Positions 1 to 55,440 of a DNA stretch of 55,440 bases are shown here, piece by piece. The notes below the pieces were generated by a model, which did no database searches, was not told the origin of the DNA, and worked only from the letters and a program-made list of their open reading frames with translations. The DNA is taken from NCBI GenBank assembly GCA_009780915.1, contig WQZD01000019.1:1-55440 (forward strand), written 5' to 3'. The translations under genes were made by a program, and so were the position numbers. This stretch comes from Propionibacteriaceae bacterium (GTDB lineage Bacteria; Actinomycetota; Actinomycetes; Propionibacteriales; Propionibacteriaceae). The number at the start of each line of letters is the position of its first letter. The stretch's first letter is position 1.

Positions 1-3000
1 CGGTGACGACGGCATCGCCACCGCCACCCTGACCGACGCGGTCGCCGAGACCGTCCAGGCCACCGCCACCATCGCACAGGGCACCGTCAACGGATCCCCG
101 GTCTCCGTGACCTTCGACGCAGGACTGTTCTCCTATTCGAAGTCGACGTTCACCGTCACCCCCGTGGCTGACACCTCGGATACCACCACCTGGGTTCCCG
201 TCTCCGACGGGACCGGCACCGATTACTACACCGGTGTGCTGACGGCGATGGACGCCGACGGAAACCTGCTGGACTCCTTGACCCTCACGGACATCGCCTT
301 CACCGCGTCGTCCACGGATGTCACGGTCACCTCGGTGACCAACACCGGCAACGGGACGTATTCCGTCCAGTTCTCCTCGGAGGTCGCCGATGCGACCACG
401 ACAGCCAGCGTGACCTACAAGACAAGCCCCGTCGGCTTGGCTCAACCGATCCCATTCGTCGCTGGAGCGCCTGTGCCGGGACCGGTCGTGTGCCCCGACG
501 CGTCGAAGACGGGCACGAACGTGTCGGCTTCCCCGACGGAACTGGCGGTGGACGATGACTCCACGATCACAGCCCTGGTCACCGACCAGTACTGCAACCC
601 AGTCTCCGGCGTCCCCGTCACCTTCGGTGTGGTCACCCCCACCAGTGGCACGATCACCACGGTCATCGGTACCACCGGCGCTGACGGCATCGCCACCGCA
701 ACCCTCACCGACACCGTCTCCGAGACCGTCCAAGCCACCGCGACCATCACCCAAGGAACCGTCAACGGATCCCCCGTCTCAGTGACCTTCGACGCAGGAC
801 TGTTCTCCTACACGAAGTCCACGTTCACCGTGACCCCCGTGGCCAACCTGTCCGATCAGTCCACCTGGGTGGCCGCCTCCACGGGCGCCTCCACCTACAC
901 AGGCACCCTGACCGCGAAAGACGGCGACGGGAACCTCTTGGACAACCTGACCCTCACGGACATCGCCTTCGCGGCATCCACCACGGATGTGACGGTCACC
1001 TCGGTGACCAACACGGGCAACGGGACGTACTCGGTGCAGTACTCCTCCACAGTCGCCGATGCCACACCGACTGCCACGGTGACCTACAAGGCCACAGCAG
1101 TGGGCACGGCCCTGCCCATCCCGTTCAAGGCCGGAACAGCCGTCACCGGACCCGTGACCTGCCCTGACGCGACCAAGACCGGCACCAACGTCTCCGCCAA
1201 CCCCACCGAGGTGGCCGTGGACGACACGTCCACCATCACCGCGTTGATCACTGACCAGTACTGCAACCCGGTCTCCGGCGCCACAGTCACCTTCGGTGTC
1301 GTGACCCCCACCAGTGGCACGATCACCACGGTGGTCGGAACCACCGGAGCGAATGGCATCGCCACCGCAACCTTGACCGACACCGTCTCCGAGACCGTCC
1401 AAGCCACCGCGACCATCACCCAAGGCCCGGTGTACGGATCCCCCGTCTCGGTGACCTTCGACGCAGGGCTGTTCTCGTACACGAAGTCCACCTTCACTGT
1501 GACCCCCGTGGCCAACCTGTCCGATCAGTCCACCTGGGTGACCGCCTCCACCGGCGCCTCCACCTACACAGGCACCCTGACCGCGAAAGACGGAGACGGG
1601 AACCCGTTGAACAACCTGACCCTCACGGACATCGCGTTCGCCGCATCCAGTGGCACCGTGGCCATCACCACGGTCGTCAACAACCACGACGGAACATACA
1701 CGGTGACGTACTCCTCCACCGCGGCCGACCCCAGCACCACCGCCACCGTGACCTACAAGGCCACAGCAGTGGGCACGGCCCTGCCCATCCCGTTCAAGGC
1801 CGGAACAGCCGTCACCGGACCCGTGACCTGCCCCGACGCGACCAAGACCGGCACCAACGTGTCCGCCAGCCCGACGGAGGTGGCCGTGGACGACACCTCC
1901 ACGATCACAGCGCTGATCACTGACCAGTACTGCAACCCGGTCTCCGGCGTGCCCGTCACCTTCGGTGTGGTCACCCCCACCAGTGGTGTGATCACCACTG
2001 TCATCGGAACCACCGGAGCGAATGGCATCGCCACCGCGACCCTCACCGACACCGTCTCCGAGACCGTCCAAGCCACCGCGACCATCACCCAAGGCCCGGT
2101 GTACGGATCCCCCGTCTCAGTGACCTTCGACGCAGGACTGTTCTCCTCCACGACGTCCACCTTCGCCGTGACCCCTGTGGTCACGACGACGGACCAATCC
2201 GGATGGATCACCGCGTCCACCGGCGCCACCTACTACATCGGAACGCTCACCGCGAAGGATTCCGATGGAAACCTGTTGCCGACACTCGCCGTCTCGGACA
2301 TCGCTTTCGCGGCGTCCTCCGCGAACGTGGCCATCACCACGGTCGTCAACAACCACGACGGAACATACACGGTGAAGTACTCCTCCTCCGTGGCCGACCC
2401 CAGCACCACCGCCACCGTGACGTACAAGTCCTCGGCGGTGGGCACGGCCCTGCCCATCCCGTTCAAGGCCGGCACCGCCGTCCCAGGACCCATCACCTGC
2501 GCTGACCCGACCAAGACCGGCACGAATGTGTCCGCCAGCCCGACCCAGCTCGGCGTGGGCGACACCTCCACGATCACAGCCCTGATCACCGACCAGTACT
2601 GCAACCCCGTGTCAGGCGCGACCGTGGCCTTCGCCACCATCAGCCCCACCAATGGCACGTTGACGACGGTCAAGGGGACGACAGGAACGGACGGCATCGC
2701 CACCGCGACCCTGACGGACACCACCGCCGAGACGGTCCGCGCCACCGCCACCATTCCACAAGGCACGGTCTCCGGATCCCCTGTCTCGGTGACGTTCAGC
2801 ACGGGCGTGTTCTCGTACACGATGTCCACGTTCACGGTGACGCCACTGGACAACCCCGCGGATGAGTCCACCTGGATCCGTGTCTCCACCGGCTCGGTGT
2901 TCTACACCGGCATATTGACCGCGAAGGACAGTGCCGGGAACCTCCTGCCGAACCTCAACCTGGCCGACATCCAGTTCTCCGCCTCGACCCCTGATGTGAA

Positions 3001-3440
3001 GATCACACCGGTGGTCAACAACAACGACGGAACCTACACAGTTCACTTCTCGTCGACCCTGGCCGACCCGACTGCCACAGTTACGTACCGTGGCGTGCCC
3101 GTCGGCTCCCCGGTGCCGATCATGTTCGAGTCGGATGATCCCGTCCCCGGACCCGTGGTCTGCCCCGATCCCGCCATGCACGGCACGAACCTGAGCGTTG
3201 ACCAGACCCAACTGCCTGTCGGCGAACTGGCTCATGCGACGGCTCTCATCACCGACGAGTTCTGCAACCCGGTCGCCGGAGTGGTGGTGACTTTCAGCAC
3301 GAGTCCCACATCGACGGGCGTCCTGGTCCCCAGCGCCACGACGGGGCCGGACGGTGTCGCGACAGCGACACTGACCGACACGGCGGGCGAGACTGTCGCT
3401 CTGCACGCCATGCTCGGCACGACGGACATCTTCGACTCTC
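1..3440 (+). repeat. Tandem ~669-bp coding repeats, near-identical
   Basis: The segment coding for TACTGCAACCC recurs near 589, 1258, 1927 and 2596 with spacing of about 669 bp, and a diverged copy lies near 3262. Some stretches are identical over more than 80 bp, for example the segment around 1080-1165 and its copy around 1750-1835. The first units are most alike and the last two most diverged. Confidence 0.88.
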
Positions 3441-5200
3441 CGCAGAATGTCACGTTCGTCCAGGCGACTCCGGCGCCGACGATCACCATGCCTGGCAGCA
3501 ACGCTGATCTGAACACCGCGACCCCAACCCTCAGCGGCACCGGCACCACGCCGGGAGACACCATCACAGTGAAGGACGCCCAAGGAGCAACCGTCTGCAC
3601 CACGACGGTCACCCCCGCCAAGACGTGGACCTGCCCCGTCCCGGCGCCAGGCTTGGGCAATGGGACGCATACGCTCCGGGCGACGGAGACCGACTCGTAC
3701 AACCAAGTCTCCGCGCCCTCGACTCCGCTGACTCTGACAGTGGACACCATCCCACCGTCGCAGCCGACCGTCACACAGGCCAACAAGACGGCGATCAGTG
3801 GCACGGTCCCAGGGACGAACAATCCTGGCACGACGGTGACGATCACCTATCCGAAGAGTGATGGGACCACAGGCTCCGTCACCGTGCCCATGGACACCAC
3901 GACGAACACCTGGACGACATCGACACCGTCGGACGCCGTCAGCGGCCCGATCACGGTGATCGCCACCGACCCAGCGGGCAACACGTCCCCGACGGCGACG
4001 GCGACGCTGGACGTCACCGCGCCGCAGCAGCCGACCGTCACCACTGCCAACACGAAGCAGATCAGTGGCACAGTCCCGGGTAACAACAACCCAGGAACCA
4101 CGGTGACCGTCACGTACAAGACGACGAATGGAACGACCGCCACCGCGAGCACGACCATCAATCCTGACGGCTCATGGTCGATGACCACGCCGTCGGACGC
4201 TGTCACCGGTCCGATCACGGTGATCGCCACCGACCCGGCGGGCAACACGTCCCCGACGGCGACCGCGACCCTGGACCTGACCGTTCCGCAGAATGCGACG
4301 ATCACCCAGGCCAACAAGGCCGGGGTGGCCGGGACCGTCCCCGGATCGAACGAACCTGGGACGACCGTGACCATCACATGGCCCGACGGGTCCACGACCA
4401 CAGGCGTCCAGGTGAACGCCGACGGCACGTGGTCCGTCCCGACACCGTCCGGCATGCCGTCTGGAACCATCAGTGTGACGGCGACCAACCCGGCTGGAAA
4501 CTCCTCGACACCTGTCACGGCGTTCTTGGACACCTCCACACCGGCGGCGCCGACGGTCAATCCGACCAATGGAACCGAGATCTCGGGCACAGCCGACGCG
4601 GGCGGCACCGTCCACGTCACCGACTCCTCGGGTGCGACGATCCCAGGATGCGACAACGTCCAGGTCGGCGACGATGGCACGTTCGCCTGTCACCCCACCA
4701 CTCCTCTGGAGCCCGGGACAGTCGTGAACGTGTCGGTGACCAGCAAGGCGGGCAACCCGTCCAGTCCGACACAGGTCACTATTCAAGTGTTGACCATCGA
4801 GGTGGCGTATCCCACGCTGAACCCCATGGAGACGCAAACCGTCACGGGCTACCCCTTCAATCAGGGCGAGCAGGTGTGTCTGACGATGCCCGACGACTCC
4901 CTGAGTCTCGGGTGCGGCCCGGCGGACGACCAAGGTATGGTGAGCATCTCGTTCACCGTGCCGTCCAGCATGTCGATCGGCGCACACGTCGTGAGACTGA
5001 CCGGTGAGGTTTCGGGATGGGTCGAGACGTCGTTCGACGTGACTGTCGTGCCGACTGTCCCGACGGGAGGCGCCGTGGTGGAGAGCCAGCAGTTCCCCTT
5101 CGGGGTTCTGTTCGCAGGATCCATCATGGTGGTCGCAGGCCTGTGGATGACGTCCACAGTCAGGCGGCATCGAGACCGACACCATCTTTCCACCCGATGA
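1..5200 (+). CDS. Large Ig-like repeat surface protein (5' end missing)
   Basis: The reading frame is open from base 2 and continues the same repeat pattern, so the gene starts left of the window. About 1,730 residues are visible. The first ~1,150 form tandem units of about 223 residues. Each unit pairs an invasin/Big_1-like domain (motifs TDQYCNPVSG and GTTGADGIATATLTDT) with a second beta-sandwich domain (TGTLTAKDGDGN and VTYKATAVG). A different Ig-like domain follows, then about three ~88-residue domains (QANKTAISGTVPG type). The C-terminus has VPTVPTGG, one hydrophobic helix (roughly FGVLFAGSIMVVAGLWM) and a basic tail, which fits cell-surface anchoring. No canonical LPXTG is present; VPTGG may be a variant. 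It is probably an adhesin or surface-layer-like protein. The binding target cannot be read from sequence. Stop is TGA at 5198-5200. Confidence 0.9.
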   Translation, partial: GDDGIATATLTDAVAETVQATATIAQGTVNGSPVSVTFDAGLFSYSKSTFTVTPVADTSDTTTWVPVSDGTGTDYYTGVLTAMDADGNLLDSLTLTDIAFTASSTDVTVTSVTNTGNGTYSVQFSSEVADATTTASVTYKTSPVGLAQPIPFVAGAPVPGPVVCPDASKTGTNVSASPTELAVDDDSTITALVTDQYCNPVSGVPVTFGVVTPTSGTITTVIGTTGADGIATATLTDTVSETVQATATITQGTVNGSPVSVTFDAGLFSYTKSTFTVTPVANLSDQSTWVAASTGASTYTGTLTAKDGDGNLLDNLTLTDIAFAASTTDVTVTSVTNTGNGTYSVQYSSTVADATPTATVTYKATAVGTALPIPFKAGTAVTGPVTCPDATKTGTNVSANPTEVAVDDTSTITALITDQYCNPVSGATVTFGVVTPTSGTITTVVGTTGANGIATATLTDTVSETVQATATITQGPVYGSPVSVTFDAGLFSYTKSTFTVTPVANLSDQSTWVTASTGASTYTGTLTAKDGDGNPLNNLTLTDIAFAASSGTVAITTVVNNHDGTYTVTYSSTAADPSTTATVTYKATAVGTALPIPFKAGTAVTGPVTCPDATKTGTNVSASPTEVAVDDTSTITALITDQYCNPVSGVPVTFGVVTPTSGVITTVIGTTGANGIATATLTDTVSETVQATATITQGPVYGSPVSVTFDAGLFSSTTSTFAVTPVVTTTDQSGWITASTGATYYIGTLTAKDSDGNLLPTLAVSDIAFAASSANVAITTVVNNHDGTYTVKYSSSVADPSTTATVTYKSSAVGTALPIPFKAGTAVPGPITCADPTKTGTNVSASPTQLGVGDTSTITALITDQYCNPVSGATVAFATISPTNGTLTTVKGTTGTDGIATATLTDTTAETVRATATIPQGTVSGSPVSVTFSTGVFSYTMSTFTVTPLDNPADESTWIRVSTGSVFYTGILTAKDSAGNLLPNLNLADIQFSASTPDVKITPVVNNNDGTYTVHFSSTLADPTATVTYRGVPVGSPVPIMFESDDPVPGPVVCPDPAMHGTNLSVDQTQLPVGELAHATALITDEFCNPVAGVVVTFSTSPTSTGVLVPSATTGPDGVATATLTDTAGETVALHAMLGTTDIFDSPQNVTFVQATPAPTITMPGSNADLNTATPTLSGTGTTPGDTITVKDAQGATVCTTTVTPAKTWTCPVPAPGLGNGTHTLRATETDSYNQVSAPSTPLTLTVDTIPPSQPTVTQANKTAISGTVPGTNNPGTTVTITYPKSDGTTGSVTVPMDTTTNTWTTSTPSDAVSGPITVIATDPAGNTSPTATATLDVTAPQQPTVTTANTKQISGTVPGNNNPGTTVTVTYKTTNGTTATASTTINPDGSWSMTTPSDAVTGPITVIATDPAGNTSPTATATLDLTVPQNATITQANKAGVAGTVPGSNEPGTTVTITWPDGSTTTGVQVNADGTWSVPTPSGMPSGTISVTATNPAGNSSTPVTAFLDTSTPAAPTVNPTNGTEISGTADAGGTVHVTDSSGATIPGCDNVQVGDDGTFACHPTTPLEPGTVVNVSVTSKAGNPSSPTQVTIQVLTIEVAYPTLNPMETQTVTGYPFNQGEQVCLTMPDDSLSLGCGPADDQGMVSISFTVPSSMSIGAHVVRLTGEVSGWVETSFDVTVVPTVPTGGAVVESQQFPFGVLFAGSIMVVAGLWMTSTVRRHRDRHHLSTR
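3750..4530 (+). repeat. Three ~265-bp Ig-like domain repeats
   Basis: Three successive units begin near 3753, 4021 and 4282. They share the pattern (Q)ANK..(I/V)(S/A)GTVPG.N.PGTTVT, and the first two share the run PITVIATDPAGNTSPTATAT. They form the stalk just before the C-terminal membrane helix of the surface protein. Confidence 0.75.
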
Positions 5201-5230
5201 GATTGAGCGTCCCCCCCTCAGCCTCATCCG

Positions 5231-5259
5231 CGACCGCCCCCTCGATCAGGGGGCGGTCG
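5231..5259. terminator. Bidirectional terminator-like hairpin
   Basis: A perfect 10-bp GC-rich stem, CGACCGCCCC (5231-5240) pairing with GGGGCGGTCG (5250-5259), has a 9-nt loop. It sits between the convergent ends of the surface protein gene and leuD, so it could end transcription from both sides. There is no strong T run. Confidence 0.7.
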
Positions 5260-5329
5260 TGCGAGCAGACGACGGGATCCTCCTCACACAGGGCGCCCGC
5301 CATGGATGACACAGATCGCTGCGTGCGCC

Positions 5330-5935
5330 TCAGTCGGCTGTGCGCACAGGCAGAATCGTCGGCAGGAACGGCGGACGATCAGCCTCGAACCGTGAGATCT
5401 CCTGCTCTTTCAACAGGGTGACCGAGATGTCGTCGAGTCCGTTGAGCAGGCGATGACGGGTGTAGTCGTCGATCAGGAAGGGGTAGGTCTGGGCGCCCGC
5501 CTGGATGGTCCGGGTCTCCAGATCGACGGTGAGGGTCATGCCCGGGTCAGCGTCAAGCGCGTCCCACAGCTTGGCCACGGTGTGATCGTCCACGACCGCA
5601 GTCAGCAGACCCGCCTTGCCCGCGTTGCCCTTGAAGATGTCGCCGAACCGTGGTGAGATCACGACGGCGAACCCGTAGTCCATCAAGGCCCACACCGCGT
5701 GCTCGCGGGATGATCCTGTCCCGAACTCCGGACCTGCGACCAGGATCGACCCATGGGTGTACGCGGGTCGGTTCAGGACGAAGTCCGGATCCTTCCGCCA
5801 TGCGGAGAACAGCCCGTCCTCGAATCCGGTGCGCGCGACCCTCTTCAGATAGACGGCCGGGATGATTTGGTCCGTGTCCACATTGGACCTGCGCAGGGGC
5901 ACACCGATTCCGGTGTGTGTGGTGAATTTTTCCAT
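5330..5935 (-). CDS. leuD: 3-isopropylmalate dehydratase small subunit
   Basis: A protein of 201 residues beginning [20 protein letters not shown], the normal length and N-terminus for LeuD. With LeuC it converts 2-isopropylmalate to 3-isopropylmalate in leucine biosynthesis. Family landmarks are [10 protein letters not shown], the substrate-loop region [13 protein letters not shown] and the swivelling-domain segment [16 protein letters not shown] chose the ATG at 5935 because GAGGAG lies about 8 nt upstream; an in-frame start at 5950 has no such site. It follows leuC by 11 bp on the same strand and is surely co-transcribed. Its end faces the surface protein gene across a hairpin. Confidence 0.95.
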
Positions 5936-5946
5936 GATGGCACTCC

Positions 5947-7347
5947 TCACAAGTCGGACGGCGCCGACAGATGTCCGGTGACCGCCGTGGCCGCAGCCAC
6001 AGCGGGTGAGACGAGGTGGGTACGACCGCCCTTGCCTTGACGGCCCTCGAAATTGCGGTTGGATGTCGACGCCGAACGCTCTCCTTCAGACAACGTGTCG
6101 GGATTCATCCCCAGACACATCGAGCACCCGGCCTCACGCCACTGCGCCCCAGCGTCGAGGAAGACCGTGTCGAGGCCCTCCTCCATGGCTTGGAGCCGCA
6201 CACGGGCCGATCCGGGGACCACGAGCATCCGTACTCCGTCCGCCACCTTCCGGCCTTTCAGCACGCTGGCGGCCAGGCGCAGGTCCTCGATCCGTCCGTT
6301 CGTGCACGATCCTAAGAAGACCGTGTCGATGGGGATGTCGCGCATCGGCGTTCCCGGGGTGAGACCCATGTACGCGATAGCACGCTCGGCGGCTGATTGA
6401 GCGTCCGCTCCCTGGAAGTCGGACGGCGCCGGCACCGTGTCGCCGATGCCCACTCCCTGTCCTGGGTTCGTCCCCCAGGTCACGAAGGGGGTCAGCGTGG
6501 TCGCGTCGATGACGATCTCCTTGTCGAAGACGGCGTCCGGGTCGGAGGCCAGAGTGGACCAGTACGCCACCGCCTCGTCCCAGAGCTGTCCTTCGGGCGC
6601 GTGGGGACGGCCTTTCAGATAGTCGAACGTCGTCTGGTCGGGCGCCACCATCCCCGCGCGAGCGCCCCACTCGATGCTCATGTTGCAGATCGTCATACGG
6701 CCCTCCATGGACATCGCCTCGATGGCCTCCCCACGGTACTCGGCCACGTACCCGGCGCCACCCCCGGTTCCGACACGGGAGATGAGGGCCAAGATCAGAT
6801 CCTTGGCGGTGACGGAGTCCGGCATACGCCCGGTCACCGTCACGGCCATCGTCTTGGGTATGGCCTGTGGCAGGGTCTGGGTCGCCATGACATGCTCGAC
6901 CTCCGAGGTGCCGATCCCGAAGGCCAGCGCTCCGAAGGCCCCGTGGGTGGAGGTGTGGGAGTCCCCACAGACGATGGTCATCCCCGGTTGGGTGACGCCC
7001 AGTTGCGGCCCGATGATATGGACCACCCCTTGGTCTTTGTCGCCCAGGCGATGGAGTCGGATGCCGAACTCCTCGGCGTTCCTCCTCAACGTCTCGATCT
7101 GGAGGCGTGAGACGGGGTCGGCGATCGGCGCCATGATGTCCTGGGTGGGGGTGTTGTGATCCTCGGTGGCCAGGGTGAGATCGGGGCGACGGACGCGTCG
7201 ACCGGCCATCCGCAGACCGTCGAAGGCCTGGGGACTGGTCACTTCGTGACACAGGTGCAGATCGATATACAGCAGATCCGGCTCCCCATCCGACCCTCGT
7301 GAGACGACATGCGCGTCCCAGACTTTCTGACTCAATGTGCGGGGCAT
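5947..7347 (-). CDS. leuC: 3-isopropylmalate dehydratase large subunit
   Basis: A 466-residue aconitase-superfamily protein starting [15 protein letters not shown]. It carries the [4Fe-4S] cluster of isopropylmalate isomerase. Cluster ligands are visible in [15 protein letters not shown] and in [10 protein letters not shown] near the C-terminus, and the substrate region [20 protein letters not shown] is intact. The ATG at 7347 has AAAGGAG a few bases upstream; an in-frame start at 7368 lies beyond that site and is unlikely. It is the first gene of a leuC-leuD operon, divergent from an IclR regulator. That arrangement is known for the NdgR/LtbR regulators of leuCD in actinobacteria. Confidence 0.96.
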
Positions 7348-7416
7348 TGCTCTCCTTTCAGCGGTCACCTACTATTCCACTAGACTTCTCACATTCCAAG
7401 ACGCTAGTATCAGCAT
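7348..7416. promoter_or_regulatory. Divergent leuC / iclR promoter region
   Basis: Sixty-nine bp separate two divergent starts. On the minus strand TTGGAA (7399-7394), 17 bp and AATAGT (7376-7371) could drive leuC. On the plus strand TAGACT (7381-7386), 18 bp and TAGTAT (7405-7410) could drive the regulator. Both are 4 of 6 or better matches. The related strings CTAGTGGAATAG (minus) and CTAGTAT (plus) could be parts of an IclR operator. These are assignments by eye. Confidence 0.5.
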
Positions 7417-8151
7417 ATGGACGTATCATCAGGTGTTGGCGTACTCGACAAAGCCGCCTCAGTGCTCACCGCCCTCGAATCTGGACCCATGACCCTTGCC
7501 GGTTTGGTGTCTGTGACTGGATTGGCCCGCCCGACCGCTCATCGGCTGGCCGTCGCCCTGGAATATCATCGCCTGGTCGGACGGGATCTCAACGGTCGTT
7601 TCGTCCTGGGGCCACGCCTGGCCGAGCTGGCCCAGTCCGCGGGCGAGGACCGACTGCTGGCGACGGCGGGACCTGTCCTCGCACGGTTGCGCGACATCAC
7701 GGGGGAATCCACTCAGTTGTTCCGCCGCCAAGGCGACGTCCGGATCTGCGTGGCAGCCTCCGAGCGCCCGTCGGGCCTGCGCGACACCGTCCCCGTCGGG
7801 GCCCAACTGTCGATGAAAGCCGGTTCGGCGGCCCACGTCCTCCTGGCCTGGGAAGAGCCCGACCGCATCCAGCGCGGTCTCATCCAAGCCCATTTCTCCG
7901 CCGAGACTCTGGCGACGGTCCGTCATCGAGGCTGGGCGCAATCAGTGGCGGAACGGGAGGCGGGAGTCGCCTCCGTGTCGGCCCCCGTGCGATCCCCCTC
8001 AGGGAAGATCATCGCCGCGGTGTCCGTCTCGGGCCCCATGGAGAGGCTCACTCGTACCCCCGGGCGACTGCACGCCCCCGCTGTCGTGGCGGCCGCGGAG
8101 AAACTCTCCAGCGTGCTGCGCAAGACGGGCGTGCCGGACGCGCACATGTGA
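7417..8151 (+). CDS. IclR-family transcriptional regulator (NdgR/LtbR type)
   Basis: A 244-residue protein with an N-terminal winged helix (residues about 1-65, VGVLDKAASVLTALESG then GLARPTAHRLAVALE) and a C-terminal GAF-like effector domain (RLRDITGESTQLF, SMKAGSAAHVLLAW, VASVSAPVRSPSGKIIAAVS). Full length for the family. It is divergent from leuC, as are NdgR of Streptomyces and LtbR of Corynebacterium, which control leuCD and other amino-acid genes. Control of leuCD here is an inference from position and family. No ribosome site precedes the ATG and a -10-like TAGTAT ends only 6 nt before it, so the mRNA may be leaderless. Confidence 0.9.
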   Translation: MDVSSGVGVLDKAASVLTALESGPMTLAGLVSVTGLARPTAHRLAVALEYHRLVGRDLNGRFVLGPRLAELAQSAGEDRLLATAGPVLARLRDITGESTQLFRRQGDVRICVAASERPSGLRDTVPVGAQLSMKAGSAAHVLLAWEEPDRIQRGLIQAHFSAETLATVRHRGWAQSVAEREAGVASVSAPVRSPSGKIIAAVSVSGPMERLTRTPGRLHAPAVVAAAEKLSSVLRKTGVPDAHM

Positions 8152-8220
8152 CCGACACCGGCGCCCGGCCGCATCCATGTCTGTTATCGTCTTCGCGGGT
8201 AGACGTGATAGGTTGTCCGT

Positions 8221-8604
8221 ATGAGTCTTGAGAAGGTTTTTTTCGGCTTCTTCGTTCTCCTGGCGGCGACATTGAACTTCGGTTTCTTCGTCGGTGACAT
8301 CGGAGACCCGCTGGATCACTCGTCCATCGAACTCTATTCCGCGATCGTCGTCGGTTTAGTGGCGACCGTGCTGAAGCTGGGTGACAGGACGCAGATCGGC
8401 GCCATCCACCTCGCGACCTCCCTCGTCGCGGACATCCAGCTCATCGCCTCGGCCATCCTGTACACCATCGCACAGGCGTCCACGAGCCCCATCACGCAGC
8501 AGCAGATGTCGACCGTGGTGTCGCTGTCGGGCGGCGCCCTGTTCGCAAACATCGTGTCCGTGGTCCTGCTCGTCGTCGAGACCTCCTCTTTCCGTCGACG
8601 CTGA
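8221..8604 (+). CDS. DUF6394 family small membrane protein
   Basis: A 127-residue protein with about four hydrophobic helices. It begins MSLEKVFFGFFVLLAATLNF and contains ATVLKLGDRTQIGAIHLATS, which I recognise as the DUF6394 family. Its members are often found beside TrkA-domain potassium channels. Function is unknown; an accessory role for the channel is inferred from conserved pairing. Its TGA stop overlaps the ATG of the channel gene (TGATG at 8602-8606), so translation is probably coupled. A weak AGG lies upstream of the start. Confidence 0.8.
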   Translation: MSLEKVFFGFFVLLAATLNFGFFVGDIGDPLDHSSIELYSAIVVGLVATVLKLGDRTQIGAIHLATSLVADIQLIASAILYTIAQASTSPITQQQMSTVVSLSGGALFANIVSVVLLVVETSSFRRR

Positions 8605-10370
8605 TGCCTCGTCCCCGTCCCCCGCGACGTGCGCCCGTGAGGCCGCGTCAACTCCAACTCGCGTCGGTGGCCATCCCGTCCGAGATCCCCTACATGACGA
8701 CGATTTTCATCGTCCTGCGCAAGATGAGGCTTCCCCTGATCCTGCTCATCGGGGTGATGACGATCGCCGTCTTGGGGCTGTCGCTCATGCCGGGCGTCCC
8801 CCAGCCGGACGGCACATCGGGCCGGTTGAGCGCCTTCGAAGCGTTCTACGTGTTCTCCTACACGGCCACCACCATCGGATTCGGAGAGGTCCCGCACGAG
8901 TTCTCCATCGAGCAACGCTGGTGGATCGTCTTCTTCATCTACACCTCGGTGCTGGGATGGGCGTACACCATCGCGCGTCTGATGTCCCTGCTCCAGGACT
9001 CGGCCTTCAACGCCACCCGTAACGCGCAGACGGTGCGACGCACGATCTCGCACATCCGTCAGCCCTTCACCATCATCGTGGGGTACGGATACATCGGCCG
9101 GTCGGTCGCCCGCGTGCTGGACAGCCTCGGCAGGCGCATCGTCGTCCTGGACGCCCAGAGCGTCGCCGTGGAGAGACTGTCGACCGACATGATGCTCCAG
9201 GAGATCCCGGGCGTGTGCGGCGATGCCAGAAGCCCGTCCTTCCTCGGGCTCGCCGGCATGGGACACCCCGACTGTGAGGCGGTGCTGGCAATGACGGGCA
9301 ACGAGGAGGTCAACCTGCAGGTCCTGATGACCTGTTCCCTCCTGCGTCCCAATCTCCCCGTCATCGCGCGCGCCTCATCGAGACGCACCGCGCAGTTCAT
9401 GGCGGATTTCGCTCCGCAGGCGATCATCAATCCCTTCGAGGACTATGGGAATTTCCTCATCTTGGCTCTGCAGCACCCCCACACCTACCGACTCATCACC
9501 TGGTTGATGGCCGGCGAGAGGGCCGAACTGCCGCCCCTGCGTCAGCACTCGAAGGCGACCCGGTGGCTCATCGTCTCCGACGACCAGTTCGGCGAGGAGA
9601 TCGCCCAGGACCTGTCGGCCGAGGGGTACGAGGTGTGCCAGGTCGGCCCCAGCGAGGACCCGGATTACGATCGGTTCGACGCGGTCATCGCCGGCGCGGA
9701 GTCCGACACCGTGAACCTGGCCCTGGCCGCTCATCTTCGAGCCGCCTTCCCTCAGGTCTTCCTGGTGGTGCGCCAGCAGTCCCACTCCCATCTCCCCTTG
9801 TTGGACGCCCTGTGCCCCGACTCGGTCTTCTTCCCGCCGCAGTTGGTCGCCCAAAGGGCCGTGGCCAACATCATCACGCCGCGGCTGTGGGGGTTCATCA
9901 CGGATCTGATGCAGGCGGACGACCAGGTCAGCCAGAATCTGACCACACGGCTGGTCACCCGTATCGGAACACAGGCGCCCATGCCTCGACGGCTCTGGAT
10001 CGGCGCGACACAGACCCCCACCGTGGCGCGCTGGCTCAAGCACCGTAGCCTCGTCCTGGGCGCGATCTTCCGCTCCCCCCAAGACCACGAGACGTCCATC
10101 GCGGCCATGACCTTGATGCTGATCCGATCCGGCGAGGTCATCACCTTGCCTGGCGACGACGTCGAACTGCGTGTCGGGGACGAGCTCGTCATCGTCGGAA
10201 CGCGCGACGCCTTCGACGAGCAGAGCGAGTGCCTGTTCGACGACTCGACGCTGTTCTACGTGGCCACCGGTCGCGACATCCCGACGTCGCGCGCCTGGCG
10301 GCGGCTCACGAGGCAGAGGTGGAAGGACGCTTTCCCGATCCCCGGCGATGACGCCATGGCAGATACATGA
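8604..10370 (+). CDS. Potassium channel with two TrkA (RCK) domains
   Basis: 588 residues from the overlapping ATG; a start at MTTIFIVLRKMRL (8694) is an alternative. The N-terminal part has membrane helices flanking a pore loop with selectivity filter TTIGFGE (residue ~93). Next comes TrkA-N domain 1 with the Rossmann motif VGYGYIGRSVARVL and acidic VVLDAQ. A second Rossmann-like domain follows (VSDDQFGEEIAQDLSAEGYEV), then a TrkA-C-like end (PGDDVELRVGDELVIVGTRD). This is the layout of ligand-gated prokaryotic K+ channels of the MthK/GsuK kind. The gating ligand is not evident. The 3' end overlaps the convergent YwaF-like gene by 65 bp. Confidence 0.9.
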   Translation: MPRPRPPRRAPVRPRQLQLASVAIPSEIPYMTTIFIVLRKMRLPLILLIGVMTIAVLGLSLMPGVPQPDGTSGRLSAFEAFYVFSYTATTIGFGEVPHEFSIEQRWWIVFFIYTSVLGWAYTIARLMSLLQDSAFNATRNAQTVRRTISHIRQPFTIIVGYGYIGRSVARVLDSLGRRIVVLDAQSVAVERLSTDMMLQEIPGVCGDARSPSFLGLAGMGHPDCEAVLAMTGNEEVNLQVLMTCSLLRPNLPVIARASSRRTAQFMADFAPQAIINPFEDYGNFLILALQHPHTYRLITWLMAGERAELPPLRQHSKATRWLIVSDDQFGEEIAQDLSAEGYEVCQVGPSEDPDYDRFDAVIAGAESDTVNLALAAHLRAAFPQVFLVVRQQSHSHLPLLDALCPDSVFFPPQLVAQRAVANIITPRLWGFITDLMQADDQVSQNLTTRLVTRIGTQAPMPRRLWIGATQTPTVARWLKHRSLVLGAIFRSPQDHETSIAAMTLMLIRSGEVITLPGDDVELRVGDELVIVGTRDAFDEQSECLFDDSTLFYVATGRDIPTSRAWRRLTRQRWKDAFPIPGDDAMADT

Positions 10371-11073
10371 TGGTCCACAGGATCGCGACGAGGACGGCGA
10401 GCACGGGCAGATAGGCCGGACCGGCCAGATCTTGGATCGGTTGCAACGGCGAACCGGGAGCGCCTGTGTTCAGGAACCAGAAGTTGGTTCCCAGTCGCGT
10501 GTTGACGATGATCGAGGCGGTCACGAACACCGCCATGATGATGACCACCTTCCACAGGTTCTTCGCGCTCGGCCTGAACTCCTTGCTCACGATGATCATG
10601 AGGGCGTACGCGAACAGCAAGGCGTGGATGATGAACGCCTGCCATGTGTAGAGGTTGAAGATGGGCTGTTGGTCCCAGTTGGGGAAGATGACCGCGCACA
10701 GGGGCCCCCACGTGCCGACGGCGTAGATGAACTCCCGCGTCCAGGAGTTCGCCTTGACCGAGTCGATGAACACACAGAAGGTCACCACGGCGCAGGCGTG
10801 CAACGGGAGGATGTCGGGCGTGTACATGTCCAACGCGAGGAAGATTCCCTGGCGGAGGACGAGTTCGAGCAGCAACACTGAGATCCCGACGACGAGGCGC
10901 ATGGTCCGCCTGCGTGTCGTGTCCGCCTTCACGTACGCCCACACGAGAGCGGCCACCCCGACCGCCAGGACGGCCAGCGTCACCAGGTGGGCGAGTGTGA
11001 ATTGCCCGAAGGCCAGGCTCGCGGGAGCGGCGTTCGGCGCAGTGAAGAAGTTATCGAACCAATGATCAGTCAC
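10306..11073 (-). CDS. YwaF/TIGR02206-family integral membrane protein
   Basis: 255 residues with six or seven hydrophobic helices. Family-like segments include LPLHACAVVTFCVF, WGPLCAVIFPNW and a pattern near NTRLGTNFWFLNTGAPG, matching the YwaF/TIGR02206 (TMEM164-like) family. Function is not established for bacterial members. The start is GTG at 11073 with AGGCAGG directly before it. It lies 64 bp downstream of the response regulator on the same strand and may be read from the same transcript. Its last 65 bp overlap the end of the potassium channel gene. Confidence 0.82.
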   Translation of the reverse strand: MTDHWFDNFFTAPNAAPASLAFGQFTLAHLVTLAVLAVGVAALVWAYVKADTTRRRTMRLVVGISVLLLELVLRQGIFLALDMYTPDILPLHACAVVTFCVFIDSVKANSWTREFIYAVGTWGPLCAVIFPNWDQQPIFNLYTWQAFIIHALLFAYALMIIVSKEFRPSAKNLWKVVIIMAVFVTASIIVNTRLGTNFWFLNTGAPGSPLQPIQDLAGPAYLPVLAVLVAILWTIMYLPWRHRRGSGKRPSTSAS

Positions 11074-11137
11074 CCTGCCTACTGTAGGGCTTTTCTCCAG
11101 CCCGCGCCATCGACACGACTCCAGGGCGGCGAGCGGG

Positions 11138-11815
11138 TCACTCCTGGAGGCGGTACCCCAGACCCCGTACGGTCAGCAACCGCAGAGGATGCGCGGGGTC
11201 CACCTCGATCTTCGCCCGCAATCGTCGCACGTGGACGTCCAAGGTCTTGGTGTCCCCGAAGTAGTCCGCCCCCCAGACCCGCTCGATGATCTGACGACGC
11301 GTCAGGACCCGACCGATGTTGCGCATGAGCAGTTCCAGCAACTCGAACTCACGCAACGGCATGTCGACCGCGCGACCGTCGACGACCACCCGGTGACGCT
11401 CCACGTCCATGAGGATCCCGCCGCCGCTCAACACGGCGTCGTGAGGCTCGGAGTCCCGATGTCGGCGAAGCACGGACCTCAGGCGTGCCAACAACTCGGG
11501 AGTGGAGAAGGGTTTGGTGACGTAGTCGTCCGCCCCGGACTCCAGACCCACCACGATGTCAGCCTCGGCGACCCTCGCGGTCAGCATGATGATCGGCACA
11601 TCCGAGCTCAGCCGGATCGTCCGGCAGACGTCGACGCCGCTCAGTTCCGGGATCATCACATCCAGCACGATCACGTCCGGGACATGCTTCTCGAACTCAT
11701 CGAGCGCCTTGCGTCCGTCGGACGCCGTGCGCACCTCGTACCCCTCCCGCCTCAGCAGGTAGGCGAGGGTCTCGCGAACATCGTCGGAGTCCTCCACCAG
11801 CAACAGTCGCGTCAT
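11138..11815 (-). CDS. OmpR/PhoB-type response regulator, RegX3-like
   Basis: 225 residues. The receiver domain (1-115) has the acidic pair ED at 8-9, phospho-acceptor Asp52 in VLDVMIPELSG, a Thr in IIMLTARV and Lys in VTKPFS. The C-terminal winged helix (about 130-225) has LREFELLELLMRN, VWGADYFGDTKTLDVHVRRL and the terminal VRGLGYRL. It closely resembles RegX3, which acts in phosphate response in other actinobacteria, but no pst or phoU gene is visible here, so the signal is unproven. It overlaps the kinase gene by 4 bp, and the pair lies directly downstream of the synthase operon. Confidence 0.92.
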   Translation of the reverse strand: MTRLLLVEDSDDVRETLAYLLRREGYEVRTASDGRKALDEFEKHVPDVIVLDVMIPELSGVDVCRTIRLSSDVPIIMLTARVAEADIVVGLESGADDYVTKPFSTPELLARLRSVLRRHRDSEPHDAVLSGGGILMDVERHRVVVDGRAVDMPLREFELLELLMRNIGRVLTRRQIIERVWGADYFGDTKTLDVHVRRLRAKIEVDPAHPLRLLTVRGLGYRLQE

Positions 11816-12876
11816 CGTTCGCCTTCCTCGTTCGCGGCTATGAAACGCCCCGTGCCAGCCAGGGGCAGGGTGATCGTGAAGGTCGACCCCGACCCTTGGT
11901 GGCTGTCCACGCTCACACCCCCGCCGTGCGCCAAAGCAGTATGTTTCACTATTGCCAATCCTAGTCCCGTGCCGCCGGATCGGCGGGAACGCGCCTGGTC
12001 GGCCCGATAGAAGCGTTCGAAGATCCGATCCTGGTCGTCGGGGGCGATGCCGATCCCCTGATCGATGACATGCACGCTGACCGTCCCGTCCGCCTCATCG
12101 ATCTGCGAGGACACGACCACGCGCGACCCCTTGGGCGAGTAGTGGATGGCGTTGGACAGGAGGTTCTCCAAGGCTGTGACGAGCGCGTCCTCGTCCCCCT
12201 CGACCACATGGTCCACGATTTTCTTCGTCTTCAGCTTCACCCCTTGGATACGGGCGGTCTCGATGGCCTGGGACACGGCCTTGCCGATCCACTCCGCGAC
12301 GGAGATCTGAGTCACAGGTTGGGCAGGCGCCGTGTCCTGCACGTGGGCGAGCGCCAGCATCCCGTCGGCCAGCTTCTCCAGCCGGCGGGCCACCTTGTCC
12401 AACCGGAGCGCGAAGTGCTCCACAGCGCCCGGATCGCTGGCGCAGGAGTGGAGGGCTTGGGCGATCAACCCCACCGATGTCACGGGCGTGCGCAACTCGT
12501 GTCCGATGTTCGAGACGAAATCGCGGCGGATCTGCACGGCGCGGACCTCGTCCGTCCGGTCGGTGACGCTGAGCAGGATCCAGTAGGTCTCCACCACCTC
12601 GGCTTGGATCACGATCTCCTGGTAGGACCCCAGGGACGTCGCATGGCATGAGCGAGTGATGTGCTCACGGGTGACCCATGCCTCGTCCGCCACCTGTGTC
12701 AGGTCGGGATGGACCAAGACCCCCCGGTCATGCGGCACGAGGCTGCGCGCCAAGGGCGAGGCGTACACGATCTTGTGGCGCTTCGTCAGAACCACGGTGA
12801 ATCCACCGAAGGCCCGTGCTGTGGCGATCACGTGGCTCAGCGCCTTTTTCGATCGCAACATCCCGGGCTGACTCAT
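11812..12876 (-). CDS. Sensor histidine kinase, SenX3-like but without membrane helices
   Basis: 354 residues from ATG 12876. A PAS-like domain (about 20-110) includes VVLTKRHKIVYASPLARSLV. The dimerisation domain has phospho-acceptor His126 in SNIGHELRTPVTS. The ATPase domain has N-box ENLLSNAIHYSPKG, G1 VIDQGIGIA, F-box IFERFYRAD and G2 GGTGLGLAIVK. SenX3 proteins usually start with two transmembrane helices; I see no hydrophobic helix here, so it should be cytosolic or membrane-associated by other means. Starts further upstream (12909) add only 11 residues and no helix. It partners the response regulator it overlaps. Confidence 0.9.
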   Translation of the reverse strand: MSQPGMLRSKKALSHVIATARAFGGFTVVLTKRHKIVYASPLARSLVPHDRGVLVHPDLTQVADEAWVTREHITRSCHATSLGSYQEIVIQAEVVETYWILLSVTDRTDEVRAVQIRRDFVSNIGHELRTPVTSVGLIAQALHSCASDPGAVEHFALRLDKVARRLEKLADGMLALAHVQDTAPAQPVTQISVAEWIGKAVSQAIETARIQGVKLKTKKIVDHVVEGDEDALVTALENLLSNAIHYSPKGSRVVVSSQIDEADGTVSVHVIDQGIGIAPDDQDRIFERFYRADQARSRRSGGTGLGLAIVKHTALAHGGGVSVDSHQGSGSTFTITLPLAGTGRFIAANEEGER

Positions 12877-12953
12877 AGCACTACTGTAACCCACGCGGAT
12901 CACCAGCATCGACCGAAGACGGAACCCCGATCAGGACAAGGCTTGGGGCCGCG

Positions 12954-13853
12954 TCAGCGGATGACTCTGCCCAATCGCCACGAGGTGAGGGCGCCCAAGA
13001 CCACGGCCAATCCCAGGAGGATGCCGAACATGGTGGGAGTGCCCAGGATCTGCCCATTCAAGGACAATTGTCCACCGAGGGCGTGCATGATCGTGTCGTG
13101 AGCGCTGTCGTGCAACGAGCCGGCGGGTATCCGGTTCAGCAGATTCGACAACGATGGCTCCATCGCGGGATGTCGGATGATCGACGCGGCCTGCGCGAAC
13201 GGCAAGACGCTGAGGATGGAGACCAGACGGTCGCTCAGTTCGGTCGGCGGGGCGTAACAGAACGAGAGGAACCCGAGGGCTGTGCCCATCAGGACGGAGT
13301 ACCCGCTATAGGCGCCTTGCGTCGCCGTGAACGTGGCCAAGAAGATGTTGAACGAGCAGAAGACCAGGCAGGACACCAGCACCGCGCCCATGCACGCGAC
13401 CAACTGTTGGAACGACATGAGCGGCTCGTCGTGGAACCACGCCCATGCCTGACCGAAAGCCGTCAAGATGGTGGACAGGACGAAGGACGCGATGACGGTC
13501 GCGAGGACGTACGCGACGGCGACCTTCCAGCGTTGGACGGGGGTCACCAGATAATCCGAGAACCGCCCTGTGACACGATCCTCGACGAACGCCGTCAGCA
13601 TCCCCAAGGACGAGCTGAACGTCGCCAACGACGCCACCGAGGCGAACATCCAGGCGTCGCACACGACATAGGCGTCGGATCGAGTGATCCCTCCTCCGAC
13701 GGTGGCGACGACGAGATCCGCCGCCATGTTCCTGAAGAAGAGGAAGAAGAGCAGGAACATCACGATGGGCGACACCAAGGCGAAGAGCAGCGACAGCTTG
13801 TCTCGCCAGAAAAGGGTGAGATTGCGGCGAAGAAGGGTCAGAATGGACGTCAT
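12954..13853 (-). CDS. ABC-2 type transporter permease
   Basis: 299 residues with about six membrane helices in the ABC-2 pattern: an N-terminal cytosolic start (LLRRNLTLFWRDKLSLLFAL), a first helix, a large extracellular loop, then the conserved region (FVEDRVTGRFSDYLVTPVQRWKVAVAYVLATV). A second extracellular segment precedes the last helix. The family exports drugs, polyketides and glycolipids with DrrA-like ATPases. Its ATG overlaps the stop of the hydrolase-ATPase gene (13850-13853), so the two halves are coupled and almost certainly form one exporter. It is the last gene of the synthase operon; the kinase gene starts 77 bp further on. Confidence 0.9.
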   Translation of the reverse strand: MTSILTLLRRNLTLFWRDKLSLLFALVSPIVMFLLFFLFFRNMAADLVVATVGGGITRSDAYVVCDAWMFASVASLATFSSSLGMLTAFVEDRVTGRFSDYLVTPVQRWKVAVAYVLATVIASFVLSTILTAFGQAWAWFHDEPLMSFQQLVACMGAVLVSCLVFCSFNIFLATFTATQGAYSGYSVLMGTALGFLSFCYAPPTELSDRLVSILSVLPFAQAASIIRHPAMEPSLSNLLNRIPAGSLHDSAHDTIMHALGGQLSLNGQILGTPTMFGILLGLAVVLGALTSWRLGRVIR

Positions 13854-15697
13854 TGAGCCACCGATCCCTTTCCACCACGTGGGCGTGTGCCACGTGATCC
13901 ACCGGCGTCGTCAGCAGTGGTCATCCCATCTCCGCTATGGCCGGTCAGTTGGAGGAACACATCGTCCATGGACCCGTGCCGGAACTCGAAATCCTCGATC
14001 TGGTCCCAGATGTACGGAAGCATCCACTTGACCTTGTCCGTCGACTCCACGGGGAAGCGAACGGGGTCGCCTGGGGCGTGGCCGGGAGACAGTTCCACCT
14101 CAGGGAAGAACTTCGCCAAGCGTTTCACCCCCGTGGCCTCGTCCAAGAAACGCACGCTCAAGTGGGAGGACGCGAACCTGTGACGCAAGTACTCGGGCGT
14201 GCCCTGGACGACGATCTCTCCGGCGTCGATGATGCACACCATGTCCGCCTTCTCGGTCTCTTCCATGTAGTGCGTGGTTAGGAAGACGGTCATTCCTTCG
14301 TGGTCGCGCACGTCAGAGATGGCTTGCCAGACCTGCTCACGGCCATGCGGGTCCAATCCCGCCGTCGGCTCGTCCAGGAAGAGGATGTCGGGCTTGTGGA
14401 TGAGGGCCCTGGCGATGTCGGCGCGCCTCTGCTGCCCGCCGGACAGGTGACGATACTGCTGATCGATGAAACCCCCCATCTCGAGAAGGGTGACGAGCTC
14501 GTCGATGCGATCGTCGCGGATGTGTCGATCCAGTCCGTGGAGGCGTGCCCGTACATGCAAGTTCTCCTTGACGGAGAGCCGAGGGTCGAGGAGCGCGGAC
14601 TGGAAGACCACGCCGATGCTTCGACGGATCGCCTCGTTGTCCCGTCCCAGGAGATGGCCCGCCACCATGGCCTGGCCTCCCGACGGGCGTCGTAACGTAG
14701 TCAGGCACTTGATCGTGGACGACTTTCCCGCGCCATTGATCCCGAGAAAGGCGAAGAACGCCCCTTCCTCCACGCTGAAACTGATGCCCTTGACCGCCTG
14801 CACGTCGCCATACGACACGCACAGACCATCGATGCGAATGGCCGGCTGCTCGGTTGCGGCGTCAGCATGCTCCCAGAATCCTTCGAGATCGTTGGGATCG
14901 TCCGCGTGATGGGCGAAGAGCCGATGGGACTGGACGGGGGCGGGGTCTGGGAAGAAGGACACGAGGTGATGCTTCAGCCAGGCCTCCTGCGTGAGCGGCA
15001 GGTAATGACCGGTTTTCACCATCTTCAGCTGTGCGCCGGGGACACGACTGGCCGCCAGGATCTGATCGTCCCGATACGGCGACTGCTTCCCACCCAGGAA
15101 CAGGACGGGCTTATGGATCGTGTCGAGTTTCTCGTTGGTGATGAAGTCGACGTCTTCCATCAGCGACTCGCGTGCGCCGGCCTGGGCCAACGCCTCGACT
15201 CGCTGCTGATAGTCGCCCTTCTGTTTGTCCGTGAGCTTGAGCCCCGTCGCGGCGACGTAGATGTCGAACGACCTGTCGATCCCCTCCTGGTCGGAGGGCA
15301 TGGTGTCCAGATCGCTCTGCTTCATGCCGAACGTCTCGATGAGAACCAGGGAACTGATCCTGTCCGGGCACATCAACATCGCTTTCAGGGCGATGACGGC
15401 GCCGACGCTGTACCCCACGAGATGGGCGGTGTCGATACCGAGGGCGTCCATGACGTCGAACAAGTCTTGCGTCATGTCCGACAGGCCGTAGCCCCAATCG
15501 GAGGAGTCGCTGAGCCCGTGCCCGCGCAGGTCGAACATGACCACGCGGTACCCCTTGTCAGCGAGGGTCTTCGCGCCGCATCGATAAAACACCGTGTGAT
15601 TCGCGAACAATCCGTGAATCATCACGACTGTGTCGAGGCCATCTGCGTTGAGGATGCGATAGAAGAACCTCTCGCCTTGAATGTCAACCCAAGGCAT
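13850..15697 (-). CDS. Alpha/beta hydrolase fused to DrrA-like ABC ATPase
   Basis: 615 residues with two unrelated domains. Residues 1-255 are an alpha/beta hydrolase: oxyanion region MIHGLFANHT, nucleophile elbow GYSVG with Ser97, and catalytic His231 in TGHYLPL. Residues about 280-520 are an ABC ATPase: Walker A GINGAGKSS with Lys325, signature LSGGQQRRADIARAL, Walker B ILFLDEPTAGLD and a switch His in LTTHYMEE. The last ~90 residues are a DrrA-type C-terminal extension. Both catalytic sets look intact and there is no stop or frameshift at the junction. The hydrolase is a good candidate to release the product of the synthases, and the ATPase with the following permease to export it. It overlaps the ACP gene upstream by 14 bp and the permease downstream by 4 bp. 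Confidence 0.9.
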   Translation of the reverse strand: MPWVDIQGERFFYRILNADGLDTVVMIHGLFANHTVFYRCGAKTLADKGYRVVMFDLRGHGLSDSSDWGYGLSDMTQDLFDVMDALGIDTAHLVGYSVGAVIALKAMLMCPDRISSLVLIETFGMKQSDLDTMPSDQEGIDRSFDIYVAATGLKLTDKQKGDYQQRVEALAQAGARESLMEDVDFITNEKLDTIHKPVLFLGGKQSPYRDDQILAASRVPGAQLKMVKTGHYLPLTQEAWLKHHLVSFFPDPAPVQSHRLFAHHADDPNDLEGFWEHADAATEQPAIRIDGLCVSYGDVQAVKGISFSVEEGAFFAFLGINGAGKSSTIKCLTTLRRPSGGQAMVAGHLLGRDNEAIRRSIGVVFQSALLDPRLSVKENLHVRARLHGLDRHIRDDRIDELVTLLEMGGFIDQQYRHLSGGQQRRADIARALIHKPDILFLDEPTAGLDPHGREQVWQAISDVRDHEGMTVFLTTHYMEETEKADMVCIIDAGEIVVQGTPEYLRHRFASSHLSVRFLDEATGVKRLAKFFPEVELSPGHAPGDPVRFPVESTDKVKWMLPYIWDQIEDFEFRHGSMDDVFLQLTGHSGDGMTTADDAGGSRGTRPRGGKGSVAQ

Positions 15698-15986
15698 GAC
15701 AGATGAATTCGGCTATGTCTGACATGGTGAGGCGGGCCAACGTGACCAATGGCCTGTCCGCGAACATCCCGACCAATTGCTCCGAGACCGGGTACTTCTC
15801 ATCGATGAGCTCGCTCAATCGGACCAAGTCGATGCTGTTCAACTGCAACTCGGTGAAGACTCGCGTGCGTCCGGTCACCTGGAGCATGTCGACGACGTCT
15901 GCGCCCAACATCTGTTTGAGGTAATCGATCAGGTCAGCCAGCACTTGGTCTTTCTGGACGTGAACGCCTGGTGTGATCTCCGTCAT
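15684..15986 (-). CDS. Stand-alone acyl carrier protein
   Basis: 100 residues starting MTEITPGVHVQKDQVLADLI. The 4'-phosphopantetheine site is the Ser of ELQLNSIDLVRLSELIDEKY, so the usual DSL is NSI here. Four-helix carrier proportions fit. The ATG at 15986 lies 1 nt after the TGA of synthase B, and the end overlaps the hydrolase-ATPase gene, so it is translationally bound to both. It may receive the finished chain from the synthases and hand it to the hydrolase, or carry a starter unit. The PPTase domain at the end of synthase B is the likely activator. Confidence 0.88.
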   Translation of the reverse strand: MTEITPGVHVQKDQVLADLIDYLKQMLGADVVDMLQVTGRTRVFTELQLNSIDLVRLSELIDEKYPVSEQLVGMFADRPLVTLARLTMSDIAEFICHALG

Positions 15987-15987
15987 G

Positions 15988-18900
15988 TCAGTGGCCTCCG
16001 CTCTTGGTCGTGTCAGTCCAGCCCACCACGTAGTCAGTGTCGTAGACCATGGTGGTGATCTTGGTGTCGCCGATGTACAGGTCGTCACCGTCAAGCTTGG
16101 TGACGACGAACTTCTTCGGGTCCCCTCCCAGGCCTGTGCCCAGCATCTTCGAGTACGCCTCCTTGGCCACCCAGAAGCGCATAGCGCCCGTGACGGTGTC
16201 GCTCATCGTGGCGAGGAGCGCCTTCTCGGATTCCGTGAGCACTCGGCTCCAGAACTCGGGGTCTTTGGGTGCGATCTTCTCCACGTCGACGCCCACAGGA
16301 TGGTCGCTGACAGCCGCGACGGCATTCGCGCCTGTGTGCGCGAGAGACACTTCGACCTCTTGGTCGAAGGGCAAGGATTCACGATACCGGACATACGGCT
16401 TCCCACGCTCGTCCTTGAGCAAGGACACCTCGATGGGATACAGCATGTGCTTGGGATCCTTCGTCACGAAAGATCGCACGCCGTCCTTCACCGCCACGCG
16501 GCCCGCCACGAAATTGATCACAGCATCCTCATTGGTCATCGCCAAGGCGCGGTACCTCTCTTCGGTGGTGAGATAGCGAAGGTAGGGGAAGTACCTGGCC
16601 GTGCCTTTGAGATCTTTCAGGGTGTACCAGTACACGCCCTCGGCGATCTCTTTCGCGACGAGGTCTCTGTCGGGGTGCATGATCACACGCCACATGTCGG
16701 TGTCCAGACCCGTGCGCTGGTTCACCCAGCTACGAGCGATCGCCCATGCCCGGCCATCGCGCAGGTACGCCAAGTCGGCCGTGATGAACATGTCGTTCAG
16801 CTGACGGATGACGCAATAGGCGTCGAAAATCCCCTCCTGGTCGCGGAAGTCCTGATAGAAGGTGAGCGACCGGAGCCGGACTGGGAAGGAGACCTTGTTC
16901 GAGTCTTCGTAGAGGTGAAGGTAGAGACCGATCATCTGGCCGCTCTGGTCCAGCATCGATCCCTTCCCTTCGCGCTTGGTCACGACGTTCTGGAATCCAT
17001 ACTTGGTGAATCTCTTCGACTCGATGAGGGACCAATACCGCTGCCTGTGGAAGGAGTACTCCGTGTATTGGTAGTCGGCAGGGATAGGCTCCATGACATC
17101 GGGTCCCAAATCCTTGATCAACTGCTCGATGAACTCGACAGGAGGTTCCGCGAACTCCTCCCCCAACGTGACGTCCATCTGGATGAATCCCGCGATGGAG
17201 AGGGAGACGGTGAAGTCGGATTTCCAGAACCCCTTCACGGTCTCGTGGAACGGCTCATTGAGCGGGATGAAGCTCATCGCGATCAACGGACCGATCTGCA
17301 GGACCTTCAGGTCCGGAACCTGCGCCTGCGCGATCTCCGCCATCAGCTCGATGGTCATCGTCAGTGGAACGACCGGATAATTGTCGTCCTTGTACGGCCA
17401 GTCATCGGGCTGCCGGACGACGGAGTGGTCGGCGACATACGGATGAGTCTCAAGGCTGAGGTCGATGGGGACTTCGAAGCGGGTCCCAGCACGCCTGACG
17501 AAGGACTGGGTCGACGGGCGAGCAGCAGGAGCCTGGGTCGACACCGCAGGAGCGGACGGGGCCTTGGCGGTCTCGACAGGAGTCGTCAGCGTCGGAGTCC
17601 CAGCAGTCTGCGACGATTGCGTCGTCGTGGGCGCCGCTGGCGCCACCGTCTCGGGCACGGCTGGCGCCACCGTCTCGGGCACGGCTGGCGCCACCGTCGG
17701 GGGCTGCGTCGACGGCGCCATCGCCACGGGTGCCACAGGCGCCATCGTCGCCACGGGAGCCACAGGGGCCACGGGGGCAACCGGCGCCATCGTGGATGCC
17801 ATCGGCGTCATGGGCGCCATGGGCGGCATGGGTGTGGCAGGCGCCGCAGAGTTGGTGAAGCCCGTCGGCACACCGCCTGGCCCGGGCAGAGGAACCGAGA
17901 CCGGCGCCGCCACAGGGGTGGGCCACGTATCGTACCTGGTGAATCCCCGTCGAGGAATCCCCCAGGAGTTCACGGGCATGGGCCCCGGCATGGGTGATGC
18001 CACGCTGGCCGCCTTCATGAGCGCCTGACGCTCCACATCGAACTGGGCCGCCATGGCTTGACGCTCCGAATCGAACTGCGTCGACAGGGTCTCGCGCTCG
18101 GCTTCCAAGCGATCGGCCATCTCCTTCTCAGCAGCCTGGGAGGCGACCGCCTCTTTCGTCGCGACGTACTCCCCCATGACCTCGTCCAAGGTGTCCAGAT
18201 TGGTCCGCAGCAAAGATCCCTTAGGGAGGAAGTAGATACTCTTGAACTTCTGATACCCCAGCGGCATGCCCATGAACGTCAGATCGGCAGGCCCCCCCAT
18301 GATGTACATGAGGGCATGGACACGACGCATTTGGTCGATGGAATCCCGCAGTGGCGTGACAGAGGCGATCGCCGCGAAATCCTGTCCCTCCAAGATGTCA
18401 TCCACGAAGTTCGGCAACGATCCGACCCCCACCTGGATGAAGACCCGGGCCTGGCTCTCTTTGTACATCTTCTCAATCGTCTGTCGGAACATGATCGGTT
18501 TGAAGAGCACGCCCGCTACGATATCGTCGACGACCGACTCTTGCCGGTCATCGACCTGGGATATCGACGTGGATGACCAGATCGGCTTCTTCGCCGGGTG
18601 GACGACGAGCGTGCCATTCACCGTCTCCGAGAAGTGCGTCACCGACTCCGCGTAGGGGGTGTGGATCACGCTGTTGAAGCCCAAGATGTGATACTGGATC
18701 GACGCCGCCGACAATCCCTGAGTGAAACGACGCAACGGCTCCTCGCCGAAGACGCAGAATGTGCATTGCTTAGGGCAATTGTCCGTGATGAGGGTGATGT
18801 CGCCCACCGACACGACGAGGTCATTGATCTTCTCCGATTGGGAGTCACCGAAGACGGCGACGTAGGAACAGTCGGGAATCGCATTGAGCTTGTCGACGTC

Positions 18901-20889
18901 CACCAGGGAGGCGGGATCTCGACCGAAGTCCCCGGATATCGAGTCGAAAGAGTCATCCAGGATGCCCTCGGCCCTGGCGGCATGCCACTGGCCGACGCTG
19001 TGACCGACGTAGTAGTCCGCCTCGATTCCGGTCTTCTCCAACGCGGCATGGACCTGCATGGAGGTCGCGAAATGGTCGACCGCCTGCCTCGCCGATTCGT
19101 CATCTGCGGGGTATTCCACCCATTCCACATTCAACTCGTCTGTGATCGAGTCGTGCTCCACGCCGCCTGTCGTGTCCCACCCGGGGAACATGAAGACAAC
19201 CTTGCCACCCTGGCTGATCAATGGCTTGTCGGTGTACCAGATGTCATTGCGACCCAACCATGGCTTTCCCTCTTCCACGATCTTGGCGGCGAGCTGGAAC
19301 CGCTCCTCAGACGGGGAAAAGATCACCAAGCGGTGAGAATCTCCAGGCCGACCGATCAGCGGATTCACCTGATTGGTGAAACACTCTTCTTTTATCCTCG
19401 ACAGCAGTCCTTCGCGGGTGGGCGCCGCGATGGCGATGGCGCTCGCCATGGAGAACCGCCTCCTGTCAGCCCTGTACCGTCTCGCTTGGTCCTCCGGCTC
19501 GTGATAACCCGTCATGACGGCATGGCAATTGATTCCACCGAACCCGAAGGAGTCCACGGCGGCGACGAGCGGCATCTCGGACTCGTCCCAATCGATGAGG
19601 GTCTGAGCTGGCTCGAATCGTGAGTCGTCCATCTGCTTCAAGGGTTTCTCGCAGTGCAGGGTCGGTGGTATCTGCCGGTGGTACAGAGACAACGCGGTCT
19701 TGATCAGCCCCATCGTTCCCGCGGCCGGCATGAGGTGTCCGATGTTCGACTTCACAGAACCCAGATAGGCCTTGCGCACAGAGCTGTCTCCGAACACGCG
19801 CGTCAGCGCCTCCAACTCCGTGGCGTCTCCCACGACCGTGCCCGTGCCATGGGTCTCCACATAGGTCACCTGATGGGGGTCCATCTGGGCTTTCTCCCAT
19901 GCCGCCGTCAAGACGCGGACCTGTCCGTTCACATCGGTGAGGAAGACCGAATGCCCGCCGCCGTCCGATCCGGAGGCCGTCCCCTCGATCACGGCATAGA
20001 TGCGGTCATTGTCCTCCAGCGCACGCTCCAGACTCTTGACCACCAAGAACCCACCGCCTTGGCCGATCAGAAGACCATCGGCGTCTTGGCTGAACGGAGA
20101 CGTCTGACCCGACCGTGACATCGCGCCCATGAGGTTGAACGCGCTCCAGAACACGGACGACTGCGGGGGATGCAGGGCGCCGACCACGACGACATCCGAC
20201 TGGCCGGTCTGCAGCAAGGAGATGCCCTGGTCGAGAGCGACGATCCCACTGGCGCACGCCGCGTCGACCGTGTACGCCGGCCCATGCATGTCGAACTGGT
20301 TGGCCACCATGGAGGCCACGAGGTTCGGGATCATGGCAGTCATCGTGTCGCCCTGGTAGCGTCCATAGGAGGCCTGGTACGCCTTCTTGATCCGCACCAA
20401 GTCCTCGTCGGGCATGTCGGGCAAGGCGTTCTTCAGCAGTTTCGTCATCTCCAGGGCCAGGCGGACGACCGCAGCCCCGCGCAACTGGGCCTCACTCGAG
20501 AAGTTCCCGCGTCCGATGATGACCGAGGCCTTGTCGAGGGACACGCCATTGTCAGGTATCCCCGCATCGTTGAGCGCTGCCTCGACAAGGAGCAGCGAGA
20601 TCATCTGATCCGGGTCCAACCCTTCGGCGGCCAGTGGAAGGATCCCGAAACGCACCGGGTCGACCATCGCCCGGTCCGTGAATCCTCCACGATCGCAATA
20701 GAACACATCGGGCTGGAGATTGTCTTTGGCGCCGAAGTAGAACGGTTCGATGACATTCTCAGGGCAATGGGTGATGGAATCCACTCCCCCGGAGAGATTT
20801 CTCCAGAACTCTCGTAGATCCTTGGCGCCGGGGCAATACACCGACATTCCGACAATGGCAGTCTCAAAGACCTTCTTTTTCGCAGGCAT
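15988..20889 (-). CDS. Iterative type I synthase B: KS - AT-like - DH - PPTase
   Basis: 1,633 residues. The KS (about 8-460) has an intact triad: Cys212 in VDAACASGI, His347 in ETHGTGT and His385 in SNIGHL. An AT-like region (about 545-870) has GHSVGQ with Ser631, but FPGQG is replaced by FPGWDTT and the usual (A/S)FH motif by VIHTP, so it may be inactive or have another role. A coiled coil (~905-955) and a Met/Pro/Ala-rich linker (~960-1140) follow. A hotdog DH begins with His1149/His1155 in HPYVADH. The end (~1430-1633) is an Sfp-type phosphopantetheinyl transferase: Asp1535 and Glu1537 in GVDVEKI, then WVAKEAYSK. There is no KR or internal ACP. DH-PPTase order recalls enediyne PKSE; the rest recalls PfaC-like subunits. 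It starts 26 bp after synthase A, with GAGGGAAAG before the ATG. Confidence 0.92.
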   Translation of the reverse strand: MPAKKKVFETAIVGMSVYCPGAKDLREFWRNLSGGVDSITHCPENVIEPFYFGAKDNLQPDVFYCDRGGFTDRAMVDPVRFGILPLAAEGLDPDQMISLLLVEAALNDAGIPDNGVSLDKASVIIGRGNFSSEAQLRGAAVVRLALEMTKLLKNALPDMPDEDLVRIKKAYQASYGRYQGDTMTAMIPNLVASMVANQFDMHGPAYTVDAACASGIVALDQGISLLQTGQSDVVVVGALHPPQSSVFWSAFNLMGAMSRSGQTSPFSQDADGLLIGQGGGFLVVKSLERALEDNDRIYAVIEGTASGSDGGGHSVFLTDVNGQVRVLTAAWEKAQMDPHQVTYVETHGTGTVVGDATELEALTRVFGDSSVRKAYLGSVKSNIGHLMPAAGTMGLIKTALSLYHRQIPPTLHCEKPLKQMDDSRFEPAQTLIDWDESEMPLVAAVDSFGFGGINCHAVMTGYHEPEDQARRYRADRRRFSMASAIAIAAPTREGLLSRIKEECFTNQVNPLIGRPGDSHRLVIFSPSEERFQLAAKIVEEGKPWLGRNDIWYTDKPLISQGGKVVFMFPGWDTTGGVEHDSITDELNVEWVEYPADDESARQAVDHFATSMQVHAALEKTGIEADYYVGHSVGQWHAARAEGILDDSFDSISGDFGRDPASLVDVDKLNAIPDCSYVAVFGDSQSEKINDLVVSVGDITLITDNCPKQCTFCVFGEEPLRRFTQGLSAASIQYHILGFNSVIHTPYAESVTHFSETVNGTLVVHPAKKPIWSSTSISQVDDRQESVVDDIVAGVLFKPIMFRQTIEKMYKESQARVFIQVGVGSLPNFVDDILEGQDFAAIASVTPLRDSIDQMRRVHALMYIMGGPADLTFMGMPLGYQKFKSIYFLPKGSLLRTNLDTLDEVMGEYVATKEAVASQAAEKEMADRLEAERETLSTQFDSERQAMAAQFDVERQALMKAASVASPMPGPMPVNSWGIPRRGFTRYDTWPTPVAAPVSVPLPGPGGVPTGFTNSAAPATPMPPMAPMTPMASTMAPVAPVAPVAPVATMAPVAPVAMAPSTQPPTVAPAVPETVAPAVPETVAPAAPTTTQSSQTAGTPTLTTPVETAKAPSAPAVSTQAPAARPSTQSFVRRAGTRFEVPIDLSLETHPYVADHSVVRQPDDWPYKDDNYPVVPLTMTIELMAEIAQAQVPDLKVLQIGPLIAMSFIPLNEPFHETVKGFWKSDFTVSLSIAGFIQMDVTLGEEFAEPPVEFIEQLIKDLGPDVMEPIPADYQYTEYSFHRQRYWSLIESKRFTKYGFQNVVTKREGKGSMLDQSGQMIGLYLHLYEDSNKVSFPVRLRSLTFYQDFRDQEGIFDAYCVIRQLNDMFITADLAYLRDGRAWAIARSWVNQRTGLDTDMWRVIMHPDRDLVAKEIAEGVYWYTLKDLKGTARYFPYLRYLTTEERYRALAMTNEDAVINFVAGRVAVKDGVRSFVTKDPKHMLYPIEVSLLKDERGKPYVRYRESLPFDQEVEVSLAHTGANAVAAVSDHPVGVDVEKIAPKDPEFWSRVLTESEKALLATMSDTVTGAMRFWVAKEAYSKMLGTGLGGDPKKFVVTKLDGDDLYIGDTKITTMVYDTDYVVGWTDTTKSGGH

Positions 20890-20915
20890 CTCTTTCCCTC
20901 TTCGTCATTCGTCGC

Positions 20916-23900
20916 TCAGCCAAGCGCGGACAAGGTTTTATCCACAATGGAATTGATCTGGACGTCATTGCCCCCGAGCATCATGACCTGTGGCTCGTGC
21001 CCCTCCATCAGCTCGTTCATGAAGACCTCTCCACCGCTGTCGAGGGGCAAGAGGGTGAACCCGCGCCGGCCCATCTCCGCCTCGAGCGTGGGAGAGACCA
21101 TCCCGGCTCCCTTCCAGCCTCCGAACGCGAAGCTGACGACTCGCAGACTGTCGGACTGCATGGACAGGATTTCGGCGGCCATGTCGAGGGCGTCGTTCCC
21201 GGCGGCATAGTCGGTCTGCCCCCGGTTTCCGAGAGACCCTGACACGGAGGTGAAGAAGACCATGAGTTTGCCGGCCTTGCCGATCTGGGCGATCACGGGC
21301 AAGGGCGCCACCTTGGTGGAATACACCTTCTCGAAGGACTCCCATGACTTGTCGCGGAAGAGCTTGTCGTCGAGGACTCCAGCCGCGTGGACCAGACCAT
21401 CGACGTGCCCCTTCTCTGTGATGAGCCTGTCGACCAACGCGTGCAGGGCGGTCGGATCGCACACGTCGACACACTCGTAGGAACATGTGGCGCCTGTGGC
21501 CGCGATGCTCGCCAGAGCGTTCTCGATGCTGATGGCCTTCATGACGAGCCCCACCTTGGCGATGATCTGTTTCAGGTCGTTCATGTGCTCGCTCTGGATC
21601 AGGTACTTCTGCACCTCGTCTCGCGTGTGAAGACCCTCGTACTTCTGTGCCATGGCTGGGTTTCGCTCAGTACGGCCGACGAGGACGTAGTGGCACGGCA
21701 TCTGCGACGCCATCCTCTGCATGAGGTGCGTCGAGATGCCCTGGGCGCCTCCGAGCCAGATGACGACCGAGGACTCGTCCAATCCCGCCCACGGGGTCGC
21801 GTCGGAATGCTCCTCGATCATCTGCTTGTACCGGAACCTCTTGCCGTGATCGTACGTCACGTCGGGGCGCATAGCGGGATCCATGACCTCCCTCAGGATC
21901 ACATCGGGAGCGGTCTCGTCGAACGGCGTCAGGACGGTGCAGACCTTCCATTGGATGCCCGGGTATTCATGGGCCATGCTCTTGATGAATCCACGGAATC
22001 CTTGGAGGGCGGAGAAGTCGGTCGTGTCCGGCTCGGCGAGGATCCGTCCGGCGCTGTCGTCGAAGACGCCCACATAGTCGATGACAGACAAGTCGGCGCC
22101 CTTGAGGAGGGTGAACAACTCCTTCATCCCCCAGACCTCGTCGTCGGCGACGAACACTACGGTGTCGGATTCGGTCAGCGAGTCTCCGGGCTTCAAAACC
22201 TTCGCCGTCGCCCCTTCAGCGGTGAGCCGCTCGCAGATCCCCTGGGCGAAACGCCCCGAGGTCACGGCCACGGAATGCCCGTCCAGGCTGCGACTCTCGT
22301 CCGAGAACGGGATCTCATGGCTACGCCACACCAGGCGCGTGATGGGGACCTCCCCCTCGGCCGCGTTCGCTGGGGACGCCGAGACGTCTTCCGCTGGTGT
22401 CTCCTCGGCCACGGACGCCTGCTCGACTCGACTCGGCGCCGCCTCGACCTGCGACGAGGGTTGATCACTCTCAGACGCCGTCTCGACCGGCGCGCTCGCA
22501 GCAGCGTTCGGATCGTCGATCGACTGGAGGAAGTCCACCATCATCCTCAGCGTCTTGATGGTGGCGAGCGTCTCCAGGACGGCGTCGGCGGCGTCGGCGT
22601 CGACCTCGGAGTCAGTGGGCAGCGCCACCTTCTCCTCCAAGGCGCCGATGATCTCCAGGCGCTTGATCGAGTCGATGCTCAGGTCGGCCTCCAGATCCAT
22701 GTCCAAGCCCATCATCTCGGGCGGGTACCCTGTCTTCTCGGCGACCAGATCCAAGATGATTTGCGTGAGTTGATCCTTGGTCAAGTCGGTGAGCTGTGGC
22801 AGGACGCTGGCCGACGAGGGGCCGACGGAGTCGTCTGGCTGCTCCACGGGGGCCTGAAGATCCGGCGCCAGCTGCGCGACCGCCGACGTGACATCCTCCG
22901 CCACGACCTCAGGCGCGACAGCCGCCACGGTCGGCGCAGCCGGTGGCATCGGCGTCGGCTGAGCGACGGGCGTGGCCGTCGGCATCGCCGCCATGGGCTG
23001 GTACGCCTCGGCTGGCATCGGGGCCACGGGCGCCATGGGGGGCATCGTCGGCATCGGCTGCGGCGGCGCCATGTACGCCGTGGGCGCCATCGTCGGCATG
23101 GGTGTCATATACGCCATCGGCGCCATGGGCATCATCGGCGCCATCTGGGCGGCGCCGCCCATCATGGGCATCGAGTACTGACCTTGCCCATATGCCATGC
23201 TGGCGAGAACGATGTCGCGCTGGTCGTCGAGCATGACGCGCAGATTCTGCAAGTAGGTGTAGACCAACTGGTTCTGTGGCGTGGGCATCAACGGCTGTGC
23301 CACGGCGACGGGCGGCGGAACCAGCTCGGTCGTCGGATGGGCCGATGGGGCGGGTGTTTCTGACATGTTGTCTTCTCCTTGGTCAGTTCGTGAAGTGTCC
23401 GGATAGTATGACCGTGTTTCGATTATGAGATGTTGTTCTCCCTGGTCACGCCATTGCGCGATCGGGATCGCCTCTTTGCCGTCCACCAACCACGTGGTGG
23501 AGGCGGTGGCGTATTGGGCGGGCGTGTCGAGGTTCAGCGCGGTGACGTGCCTACCCGAGAAGAGCCTCCCGGCGTCGATCGTCCGACCCGACGCGACCAG
23601 CTGCGCCAGGCCACGCAAGAAGGTGCGCATACCGTGCTCCCCCGTGTCTTGGGTGGGCACCGTGACGATGTCCGAGGGCAGCGTGGCGCCAGCCAGACCG
23701 ATGAGCGCAGTGCCCGGGCCAGCCTCGATGAAGACGCGCACGCCGTCGTCGTACATCGCGTGCAACTCGTCGGTGAACCGGACCGGACGGACCAGGTGTT
23801 CGCACAGCCGCTCTTTGATGGCGGCTTCGTCCGTCGGGTACGGCTTGGCGGTCGTGTTCGACCACACCGCCAGTCGTGGTTCCTGAAGATCGACATGCTC

Positions 23901-26900
23901 CAGGGAGCCGGCGAAGGCGCGGTCAGCCCCCTCCAACAGCGGACTGTGGAAGGCGCACGCCACATCCAGTCGTGTGGCCCGTATCCTCCTGTTCTTGCAC
24001 TCGACGACCAGCGCGTCGATGGCCGGAGTCGTGCCGCCCACCACCGTCTGGTTCGTGGCGTTGAAGTTGACGGGCCACAGGTCCTTGTGCCCGGTCAACA
24101 GCTCTTCCACATCCCGTTGAGGCAGGGTCAGGGCAGCCATGGCGCCCGGATCCTCTCCGACACGCGACAGGATGGCCTCGGCACGGGCCCTGGACAGACC
24201 CACGAGATCCGTCGAGGAGATGGCCCCCGCGTACGCCAAGGCCGGCAACTCGCCATAACTGTGCCCAGCGACAGCGTCGGGCTCGATCCCACACCACGTC
24301 AGCAACTGGGCGACGGCCGAGTCCACGATCCCCAGGATAGGCTGCGCGTTTCTCGTGTCGGTGATGGCCTGGGCTTGCTCGTTGCGAGCTTCTTGCGTGA
24401 ACACCGTCTGCGGGAAGAGGATCTGGGCGTAGTCGGGGTGGAGCGCCAAGGGTTCCCGCAGGAAGGGGAACATGACGAACAGGTCCCGAGCCATGTTGAC
24501 CTTCTGGCTGCCTTGTCCTGGGAAGAGGAAACTGACCTTCCCTGGGACCGGGTCGCGGTAGAAGACGCCGGGGACCTTGTCGCCCTGCTGGACATGCTCG
24601 ATGGCCTCGAGCAGGGCCGCCCACGACTCGGACACGATGCACACCTGCACCGGCTTGTCCGACTCGGTCGCCAATGAATAGGCCACGTCGCGCAGATGGA
24701 TCTCATGATTGACCGCCCACAGTTCCGTGACGCCACGCAGGCGCTGGCGAGCGTCGTCCAAGGAATCTCCGCGCACGAGGAAGAGCTCGCACGGCCACAC
24801 GGCAGCGGTTTGCTCGGGGGGTGTGGGCACATAGTTCTCGACGATCGCGTGGAAGTTCGAGCCGCCGAATCCGAACCCGGAGACTCCCGCGATCCGGCGC
24901 TGGTCTGTCCAGACGCCTGCGTGGCCATTCGCGTTGAACGAGAAGGGGGTCACGCCGGCGTGGTACGAGTGCACAGGCTTCTCCAGGTGCAACGTCGGCG
25001 GGATCACGCCGTGGCGCACGGCGAGTGTGGCCCGGATCAACCCAGCCACGCCGGCCGTGCACTTCGTGTGCCCGATCTGGGTCTTCACGGAGCCGATCCA
25101 GGTCTGGCCGGGAAGGGCGCCCGCGTCGAGCATGACCCGCGACAGGGCGGTCAACTCCGTGCGGTCGCCGACCGCCGTGCCCGTCCCGTGGGCTTCCACG
25201 AGACCGACTTCGCTGGGGAGGATCCCAGCCATCTGATAGGCACGCTTGAGCGCTTTGACCTGTCCGGACATGTTCGGGGCGGTCAAGCCCAAGGAGCGCC
25301 CGTCCGAGGATCCCTCGACGCCACGGATGACCCCGTAGATCTTGTCCTGGTCGCGCTCGGCGTCAGACAGACGCTTCATGATGATGGCGGCCACGCCTTC
25401 CCCGAGGGCCAGCCCGTCCCCCGACTCGTCGAACGTGGCGCAGAACCCTCGTGGCGACAGGGCGTGCGTCCCCGAGAACCACACGTAGTCCAAGATGCTG
25501 TTGTGCATGTCGGCCCCTCCGCAGATCACCATGGAGGAGCGGCCAGACCACAGTTCCTGGCATGCGACGTCCACGGCTGCGAGAGAGGACGCGCAGGCCG
25601 CGTCGACGACGTAGTTGCGCCCGCCACAATTCAGTCGATTCGCGATACGACCGGCGATGACGTTCGACAGGACCCCGGGGAAGGAGTCCTCGTCCACGAC
25701 GGACAACTCCTCGGCGATGTCCTCGGGAACTAGCCCGAACAACGACCGCAAGCCGGTGCGCAGACCGTAAATGGCTGACAGCTCTCCCATCGCTTCCGCG
25801 GCGAAGATCACCGACGTGTCGGGCAGTCCCTCCTTGATCGAGTCCGCGTACCCGGCATCACTCAAGGCCCGCTTCGCCACGAGAAGACCGACCAATTGGA
25901 CCGGCTCGATGGAGTTCAGCGACGCCGGCGGTATTCCGAACTCCATGGGATCGAAGGCGACACCGCTCAAGAACGCTCCCCATTTCGAGGTGACGTGGTC
26001 GGTGTCAGTCGTGTCGGGTCGATAGAAGATCGCGGGGTCCCAGCGATATCGCGGCACCTCGGTGACGCAGTCGCGTCCGGTGAGGGTGTTGCTCCAGTAC
26101 TCGTCGATGTCGTGAGCGTCGGGGAAGACTCCTGCCATGCCGATGATGGCGATGGGCTCCCTGCTCAGATCGGCGAAGGACTCCGTCTCGTCACCGTCTG
26201 GCGAGGGATTGTCGAGATCGACGACAGGCGGCAAGGCGCGGACCAACTCCTCGGCCTGGACGCTCACAGCCTCGTGCAACTGCGCCATGGTCTGTGGTTG
26301 ACGCAGCAGGGGCGTGACGGAGCCCGCCATGTACAATCCGTCGCTGAGCTGCCCTGTCGGGTCGACGTCGACCAATTCCCGCGTCTCGCCTCGACGCATC
26401 CGTCCCTTGGTGGCGAGCCGGGCTCGTCCGAGGTTGAGGTCTTCCAGCATGAGCCTCTTGTCCAGGGCTTCCACGTCCAGCGCCTCGACCCGTGCCTTCT
26501 CCTTCTGGAAGAAGTCCACGAAGGCGGTGGGAAGGGCTCGGGTCTCCTGGCCTGGGGCAGACTCCAAGAGCACGGTGTGATCCGACTCGGCGAGCAGATC
26601 CTGGAAGGTTCGCGTGATGGCGCCCGAGGTCACCGCCTCGGTCGTCATGAGATAGGCGGAGCCCATCTGGACCCCGACATCGACTCCCCGCGCGGCGAGA
26701 GAGGCCGCCATGATGGCGACGAAAGCCGCCGAGAAGGAATCATGGATGCCCCCAGCGAACACAGCCGTGACGATGGACGGATCGTCCAGATCCAGCAGGT
26801 GCATGATCTGCTTCTCCCACAGGATCGTCGAGTACAAGGACCCGACGTGGCCACCCGACTCACGTCCTTCGAAGATGACGGACCGCACGCCCTCTTTGAT

Positions 26901-28139
26901 GTACTGGTCCAGCAGGGACGCAGCGGGGACGTGGAGGAACGCCCTGATCCCGGCCTGCTCGAACTTCTTCGCCTGCGACGGTCGTCCACCGGCCACCACC
27001 ACGGCGGTCGGCTTGGGGTCGCTCGCGATGACCTTCTCCGCCTGCGCGTCGAAGACCGCGGGTTGGATGAACCCGAGCAGACCCGCCCCCCAGGGGGACG
27101 GTGACACGACTCGACCCGTCTCCGCCAGCATCGCGGCCGTCGCCTCAGGCGACGACATCCCGATCGCGAGCATGGGCATGGCGCCCGCGTCGGCGACGTC
27201 CAGCATGAACTGCGCGGTGTCGGACACCCGCGCCATCGGCCCCTGGATGACCGGATAGGTCAAGGACAGTTTGCGCGCGAACGGGGTGGACGCCGAGAGG
27301 GCGCAGCGGTGCTGAGCCTGTCGAAGATGTCCGTACGCGGCTTCGTGGATGGCGGTGACGAGAGTGTCCAGATGCCCGTACCTCGTGAAATATTCCCCCG
27401 CCACATGGAAGTCCTGCCCCAAGGGTATGAGATTCGCGTCCAGGTTCCACCCGCCGAGGTAGTCGATCACATTCTCCGTCGCCCCCAGCCGTGGCATCGT
27501 GGGCCACCTGAGGACTCGCCACCCCTGGACGATCGTCGTCTCCCCGCTGGTCAGCTTGCGCAAGACAGCCTTCAATTCCCGTGGCGCCCCGCACTCAGGC
27601 AACAAGACGACCTGTGAGTCCAGATGCAGGCCGCTCGCCCCCAACGCCAGATAGGCGGCGCCGGAATGCACACCCACCCCGCCATGGACATAGACCCGGA
27701 CTCCCCGGTCGACGGCCATCCCGATCACACGCTGGAAGAGCATGAACGTCGATTCCTCGCACACGTCTCCTTCGGAATCATTGCCCTTCACGGCGATCGC
27801 GGAGGCGGACGCGGCGATCGCCTCCTCCGCCTCATGGAAAGTGCGCACTTGCCACACGCGCTCGGGCTCGGCAGGGAAGACTGAGTCGTCGAATCCCCAC
27901 GGCAGCAGAATGCGTGTCACCTGCGGCGGAAGATCGTGAGGCGCCGCCGTGTCGACCACCGCGACCCCGAAATCGTCCCGAACACGCGACGCGAGCGTCG
28001 CCAGTGCTTCCTTGGCCGCGTCCGCGTCCCGACCCAGATGCAGGTACGCGAAGGCCCCACCACGTAACGTCTCCTGTGCGAGTCTCACATCCGGCATCTC
28101 ACACGGTGACACAACGCACACGTCATAGTTGTTTCTCAT
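20916..28139 (-). CDS. Iterative type I synthase A: PfaD-like ER - KS - AT - ACP - KR
   Basis: 2,407 residues from ATG 28139, preceded by GGAG at 6 nt; an upstream GTG at 28175 is less likely. Residues 1-640 form a nitronate monooxygenase-like FMN domain as in PfaD (YPVIQGPMARVS, VIFEGRESGGHVG, VFAGGIHDSFSAA, VDVGVQMGSAYL), the trans-acting enoyl reductase of PUFA synthases, here fused in cis. KS (~658-1085) has Cys849, His984 and His1024. AT (~1180-1490) has FPGQGSQ, Ser1294 in GHSYGE and CAFHS, pointing to malonyl-CoA. A Met/Pro/Ala linker precedes one ACP with Ser1824 in SIDSIKRLEI, the PUFA-synthase form of the motif. KR (~2080-2380) has Rossmann WLGGAQGIS and Tyr2311 in DYAAGN. There is no DH; synthase B supplies it. 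First gene of the operon. Confidence 0.93.
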   Translation of the reverse strand: MRNNYDVCVVSPCEMPDVRLAQETLRGGAFAYLHLGRDADAAKEALATLASRVRDDFGVAVVDTAAPHDLPPQVTRILLPWGFDDSVFPAEPERVWQVRTFHEAEEAIAASASAIAVKGNDSEGDVCEESTFMLFQRVIGMAVDRGVRVYVHGGVGVHSGAAYLALGASGLHLDSQVVLLPECGAPRELKAVLRKLTSGETTIVQGWRVLRWPTMPRLGATENVIDYLGGWNLDANLIPLGQDFHVAGEYFTRYGHLDTLVTAIHEAAYGHLRQAQHRCALSASTPFARKLSLTYPVIQGPMARVSDTAQFMLDVADAGAMPMLAIGMSSPEATAAMLAETGRVVSPSPWGAGLLGFIQPAVFDAQAEKVIASDPKPTAVVVAGGRPSQAKKFEQAGIRAFLHVPAASLLDQYIKEGVRSVIFEGRESGGHVGSLYSTILWEKQIMHLLDLDDPSIVTAVFAGGIHDSFSAAFVAIMAASLAARGVDVGVQMGSAYLMTTEAVTSGAITRTFQDLLAESDHTVLLESAPGQETRALPTAFVDFFQKEKARVEALDVEALDKRLMLEDLNLGRARLATKGRMRRGETRELVDVDPTGQLSDGLYMAGSVTPLLRQPQTMAQLHEAVSVQAEELVRALPPVVDLDNPSPDGDETESFADLSREPIAIIGMAGVFPDAHDIDEYWSNTLTGRDCVTEVPRYRWDPAIFYRPDTTDTDHVTSKWGAFLSGVAFDPMEFGIPPASLNSIEPVQLVGLLVAKRALSDAGYADSIKEGLPDTSVIFAAEAMGELSAIYGLRTGLRSLFGLVPEDIAEELSVVDEDSFPGVLSNVIAGRIANRLNCGGRNYVVDAACASSLAAVDVACQELWSGRSSMVICGGADMHNSILDYVWFSGTHALSPRGFCATFDESGDGLALGEGVAAIIMKRLSDAERDQDKIYGVIRGVEGSSDGRSLGLTAPNMSGQVKALKRAYQMAGILPSEVGLVEAHGTGTAVGDRTELTALSRVMLDAGALPGQTWIGSVKTQIGHTKCTAGVAGLIRATLAVRHGVIPPTLHLEKPVHSYHAGVTPFSFNANGHAGVWTDQRRIAGVSGFGFGGSNFHAIVENYVPTPPEQTAAVWPCELFLVRGDSLDDARQRLRGVTELWAVNHEIHLRDVAYSLATESDKPVQVCIVSESWAALLEAIEHVQQGDKVPGVFYRDPVPGKVSFLFPGQGSQKVNMARDLFVMFPFLREPLALHPDYAQILFPQTVFTQEARNEQAQAITDTRNAQPILGIVDSAVAQLLTWCGIEPDAVAGHSYGELPALAYAGAISSTDLVGLSRARAEAILSRVGEDPGAMAALTLPQRDVEELLTGHKDLWPVNFNATNQTVVGGTTPAIDALVVECKNRRIRATRLDVACAFHSPLLEGADRAFAGSLEHVDLQEPRLAVWSNTTAKPYPTDEAAIKERLCEHLVRPVRFTDELHAMYDDGVRVFIEAGPGTALIGLAGATLPSDIVTVPTQDTGEHGMRTFLRGLAQLVASGRTIDAGRLFSGRHVTALNLDTPAQYATASTTWLVDGKEAIPIAQWRDQGEQHLIIETRSYYPDTSRTDQGEDNMSETPAPSAHPTTELVPPPVAVAQPLMPTPQNQLVYTYLQNLRVMLDDQRDIVLASMAYGQGQYSMPMMGGAAQMAPMMPMAPMAYMTPMPTMAPTAYMAPPQPMPTMPPMAPVAPMPAEAYQPMAAMPTATPVAQPTPMPPAAPTVAAVAPEVVAEDVTSAVAQLAPDLQAPVEQPDDSVGPSSASVLPQLTDLTKDQLTQIILDLVAEKTGYPPEMMGLDMDLEADLSIDSIKRLEIIGALEEKVALPTDSEVDADAADAVLETLATIKTLRMMVDFLQSIDDPNAAASAPVETASESDQPSSQVEAAPSRVEQASVAEETPAEDVSASPANAAEGEVPITRLVWRSHEIPFSDESRSLDGHSVAVTSGRFAQGICERLTAEGATAKVLKPGDSLTESDTVVFVADDEVWGMKELFTLLKGADLSVIDYVGVFDDSAGRILAEPDTTDFSALQGFRGFIKSMAHEYPGIQWKVCTVLTPFDETAPDVILREVMDPAMRPDVTYDHGKRFRYKQMIEEHSDATPWAGLDESSVVIWLGGAQGISTHLMQRMASQMPCHYVLVGRTERNPAMAQKYEGLHTRDEVQKYLIQSEHMNDLKQIIAKVGLVMKAISIENALASIAATGATCSYECVDVCDPTALHALVDRLITEKGHVDGLVHAAGVLDDKLFRDKSWESFEKVYSTKVAPLPVIAQIGKAGKLMVFFTSVSGSLGNRGQTDYAAGNDALDMAAEILSMQSDSLRVVSFAFGGWKGAGMVSPTLEAEMGRRGFTLLPLDSGGEVFMNELMEGHEPQVMMLGGNDVQINSIVDKTLSALG
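23364..23380 (-). promoter_or_regulatory. Internal ribosome site and in-frame ATG inside synthase A
   Basis: On the coding strand AAGGAG (23380-23375) is followed after 8 nt by an in-frame ATG (23366-23364) at codon 1592, exactly between the AT domain and the linker-ACP-KR half. The ~30 codons before it are less GC-rich and look like former spacer. Initiation here would give a separate 816-residue ACP-KR protein beginning MSETPAPSAH. Confidence 0.5.
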
Positions 28140-28580
28140 GGGTGGCTCCAATAACTTTGACCACATCGGAGGCACCCAACATCAGATATCATCATGGCCC
28201 CCCATGACTCGCCTGAGCGAGTATTGTCTCTACGAAATGCTATCTTAGCGCTATTTTCGAGAAATCAGGAAACGTTCCGAAATACTCTCGCATTAATATT
28301 CCTCTGTGATAGATATCAATTAAGGCGTTATCACCCGGCTTTGACGCCTCGTGCGCTCATTTATCTGATACCTTCAACCGTCCACGTGGGACAACGACAG
28401 TCGCGCATCGAGCCGTGGGCTCGACAGAAAGGTGGCGAGCCCACATCCGTCACACACCTGTCCCCCACGCGTGTCTGAGACGATGTCTTCGAGCCATTCT
28501 CCGATAGCATCGAAGAAGCTTTTCCCATCGACCGACCCGTCGTCACAGCAGATGACGACACAGGCGACAATGAGGTGATC
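28140..28580. other. AT-rich intergenic region upstream of the synthase operon
   Basis: 441 bp between divergent genes, with a core at about 28235-28330 much richer in A/T than anything near it. On the minus strand TTGATA (28319-28314), 16 bp and ATTAAT (28297-28292) is the best promoter by eye, giving a leader of about 150 nt before the synthase A ATG. A short imperfect dyad, GGAAACGTTCC, lies at about 28268-28278. I see no gene. The right part (28380-28570) is ordinary GC and probably holds the promoter of the plus-strand membrane protein. Confidence 0.4.
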
Positions 28581-30164
28581 GTGCCCACTGACGACACAGC
28601 GCTACGCCCCAAGGCCCTGAAGACGGCCGCTCGCGCCGTCCTTCGCACGAACCCCGTCGCCTGTGTCATGACGAGCGTCCTGACCGCCGCCCTCATCTGG
28701 CCCATCTTGAGCGTCAGCTCCATCGTGTCGACGAGCAACGACGCCCTGAGGACTCTCTTCCGCGTCTTCCACCTGACCCGTGCGCAGAAGGCGCTCACAG
28801 CCGGAGAGTCCTGGGTGTCGGATGTCATGCGATGGACCTCCGTGGGGTCGGACTCCTCCGCCGGCGTCATCTCGACCATGTACCACCGGGTCGAGACCTC
28901 GGGCAGCATCGAGAAAGCCGTGGTGTACGCCCTGAGCAACGCGATCTTCCACACCACGCTTGGCGCGACTGTCATCGCGCTCACCGCCCTCGTCCTGGCC
29001 GGCGTGATCACGTGTCTGGTGAGAACACCGCTGCGGATATCGAGCTTGCGCTTCTACGTGGAGACCCGCATCTATCCCGGCACCACGGTGTCACGGCTGC
29101 TGTTCATCTTCCGCAACCGTCGGACGTGGGCCATGGCCGTGGCCATCGTCTACAAATACGCCTGGCTGGCCCTGTGGTCGCTCACGATCGTGATGGCGCC
29201 CGTCAAGTACTACTCGTACCTCATGTACGAGTACATCCTCGCGGAGAACCCCCATGCCGACCCGCGCCAAGCCCTGCGCCTCAGCCAGGCCATGATGAAG
29301 GGCAACCGCCGCCGCGCCTTCCTCCTCGATCTCAGTTTCCTTCACTGGTACGCCCTGGGGCTGCTGACCTTCGGCGTCGCCATCTACTTCTACGCGACCC
29401 CCTATCGCAGCCTCGCCATGGCGGAACTCTATGTCCGGCTGCGCCAACGGGCCGCGGGATGCCCAGGCATCGAGCAGTGCAACGACCCCGCGTTCACGAT
29501 GCCCCCCGACGTCTCTGCCATGACGGGCGCCCAGGCGATGGACCCGACCCAGCACGTGAGCGGGGAGCCGACGCCCCAGACCTATCCGGAGCCGTGGTAC
29601 GCCGGTCCTCACGTCATCTTCCACGGCGACTATCGACGCGACTACGCGGCCGTGAACCTGGTGCTGCTCTTCTTCATCTTCTCGTTCATCGGCTGGGTGT
29701 ACGAGACCCTGCTCTCACCGGTGTACGTCGGCCAGCTCGTCGACAAGGGGACGTTGTACGGGCCGTGGATCCCCATCTACGGGTGCGGCGGCGTGGCGGC
29801 CCTTCTGTTGCTGAAGCGTATCCGAGACCACCCGCTGCTCACCTTCGGCGCCGCAGTGGTCGTCTGCGGTGTGATCGAGTGGGTGTCCGCGACCCTCATC
29901 TACGAGCTGAGGGGGGTGTCGTACTGGACGTACAGCGGATATTTCTTCAACATCCAGGGCCGGGTCTGCCTGGAGGGGCTGCTGATCTTCGGTCTGGGGT
30001 GCTCGACGGTGGTCTATTTCCTCGCGCCCCTGCTCGACACGTGGCTCACCCGCATCTCACTCACCCGTCGGTGGGTGATCGTCGCCATCATCGCGACGGC
30101 CTTCGTGGCTGACACGGTGTTAGCCCTGATCTTCCCTCGTATGGGACTCGGACTGACATCGTGA
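28581..30164 (+). CDS. DUF975 / CmpB-like multi-pass membrane protein fusion
   Basis: 527 residues from GTG 28581. GAGGTGATC sits directly before this GTG and is a nine-base match to the 16S rRNA tail, which decides the start over the GTG at 28575. The N-terminal ~290 residues resemble DUF975: several helices with NRRTWAMAVAIVYKYAWLAL and the loop NPHADPRQALRLSQAMMKGN. The C-terminal ~190 resemble the putative ABC-permease family PF06541: FIFSFIGWVYETLLSPV, GTLYGPWIPIYGCGGV and RVCLEGLLIFGLGC. In many Firmicutes these are separate proteins of unknown function. It is transcribed away from the synthase operon and towards PEP carboxykinase. Confidence 0.82.
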   Translation: MPTDDTALRPKALKTAARAVLRTNPVACVMTSVLTAALIWPILSVSSIVSTSNDALRTLFRVFHLTRAQKALTAGESWVSDVMRWTSVGSDSSAGVISTMYHRVETSGSIEKAVVYALSNAIFHTTLGATVIALTALVLAGVITCLVRTPLRISSLRFYVETRIYPGTTVSRLLFIFRNRRTWAMAVAIVYKYAWLALWSLTIVMAPVKYYSYLMYEYILAENPHADPRQALRLSQAMMKGNRRRAFLLDLSFLHWYALGLLTFGVAIYFYATPYRSLAMAELYVRLRQRAAGCPGIEQCNDPAFTMPPDVSAMTGAQAMDPTQHVSGEPTPQTYPEPWYAGPHVIFHGDYRRDYAAVNLVLLFFIFSFIGWVYETLLSPVYVGQLVDKGTLYGPWIPIYGCGGVAALLLLKRIRDHPLLTFGAAVVVCGVIEWVSATLIYELRGVSYWTYSGYFFNIQGRVCLEGLLIFGLGCSTVVYFLAPLLDTWLTRISLTRRWVIVAIIATAFVADTVLALIFPRMGLGLTS

Positions 30165-30197
30165 CCGCCCCGAAGGCCGTCACTGAGGTTTCGTCGA

Positions 30198-32015
30198 TCA
30201 CTGGGCGGGCGCGCAGGCGTCCTCCAGAGCTGACAACTGATCGATCAATGGCTGCGGAACCGACTTGGTCTCGGCGCCGAGCTTGTCGTACCACTCCTGC
30301 ATCCCGGGAAGCTCCCTGGCCCAGGCGTCCATCTCGAAACTGGTCAAGGTGGCCAGATCCTCCGGCGTGACCTTCACACCGTCGACGTCCAGATCCTGGG
30401 GCAACGGAAGATCGCCGATCGGCGTGGACGTGGCGGACACGGTCCCCTCGATGCGCTGAGTGATCCACTTCAGCACACGGATGTTCTCGCCGAAGCCGGG
30501 CCACATGAAGTGCCCGTCCTCGCCCTTGCGGAACCAGTTGACGTAGAACACCTTGGGCATCTTGTCGGGATCCACTCCCTCGCCCATGTCGAGCCAGTGT
30601 TGCAGGTAGTCACAGACGTTGTACCCGATGAAGGGCAGCATCGCCATGGGGTCGCGGCGGACGACGCCGACAGCCCCTGTCGCGGCGGCTGTGGTCTCCG
30701 AAGAGCACGTGGAGCCCATGAAGACTCCATGGCGCCAATCACGAGCCTGGTTGACCAGGGGGATCGTCGTCGCCCTGCGTCCACCGAAGATGATGGCGTC
30801 GATGGGGATGCCCTCGGGCTGGCCGTACTCGGGCGCCAGGATGGTGCATTGCGCCATCGGCGTCGTGAACCGACCATTCGGGTGGGCGCCCGGCGTGGGC
30901 GAGTCAGGCGTCCAGCTCTGGCCACGCCAATCCGTCAGGTGTGCGGGCTTCTCCTTGGTCATCCCCTCCCACCAGATGTCACCGTCGTCGGTCAACCCCA
31001 CATTGGTGAAGATGGAGTTGCCCTGATCGATCATGTGCATGGCATTAGGATTCGTGGAGTAGCTCGTCCCCGGGGCGACGCCGAACAGGCCCGTCTCCGG
31101 GTTGACGCCGTACAAGCGCCCATCGGGACCGGGACGCAACCAGGCGATGTCGTCGCCCAGCGTCTCGGCCTTCCAGCCGGGCAGCGTGGGTTCCAACATG
31201 GCCAGATTCGTCTTGCCGCATGCGGACGGGAAGGCCGCGCAGATGTTGAAGCTGCGTCCCTCGGGATTCGTCAGCTTCAGAATCAGCATGTGCTCAGCCA
31301 TCCAGCCTTCGTCGCGGGCCATCGCCGAGGCGATGCGCAACGCATAGCACTTCTTACCTAGGAGGGAGTTCCCTCCGTAGCCGGAGCCATAGCTCCAGAT
31401 CTCGCGTGTCTCCGGGAAGTGAGCGATGTACTTCTCGGGGTTGCACGGCCAAGGCACGTCCGCCTCGCCGGGGGCCAATGGCGCGCCCACGCTGTGCAAG
31501 CAATGGACGAAATCGGCGCCACGACGGGCCATCTCCTCATCGACGGCTTTGCCCATGCTCGTCATGATGCGCATGGAGATGACGACATAAGGAGAGTCGG
31601 ACAGCTCCACACCGAACTTCGGGTGTTCGGCGTCCAGAGGACCCATGCAGAAGGGCATGACGTACATCGTGCGGCCCCGCATGGAGCCCTCGTACAGACC
31701 CGTCAGCGTCGCCTTCATCTCGACGGGGTCGATCCAGTTGTTGGTCGGGCCCGCGTCCGCCTCGTCGACGGAGCAGATGTAGGTTCGATTCTCGACACGG
31801 GCGACGTCGTCCGGGTTCGTCCGGCAGTACACCGAGTTGGGTTTCTTCTCCGGGTTCAAACGCATCAAGGTCCCACCGTCGACCATCAGGTCGATCAGTC
31901 GGTCCCATTCGGCGTCAGAGCCATCGCAGTATTCGATGGCGTCTGGCTTGGTCAGGGCGGCAACGTCGTTCGCCCAGTCAACGATGGCGCGACACATCGG
32001 AAGAGTGCCACGCAC
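30198..32015 (-). CDS. pckG: Phosphoenolpyruvate carboxykinase (GTP)
   Basis: About 605 residues, normal length for the GTP-dependent enzyme that interconverts oxaloacetate and PEP. Landmarks: the P-loop with reactive cysteine, [13 protein letters not shown]; substrate loop [21 protein letters not shown]; metal and nucleotide region [12 protein letters not shown]; and [16 protein letters not shown], with FVNWF-like [11 protein letters not shown] later. The GTG at 32015 has no ribosome site at proper distance. A good AAAGGAG (32049-32043) lies 6 nt before an in-frame CTG at 32036, which would give a seven-residue longer N-terminus (NNTAIP before the V). The gene is convergent with the DUF975/CmpB protein. 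Confidence 0.96.
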
Positions 32016-32033
32016 AGGAATAGCAGTGTTATT

Positions 32034-32049
32034 CAGGATAAGCTCCTTT
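32034..32049 (-). promoter_or_regulatory. Ribosome site pointing to a CTG start for pckG
   Basis: AAAGGAG at 32049-32043, spacer of 6 nt, then CTG at 32036-32034 in the pckG frame. The next standard start (GTG 32015) is 27 nt away from the site, too far for normal initiation. Confidence 0.45.
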
Positions 32050-32221
32050 GCTCGCTTCGGGCGCCCACATCACTGGGCTCATTACCTCTAGCCTAACCGA
32101 TCACGATGGACAATGAGACACCGAAACTCCGGGTCCAGGGGCACTGACCGCCCCACTCCACATATGTGCTCTCTTTTTACTCGCCTGTCACAGATGTGCG
32201 TCTTTCGGCTCAGGAACGCGG

Positions 32222-32893
32222 TCACACGCTGTGAGAATCCGCTGACACGCTCTCTCGTCCCCGACCTCGTCGAGGGGCCTCCAGCCGAGCCGCGAACCTC
32301 TCATCGAGGACAGCCATCACCACGAAGATCGCGAAGCCGGCGCCGTATCCGCCCACGATGTCCAGGGGCCAGTGGACGCCGAGGTACAACCTGCTGACCC
32401 CCACGGCGACGGTGAACACCGTCAGGACCGTCGTCGCCGCGATCTTGACGCCACGCCGACCCACGTGTCGCTGGATCACGTAGATGGCCATGAAGATGAA
32501 GGCGCCGCCGATCATGGCGTGCCCGCTGGGGAAGCTGTAACCCGACTCCACGATCAGCCGATGGGTGTCTGGGCGTGGTTCTGCGAAGAGCCGTTTCAGG
32601 ACCTGGTTGGCCACTGCGGCGACGGCCGTCGTCGCGAACATCGGCACGCCGACGCGCATGCGCGTGGAGGGGATGATCAGCAGGACCACGCAAATGACCG
32701 CCCCGACGTACCACTCCCCCATGTAGGTCACCACCGTCAAGACGAGGGTCAGCGGATGCGACTGGATCCCCTGGAGGAAGGTGAGCACCCCGGCGCCCCA
32801 TGTGGGCGCCATGCCCATCGCAGACATGGTCGCTGTTCCTGCGAAGATCACGCATGCGATCACTCCGACGATTATCAACGGTTTGTTCTTCAT
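32222..32893 (-). CDS. PAP2-family phosphatase (membrane)
   Basis: 223 residues with about six hydrophobic helices. All three PAP2 signature motifs are present: KRLFAEPRP, the PSGH motif in GYSFPSGHAM, and SRLYLGVHWPLDIVGG, with catalytic His residues in motifs 2 and 3. Such enzymes dephosphorylate lipid pyrophosphates or phosphatidate at the membrane; the substrate here cannot be read from sequence. ATG 32893 was chosen, with GAG a few bases upstream; GTG codons just before it are possible. It follows the glycosyltransferase gene by 61 bp on the same strand, and both could serve envelope lipid or polyprenyl metabolism. Confidence 0.92.
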   Translation of the reverse strand: MKNKPLIIVGVIACVIFAGTATMSAMGMAPTWGAGVLTFLQGIQSHPLTLVLTVVTYMGEWYVGAVICVVLLIIPSTRMRVGVPMFATTAVAAVANQVLKRLFAEPRPDTHRLIVESGYSFPSGHAMIGGAFIFMAIYVIQRHVGRRGVKIAATTVLTVFTVAVGVSRLYLGVHWPLDIVGGYGAGFAIFVVMAVLDERFAARLEAPRRGRGRESVSADSHSV

Positions 32894-32954
32894 CACCACT
32901 CATCTCTTAGGTCGGCTTGACAGTGTACTCGACCCGTGAGCGGAAGAGGCGGAG

Positions 32955-34013
32955 TCACAGCGCCGTGCCGAACCATTTCTGCACATGCCGTGCGATCTCG
33001 GCCTCGAACTGGTCATCGCTGTGGTGGGCGTCGAGCCACTGGGCGAACGGCTCCCCCGCGGCCTCGTCGATGGCCCGTCGGCAGCCGTCCGGATCGGTGA
33101 CGGCCGTCACCAGGAGGTCCTCGGCCTCACGGGCGGAGGTGTAGAAGAAGGGATAGCCCTCGGGGAGGATGGCATGCGCCCACTCTTTGTCGGGGAAGAC
33201 GCCGACGGCCCCGGCCACGAGGGCTTCCACATACTCCAACCCATAGGACTCTTCCTGCGCCGTCGCGAGGAACGCGGTCGTCCTCGCCAAGGAGGCCCAG
33301 TACTGGGACCGACTCGGAAGGAGGGGGCCCACCTTCGCCCATCGCTCCCTCGACAACCGCATGGCGGGGTCGGTGATGATTCCCGACGCCGCGAGACGAG
33401 CCTCGACCAGGATGGGGGTACGTTTGACCACCTTGGACACCACGTCGATGAACAGATTGGGCTGCTTCCTCGCGTCCATGTAGATGGCCGGATAGAGCAC
33501 GACGGGGACCGGCGTGGCCACACGCTCCTGCACGTGCTCCATGCGTATCCCCAGGTTGACCCCAGAGATGGCGGCACGCTCGGCGATGGGACGCACGACC
33601 CAGCGTTTGACCAACTCTTCGATGCTGCGCGTGGTCCGATGGGAGTTGGTGAAGGTGGGGAACACGGCACAGGACAGGGCCAGTTCGGCGACCTGCACGG
33701 GATCGGGGTAGCGTGCCGCCTCCCACCACACGAAGTTCATGATCCTGGGTTTGGCGCACCCATGCGCCTTCATCCAGGAGTAGATCTGCATGGAGTTGAG
33801 CACATCCATGTTGATGACGACTGTCGTCGCGCCGTCGATCTGGTCGATGGGCACCACGTGGGTCTCACCCTGGCTACGGGAGGGGTCCCCGATGAGGACG
33901 GCGCCGGGGAAGACACGTAACAATCGCCGCACAAGGGTGTCACCGGCTTCATGGCCGCCGACCGAACCGTCCTCGTCGATGGTGAGATTCTCATAGTGGA
34001 CCGCGATCTTCAT
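32955..34013 (-). CDS. Glycosyltransferase, GT-B fold (GT4-like)
   Basis: 352 residues starting MKIAVHYENLTIDEDGSVGG. An upstream start at 34103 would add 30 residues without family resemblance. The N-terminal half has GT-B features (GHEAGDTLVRRLLRVFPGAVLIG) and the C-terminal half carries the nucleotide-sugar motif as EESYGLEYVEALVAGAVGVF, an E-x7-E type typical of retaining GT4 enzymes. The acceptor is unknown. No signal peptide or membrane helix is seen, so it should be cytosolic. It lies between the PAP2 gene and hppA, all on the minus strand, but a strong hairpin separates it from hppA. Confidence 0.72.
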   Translation of the reverse strand: MKIAVHYENLTIDEDGSVGGHEAGDTLVRRLLRVFPGAVLIGDPSRSQGETHVVPIDQIDGATTVVINMDVLNSMQIYSWMKAHGCAKPRIMNFVWWEAARYPDPVQVAELALSCAVFPTFTNSHRTTRSIEELVKRWVVRPIAERAAISGVNLGIRMEHVQERVATPVPVVLYPAIYMDARKQPNLFIDVVSKVVKRTPILVEARLAASGIITDPAMRLSRERWAKVGPLLPSRSQYWASLARTTAFLATAQEESYGLEYVEALVAGAVGVFPDKEWAHAILPEGYPFFYTSAREAEDLLVTAVTDPDGCRRAIDEAAGEPFAQWLDAHHSDDQFEAEIARHVQKWFGTAL

Positions 34014-34154
34014 CCGACTTGCTTTCTCTTCGTCGCGGACGATCTGTGCATCGCCGCACCTTCCACAAGCCACACTAGCACCGCGAGCCAGTGCGCCTGT
34101 CAAGCCTCATCAAGTTGCCGTTGTCCAGCCAGAACGCATGGCCGACCCCAGAGA

Positions 34155-34193
34155 TGACAAGGGGCGGAGCCGTCATGGCCCCGCCCTTTGTCA
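34155..34193 (-). terminator. Terminator hairpin after hppA
   Basis: TGACAAGGGGCGGAGCC (34155-34171) pairs with GGCCCCGCCCTTTGTCA (34177-34193) through a 5-nt loop, with only two mismatches over 17 bp. It lies 24 bp after the hppA stop and before the glycosyltransferase gene, so it should end the hppA transcript. Confidence 0.78.
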
Positions 34194-34216
34194 GATAGTT
34201 CGTCAGCGACGACGTG

Positions 34217-36253
34217 TCACAGACCCAAGATGCCGTGGACGGTGAAGATGGGGATGAAGAGGATCGCCACCATGTTCACCACCTTGATCAAGGCGTTGAG
34301 CCCAGGTCCTGAGGTGTCCTTGGTCGGATCGCCCACCGTGTCGCCCACGACGGCCGCCTTGTGCGCCTCGCTGCCTGTGCCGCCGAACAGACCGTCGGTC
34401 TCGATCAGCTTCTTGGCGTTGTCCCATGCCCCGCCGGCGTTGTTCAACGTCATGGCGAGCATGAGGCCCACGGTGATGATGCCGATGAGCAACCCGGGGA
34501 GGGCCGCCGAGCCGAGGATCCATCCCACGAGGATGGGGGTGACCACGGCGATGGCGCCAGGGACGATCATCTCCTTCAACGCCGCGCTCGTCACGATGTC
34601 GACAGCCTTGGCGTAGTCCGGACGCTGCTCGCCCTTCAGAATCCCTGGGAACTCCTTGAACTGGCGACGCACCTCGACGACGACCTTCATGGCCGCCTTG
34701 GAGACCGCACGCATGGTCACGGAGCTGAAGGCGAACGGCAGCAGGCCGCCGATCAACAAACCGACCAGGATCACGGGGTTCGTGATGGACAGGTCGACAT
34801 TGGCCGTGCCGGCGTGCTCGATCATCTTCCAGTAGTAGTCGGCGAACAGTGCCAAGGCGCCCAACGCGGCCGAACCGATGGCGTAGCCCTTGGTGACGGC
34901 CTTCGTCGTGTTGCCGACGCCGTCGAGGGCGTCGGTGATCTCGCGGACCGTGGCGGGCTGATCGCTCATCTCGGCGATGCCGCCCGCGTTGTCCGTGATC
35001 GGGCCGTAGGAGTCCAGAGCGACGATGATCCCCGCCGTGGACAGCATGGCCATGGCCGCGATCGCGATGCCGTACAGACCGTTGCCGTCGGGTCCGCCAG
35101 CGGCGTAGAAGGCCACGAGGATGCCGATCACGATCGTGACGACAGGCAGGATGGTCGACTCCATACCGTAGGACAGACCGCTGATGACGTTCGTGCCGGC
35201 GCCGTGGTGCGACGCTTCCGCGATCGCCTTGACCGGACGATGGTCGGTGGAGGTGTAGTACTCGGTGATCATGAACATCAAGACCGTGATCACGATGCCC
35301 ACCAGGGCGACCCAGAAATAGGTCATCGAACCGAAGATCCAGTAGGTGATGCCCGCGAAGGCGGCAGCCGAGAGGATCGCCGCCGTGTAGACGCCCTTGT
35401 ACAGGGCGTTCATGATCTTGTTCGTCTTGCCCAATCGCACGACGAAGACCGAGATGATGCTGGCCAGGATGGCCGCCGAACCCAACGCCATGGGGAAGAC
35501 GACCTCGCGGCTGGCGAATCCGCCACCGGAGACCATGGCGCCGATGAGCATGGCAGCCAGCATCGTGACCGCATAGGTCTCGAACAGGTCGGCGCCCATG
35601 CCGGCGCAGTCGCCGACGTTGTCACCGACGTTGTCGGCGATGGTGGCGGGGTTGCGCGGATCGTCCTCAGGCAGGCCGACCTCGACCTTGCCGACGATGT
35701 CGGCGCCCACGTCCGCCGCCTTGGTGTAGATGCCGCCGCCCACGCGGGCGAACAACGACATCAATGAGGCGCCGAGGCCGAAGCCGATGAGCATGTTCGT
35801 GTCGCGGAAGATGATGTAGCTGATGCTGACGCCCAGCATGGACAAGCCGACCACCGCCAAACCGGTGACCGCGCCGCCATGGAAGGCCACATCCAGAGCC
35901 GCCTTCAGGGACTTCCTCGCTGCCGCCGCCGTGCGGACGTTGGCGCGCACCGACACGTTCATGCCGATGAACCCCGCCAAGCCGCTCGCGATCGCTCCGG
36001 CGATGAAACTCAGGGACAGGGCCCACCCGAGGGCGAACCCGATCACCAGTCCGATGACCACCGCGACGATCGCGATGGTCTGGTATTGCCGCTTGAGATA
36101 CGCCATGGCACCCTCTTGGATGGCATGAGCGATCTCGCGCATTCTCTCGTCTCCCGAATCCTGGCGCATGATTCGAGTCGCCAGTAGCACCGCTACGAGC
36201 ACGCTGATGAGCCCCACGACGGGGGCCACATAAATGAATAACGCCAAATCCAT
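34217..36253 (-). CDS. hppA: Membrane proton-translocating pyrophosphatase
   Basis: 678 residues with roughly 16 helices. It hydrolyses pyrophosphate and pumps ions across the membrane. Acidic substrate motifs are intact: GGGIYTKAADVGADIVGKVE with DDPRNPATIADNVGDNVGDCAG, and near the end NNAGGAWDNAKK with VGDTVGDPTKDTSGP. The diagnostic site reads GNTTKAVTKGYAIGSA. Lysine where K+-dependent enzymes have alanine, and Thr three residues on, place it in the K+-independent, H+-pumping class. The ATG at 36253 has GAGGAAAA 6 nt upstream. It is monocistronic by appearance, closed by a strong hairpin. Confidence 0.96.
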   Translation of the reverse strand: MDLALFIYVAPVVGLISVLVAVLLATRIMRQDSGDERMREIAHAIQEGAMAYLKRQYQTIAIVAVVIGLVIGFALGWALSLSFIAGAIASGLAGFIGMNVSVRANVRTAAAARKSLKAALDVAFHGGAVTGLAVVGLSMLGVSISYIIFRDTNMLIGFGLGASLMSLFARVGGGIYTKAADVGADIVGKVEVGLPEDDPRNPATIADNVGDNVGDCAGMGADLFETYAVTMLAAMLIGAMVSGGGFASREVVFPMALGSAAILASIISVFVVRLGKTNKIMNALYKGVYTAAILSAAAFAGITYWIFGSMTYFWVALVGIVITVLMFMITEYYTSTDHRPVKAIAEASHHGAGTNVISGLSYGMESTILPVVTIVIGILVAFYAAGGPDGNGLYGIAIAAMAMLSTAGIIVALDSYGPITDNAGGIAEMSDQPATVREITDALDGVGNTTKAVTKGYAIGSAALGALALFADYYWKMIEHAGTANVDLSITNPVILVGLLIGGLLPFAFSSVTMRAVSKAAMKVVVEVRRQFKEFPGILKGEQRPDYAKAVDIVTSAALKEMIVPGAIAVVTPILVGWILGSAALPGLLIGIITVGLMLAMTLNNAGGAWDNAKKLIETDGLFGGTGSEAHKAAVVGDTVGDPTKDTSGPGLNALIKVVNMVAILFIPIFTVHGILGL

Positions 36254-36729
36254 ACTTTTCCTCTATCCCATACGCGGACGACATCGGCATCGAACCGCGC
36301 TTGGGTGTGGCGGCTCGGGTGCGAGACGTACGCTGTGTCAGTCAGTTCCTGTGTGCAGGCTGCGACCAGTCCGTGAATGCGGTGGTGAAACCGCCAGATC
36401 GACGACCTTCTCTCCCCCGGTGACGCGCTGTTCGCGAGGGGGATTCGCGCCGACAGTTTGAGGATTGTGCGGTGACAATGGCGACACCACACCCTCTCCA
36501 CCTGTCGGGACCACACCAGCATTGGGGGCCAACTCCATCACCATGTTGCTGATTATTCCACATACATCACGGCTGTATGACCACCGACGGTGAGTACGCG
36601 ATGTGACGAGGTTGGTGCCAGCGCGTCGCCGTCCAGGATATGCGACGACGAGACGAGACGAAGGTGGTGGCGCGTACGTGATTCGCGGTGGCGTCCACGC
36701 GCCGTGGCCGACCACATCAGATCTGGTCG
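36254..36729. other. Intergenic region upstream of hppA
   Basis: 476 bp. I see no credible gene; short open frames in it have no ribosome site and an Arg/Ser-rich composition typical of noncoding GC-rich DNA. It must hold the hppA promoter and the end of the small ParB-like gene's transcript, but I could not mark a convincing promoter or terminator. Confidence 0.4.
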
Positions 36730-37119
36730 TCAAGCCCCGAGATTCGCCACTCGACAAGGGATGTCAGTGTTCTCGTCCGTGTAGTAACTCGCGCAGACGC
36801 GATGGTATCCGTCCGCGATCTGGAGGGGACTGCCCGTATGGATGTCTCCTCGTACCACGAGGATCGGCGACAGGGCCTCTCCATCGCGAATCTTGATCAA
36901 ATCGTTAGCAACGTGTTTATTGTCCACTGGCAGGAGCGGCAGTCGGGAAGCACGCAGGATGTCCTTGGCCTTCTGGTGGACGGTCGTCGCCTCGCGCAAT
37001 CCGTCCACCAGACGTGTGGCCGTGGCATCGTCGGCCAGGAGACGAAGGAAAGCCATCGCCGCTGGATAGTCGTGGTCTTCGGGCGAGTCCAGCCATCTGA
37101 CCTGTGTCGTGGCACTCAC
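36730..37119 (-). CDS. Conserved small protein with a ParB/Srx-like core
   Basis: 129 residues from GTG 37119. The sequence runs from VRWLDSPEDHDYPAAMAFL to a compact core: KDILRASRLPLLPVDN, KIRDGEALSPILVVRG and LQIADGYHRVCASYY. The G-x-HR-x-x-A pattern after a beta-hairpin recalls ParB/sulfiredoxin-fold proteins. I recognise it as a widespread family of unknown function. The start is uncertain: GTG 37119 overlaps the TGA of the giant repeat protein (GTGA), while ATG 37152 would add 11 residues. It is encoded directly downstream of, and coupled to, the giant gene, though nothing in it suggests a surface role. Confidence 0.75.
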   Translation of the reverse strand: MSATTQVRWLDSPEDHDYPAAMAFLRLLADDATATRLVDGLREATTVHQKAKDILRASRLPLLPVDNKHVANDLIKIRDGEALSPILVVRGDIHTGSPLQIADGYHRVCASYYTDENTDIPCRVANLGA

Positions 37120-40100
37120 ATCGTCCACCGTCGTCGCATCAGGCCCGCCCATCGGCGGCTCGGGTCGAGGCGGGCGGCTGGCGGCCCCCAGTATGGCGAG
37201 GCGTGAACCGGAGGTGGCGCCACTGACCCGCCCGTGGGGATCGACGGCACCCCCGACAGGAAGGTCTGGCTCAGGGACGGCGACGACGTCACGGTCACGG
37301 TGGTCCCGCTGTCCGTGGGGGTGGTCGTCGCGGTGGCGTCGGCCGTGTTCGAGATAGACCCCGTCACCGCGTCGGCGCTGACGATCGTGTAGTCGGGCAG
37401 GGTGCACACGACGCTCTCCTGCGGCCCCAGACGCACGTCGGACAGCGTCACCGTCTGTGCCGTCGTGCCCGCGCCGGTGACACAGGCTGCGTCCTGGACG
37501 TCCGCGAGCTTCCCAGCCCCGGTGAAAACCATCTCGTTCAGGTGCAGGTTCGTCAGAGTCACGTTGCCTGTGTTCGTCAGAATGAAGGTGTACGCGATGG
37601 AACCGCCCACCGTCACGGCCCCATGCAGGCCAGATTTCACCAGAGTGAGGTTCGGGGCCGCGTCCACCCCCACTGTCACCGATGTGGCCGCACTCGTCTC
37701 GAGGACCCCCGTCTCCGTCGTGCCTGACACCCGGGCGGAGTTCACCACGTGACCCGCGTCGATGTCCTCCTGCGTCACCGTGTACACGCCTGTGCAGGTC
37801 ATCGACTGCTGGGGACCCAACGTCGTGGCCGGGCAGGACAGCCCCTCGTGGACCTGGTCCAGCATCGGGTCGGAGGCGACGACGCCGGTGAGGGTTCCGG
37901 TGCCCCGGTTGGTCACGAGCACGGAGTACGTGATCGTCTCGCCCGCACGGGAGACGCTGGCCTTGTCGGCGGTCTTGACGGCGTCGAGTTGGACGACATC
38001 CACGACGACTTCCGACTCGGGGCTGACCACGCTCCTGCCCGAGGGGTCCAGCCCATGGGCGGTGGCCACGGTGGGCACGTGCTGCTGGTCGATGTCGTCC
38101 TGGGTCACCTCGTAATCGGCGGTGCACGTCATGGACTCCCCCGGGTCGAGAGTGGTCTGAGGGCAGGTGATCGGCACGTGCGCGCGGTCGAGCATGGGCT
38201 CGCTGACCCAGATGTCCAGCATCGGTGTGGATCCAGTGTTGCTCACCTCGAAGGAGTACTCCACCTCGTCGCCAGCCGCGGCCACCGTCCTCGGGTCCGC
38301 CGTGACACGTACCTCCAATCTCGGCACCCCCACGTCGACGGTGGACGGAGCGCTGGTGACGGTCTGACCCTGGGGATTCTGGCCGGACGCGGTGGCGGTG
38401 TTCTCGATCCCGCCGTTGGCGATGTCAGCCGCGGTGGCGTCGTACGTGGCCGTGCAGGTCATGGACGCCCCTGCCGCCAATGACGTCGCCGGACAGGTGA
38501 CGGGCGTCGTGGACGGGAAGAGTGGATCGATGACCGTCACATCGCTCAGCGGCGTGCCACCTGCGTTCACGACCTGGAAGGAGTAGACGATCTGGTCGCC
38601 GGCGTCGATGACGGTGATCTGGTCGGCGGTCTTGGTCAGCTCGATCCTGGACACGCCCACCTCGGCCACCGATGTGTCGCTGATGATTGTCGTCCCTGAT
38701 GAGTCGACTCCCGACACCGTCGCGGTATTCGTCAGTCGAGGGGCGCTCACATCGGCCTGGGTGACGGTGTACTGCGCCGTGCATGTCATGGACTGCCCGG
38801 GAAGCACAGTGGTCGCAGGGCAGAGGATGTCTGTGTGGGCGGCCGACAGCATGGGATCCTGGACAGCGACGCCGGTGAGGGCGCTCGACCCGGTGTTCGT
38901 GACGAGGAAGCTGTACCCGATGACGTCCCCGGCCTTGCTGATCCAGGTCCGATCCGCGGTCTTCGCCAGGACGAGGCCGGACACGCTCACGGTCGCCGTG
39001 TCGGGATTGCTGGACACCACCGCCCCTGCCGAGTCGACCCCTGACGCCGAGGCCGTGTTGGTCACATGTCTGGCGACGACGTCCGCGCCCGTCACGGCAT
39101 ATGTCGCTGTGCAGGTCATCGACTCCCCCGCCGCCAGGCTCGTAGCTGGACACGAGATCGCCGCGTGGGCGCTGGCCAGCATCGGGTCTGTGATCGTCAC
39201 ATTCGTCACGGGGCCGGCGCCATCGTTGGCCACCAGGAAGGAGTAGGACACCTGGTCACCGACGCTCCTGACACTGGCTGTGCTGGCGGTCTTCGTCAGG
39301 TCGAGGCTGGACACCCACACCGTCGCCGTGGATCCCGGCGTCGTCACGTGGGCGCCTGTGGGGTCGACGCCTGTGGCGATGGCCGTGTTCTGGATCCGCC
39401 CGGCATCGATGTCGGCCCGCGTCACCGTGTACGTCGCCGTGCACGTCAGTGTCTGGCCAGGGTCCACCGCGGTGGCTGGGCAGGAGATGGGGTCGCCAGC
39501 CGCTGCCAACAGAGGGTCGGAAACTGTGACGCTGTGCAGAGCCACGCCGCCTGTGTTGGTGACGGCCAGGGAGTACGTCACGTGGTCGCCCACACTCATG
39601 ACGGTGTGCCTGTTCGCCGTCTTGTCCAGGGTCATGCTCGCCACGGGCACGGTGACGGTCGACGATTCGCTCGTCACCGTCTCCCCTGTCGGATCGTTGC
39701 CGTGCACCGACGCCGTGTTGGTCGCCTGCCCGGCGACGATGTCCGCGTCGGTGACTGTCGTGTCGGCTGTGCAGGTCATCGATTGGTGGGACGTGAGCGT
39801 CGTCAACGGACACTCCACCGTCACTCCCGCCGAGTCGAGCGCGGGATCCACCACGTGTGTCCCCGTGATGGTCACTCCTGAGGTGTTGGTGACCTGGAAG
39901 GAGTAGCCGATGTGATCGCCAGCCCTGGTCACCGAGGGCCTGTCGGCCGTCTTGACCAGGGAGAGGCTGACGACGGGAACCGTCACCGTGGACGGCGGGC
40001 TGGTGACGCTGTGTCCACGCGGATCCGTCCCGGTCGCCGTGGCGGTGTTGACCACCGCACCAGCGGCCACGTCCGCCGAGCCCACTGTGGAAGCGGCTGT

Positions 40101-43100
40101 GCAGGTCATCGACGCGCCAGCGCTCAACACCGTCCCAGGACACGAGACGCTGACACCGGCGGCGTCGAGGAGCGGATCCTGGACAGCGACCCCGGTCAGC
40201 GCCTCGCCACCGCTGTTGGTCACCGCGAAGGAGTAATCGACGACATCACCGAGGTGCTGGACAGTGGGCGGGTCAGCGGTCTTCAGCACGGTCAGTCCCG
40301 TCCTCACCACCGTGGCGGTCGATGGTCGACTGGTCACATCGCGACCTGACGGATCGGTCCCCTGGACAGTCGCCGAGTTGGTCAGTGGCGCCGAATCCAG
40401 GTCGGCTTGGGTGACAGCGTAGATGGCCGTGCACACGGTCGACGCGCCCGGTGACAACGCGGAGATCGGACACGTGACGCCCACACCGGCCGCCATCAGC
40501 ATGGCGTCGTCGACGGCCACATGGGTCAAGGGCTCGCCGCCCGTGTTGGTCACAGCGAAGCTGTACGTCACATGCTGTCCCACGTAGGACATGGTGGGCG
40601 GATCGACTGTCTTCGCGACTGATATGCCTGAGACCCCCACCCGCGTCGACGACTCTTCGCTCGTGATGGTCGCCCCTGACAGATTCGTGCCGTGGGCTGT
40701 CGCCGTGTTGACGACCTGTCCGGCGGCTATGTCGGTCTGCGTGACGGCATAGGTCGCGGAACACGTCACTGACTGCCCGGGGCTCAAGGCGGTACGTGGA
40801 CACGTGATCTGGTCCTGAACCGACCCGAGTGACGGATCGACCACCGTGACATCGCTGAGGTCGGACGTCCCCGTGTTCGTGATGACGAAGGAGTACCCGA
40901 TCAGGTCCCCGACGGCCGACACGGTCGTGCGATCGGCGGACTTGACCAAGTCGAGATCCGACACAGGCGTCGAGACCGTGGACGGCTGACTGCTCACATC
41001 CTGCTGGGAGGGACCCACCGCGCTGGCCGTCGCGGTGTTCACCACGGATCCCGTGTCGAGGTCGGTCTGGGTCACGGTGTAGGACGCGGAGCACGTCATC
41101 GTCGCGCCGGCGCCCAGGCTCGTGGACGGGCATGCCACCGCCACGCCCGCCGCCTCGAGCATCGGGTCGGACACGGTGACCGCGGTCAGGGGGAGGTCGC
41201 CGGGGTTCGCCACCTGGAAGGTGTAGCGCAGGATGTCACCGACCGTGTTGACCGTCGCATGATCCGCAGTCTTCACCAGCGTGATGTCGACGATATCTGT
41301 CGTGACCATGGATGTGTCGCTGCTCACCTGGTCGCCATTGGAGTCATCGCCGATGGCTGTGGCCGTGTTGACGACTTTGCCCACGAGGAGGTCCGACGTG
41401 GACACGGTGTGGGTCGCGGCGCAGGTCATCGACTGCCCTGCGTCGAGCGCCGTGCTCGGGCAGGTCACAGTCTCGTGATACGCGGTCAGCAGGGGGTCGA
41501 CGATTCCCACATCAGTCAGAGCCGCGTCCCCGGTGTTCGTGACGTCGAAGGTGTACGCGATGACGTCGCCCTCATGCGACACGCTCGTCTTGTCCGCCGA
41601 CTTCACCAGGCGGAGCCCCGCCACGTCGACCGTCGCTGTCGACTCGTCGGAGGTGATGGTCGTGCCGGAGGGATCCTGGGCTGTGGCGGTGGCCGAGTTC
41701 GTCAGGGCGCCAGCGGCGAGATCCTGGGCGGTGACTGTGTACTGCGCGGCGCACGTCATCGACGCGCTCGGCGCCAGAGCGTCCGACGGACATGCCACAC
41801 TCACGTGCGCCGCATCCAGCATGGGGTCCGCCACCGACACATCACTCAAGGGAAGCGACCCGATGTTGCGGACGTCGAAGGAGTAGGACACCATCTGCCC
41901 GACCCGGGCGATGATCGAGGGGTCGACGGTCTTCTGAATCGTCACGGCCGCCACATCGGCGCGTGCTGAGGCCTGCGGACTGGTCACAGGGTCCGACCAC
42001 GGGTCCGTGCCGTGGACGGTCGCCGTGTTCCCCAACGGCCCGGCGTTGAGATCCGCCTGGGTCAGGGTGTGCTGGGCTGTGCATGTCATGGACTCCCCGG
42101 CGGCCAAGGCAGTGGTCGGGCACGAGACACTGACCTGTGCGGCATCGAGCATGGGATCGACGATCGACACATCGGTGAGCGGCACTGCGCCGGTGTTGGA
42201 CACCGCGAAGGAGAACCTCACCGTCTGTCCCACCTGCGTGAGAACCGTGGGCGTCACTGTCTTCACCAACCCGAGACCAGACACGGGAACCGTCACGGTG
42301 GAGGAATCGCTGGTGATCTGATCACCCGCCAGGTGCGTGGCCACGGCTGTCGCCGTGTTCGCCACATGGCCTGCGGCGATGTCCGCCGAGGTCACCGTGT
42401 ACTGCGCTGTGCAGACCATGGACTCCCCCGCGCTGAGAACGGTCAGGGGGCATGTCACCGGCGCGTGGGCGGCGTCCAGCATGGGGTCCTGGACGGCGAT
42501 GTCGGACAGAGGGCCTGTGCCGACGTTGGTGATCGTGAACCCGTACCCGATGACATCACCGACCGCTGACACGGTGTGCGTGTCGGCGAGTTTCACCACC
42601 TGGAGATCCGAGACCGTCGTGGTCACAGTCGACGGCTCGCTGACCACGTCGATCCCGCCGGAGGTCGTCCCCTGCGCGGTGGCCGTGTTGGTCACCTCCT
42701 GTGCGGTGATGTCCGCTTGAGTGACGGTGTAGTCGCCGACACAGGTCATCGACGCCCCCGGCGCGAGCGACGTGCTCGGGCACGACACCGTCACATGAGC
42801 CGCCTCCAGCATCGGATCGCTGACCGACACCGAGGACAGCGCGATCGAGCCTGTGTTCGTCACCTCGATGGAGTATCGCAGCGCCTCGCCCACCCGGGTG
42901 ACGGTGAGGGGGTCGGCGGTCTTGCTCGCCGTGATGCTCGCCACATCCACGATCGCATCCGCTTCGGGACTGGTCACGCTCGCCCCGTCTGGGCCTGTGG
43001 CCGTCGCCGTGGCCGTGTTCTTCACCTGGCCTGTGGTCGTGTTGGCGGCAGTCACCGTGAAGGTGGCGGCGCAGGTCGTCGACTCGCCCGGTTGGAGCGT

Positions 43101-46100
43101 CGTCACAGGGCAGGATGGCTGGATCGTGCCCAACAAGGGATCATGGATGACCAGATCATCGAGCACGACGGACGTGTCATTGGTCACATCGAACGAGTAC
43201 GTCACCGTGTCGCCTATCCGTACCACCTGCGTGTCCGCTGTCTTCGCCAGTGACAATCCTTCGATGCCCACATGCGCGGAGGCCGTCGGACTCGTCACGG
43301 TCGTGCCGTACGTGTCGAGGGCGGACGCGGTGGCGGTGTTGTCGATCTCCCCCGCCGCCAGATCCGACGCGAGGACCGTGTAGGTGGCCGTGCACACCAC
43401 ACTCGCTCCGGGAGCCAGAGCCCCTGTCGGACATGTCGGCGCCGTCGCCAAGGACGGATCGTCGATGCTCACCCCGGACAGCGACACCCGTCCAGTGTTT
43501 TTCACCGTGAAGGTGTACGTCACCGTGTCACCGACCTGCGCGACCTGAGGAGCGGCGGTCTTCGTCAACGACACACTCGTCACCCACACCAGGGCCGTGG
43601 ACGCCCCACTGGTGACGAAATCCCCGCCGGCGTCCGTTCCGATGGCGGTGGCTGTGTTCGTGACCATTCCAGAGGCGATGTCCGCCGACGTCACCGTGTA
43701 GTCAGCCACACACGTCATGCCCTCCGTGACGTCGAGCGCCTGCTGGGGACAGGCGGCGACCACACCCTCGGACGCCAGCACAGGGTCGAAGACGGTGATG
43801 TTCTCCACGGGCACGTGTCCGGTGTTGTGCACCTCGAAGGTGAAATGGATGACGTCGCCAGCCTTCGTGACCGTCTGCCTATCGGCCACTTTGACCACGC
43901 TGAGGGACGCCACGAGAACCGTCGCCGTCGACGGCGCGCTGGTGGCGACTCGTCCGAAGGGGTCGACACCCGAGGCGGTGACGATGTTCACGATCTGCCC
44001 AGCGGCGATGTCGTCCGGCGTGGCGGGGTAGACGCCCGTGCAGACCATGGACGCCCCCGAGACGAGGACTGTGGCCGGACACGAGATCGGCGCCAACGCG
44101 TCCGTCAGCATCCCGTCGCTCACCGCGACCTGGGTCAAGGGCGTGTCACCCGTGTTCTCGACATGGAAGGAGAACGTGACCTGGTCGCCAGCCTGGGTCA
44201 CTGTCGCCCGATCGGACGTCTTCTCCACGGCGATGCTCGACACGGGCGTGCTCGCCGTCGACACGGGGCTCGTGACCGTGTCTGACGCCGAGTCCACCCC
44301 TGTGGCTGTGGCTGTGTTGATGACTTTGTTGGCGATCAGGTCGGTGGCAGACACGGTGTACTCGGCGGTGCAGGTCATCGACTCGTCAGGCACGAGCGTG
44401 TCGCTCGGGCAGTCGATGACGGTGCCCGAGTCCGTCAAGGTCGAGTCGCTCACACTGATCCCCGTCAGTGTCTCATGGCTCCTGTTCGTCACGAGGAAGG
44501 AGTATGTGATGATGTCGCCAGCCATGGAGACGCTGGGAGGGTCGGCGGTTTTGATGACTTCGAGTGGGGAGACGTACTCGGTCATGGTCGACTCGGGACT
44601 GGTGACAGTCGTCCCCCAGGGATCCACTCCGGTGGCTGTGGCCGTGTTCACGACCTGACCGCTGGCGATGTCGTCGTCCGTGACGATATACGTCGCCGTG
44701 CAGACGATCATCTCGCCCGGATCGAGGGTCGTCTTGGGGCAATGGACGATCGACGCCACGCTGGCCAGAGAGGGGTCGATGATCGTGACCACCGTGAGCG
44801 GAACACTGCCAGTGTTCGTCACGGTGAAGGTGAAGTCGACATGGTCCCCCGCGTCCGACACGGCGACACGGTCAGCGGTCTTGACCACTGAGATCGCCGA
44901 CGTGTCGACGGTCGCCGTCGACGGGTCCGAGACGACCACCTCCCTGGTCGGGTCCTGCCCGGAGGCGGTGGCCGTGTTCACGATCTGAGTGGCGAGCATG
45001 TCTGCGGGTTGGACGGTGTACGTCGCGGTGCATGTCATCGACTCACCCACAGCCAGGGAGTCCGCAGGACAACTCGGCGTCACACCAGCGGCGGCGAGCA
45101 TCGGGTCGTCGACACTGACCAGGGTCAAGGGAGTCTGACCCGTGTTCGTCACGTCGAAGGTGTAGCCCACCTGGTCTCCGGCCTCCATGACCGAGGGGCG
45201 GTCCGCAGTCTTCACGACGCTGATCGAGGAGACGAGCACCGTCTGGGAGGATGCCGTGCTCGTCGTCAGCCCACCCAAGGGGTCCATGCCCGACACTGTC
45301 GCCGTGTTGTCGACACGTCCAGCGGCGATGTCGGCGTCAGTGGTCACGTACCGTGCCGTGCACGTCTCACGAGCGCCAGGGTACAGCGTCGTCGCGGGAC
45401 ACTGGACAGGCGCACCGGCCGCCGTCAACATAGCGTCGTTCACCGTCACGAGAGTCAGGGGCACAGCGCCCGTGTTGACGACGTCGAAGAAGTACGTGAT
45501 CTGGTCCCCCGCCTCAGAGACCATCAGCCGATTGGAGCTCTTGTCGAGCGAGAGCGCGGCGACCCCCACGGTCACCGTCGACGGAGGCACGCCCACCTCG
45601 TTGCCCGACGAGTCAGTGCCCGACACGGTCACCGTGTTGGTGATCGACTTCGCCGCGATGTCCGCTGGCCTGACCGTGTACTCCGCCGTGCAGATCATGG
45701 ACTCAGCGGGAACCAGTGTCGTCTTGGGGCAGTTCTCAGGAATCTGGAAGACGTCCAACATCGGGTCGTGCAAGGTGAGGTCGTTCAGGACGGAGTTCCC
45801 CGAGTTGGTGACCAGGAACTCGTACGTGATCACGTCACCCGCTTGGTGGACCACCATGGGCGAGGCGGTCTTCGCCACTTCCACGTCGGACACCCATACC
45901 GTCAATGATGCCTGTGGCGTCTCGACATGGATCCCTCCGGGTTCCGACGCCGTCGCCGTGGCGAGGTTGACGATCTTCCCCGCGTCGAGATCGGCTTGTG
46001 TGACGAGGTACAACGCCGTGCAGGTCATCGTCGCACCCGCCGCCAAGGACGTGCTCGGACACGACACACTGACACCCGCCGCCGTGAGCATGGCGTCCTG

Positions 46101-47567
46101 CACAGCCACGTCCTGCATATCGACGGTTCCATTGTTCGTGAGCTTGAAGGAGAAGTTGATGGGGTCGTTGAGGCTGGTCACCGTCTGCCGGTCGTCCGTC
46201 TTGACCAACGACAGGGCCACAGGATGAGCGACGGCCGAGGCGACGTTGTTCGACAAGTCGTCGTCCTGCTCGTTGCCGATGACGGTGGCGGTGTCGACGA
46301 CGTCCCCCGTCAGCGTCCCGGTGGCGCTTCCAGGGTATGAGTACGTGATGGTGTACGACTCCCCCGGCGCCAGACTGCCACCATTACAGCGCATATGATC
46401 GTTCTCCACCGTGCATCCTGGATCATCAGGCACAGCGGCACTCGGGTCGGGAAGACTGGGGAGCGTGTCGTTGAGAGACCATCCCGAGGATTCGCCGCCG
46501 CCGTGGTTGGTGACGGTCAGCGTATAAGTCAACGTGTCGCCGGGCTCGTAATTCTCAGGACTGACCGTCTTCGTCAGCCCCAGGTCCACGGGTTGGCCCA
46601 CGATCGCCGTCCCGTCGCTCTTCGTCGTGCTCAGCCCGGTCTCCGTCGACGCGATCAGGGTGAAGATGGGAGTGGTCGACGGGTTCTCGATCTCGATCTG
46701 ATAGATCGTGCCACTCGTGTTCCCCAGGATGCCGAAGTTGCCGTTGCCATACGACCATTGGGCGCCATAGGACTGATAGATGACTTCGGGGATGTCGAGT
46801 TGGAAGATGTCGGTCTGTCCCGAGTTGGGGTCGATCCTGTACACCGTCGGCGGCGCCTGGCGTCCGCCCGTGCCTGTGTTGTTCCCCATGAACGCCCACA
46901 AGAAGCCCTGAGAGAAGAACATGTCCGCCGTGTTCGTGATGGGCTGGGTGAGGGTCAGGGCCTTGACGACGCTCATCGTGGGGATGTCGATCAGGTAGAT
47001 GGTGCGAAGTCCATTGTTCGACTGTTTCACGAAGAGTATCTCCGCGCATGTGACGACGCCGCACATCGCCGAGTTATCACCCATCGTGCCTGCGTTGTAG
47101 GAGTCGGAAGGCTGGGGCAACGACTTGACACCCCCCAAGTTCTGAGTGACGATCTGCGTGCCCATGGCGTTCGTGCCCACACGGATCAACTGGTTGGTCC
47201 CAGCGCCTTGCGCCACATTGGCGTTGCTCAATCCGATGCCATAGACGAACCGGTCCAAGGTGTCGAATCCGAGGGCGTTGATCATCTGCGTGTCCTGGGG
47301 GCTCAACAAGGCGTTGGCGTCGAACAAGGGCATGGACGTCGATCCATCGGGATTCTGCACAGTCGTGTACCAGTTGGTGTACAGATTGTTATTGCCGCCG
47401 CCCGTGCCCTGACTCACCAGGATCTGCTGAGCGCCCAGCGCGAACGGCTCGGGGATGCCGGCGACCGCCACCGCCTGCGGCGCCACGGACGTCTGCGCCA
47501 CCATCATGAAAGTCGCCACCGCCCCCAGCACAGATACGACCCAACGTCGTTGCTTATGAGAATTCAT
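37116..47567 (-). CDS. Giant secreted repeat protein (~28 DUF11/DUF7507-like domains)
   Basis: 3,483 residues. A signal peptide is clear: basic MNSHKQRR, a hydrophobic core and an Ala-rich cleavage region ending near AVAVAG. Residues ~40-320 form a non-repeated head resembling a beta-propeller (IDIPTMSVVKALTLTQPITN, YRIDPNSGQTDIF, IYQIEIENP). From ~325 to ~3,430 there are about 28 domains of ~110 residues by my count. Each starts with a LxLVKTADRxxVxxAGDxIxYxF motif, and 26 of them have two cysteines in CPxTxLxxGxSMxCTAxY, likely one disulfide each. The C-terminus reads SIPTGG then a Pro/Arg-rich tail with no hydrophobic helix. It is probably an adhesin or cell-wall fibre; how it is held at the surface is unclear. 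Confidence 0.92.
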   Translation of the reverse strand: MNSHKQRRWVVSVLGAVATFMMVAQTSVAPQAVAVAGIPEPFALGAQQILVSQGTGGGNNNLYTNWYTTVQNPDGSTSMPLFDANALLSPQDTQMINALGFDTLDRFVYGIGLSNANVAQGAGTNQLIRVGTNAMGTQIVTQNLGGVKSLPQPSDSYNAGTMGDNSAMCGVVTCAEILFVKQSNNGLRTIYLIDIPTMSVVKALTLTQPITNTADMFFSQGFLWAFMGNNTGTGGRQAPPTVYRIDPNSGQTDIFQLDIPEVIYQSYGAQWSYGNGNFGILGNTSGTIYQIEIENPSTTPIFTLIASTETGLSTTKSDGTAIVGQPVDLGLTKTVSPENYEPGDTLTYTLTVTNHGGGESSGWSLNDTLPSLPDPSAAVPDDPGCTVENDHMRCNGGSLAPGESYTITYSYPGSATGTLTGDVVDTATVIGNEQDDDLSNNVASAVAHPVALSLVKTDDRQTVTSLNDPINFSFKLTNNGTVDMQDVAVQDAMLTAAGVSVSCPSTSLAAGATMTCTALYLVTQADLDAGKIVNLATATASEPGGIHVETPQASLTVWVSDVEVAKTASPMVVHQAGDVITYEFLVTNSGNSVLNDLTLHDPMLDVFQIPENCPKTTLVPAESMICTAEYTVRPADIAAKSITNTVTVSGTDSSGNEVGVPPSTVTVGVAALSLDKSSNRLMVSEAGDQITYFFDVVNTGAVPLTLVTVNDAMLTAAGAPVQCPATTLYPGARETCTARYVTTDADIAAGRVDNTATVSGMDPLGGLTTSTASSQTVLVSSISVVKTADRPSVMEAGDQVGYTFDVTNTGQTPLTLVSVDDPMLAAAGVTPSCPADSLAVGESMTCTATYTVQPADMLATQIVNTATASGQDPTREVVVSDPSTATVDTSAISVVKTADRVAVSDAGDHVDFTFTVTNTGSVPLTVVTIIDPSLASVASIVHCPKTTLDPGEMIVCTATYIVTDDDIASGQVVNTATATGVDPWGTTVTSPESTMTEYVSPLEVIKTADPPSVSMAGDIITYSFLVTNRSHETLTGISVSDSTLTDSGTVIDCPSDTLVPDESMTCTAEYTVSATDLIANKVINTATATGVDSASDTVTSPVSTASTPVSSIAVEKTSDRATVTQAGDQVTFSFHVENTGDTPLTQVAVSDGMLTDALAPISCPATVLVSGASMVCTGVYPATPDDIAAGQIVNIVTASGVDPFGRVATSAPSTATVLVASLSVVKVADRQTVTKAGDVIHFTFEVHNTGHVPVENITVFDPVLASEGVVAACPQQALDVTEGMTCVADYTVTSADIASGMVTNTATAIGTDAGGDFVTSGASTALVWVTSVSLTKTAAPQVAQVGDTVTYTFTVKNTGRVSLSGVSIDDPSLATAPTCPTGALAPGASVVCTATYTVLASDLAAGEIDNTATASALDTYGTTVTSPTASAHVGIEGLSLAKTADTQVVRIGDTVTYSFDVTNDTSVVLDDLVIHDPLLGTIQPSCPVTTLQPGESTTCAATFTVTAANTTTGQVKNTATATATGPDGASVTSPEADAIVDVASITASKTADPLTVTRVGEALRYSIEVTNTGSIALSSVSVSDPMLEAAHVTVSCPSTSLAPGASMTCVGDYTVTQADITAQEVTNTATAQGTTSGGIDVVSEPSTVTTTVSDLQVVKLADTHTVSAVGDVIGYGFTITNVGTGPLSDIAVQDPMLDAAHAPVTCPLTVLSAGESMVCTAQYTVTSADIAAGHVANTATAVATHLAGDQITSDSSTVTVPVSGLGLVKTVTPTVLTQVGQTVRFSFAVSNTGAVPLTDVSIVDPMLDAAQVSVSCPTTALAAGESMTCTAQHTLTQADLNAGPLGNTATVHGTDPWSDPVTSPQASARADVAAVTIQKTVDPSIIARVGQMVSYSFDVRNIGSLPLSDVSVADPMLDAAHVSVACPSDALAPSASMTCAAQYTVTAQDLAAGALTNSATATAQDPSGTTITSDESTATVDVAGLRLVKSADKTSVSHEGDVIAYTFDVTNTGDAALTDVGIVDPLLTAYHETVTCPSTALDAGQSMTCAATHTVSTSDLLVGKVVNTATAIGDDSNGDQVSSDTSMVTTDIVDITLVKTADHATVNTVGDILRYTFQVANPGDLPLTAVTVSDPMLEAAGVAVACPSTSLGAGATMTCSASYTVTQTDLDTGSVVNTATASAVGPSQQDVSSQPSTVSTPVSDLDLVKSADRTTVSAVGDLIGYSFVITNTGTSDLSDVTVVDPSLGSVQDQITCPRTALSPGQSVTCSATYAVTQTDIAAGQVVNTATAHGTNLSGATITSEESSTRVGVSGISVAKTVDPPTMSYVGQHVTYSFAVTNTGGEPLTHVAVDDAMLMAAGVGVTCPISALSPGASTVCTAIYAVTQADLDSAPLTNSATVQGTDPSGRDVTSRPSTATVVRTGLTVLKTADPPTVQHLGDVVDYSFAVTNSGGEALTGVAVQDPLLDAAGVSVSCPGTVLSAGASMTCTAASTVGSADVAAGAVVNTATATGTDPRGHSVTSPPSTVTVPVVSLSLVKTADRPSVTRAGDHIGYSFQVTNTSGVTITGTHVVDPALDSAGVTVECPLTTLTSHQSMTCTADTTVTDADIVAGQATNTASVHGNDPTGETVTSESSTVTVPVASMTLDKTANRHTVMSVGDHVTYSLAVTNTGGVALHSVTVSDPLLAAAGDPISCPATAVDPGQTLTCTATYTVTRADIDAGRIQNTAIATGVDPTGAHVTTPGSTATVWVSSLDLTKTASTASVRSVGDQVSYSFLVANDGAGPVTNVTITDPMLASAHAAISCPATSLAAGESMTCTATYAVTGADVVARHVTNTASASGVDSAGAVVSSNPDTATVSVSGLVLAKTADRTWISKAGDVIGYSFLVTNTGSSALTGVAVQDPMLSAAHTDILCPATTVLPGQSMTCTAQYTVTQADVSAPRLTNTATVSGVDSSGTTIISDTSVAEVGVSRIELTKTADQITVIDAGDQIVYSFQVVNAGGTPLSDVTVIDPLFPSTTPVTCPATSLAAGASMTCTATYDATAADIANGGIENTATASGQNPQGQTVTSAPSTVDVGVPRLEVRVTADPRTVAAAGDEVEYSFEVSNTGSTPMLDIWVSEPMLDRAHVPITCPQTTLDPGESMTCTADYEVTQDDIDQQHVPTVATAHGLDPSGRSVVSPESEVVVDVVQLDAVKTADKASVSRAGETITYSVLVTNRGTGTLTGVVASDPMLDQVHEGLSCPATTLGPQQSMTCTGVYTVTQEDIDAGHVVNSARVSGTTETGVLETSAATSVTVGVDAAPNLTLVKSGLHGAVTVGGSIAYTFILTNTGNVTLTNLHLNEMVFTGAGKLADVQDAACVTGAGTTAQTVTLSDVRLGPQESVVCTLPDYTIVSADAVTGSISNTADATATTTPTDSGTTVTVTSSPSLSQTFLSGVPSIPTGGSVAPPPVHASPYWGPPAARLDPSRRWAGLMRRRWTM
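37265..46591 (-). repeat. About 28 tandem ~340-bp coding repeats
   Basis: The unit starts with a KTAD-type motif followed by AGD.I.Y.F.VTNTG, then DPML..A, CP..L..G.SM.CTA and NTATA.G.DP.G. Units differ clearly at DNA level, unlike the near-identical units at the left end of the window. The first (VDLGLTKTVSPENY) and last (LTLVKSGLHG) units are the most divergent. Confidence 0.88.
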
Positions 47568-47892
47568 GTTACCCAGCCACGCATTCCTTCTCGGTCACCG
47601 GTCATGTCATCCGCCCCACGGCAGAACGTCAGAGCACCTATAGGTATATCCATTTGAAATCATACACCTTGCGCGTGCCTCGACGGCGTCTGGGCGCTGT
47701 CAGGCGACTGATCGGCGCATCGCTGGCAGGCGACTGACGAAGGGGGATCCGCTGCTGCGGGGCTCCGTCCGGCCATGCCCACGCCGATCCGTCAGTGTCA
47801 CTCTACGAGATATCGTAGAACATCGACTCCATGGCCGCCCCAAGGGGTGTCCTGATGGCTCAGGCGAGGTCGCAGCGCCCGAGGATCTCTGC
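47568..47892. other. Intergenic region upstream of the giant repeat gene
   Basis: 325 bp. An AT-rich patch at about 47638-47672 stands out. On the minus strand it contains TATGAT and TATACC, either of which could be a -10 element for the giant gene about 75-100 nt further on. An 11-bp direct repeat CAGGCGACTGA occurs at about 47702 and 47730. The rest shows no gene. Confidence 0.35.
47802..47819. promoter_or_regulatory. Perfect 7-bp inverted repeat
   Basis: TCTACGA, GATA, TCGTAGA forms a perfect dyad between the small membrane protein gene and the giant gene. With no T run and modest stem strength it looks more like a protein-binding site than a terminator. Confidence 0.35.
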
Positions 47893-48090
47893 TCAGACGT
47901 GCGTCTTGATCAGGATCACAATGCAGGCGATGACGATGATGACGCCGAGGAGGATGACCCAGCCCTGCCATGTCGCAGGATGGGAGCCCATCCCTGACGA
48001 GTTCTTCACGAACCATGGCTTCTTCTGCGGCGGCTCACCCCTGTTCCCCGACTCCTGTGACGGATCGTTGTCCCACTTGTAGTCCGACAT
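47893..48090 (-). CDS. Small single-helix membrane protein
   Basis: 65 residues: an acidic, Pro-rich N-terminal half (MSDYKWDNDPSQESG) and one C-terminal membrane helix (WVILLGVIIVIACIVILI) ending KTHV. A perfect AGGAGG sits 4 nt before the ATG, which is the main reason to accept it. Topology is probably N-terminus inside. I do not recognise a family. It lies on the same strand as, and upstream of, the giant secreted protein, 325 bp apart, and is divergent from the hydrolase gene. Confidence 0.78.
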   Translation of the reverse strand: MSDYKWDNDPSQESGNRGEPPQKKPWFVKNSSGMGSHPATWQGWVILLGVIIVIACIVILIKTHV

Positions 48091-48322
48091 GCTGCCTCCT
48101 AGTCGTCGCTGCCGCGCTGCGATGATTCGGCGCAGTGGACGCTTGATGGGGCGTCACACTGTGGGTTCGAGGCCGCGCTACATTCGACATTACCCCTATG
48201 CCCGACAGGAGTCCAGAGGTCCTGGGACACGTACATCCGTGCCGAGCCGGACGACACGCTGGATGGTGATGGGTGGCGGACCTCACGCGTGTGTCGGCCA
48301 CCGTGATGCTAATGTTCCCTGC

Positions 48323-49336
48323 ATGGCAAGGATCCTCCACAGTCGCGATGTCGTGGTGGCGTGCGTCCTCACCGTGGTCCTCGTCGTCAGCGTCGTGGCC
48401 GTGTTCATGAGCGCGTCCACGGTCGCGTCCCTCCTCTTCCTGGTCATCGGGATTCTCGCGTTCACCGGCCTGGGCATGATCGCCAGGCGGCGCCTGAGTC
48501 GTGGACGCGCACCCATCGCTGTCGTGGTGGCCCTGGTCGACCTCGTGGCGTGTGGCGCCGTCCTGATCGGTGTCATGGCGGACTCTGCGTTGTTCCACCC
48601 CAACCAGAACCAGTCCGCGTATCAGATCTTGGTGGCAGATCCGACCATGGAGCAGGTCAGGATCGCCCATGGGCACGACACCTACACCGGGTGGTTCGTC
48701 CACAACACCGACGGCACGGCGCCTCTCGTCATCGGATTCCTCGGCAACGGAGAATGCGCCGCCTCCAGGGTGGAGAGGGACGAGTCAGCCGGGCTGTGGC
48801 CGACGTACGCCGGGTACAACTACATGGTGATCGACTATCCGGGGTACGGGACCAGCAGCGGCCACCCGTCACAAGACTCGATCTTCTCCATGGCGGTCGC
48901 GGCGTACGACTACGCGGTGGCGCGCGCCGATGTGGACCCGACGCGGGTGGTCGTCGAGGGGTACAGCCTGGGCACGGGGCCGGCCACGTACCTCGCCTCT
49001 CAGCGCGACGTCGCAGGCTTGGTCCTGATCGCTCCGTACGACTCCGGCGTGAGCCTGTACAACTCACAAGTCAACATCTTCCATGGCCCCTTGACCCTGC
49101 TGGTCGGATTCCGTGCCGATTCGAAGACGTACGCCGAATCCGTCCGGGTCGCCCCCTTGATCGTCACGAGCACGGCCGACACCCTCATCGACCACACCTT
49201 GTCCGAACACCTCGCCACCCACTTCCCCATCGCCGCCCACCTGCATGTGCTGAGCGGCCTGACGCACAACCAGTACCTGACCGATCCCGAGGTCCTGGAC
49301 CTGATACATGGCTATCTTCAGGATGTGGCCATGTGA
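48323..49336 (+). CDS. Membrane-anchored alpha/beta hydrolase
   Basis: 337 residues from ATG 48323; the frame is open further upstream, but the translation there is Arg-rich and lacks family character. About three hydrophobic helices occupy residues 1-90. The hydrolase domain follows: oxyanion region VIGFLGNGECAASR, YMVIDYPGYGTSSGHPS, nucleophile elbow VEGYSLGTGPA (Ser), an acidic residue near STADTLIDHTLSEH and a His in SGLTHNQYL. This matches BEM46/FAM108-like serine hydrolases anchored in the membrane. The substrate is unknown. The ribosome site is weak. It stands alone, divergent from the small membrane protein. Confidence 0.82.
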   Translation: MARILHSRDVVVACVLTVVLVVSVVAVFMSASTVASLLFLVIGILAFTGLGMIARRRLSRGRAPIAVVVALVDLVACGAVLIGVMADSALFHPNQNQSAYQILVADPTMEQVRIAHGHDTYTGWFVHNTDGTAPLVIGFLGNGECAASRVERDESAGLWPTYAGYNYMVIDYPGYGTSSGHPSQDSIFSMAVAAYDYAVARADVDPTRVVVEGYSLGTGPATYLASQRDVAGLVLIAPYDSGVSLYNSQVNIFHGPLTLLVGFRADSKTYAESVRVAPLIVTSTADTLIDHTLSEHLATHFPIAAHLHVLSGLTHNQYLTDPEVLDLIHGYLQDVAM

Positions 49337-49389
49337 TCGCACCGCTATAACTGGCCTCAGTATCTCCGCGTGTCGACTCTCGATATGCC

Positions 49390-49420
49390 TCTGCCCATTT
49401 CCGGATAGGATATGGGCAGA
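49390..49420. terminator. Hairpin between hydrolase and helicase genes
   Basis: TCTGCCCAT (49390-49398) pairs with ATGGGCAGA (49412-49420) around a 13-nt loop, 53 bp after the hydrolase stop. The two flanking genes converge here, so it may serve as a terminator, although no T run follows. Confidence 0.45.
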
Positions 49421-49534
49421 CTCAGCGAACGTGGGCACCGTGCCGCAAGAAAGTTGAAAGTTGCCTCCCGCTTCGACCAGGCTGCGAACTCGATCCTTCA
49501 ATAGCCGGCCGTGAGAGTGGCAAATTGACAGCAA

Positions 49535-52500
49535 TTACAGTGTCATCCAAGAACCATCTTTCACCAACTCCCCCGCTCTTCTCAGAATGCTTTCAGCATT
49601 GTCTGTCCAACGCTTCAAACCAAGGCTGTCAAGGACAGCACGATGCTCATCTTCAACTTGTTCACTCAAGCCAAAACGTTCTCTCACTTGTCGAACACGA
49701 GTAGCAAGTTCCATGGGCGGAACATCCCCGAGCGCCCTGGGCCCAAGTGAGCGAAGCCAGACCTCTGGCTGATCTGGCAGTCGATATGTCCTGCCCTTCA
49801 CATCAGGATCACCTAGCGGATTATCCTCGATGACATAACCGCGGGCCACCGCACGCGTAAGAGCACGATGCAGATCTCTAGCAATCTGCGTCCCCACTCG
49901 CCTGCCACCACCCGCCCGCACATATGCCGTGAATAACCTCTCACCCATGACCGGTCCCTCGATCTTCACAATTTCAATTAGCCCTTCCATGATTTGCACA
50001 TCGGTTGCATCGCTGGTCGGCCGAACACTACCGTGAAACTCGCGATATTCGGTTGGTTGAGTATGGATATTGCCTAATGCCACTTCTTCTGGATGGTCCA
50101 TGCATTGTTGCCCCATGCTCTCACCAGGCAGTAAAGCGGGCACACCTCCCATCGGCACCTCCACCTGTATCAAATCCGCCGAACAGTCCATCATCAGTCC
50201 CCTTTGATTCTGAGACCCATTGGACATTCTTTCTTCAATGTGTTGCGCTTCATGCCCACGCTCACTGAAGGCACTCCTGGCAATCTCAATCTGAGCAGGA
50301 TATTTTGAATGTTGCTCAGATTGTATGAAGTCTGCGTCAGAAGCCGTGATCGGTTCGCGCGCCAATCCAGACACTCGATCTGATGACACACTGGACTCTC
50401 CATGATGAAATCCCTCACCGGATCCGCTCAACTCCTCAAGCTGTGACCATAGGCCACTCAAAGCGGCAGCTGGGTCGAGATAGTATGCCGACTCACGCAC
50501 CCTAAAGAAATTCCATCCGCACCTCTCAAGCTCGCGTTGCCTGGCCAGGTCCTTGGCATAGTGTTCTGGGCCATGCCAGTAGTCCCCGTCGCACTCGATG
50601 GCGAGATTGCCGTTTGACCCGACGACGACCAGATCGATGATGTAACCTTCAGCAGGGAACTGCGGAATTACCGAGTATCCACGCTCATATATCCTATTGA
50701 ATACTCGTTGCTCGAATAGCGAGTCAAATGGGGCCACCTTCGCGCTTTCGGAGACAAGGCTCTTTTGGATTCGATGATCAACTTGTTGCTCGCGAAGCTC
50801 AGTGTTGATCATGTAGTCCAACAGGGCGAAACGCATGTCATCCGGGTTGCCAAGGTCACTGAGCAATAGCGAGTGAAACAACCACATCTGGTCCCTGGCC
50901 CGCGAGGCGGCGACGTTATACCGCTGTAGGTACATTTCCCGTGTAAGACTGGTGATCCTAGTACCTGGCGTCGCGGCTTTCACCATCGACAAGAAGACAA
51001 CATCCCTCTCAGAACCTTGAAAGTCTGCGGCGTCACCACACCGTAAGTCTCTCCTCGCCCATTCATCAGCCGGAAGCACTTCCAACAACATGGACTGGAT
51101 CAGTTTCGCTTGATCTTTCCCCATGAGGGAAATGACACCGAAACTCTTTCCGTCATATGCGGCATCAGTGGTGCACTTAACCAGATGATCAACCAGGGCC
51201 TCTGCCTCCGCAGGATTCTGCCTTCCCCACTCATAACCGTCAGCAACATGAACAGTCCTAATGGGCGAAAGAGCGTCAACAGTCCTCTGACGGACCGGCA
51301 AGAGTCGAGTGTTATCTGGCTCATAGGCTATTCGATTTGAAAAACCAATGATCTCAGGCACACATCGTCTATGCTCGATTAGAGTGATTTTCCCCCCAAA
51401 GCGCATGACTGCCTCATCGAAGTAACTACGTTTAGGGTCCTGCCACGATGCGCGGAAGTGGTTATCGTCAAGATACTGACATGCCAGGTCGCGTAACTGC
51501 TGTTCATTAACACCAACTGCCGCTGGAGAGACCTGCTTATCATCACCGATAACAATAATTCTCGGTGCGATGAACTGGAGAAACGCAGCTTCTAGTCCAG
51601 CTTGAGATGCCTCATCGATAAGAACAACGTCGAACATGTTGCCTTGAATACGCAATTGCTCAGCGATCCGGAAGATCGGCATAATCCACACGGGAACTGT
51701 TGATCGACACTGATCGAGGGCCTCCCGAATCTCCTGACGCTGTTGACTTGCGTAGACTCCAGTTCCCTTTCCTAGTCGTCTTACCCGCTGCACATATTGC
51801 GTTAGGTATGATCGGGCTGCTCGGGTCATCCGCTTGCCGGATAGAGCATGCTGCCATGCACGACCGGCAGTAAGCCCTTCAACCTCCCTCCTAATCTGGG
51901 CTTCTATGCCAGTAATCTCTTCCTGGAGAGCATTGACATCAACATATTCTCGCTCAAGTAACCATTGCTTTGCTGCGGCCCAGTGCCAAGCCTCCTCAAA
52001 TCGCGCCAGACGCTCGGGCCAGCATGGATTCATTAGGTCGGCAATTACGGATTGCTGCAACCGGGTGGCTTGAGAACCAAATCGGTCCCCGAGCTGGTCC
52101 CGACGTCCGATCTTCACACGGACCTCGTGCAATGAATGGAGTCTTTGGTATCCTTGTCGATAGTTGCCAATATCCCGCTCTTTGATTGCTCTGCAAATCG
52201 CTCCAATACCTTGGGAACCCTGTAACCATGTGTCTCGTGATTTCAGCATCACCATCAAGGCATCCAACGGTTCTCGTGCAGCATCAAGCGCTTTCTCTGC
52301 CGCAACGGCATCGACAACGCCGGTGTAGTTACGAAGGTCGTCGATGTCTGACCAGTTCGGGACCTTGAGTCCATGAGACCTGAGCCACTCCTCTGTCTCA
52401 GCCAGTCTGTCGGCAAGATTCAGGACAATCATGAGTTGATTCAACTCAGCAATATGCCACTGCAAACGCTCGTCCAGAGTGTCTTCCTCAGGAATGAAAA

Positions 52501-54844
52501 CAGATGCCGGCCAAGCACTATCCAATCTATCAAGTCGCATGCTGCCTTCGGCGTAGTTGAGGAATGATGTGACTTTCTCAATGGATGTTGCTGGCAAGCC
52601 ATCAACCTTCACCGCCGTAAAGAATGGTTCAGCCTCCTTGATAGTCCTTGTCGAGAACGGTCCAATTTTGGGCACACCATTCATCTGAATCTTCAGTGTC
52701 CCACCTTCTGTGAAGTATTCAATGAGCCTTCGTGCCATAGTCGCCCACATAGGTAGGTTTGAATCGACGATCCAGATGTGTGCAAGGGGCCCCAGCGCCG
52801 TAACATAAGGCTGACACTCCCCTATGAGCCGTATGATCTGATCAGCCCTTCCTTGCCAAACCTGACGCCTCCCAGAACGTATGTCCCGTACGGCATCTAC
52901 AATCCAGTCCTCCTTACGCGTCTCCACATCATGGAGCGCAATCTCAAGTTCTTCTACATGGCACCTAAGCGACCGTCGGTCGAGTTCACTCAGCGCAGTA
53001 ACTGCTCTAAACATAGGGTGAGCTCGCCAATTAGAGCGAGACTCTGCCTCAGCAAATGCACTCTTCTCAGACTCCACCCAAAGAGACATCTCATCAGGAG
53101 AAGGTAAGTTGGCGAGGGAAAGGAGCTGACGCGAACAGGCGATTTCCTCTACTTGAACTTCGGAATCGGTGCAAATTTCAAGCCACTCCAAGACTTCACT
53201 ATTGGATAACGGTGAAGCACTTCCAGCCTCAATATCAACAAGGGGCTGCAACCAGTCAAATGCCTCCCCATCATTGTTGATAGCTTCAGCGATGCGAGCG
53301 AGCGTGCCGCGATATGGTCCGACAACATGCTGATCAGTCTCTGCCTGCCGAGACTCACGGAGACATGTGTAAGCTGACGCCCGGAGCTTGCGAAGTGAAC
53401 CTATTTGGTTTTCATGCCCAGCGATATCTTTCAGAGCCGCCTCAGCATCAAAGTCATCTGCTCTCTTGGAAATTGTCTCGACAGCTACCTTCAGATCAGC
53501 CATATCCGACTGTGATGATCCGACAACGGCAACACTGAGCGGTCGAATCTCGTCTGGCAGCTTCTCACGTACTTCATGAAGAGCACGCTCTGTCTGTGCA
53601 GTGACAAGAACACGCTTCCCCTGAGCGAGCAAGTGCGATATCAACGCTGCCGCAGTGTGTGTCTTCCCCGTGCCTGGCGGACCCTGTACTACCACCTGTG
53701 CGCGATTGTTGACTGCCTCAATCACTTGCATCTGTCGATCATTAACAGGCATTGGCATGAAGATCTCATCATCGATTCTCACGAACCCACCTGGCGTATC
53801 GTCAGCGACCACTTCTGGTTGATAGTTCGGATCAATCAATGGAACCAAACCTGGTGGCACATCACCCAGTTCCTCGAGCTGACTCCTTATCGTTTCATAA
53901 ATATCGATTAACCCTCGTTGGGAGCGTCGTCGCAAGATAAGAGCTGGAGCGAAGGCGAGGGAGAGACGTGATCCAGGTGATGTCGCCTCGTCATCGTCTA
54001 CGTAGCTTCCCTCAGCATGAATTGCATGAGCGAATCTACTCAGTTCCAAGCCCATGAGTTCCCGGTTGAGAGGATGACCATTATACTGCGTGGCCTTCGA
54101 TTGAATCTCTCCCATCTGCTTTGGCAATAGGGAAATATCAAGCATGTCGAGTTCAACACGAACAGGCTGTATCGCGGCCTCACGGGCGATAGTGAGATGT
54201 CCCGTCTCTTGGTCAAGAGAGACGGCAACAGGAAACGTCATAACATGCCTCTTCACGGGTGCATGATTGATTGGTTTCCAACACAGGCAGCCGACACCAA
54301 GAACGAGTTCGAAGGTCTCGCCCTGCGACCTGACACACTGATAGATTTCGAAGAGCTTCTCGTAAAGATCTCTCCCTAGCTTGAGTTTCTTGTGCTCTGT
54401 TGCCCACGTGGACCACAGACTCAGATATTGCAAACAATTTTCACGAATGTCAGGCTGATCATCCAGGAGTAGAACGTCACTTAAACCGTCTGGTGTCATA
54501 CGGGGTCTCAGCTGTGGAATGGATGCAGCGGGGACTGCTTCCCTTAGAGAGAGCTCTGACGAGGAATCTTCATAATCTCCCTCTAACCACCGACTGACCT
54601 CCTCAGCAGGCACGGGTGGATCCATTCGGGGCGGACGTGGAACCCTGATGAGTTGAGCCTCGGGATCTGGTGATTCAGTCCCGGAAGGACTCCCCGGAGT
54701 GACATTCTCAGGGAAATCAGAGAACCAAAGGACAGCTTCATACTTGTCGGTTGTACGGATCGGAATCTCTCGGCTGCGTTGGACAGCAGCGAGAAACTCG
54801 AATAACCGTTTGGCTTTATCTAGCAGGTTAGTGGCGTGGCTCAT
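49535..54844 (-). CDS. SF1 helicase with C-terminal Vsr-like nuclease (defence type)
   Basis: 1,769 residues from ATG 54844, with GAGGGA upstream. The N-terminal ~380 residues are unassigned. Walker A is QGPPGTGKT with Lys394. Walker B, VLIDEASQAG with Asp1077, lies ~680 residues later, so a very long helical insert splits the first RecA domain. UPF1-like motifs follow: GDDKQVSP, LIEHRRCVPEI, DFQGSERDVVFLSMV and NVAASRARDQMWLF. Residues about 1375-1460 are a Vsr/DUF559-type PD-(D/E)xK nuclease: FEQRVFNRIYERGY, YIIDLVVVG, AIECDGDYWHG. Near ~1625-1700 is a DUF3320-like segment (GPVMGERLFTAYVRAGGGRRVG). Helicase-Vsr proteins such as Hhe (DUF4011-helicase-Vsr) are reported antiphage systems. GC content is close to half, far below the flanks, implying recent transfer. 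Confidence 0.85.
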   Translation of the reverse strand: MSHATNLLDKAKRLFEFLAAVQRSREIPIRTTDKYEAVLWFSDFPENVTPGSPSGTESPDPEAQLIRVPRPPRMDPPVPAEEVSRWLEGDYEDSSSELSLREAVPAASIPQLRPRMTPDGLSDVLLLDDQPDIRENCLQYLSLWSTWATEHKKLKLGRDLYEKLFEIYQCVRSQGETFELVLGVGCLCWKPINHAPVKRHVMTFPVAVSLDQETGHLTIAREAAIQPVRVELDMLDISLLPKQMGEIQSKATQYNGHPLNRELMGLELSRFAHAIHAEGSYVDDDEATSPGSRLSLAFAPALILRRRSQRGLIDIYETIRSQLEELGDVPPGLVPLIDPNYQPEVVADDTPGGFVRIDDEIFMPMPVNDRQMQVIEAVNNRAQVVVQGPPGTGKTHTAAALISHLLAQGKRVLVTAQTERALHEVREKLPDEIRPLSVAVVGSSQSDMADLKVAVETISKRADDFDAEAALKDIAGHENQIGSLRKLRASAYTCLRESRQAETDQHVVGPYRGTLARIAEAINNDGEAFDWLQPLVDIEAGSASPLSNSEVLEWLEICTDSEVQVEEIACSRQLLSLANLPSPDEMSLWVESEKSAFAEAESRSNWRAHPMFRAVTALSELDRRSLRCHVEELEIALHDVETRKEDWIVDAVRDIRSGRRQVWQGRADQIIRLIGECQPYVTALGPLAHIWIVDSNLPMWATMARRLIEYFTEGGTLKIQMNGVPKIGPFSTRTIKEAEPFFTAVKVDGLPATSIEKVTSFLNYAEGSMRLDRLDSAWPASVFIPEEDTLDERLQWHIAELNQLMIVLNLADRLAETEEWLRSHGLKVPNWSDIDDLRNYTGVVDAVAAEKALDAAREPLDALMVMLKSRDTWLQGSQGIGAICRAIKERDIGNYRQGYQRLHSLHEVRVKIGRRDQLGDRFGSQATRLQQSVIADLMNPCWPERLARFEEAWHWAAAKQWLLEREYVDVNALQEEITGIEAQIRREVEGLTAGRAWQHALSGKRMTRAARSYLTQYVQRVRRLGKGTGVYASQQRQEIREALDQCRSTVPVWIMPIFRIAEQLRIQGNMFDVVLIDEASQAGLEAAFLQFIAPRIIVIGDDKQVSPAAVGVNEQQLRDLACQYLDDNHFRASWQDPKRSYFDEAVMRFGGKITLIEHRRCVPEIIGFSNRIAYEPDNTRLLPVRQRTVDALSPIRTVHVADGYEWGRQNPAEAEALVDHLVKCTTDAAYDGKSFGVISLMGKDQAKLIQSMLLEVLPADEWARRDLRCGDAADFQGSERDVVFLSMVKAATPGTRITSLTREMYLQRYNVAASRARDQMWLFHSLLLSDLGNPDDMRFALLDYMINTELREQQVDHRIQKSLVSESAKVAPFDSLFEQRVFNRIYERGYSVIPQFPAEGYIIDLVVVGSNGNLAIECDGDYWHGPEHYAKDLARQRELERCGWNFFRVRESAYYLDPAAALSGLWSQLEELSGSGEGFHHGESSVSSDRVSGLAREPITASDADFIQSEQHSKYPAQIEIARSAFSERGHEAQHIEERMSNGSQNQRGLMMDCSADLIQVEVPMGGVPALLPGESMGQQCMDHPEEVALGNIHTQPTEYREFHGSVRPTSDATDVQIMEGLIEIVKIEGPVMGERLFTAYVRAGGGRRVGTQIARDLHRALTRAVARGYVIEDNPLGDPDVKGRTYRLPDQPEVWLRSLGPRALGDVPPMELATRVRQVRERFGLSEQVEDEHRAVLDSLGLKRWTDNAESILRRAGELVKDGSWMTL

Positions 54845-54977
54845 CCGATTGTCCCTCAAAAGTCTCAGCACGTGAGCAGGGCAATTCCCCCAATGGTATG
54901 CTCAGCCGTCCCCGAATCCTTGACCCCTGGCAAGGACTCGTTCAGCGTGACCACTACCAATTCCCTCGTTGCCTGCG

Positions 54978-55051
<74 letters not shown>

Positions 55052-55235
55052 CATTCATCGGCTACCCATCTGGGAGCCAGAGACTCACAGGTGGACAAGC
55101 CTGAGAGAGTCTACTACAAAATCCATCTCCGTGCCTCTTAATAACGGCACCTTGGGACCGCAGATAGTCGCCACCCATCCAGAAGTCGGCTCAGGTGTCC
55201 ATTCATTGTCCACTTTGGGCGGTATCTCGGCGACG

Positions 55236-55440
55236 ATTTGGGGGGTGTTCGGGGCTGTCAGAATAACGGTGGGTGGGGGGTTGGCCTGATCTGCTGAGCG
55301 TGGCTTAGCGGGAAGGTAGTAACCATGTCCACCATGATTGTTGATGTGGATCGTGAACAACAAACTCAGCTCGCCCGAGAGATGGTTGAGCAGGCCCGAA
55401 CCGGCGGGGTGGGGCTGTTAGGCCCTGACGGTTTATTGAC
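55236..55440 (+). mobile_element. Left end of an IS256-family insertion sequence (truncated by window)
   Basis: The element is inferred from the transposase N-terminus at 55325. Its left end should lie shortly before; the G/T-rich stretch around 55236-55285 (with GGGGCTGTCAGAATAACGGT) is a candidate terminal inverted repeat. The matching right end is outside the window, so the boundary is unproven. Confidence 0.5.
55325..55440 (+). CDS. IS256-family transposase, N-terminal fragment at window edge
   Basis: Only 38 codons are inside the window. They read MSTMIVDVDREQQ, then LAREMVEQARTGGVGLLGPD and GLL. The pattern (L/V)xxQAR..G..L.GP.GLL is typical of the start of IS256-family (DDE) transposases. 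GGAAGG lies 8-10 nt before the ATG, which supports a functional start. Whether the gene is complete cannot be seen. It lies 273 bp from the tRNA-Pro gene, on the side opposite the helicase. Confidence 0.72.
   Translation, partial: MSTMIVDVDREQQTQLAREMVEQARTGGVGLLGPDGLL

Follow-up and report, generated by a model that had tools for sequence, protein, structure and literature searches.

The window, by which we mean the whole stretch of 55,440 nucleotides from a Propionibacteriaceae bacterium (contig WQZD01000019.1), carries five genes that all lie on the minus strand and form one operon. Two large synthases, here called S1 and S2, are followed by a free acyl carrier protein (ACP), a hydrolase-ABC ATPase and a permease. 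The genes and their domains are listed in the order of transcription.

20916..28139 (-): S1, ER(double TIM barrel)-KS-AT-ACP-KR synthase
27306..28136 (-): S1 N-terminal TIM barrel, aa 14-290 (structure model, pLDDT 86.6)
26256..27305 (-): S1 FabK-type FMN enoyl reductase (ER), aa 291-640, motif SGGH (H443)
24831..26159 (-): S1 ketosynthase (KS); C861, H996 and H1036 invariant in alignment A2
23586..24539 (-): S1 acyltransferase (AT), GHSYGE ... AFHSP
22536..22808 (-): S1 single ACP, DLSIDSIK
20946..22343 (-): S1 ketoreductase (KR); K2288, S2310 and Y2323 invariant in alignment A2
15988..20889 (-): S2, KS-AT'-DH-PPTase synthase, 1633 aa
19495..20865 (-): S2 ketosynthase, not a CLF; C212, H347 and H385 invariant in alignment A1
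18295..19212 (-): S2 divergent acyltransferase-like domain (AT'), GHSVG and HTP, below the Pfam cut-off
16615..17502 (-): S2 PKS-type dehydratase (DH); H1155 and D1314 invariant
16015..16602 (-): S2 C-terminal 4'-phosphopantetheinyl transferase (PPTase)
15684..15986 (-): free ACP, S51 invariant
13850..15697 (-): fusion of an alpha/beta-hydrolase (about aa 1-250) and a DrrA-like ABC ATPase (about aa 286-600)
12954..13853 (-): ABC-2 permease

The first-pass annotation had described a five-gene operon at 12954..28139 with intergenic gaps measuring 26 and 1 bp and overlaps of 14 and 4 bp. The coordinates bear out these spacings, and the operon is real, with conserved domains and a conserved gene order. 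Both features rule out that the genes are chance open reading frames, as does the finding that, of the 19 genomes of the genus (its own included), 12 encode the C-terminal part of S2. The S1 reading frame (20916-28175) is open up to 28175; since the aligned proteins of most relatives begin at 28139, we took this conserved position as the start.

In S1, Pfam recognizes an NMO/FabK-type enoyl reductase (residues 302-633), a ketosynthase (673-1065), an acyltransferase (1216-1529), a PP-binding domain (1806-1853) and a ketoreductase (2138-2355). The acyltransferase carries what we take to be a malonyl-like motif, and there is one ACP motif and one PP-binding match. The histidine motif of the reductase was identified as described in the excerpted text of PMC13311796. 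The reductase is nearer to FabK (E = 3.2e-18, target TM 0.85) than to PfaD (E = 2.4e-9, target TM 0.48, the lower TM being due in part to the greater length of PfaD). Residues 14-290 align with the FabK barrel as well (hhalign, E = 4e-8, probability 95%), and this N-terminal barrel is related to the reductase barrel and is without the catalytic histidine. This second barrel was absent from the first-pass annotation. As a structural feature, the pairing of the reductase with a second TIM barrel that has no such histidine is open to testing.

S2 contains one ketosynthase (Pfam, 11-414) and no CLF, and its PPTase (1531-1608) has the motifs GKP (P1a) and VSLAH (P1b'). The acyltransferase-like domain matches weakly (614-821, 26.2 bits against a cut-off of 32.7). 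For the dehydratase Pfam gives no match; its structure model (pLDDT 86.7) resembles PKS dehydratases (5hst, E = 1.9e-13, query TM 0.63). At the level of sequence the active-site motifs of the synthase domains are intact. The free ACP has no Pfam match either and aligns with solved ACPs at E = 2.6e-7. The transport genes resemble DrrAB-type ABC-2 exporters in having an ABC-2 permease and an ATPase that scores 268.9 bits on TIGR01188 (DrrA), but this score is below the curated cut-off of 312.45 bits and the ATPase is fused to the hydrolase. The same fusion is found in two relatives (G005 and G013), in other relatives the two are separate neighbours. Close relatives of the ABC pair also occur at two loci (L029, L033) that have no synthase match in about 17 kb upstream.

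Which class of synthase is encoded here? For S1 and likewise for S2 the best NCBIfam match is TIGR02813 (PfaA), and of the earlier label "PUFA/enediyne-like" the relation to PUFA-type synthases stands, whereas neither a PUFA synthase proper nor an enediyne synthase proper can be upheld. With PfaA-E the operon shares the KS-AT-ACP-KR order in S1, the FMN TIM-barrel reductase and a PPTase. It differs in that S1 stays below the curated TIGR02813 cut-off (844.8 versus 1010.1 bits), has one ACP in place of tandem ACPs and a reductase of the FabK side, and in that there is no KS-CLF and the dehydratase is of the PKS type instead of a FabA-type DH/I pair. We therefore rejected membership in the PUFA synthases, and PUFA proper are an unlikely product. 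The only FabA/FabZ-family match of the genome lies on another contig beside FAS II-like open reading frames; the presence of separate FAS II-like genes counts in favour of the secondary-lipid reading given below. That methylene-interrupted PUFA are made in the style of PfaA-E would agree with the best family match and with the precedent of fused and rearranged pfa clusters (in the excerpts of PMC3098273), but in view of the score, the single ACP, the lacking CLF, the dehydratase and the reductase we regard this as extremely unlikely.

The resemblance to enediyne synthases is one of domain order. Enediyne PKSE is a single chain KS-AT-ACP-KR-DH-PPT and is accompanied by conserved companion genes. 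The pieces KS-AT-ACP-KR and DH-PPTase follow each other in the same order here, yet they are distributed over two chains, with an additional KS-AT' and a fused reductase, and membership in this class was rejected for these reasons. An enediyne or polyene antibiotic pathway, to which the DrrA-like ATPase would also be suited, is quite improbable: the same differences speak against it, and Pfam suggests no enediyne companion or tailoring gene among the 20 neighbouring open reading frames scanned (several of which have no match at all, short ones being excluded). The heterocyst glycolipid synthases (Type F, hgl) are also PUFA-related, and relatives of the operon adjoin glycosyltransferases; in hgl clusters, however, hglC is KS-CLF-AT and the cluster is without DH/I (excerpts of PMC3098273), whereas S2 has no CLF and possesses a dehydratase and a PPTase, so that the operon falls outside Type F.

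The closest correspondence is with the Type M and N secondary-lipid clusters, for which no product was known as of the 2011 survey and among which Chitinophaga pinensis is listed under Type N (Shulse & Allen 2011, PMC3098273, in excerpt). As in these types, the pfa-like cluster contains at least one KS, ACP and KR and an adjacent PPTase, and the GKP and VSLAH of S2 agree with the motifs P1a, x(G/D)xP, and P1b', hShxH, as defined for Types M-T in the excerpted survey. Strain YS-16 of Chitinophaga pinensis, the one compared here, has the same S1-S2-ACP-hydrolase core, with 47% and 39% identity in the longest segments that match. Unlike the Type N/M clusters, the operon has one ACP, exporter genes and no downstream glycosyltransferase match.

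The first-pass annotation held that the combined layout matches none of the standard PUFA or enediyne arrangements. A layout without precedent is not supported, for of the 80 related loci fetched from several phyla, C. pinensis included, 77 have S1 and S2 side by side; the other three (L051, L056, L087) are without an S1 match. Behind S1-S2 a free ACP is usual and an alpha/beta-hydrolase frequent. The S1-S2-ABC adjacency recurs in ten relatives (S1 truncated by the contig end in three), and the gene order is kept in relatives with 42-58% identity in S1 and S2. Within these ten, G007 and G008 have no hydrolase match, the ACP of the window as probe finds no ACP in G008 and G012 (in G012 one was found with more probes), and G008 shows no permease match, its contig ending there. 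Copies from several bacterial phyla, many of them sampled in termite guts, are the closest relatives; nothing on the synthase in termite guts appeared among the top-listed literature results. Elsewhere in the order the C-terminal part of S2 matches in 7 of 116 sampled genomes at no more than 31% identity, and there was no match among the 20 listed genomes of other genera of the family. Only 2 of 1292 matching plasmid records cover 80% of S2 (about 31% identity), and a single-sequence scan of genome contigs confirmed no relative.

In both ketosynthase trees the window groups with 31 further loci in a single clade. This clade spans Actinomycetota, Bacillota, Bacteroidota and one "Azoarcus" MAG; for 12 of the 31 loci the sample code could be confirmed as termite from excerpts of the papers. 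The branch separating the gut rows has an SH-aLRT of 100 in the KS2 tree of 81 rows, 100/100 when 49 of these rows are used, and a support of 99 in the KS1 tree of 61 rows. The AU test rejects Actinomycetota as one clade (p = 1.26e-5) and Bacteroidota likewise (p = 6.4e-7), and vertical inheritance from actinobacterial synthases was rejected on this basis. In the KS2 tree the clade adjoins Olivibacter, Parapedobacter and Chitinophaga (the strains of the 2011 survey, PMC3098273, lie outside the set, and the proximal KS, by which grouping with Type M or N would be judged, is that of S1), and it is separate from both the actinobacterial branch and Chitinophaga. What is new is this sub-branch and not the overall layout.

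The clade differs from the loci outside it in its ACPs and in the genes downstream. A single ACP motif is present in all 23 clade S1 proteins of at least 2150 aa as against 8 of 34 outside, the other 26 having between two and four. Among the downstream genes, a glycosyltransferase match is found in none of 20 clade loci versus 37 of 41 outside, and a permease of the ABC-2 or MacB type in 15 of 20 versus 1 of 41; the probes for the downstream genes were drawn from the same loci, which biases this contrast. Same-strand ABC ATPase matches separate more poorly (12/20 and 11/41), hence transport genes also occur beyond the clade, and in Olivibacter an MFS protein follows S2 and the ACP. Hydrolase and ACP matches are present in 13 and 16 of the 20 clade loci. 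The exporter class varies by phylum: the nine Propionibacteriaceae loci from termite guts whose downstream sequence is long enough all have an ABC-2 permease match after the synthase, other gut-clade loci have MacB-type exporters, and in the Tannerellaceae there are genes for MacB, HlyD and outer-membrane efflux (L065 by Pfam, L061-L063 by similarity). Two families account for 13 of the 15 permease cases (9 in Propionibacteriaceae, 4 in Tannerellaceae), so that few events are seen. Putative export, read from this linkage of genes, is the best-supported new part of our reading.

Two further explanations bear on the clade itself. The clade loci are mostly MAG contigs, and if contigs of a single gut lineage had been misbinned, the sharing across phyla would be an artefact. 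Individual bins may be faulty; the "Azoarcus" locus, the single one of its kind, has a reversed gene order and takes different positions in the KS1 and KS2 trees. Against a general artefact stand the strongly supported subclades of Tannerellaceae (5 rows), of Propionibacteriaceae (13 rows, counting one "Actinomycetes" MAG) and of Family XIII (L050-L052), each represented by several MAGs, the differing flanking genes, and a record (L065) whose title names a strain, Parabacteroides sp. PH5-46; misbinning is hence a very improbable explanation for the whole pattern. More weight has the idea that the product is not secreted but ends up in the cell envelope as a long-chain lipid, with the ABC-2 pair acting as flippase; envelope lipids are among the possible cargoes of ABC-2 transporters. 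Outside the clade the core adjoins glycosyltransferases (37/41) and in Chitinophaga also condensation/PapA-type acyltransferases, therefore a glycolipid is a likely ancestral product. The absence of a glycosyltransferase match from the 20 scanned clade loci and the efflux genes of the Tannerellaceae, which suit secretion across both membranes, speak against it, and we consider an envelope lipid rather unlikely.

In the probable explanation that we favour, the operon encodes a "secondary lipid" synthase of the Type M/N kind, iterative and type I, from a branch which spread horizontally among insect-gut bacteria and whose long acyl product is released and exported. Of the original proposal, the following is supported: one operon combines an iterative type I synthase, akin to the PUFA-type secondary-lipid enzymes and bearing a PPTase of its own, with an exporter and a hydrolase that likely releases the product. 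We infer the order of the acyl transfers and the structure of the chain as follows. The PPTase of S2 would activate the ACP of S1 and the free ACP. Malonyl units would be loaded by the S1 acyltransferase, the chain extended by the ketosynthases of S1 and S2 and processed by the S1 ketoreductase, the S2 dehydratase and the FabK-type S1 reductase. This could yield a long acyl chain, fully or partly reduced or conjugated. The finished chain might be taken over by AT' of S2 or by the free ACP, whereupon the alpha/beta-hydrolase would free it or transfer it to an acceptor; export from the cell would fall to the ABC-2 pair, with the chain as presumed substrate.

A habitat-tied, cross-phylum and exporter-linked branch points to a secreted lipid acting between gut bacteria or with the host. 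More tentatively, the clade may represent a lipid pathway of the termite (perhaps also cockroach) gut, in which a single-ACP synthase was freed from glycosyltransferases, passed between at least three phyla and given its own exporter in each lineage; unrelated bacteria could then secrete the same acyl class into a shared habitat as signal, surfactant or weapon. The clade also gives a short list of carriers in which to seek the product, including the record titled as a Parabacteroides strain.

Downstream of the operon, on the same strand, we observed a further pair of genes that is absent from the first-pass annotation.

11138..12909 (-): histidine kinase with response regulator, 44 bp beyond the end of the operon

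No match to this pair lies beside the operon in the relatives examined for gene order, and among the 80 fetched loci there is one weak kinase match (L072) and one weak regulator match (L053). In the window the pair is a possible regulator of the operon.

The five genes of the synthase operon lie on one strand of the window, an entire contig of a 2.78 Mb genome, and their coordinates agree with those of the first-pass annotation:

20916-28139, minus strand: S1, synthase with ER, KS, AT, ACP and KR; open reading frame extends to 28175
15988-20889, minus strand: S2, synthase with KS, AT', DH and PPTase
15684-15986, minus strand: free ACP
13850-15697, minus strand: hydrolase fused to an ABC ATPase
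12954-13853, minus strand: ABC-2 permease

From S1 onward, the genes are spaced by 26 bp and 1 bp and then overlap by 14 bp and 4 bp, as described before. The start at 28139 originally chosen for S1 is preferable to 28175 because most of the relatives' proteins begin there. The hydrolase-ABC fusion (13850-15697) is seen in the window and in the relatives' loci G005 and G013; in other relatives the two are separate adjoining genes. Since these three do not form one group in the tree of the S2 ketosynthase (KS2), fusion or fission probably occurred more than once.

Scanning genome contigs with an S2 alignment yielded 358 confirmed relatives, and the analysis kept the best 80; a separate scan with a single sequence as query confirmed none. 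The C-terminal part of S2 is present in 12 of the 19 genomes of the genus, its own included, and in 9 of the 12 of good quality. In a sample of the order it was matched in 8 of 117 genomes, again including its own, the other seven at 31% identity or less. Ten relatives' loci (L038-L045, L048 and L049, each counted once) were read for gene order, and some depart from the full order. The layout had been thought to match no known arrangement. This is not borne out, as the locus of Chitinophaga pinensis YS-16 has a core identical in make-up to that of the window; its open reading frames are shorter than in other loci and perhaps broken. Shulse and Allen (2011, PMC3098273) list as uncharacterised the Type N synthases of C. 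pinensis and Chryseobacterium gleum and the Type M secondary lipid synthases of Actinosynnema, Frankia, Renibacterium and Streptomyces avermitilis. In its main text, a survey of PUFA-like hybrids from 2026 (PMC13291983) mentions neither Chitinophaga, termite nor Frankia, and a termite-gut branch of the synthase is unreported among the top-ranked literature matches listed.

What goes beyond the first-pass annotation is a gut clade which crosses phyla. Before trees were made, 31 of the best 80 loci (of 358) were labelled 'gut' by their record titles; Parabacteroides sp. PH5-46 we took to be a gut strain from its genus. Among the 81 rows of the KS2 tree, one branch sets the gut rows apart from all others (SH-aLRT 100). 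It is supported at 100/100 in a tree carefully built from 49 of these rows and at 99 in the tree of the S1 ketosynthase (KS1; the 61 rows covering at least 80% of the domain), though such clustering is favoured since the list from which the loci were drawn was ordered by resemblance to the window. The codes Lab288, Nt197, Nc150 and Cu122 (PMC7024585), Gsp477 and Roe453 (PMC11707648) and Md513 (PMC12483993) denote termite samples in these papers, there for other bins or the whole sample. They cover 12 of the 31 gut loci and span Actinomycetota, Bacillota and Bacteroidota; the remaining 19 bear the codes TD116, Gx481, Gx485, Ehx436, Hm464, Ct408, Nm470, Po218, Rs511, Nc350, Cf509 and Cc175 or belong to strain PH5-46.

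AU tests reject a single clade of Actinomycetota (p = 1.26e-5) and of Bacteroidota (p = 6.4e-7). Two families, the Tannerellaceae and the Propionibacteriaceae (the latter joined by one 'Actinomycetes' MAG), each make up a single group of the KS2 tree, and the transfers of the synthase therefore appear to be old. A further set mixes Bacillota, Coriobacteriales and a second 'Actinomycetes' MAG. The place of the row named 'Azoarcus' differs between the trees: KS2 puts it next to this mixed group, KS1 next to Propionibacteriaceae. Outside the clade, the nearest KS2 rows belong to Bacteroidota (Olivibacter, Parapedobacter, Chitinophaga). Because the trees were rooted at the midpoint, they do not fix the direction of transfer. 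In the Azoarcus locus (L047, 10001-21337) S2 precedes S1, and the 3 kb past the synthase genes hold no match to ACP, hydrolase or exporter. Locus L056 (6-6969) has two S2 copies in tandem, of which the first is an end piece and the second is complete; S1 has no match there.

Among the best 80 of 358, all 23 clade S1 proteins of at least 2150 residues have one ACP motif, whereas the 34 outside have one (8), two (22), three (3) or four (1). We also compared same-strand genes up to 8 kb past S2. Loci with less than 2.5 kb there were dropped (19 of these 80), which left 61: 20 of the 31 gut loci and 41 of the 49 outside. The probe genes, identified by Pfam, were drawn from these very loci, so that the contrast is biased. 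A glycosyltransferase follows in none of the 20 clade loci but in 37 of the 41 outside. An ABC-2 permease is found in 9/20 against 0/41, a MacB-type permease in 6/20 against 1/41, an ABC ATPase of either kind in 12/20 against 11/41, an ACP in 16/20 against 41/41 and a hydrolase in 13/20 against 22/41. The 15 clade permease cases are from Propionibacteriaceae (9), Tannerellaceae (4), Coriobacteriales (1) and Clostridiales (1). The outside ABC ATPase matches and an MFS protein after S2 in Olivibacter show that transporters can occur in outside loci as well. Near relatives of the permease and of the ABC ATPase (the latter 56-57% identical) lie in loci L029 (17046-18955) and L033 (17106-19066), with no synthase match in about 17 kb upstream of the pair.

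Pfam finds ER, KS, AT, a single PP-binding site and KR in S1, and KS, a divergent AT-like domain (AT') and PPTase in S2. A 316-residue stretch between AT' and PPTase has no Pfam match; its predicted structure (mean pLDDT 86.7) resembles PKS dehydratases, best MlnB (5hst, E = 1.9e-13) and also a MAS-like DH. H1155 and D1314 therein are invariant among aligned relatives and agree with the PKS DH pair. The KS, AT, ACP, KR and ER motifs of S1 and S2 are intact and invariant across aligned relatives except in AT', where S631 and H743 are nearly but not fully so. In the free ACP a Ser is invariant, and the protein matches solved ACPs.

Residues 1-660 of S1 were modelled (pLDDT 86.6) as an N-terminal TIM barrel and a FabK-type barrel. 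The latter is structurally closest to FabK (7l00, E = 3.2e-18), with PfaD at rank 42 (E = 2.4e-9), and a profile-to-profile comparison relates the two barrels (E = 4e-8, probability 95%). In the second barrel, the His motif that PMC13311796 describes as catalytic in FabK and PfaD reads SGGH. The position of the first barrel aligned with this His is D in the window and R (5/7), K (1/7) or L (1/7) in the seven other covering rows of the S1 alignment. We infer that the ER is an internal pseudo-dimer in which one barrel is active. Many relatives outside the clade (among the best 80 of 358) also match the N-terminal part, which is therefore a feature of the wider family.

Another contig of the genome (C33, L037) carries FabF-, FabD- and FabK-like reading frames, adjoined by the genome's only FabA/FabZ-family match; the operon thus is an accessory pathway. 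The product is expected to be a long acyl chain built from malonyl units and either reduced, partly reduced or conjugated. In the absence of a FabA-type isomerase, it is unlikely to contain cis methylene-interrupted double bonds. The hydrolase would probably free the acyl product, and the position of the exporter within the operon points to secretion. The earlier reading of release and export is plausible; the uniqueness claimed with it is wrong. In Coriobacteriales locus L053 (18730-20559) an acetyl-CoA carboxylase carboxyltransferase gene, possibly for malonyl-CoA supply, lies past ABC and FtsX genes. The product may be modified by a radical SAM protein that has a B12-binding domain; first met in L054, this protein is matched downstream of S2 there and in L042 and L051.

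Elsewhere in the window, a 3483-residue protein (37116-47567, minus strand) with 28 DUF7507 and 13 DUF11 stretches is probably a surface protein, and a 1697-residue protein (107-5200, plus strand) is built of Big_1 and Invasin_D3 Ig-like repeats. Next to tRNA-Pro, a helicase-nuclease (49535-55051, minus strand; AAA_11/AAA_12 and MTES_1575 endonuclease domain) lies in a region that looks like an island, with a GC content of 0.52 against 0.60-0.67 in the rest of the window.
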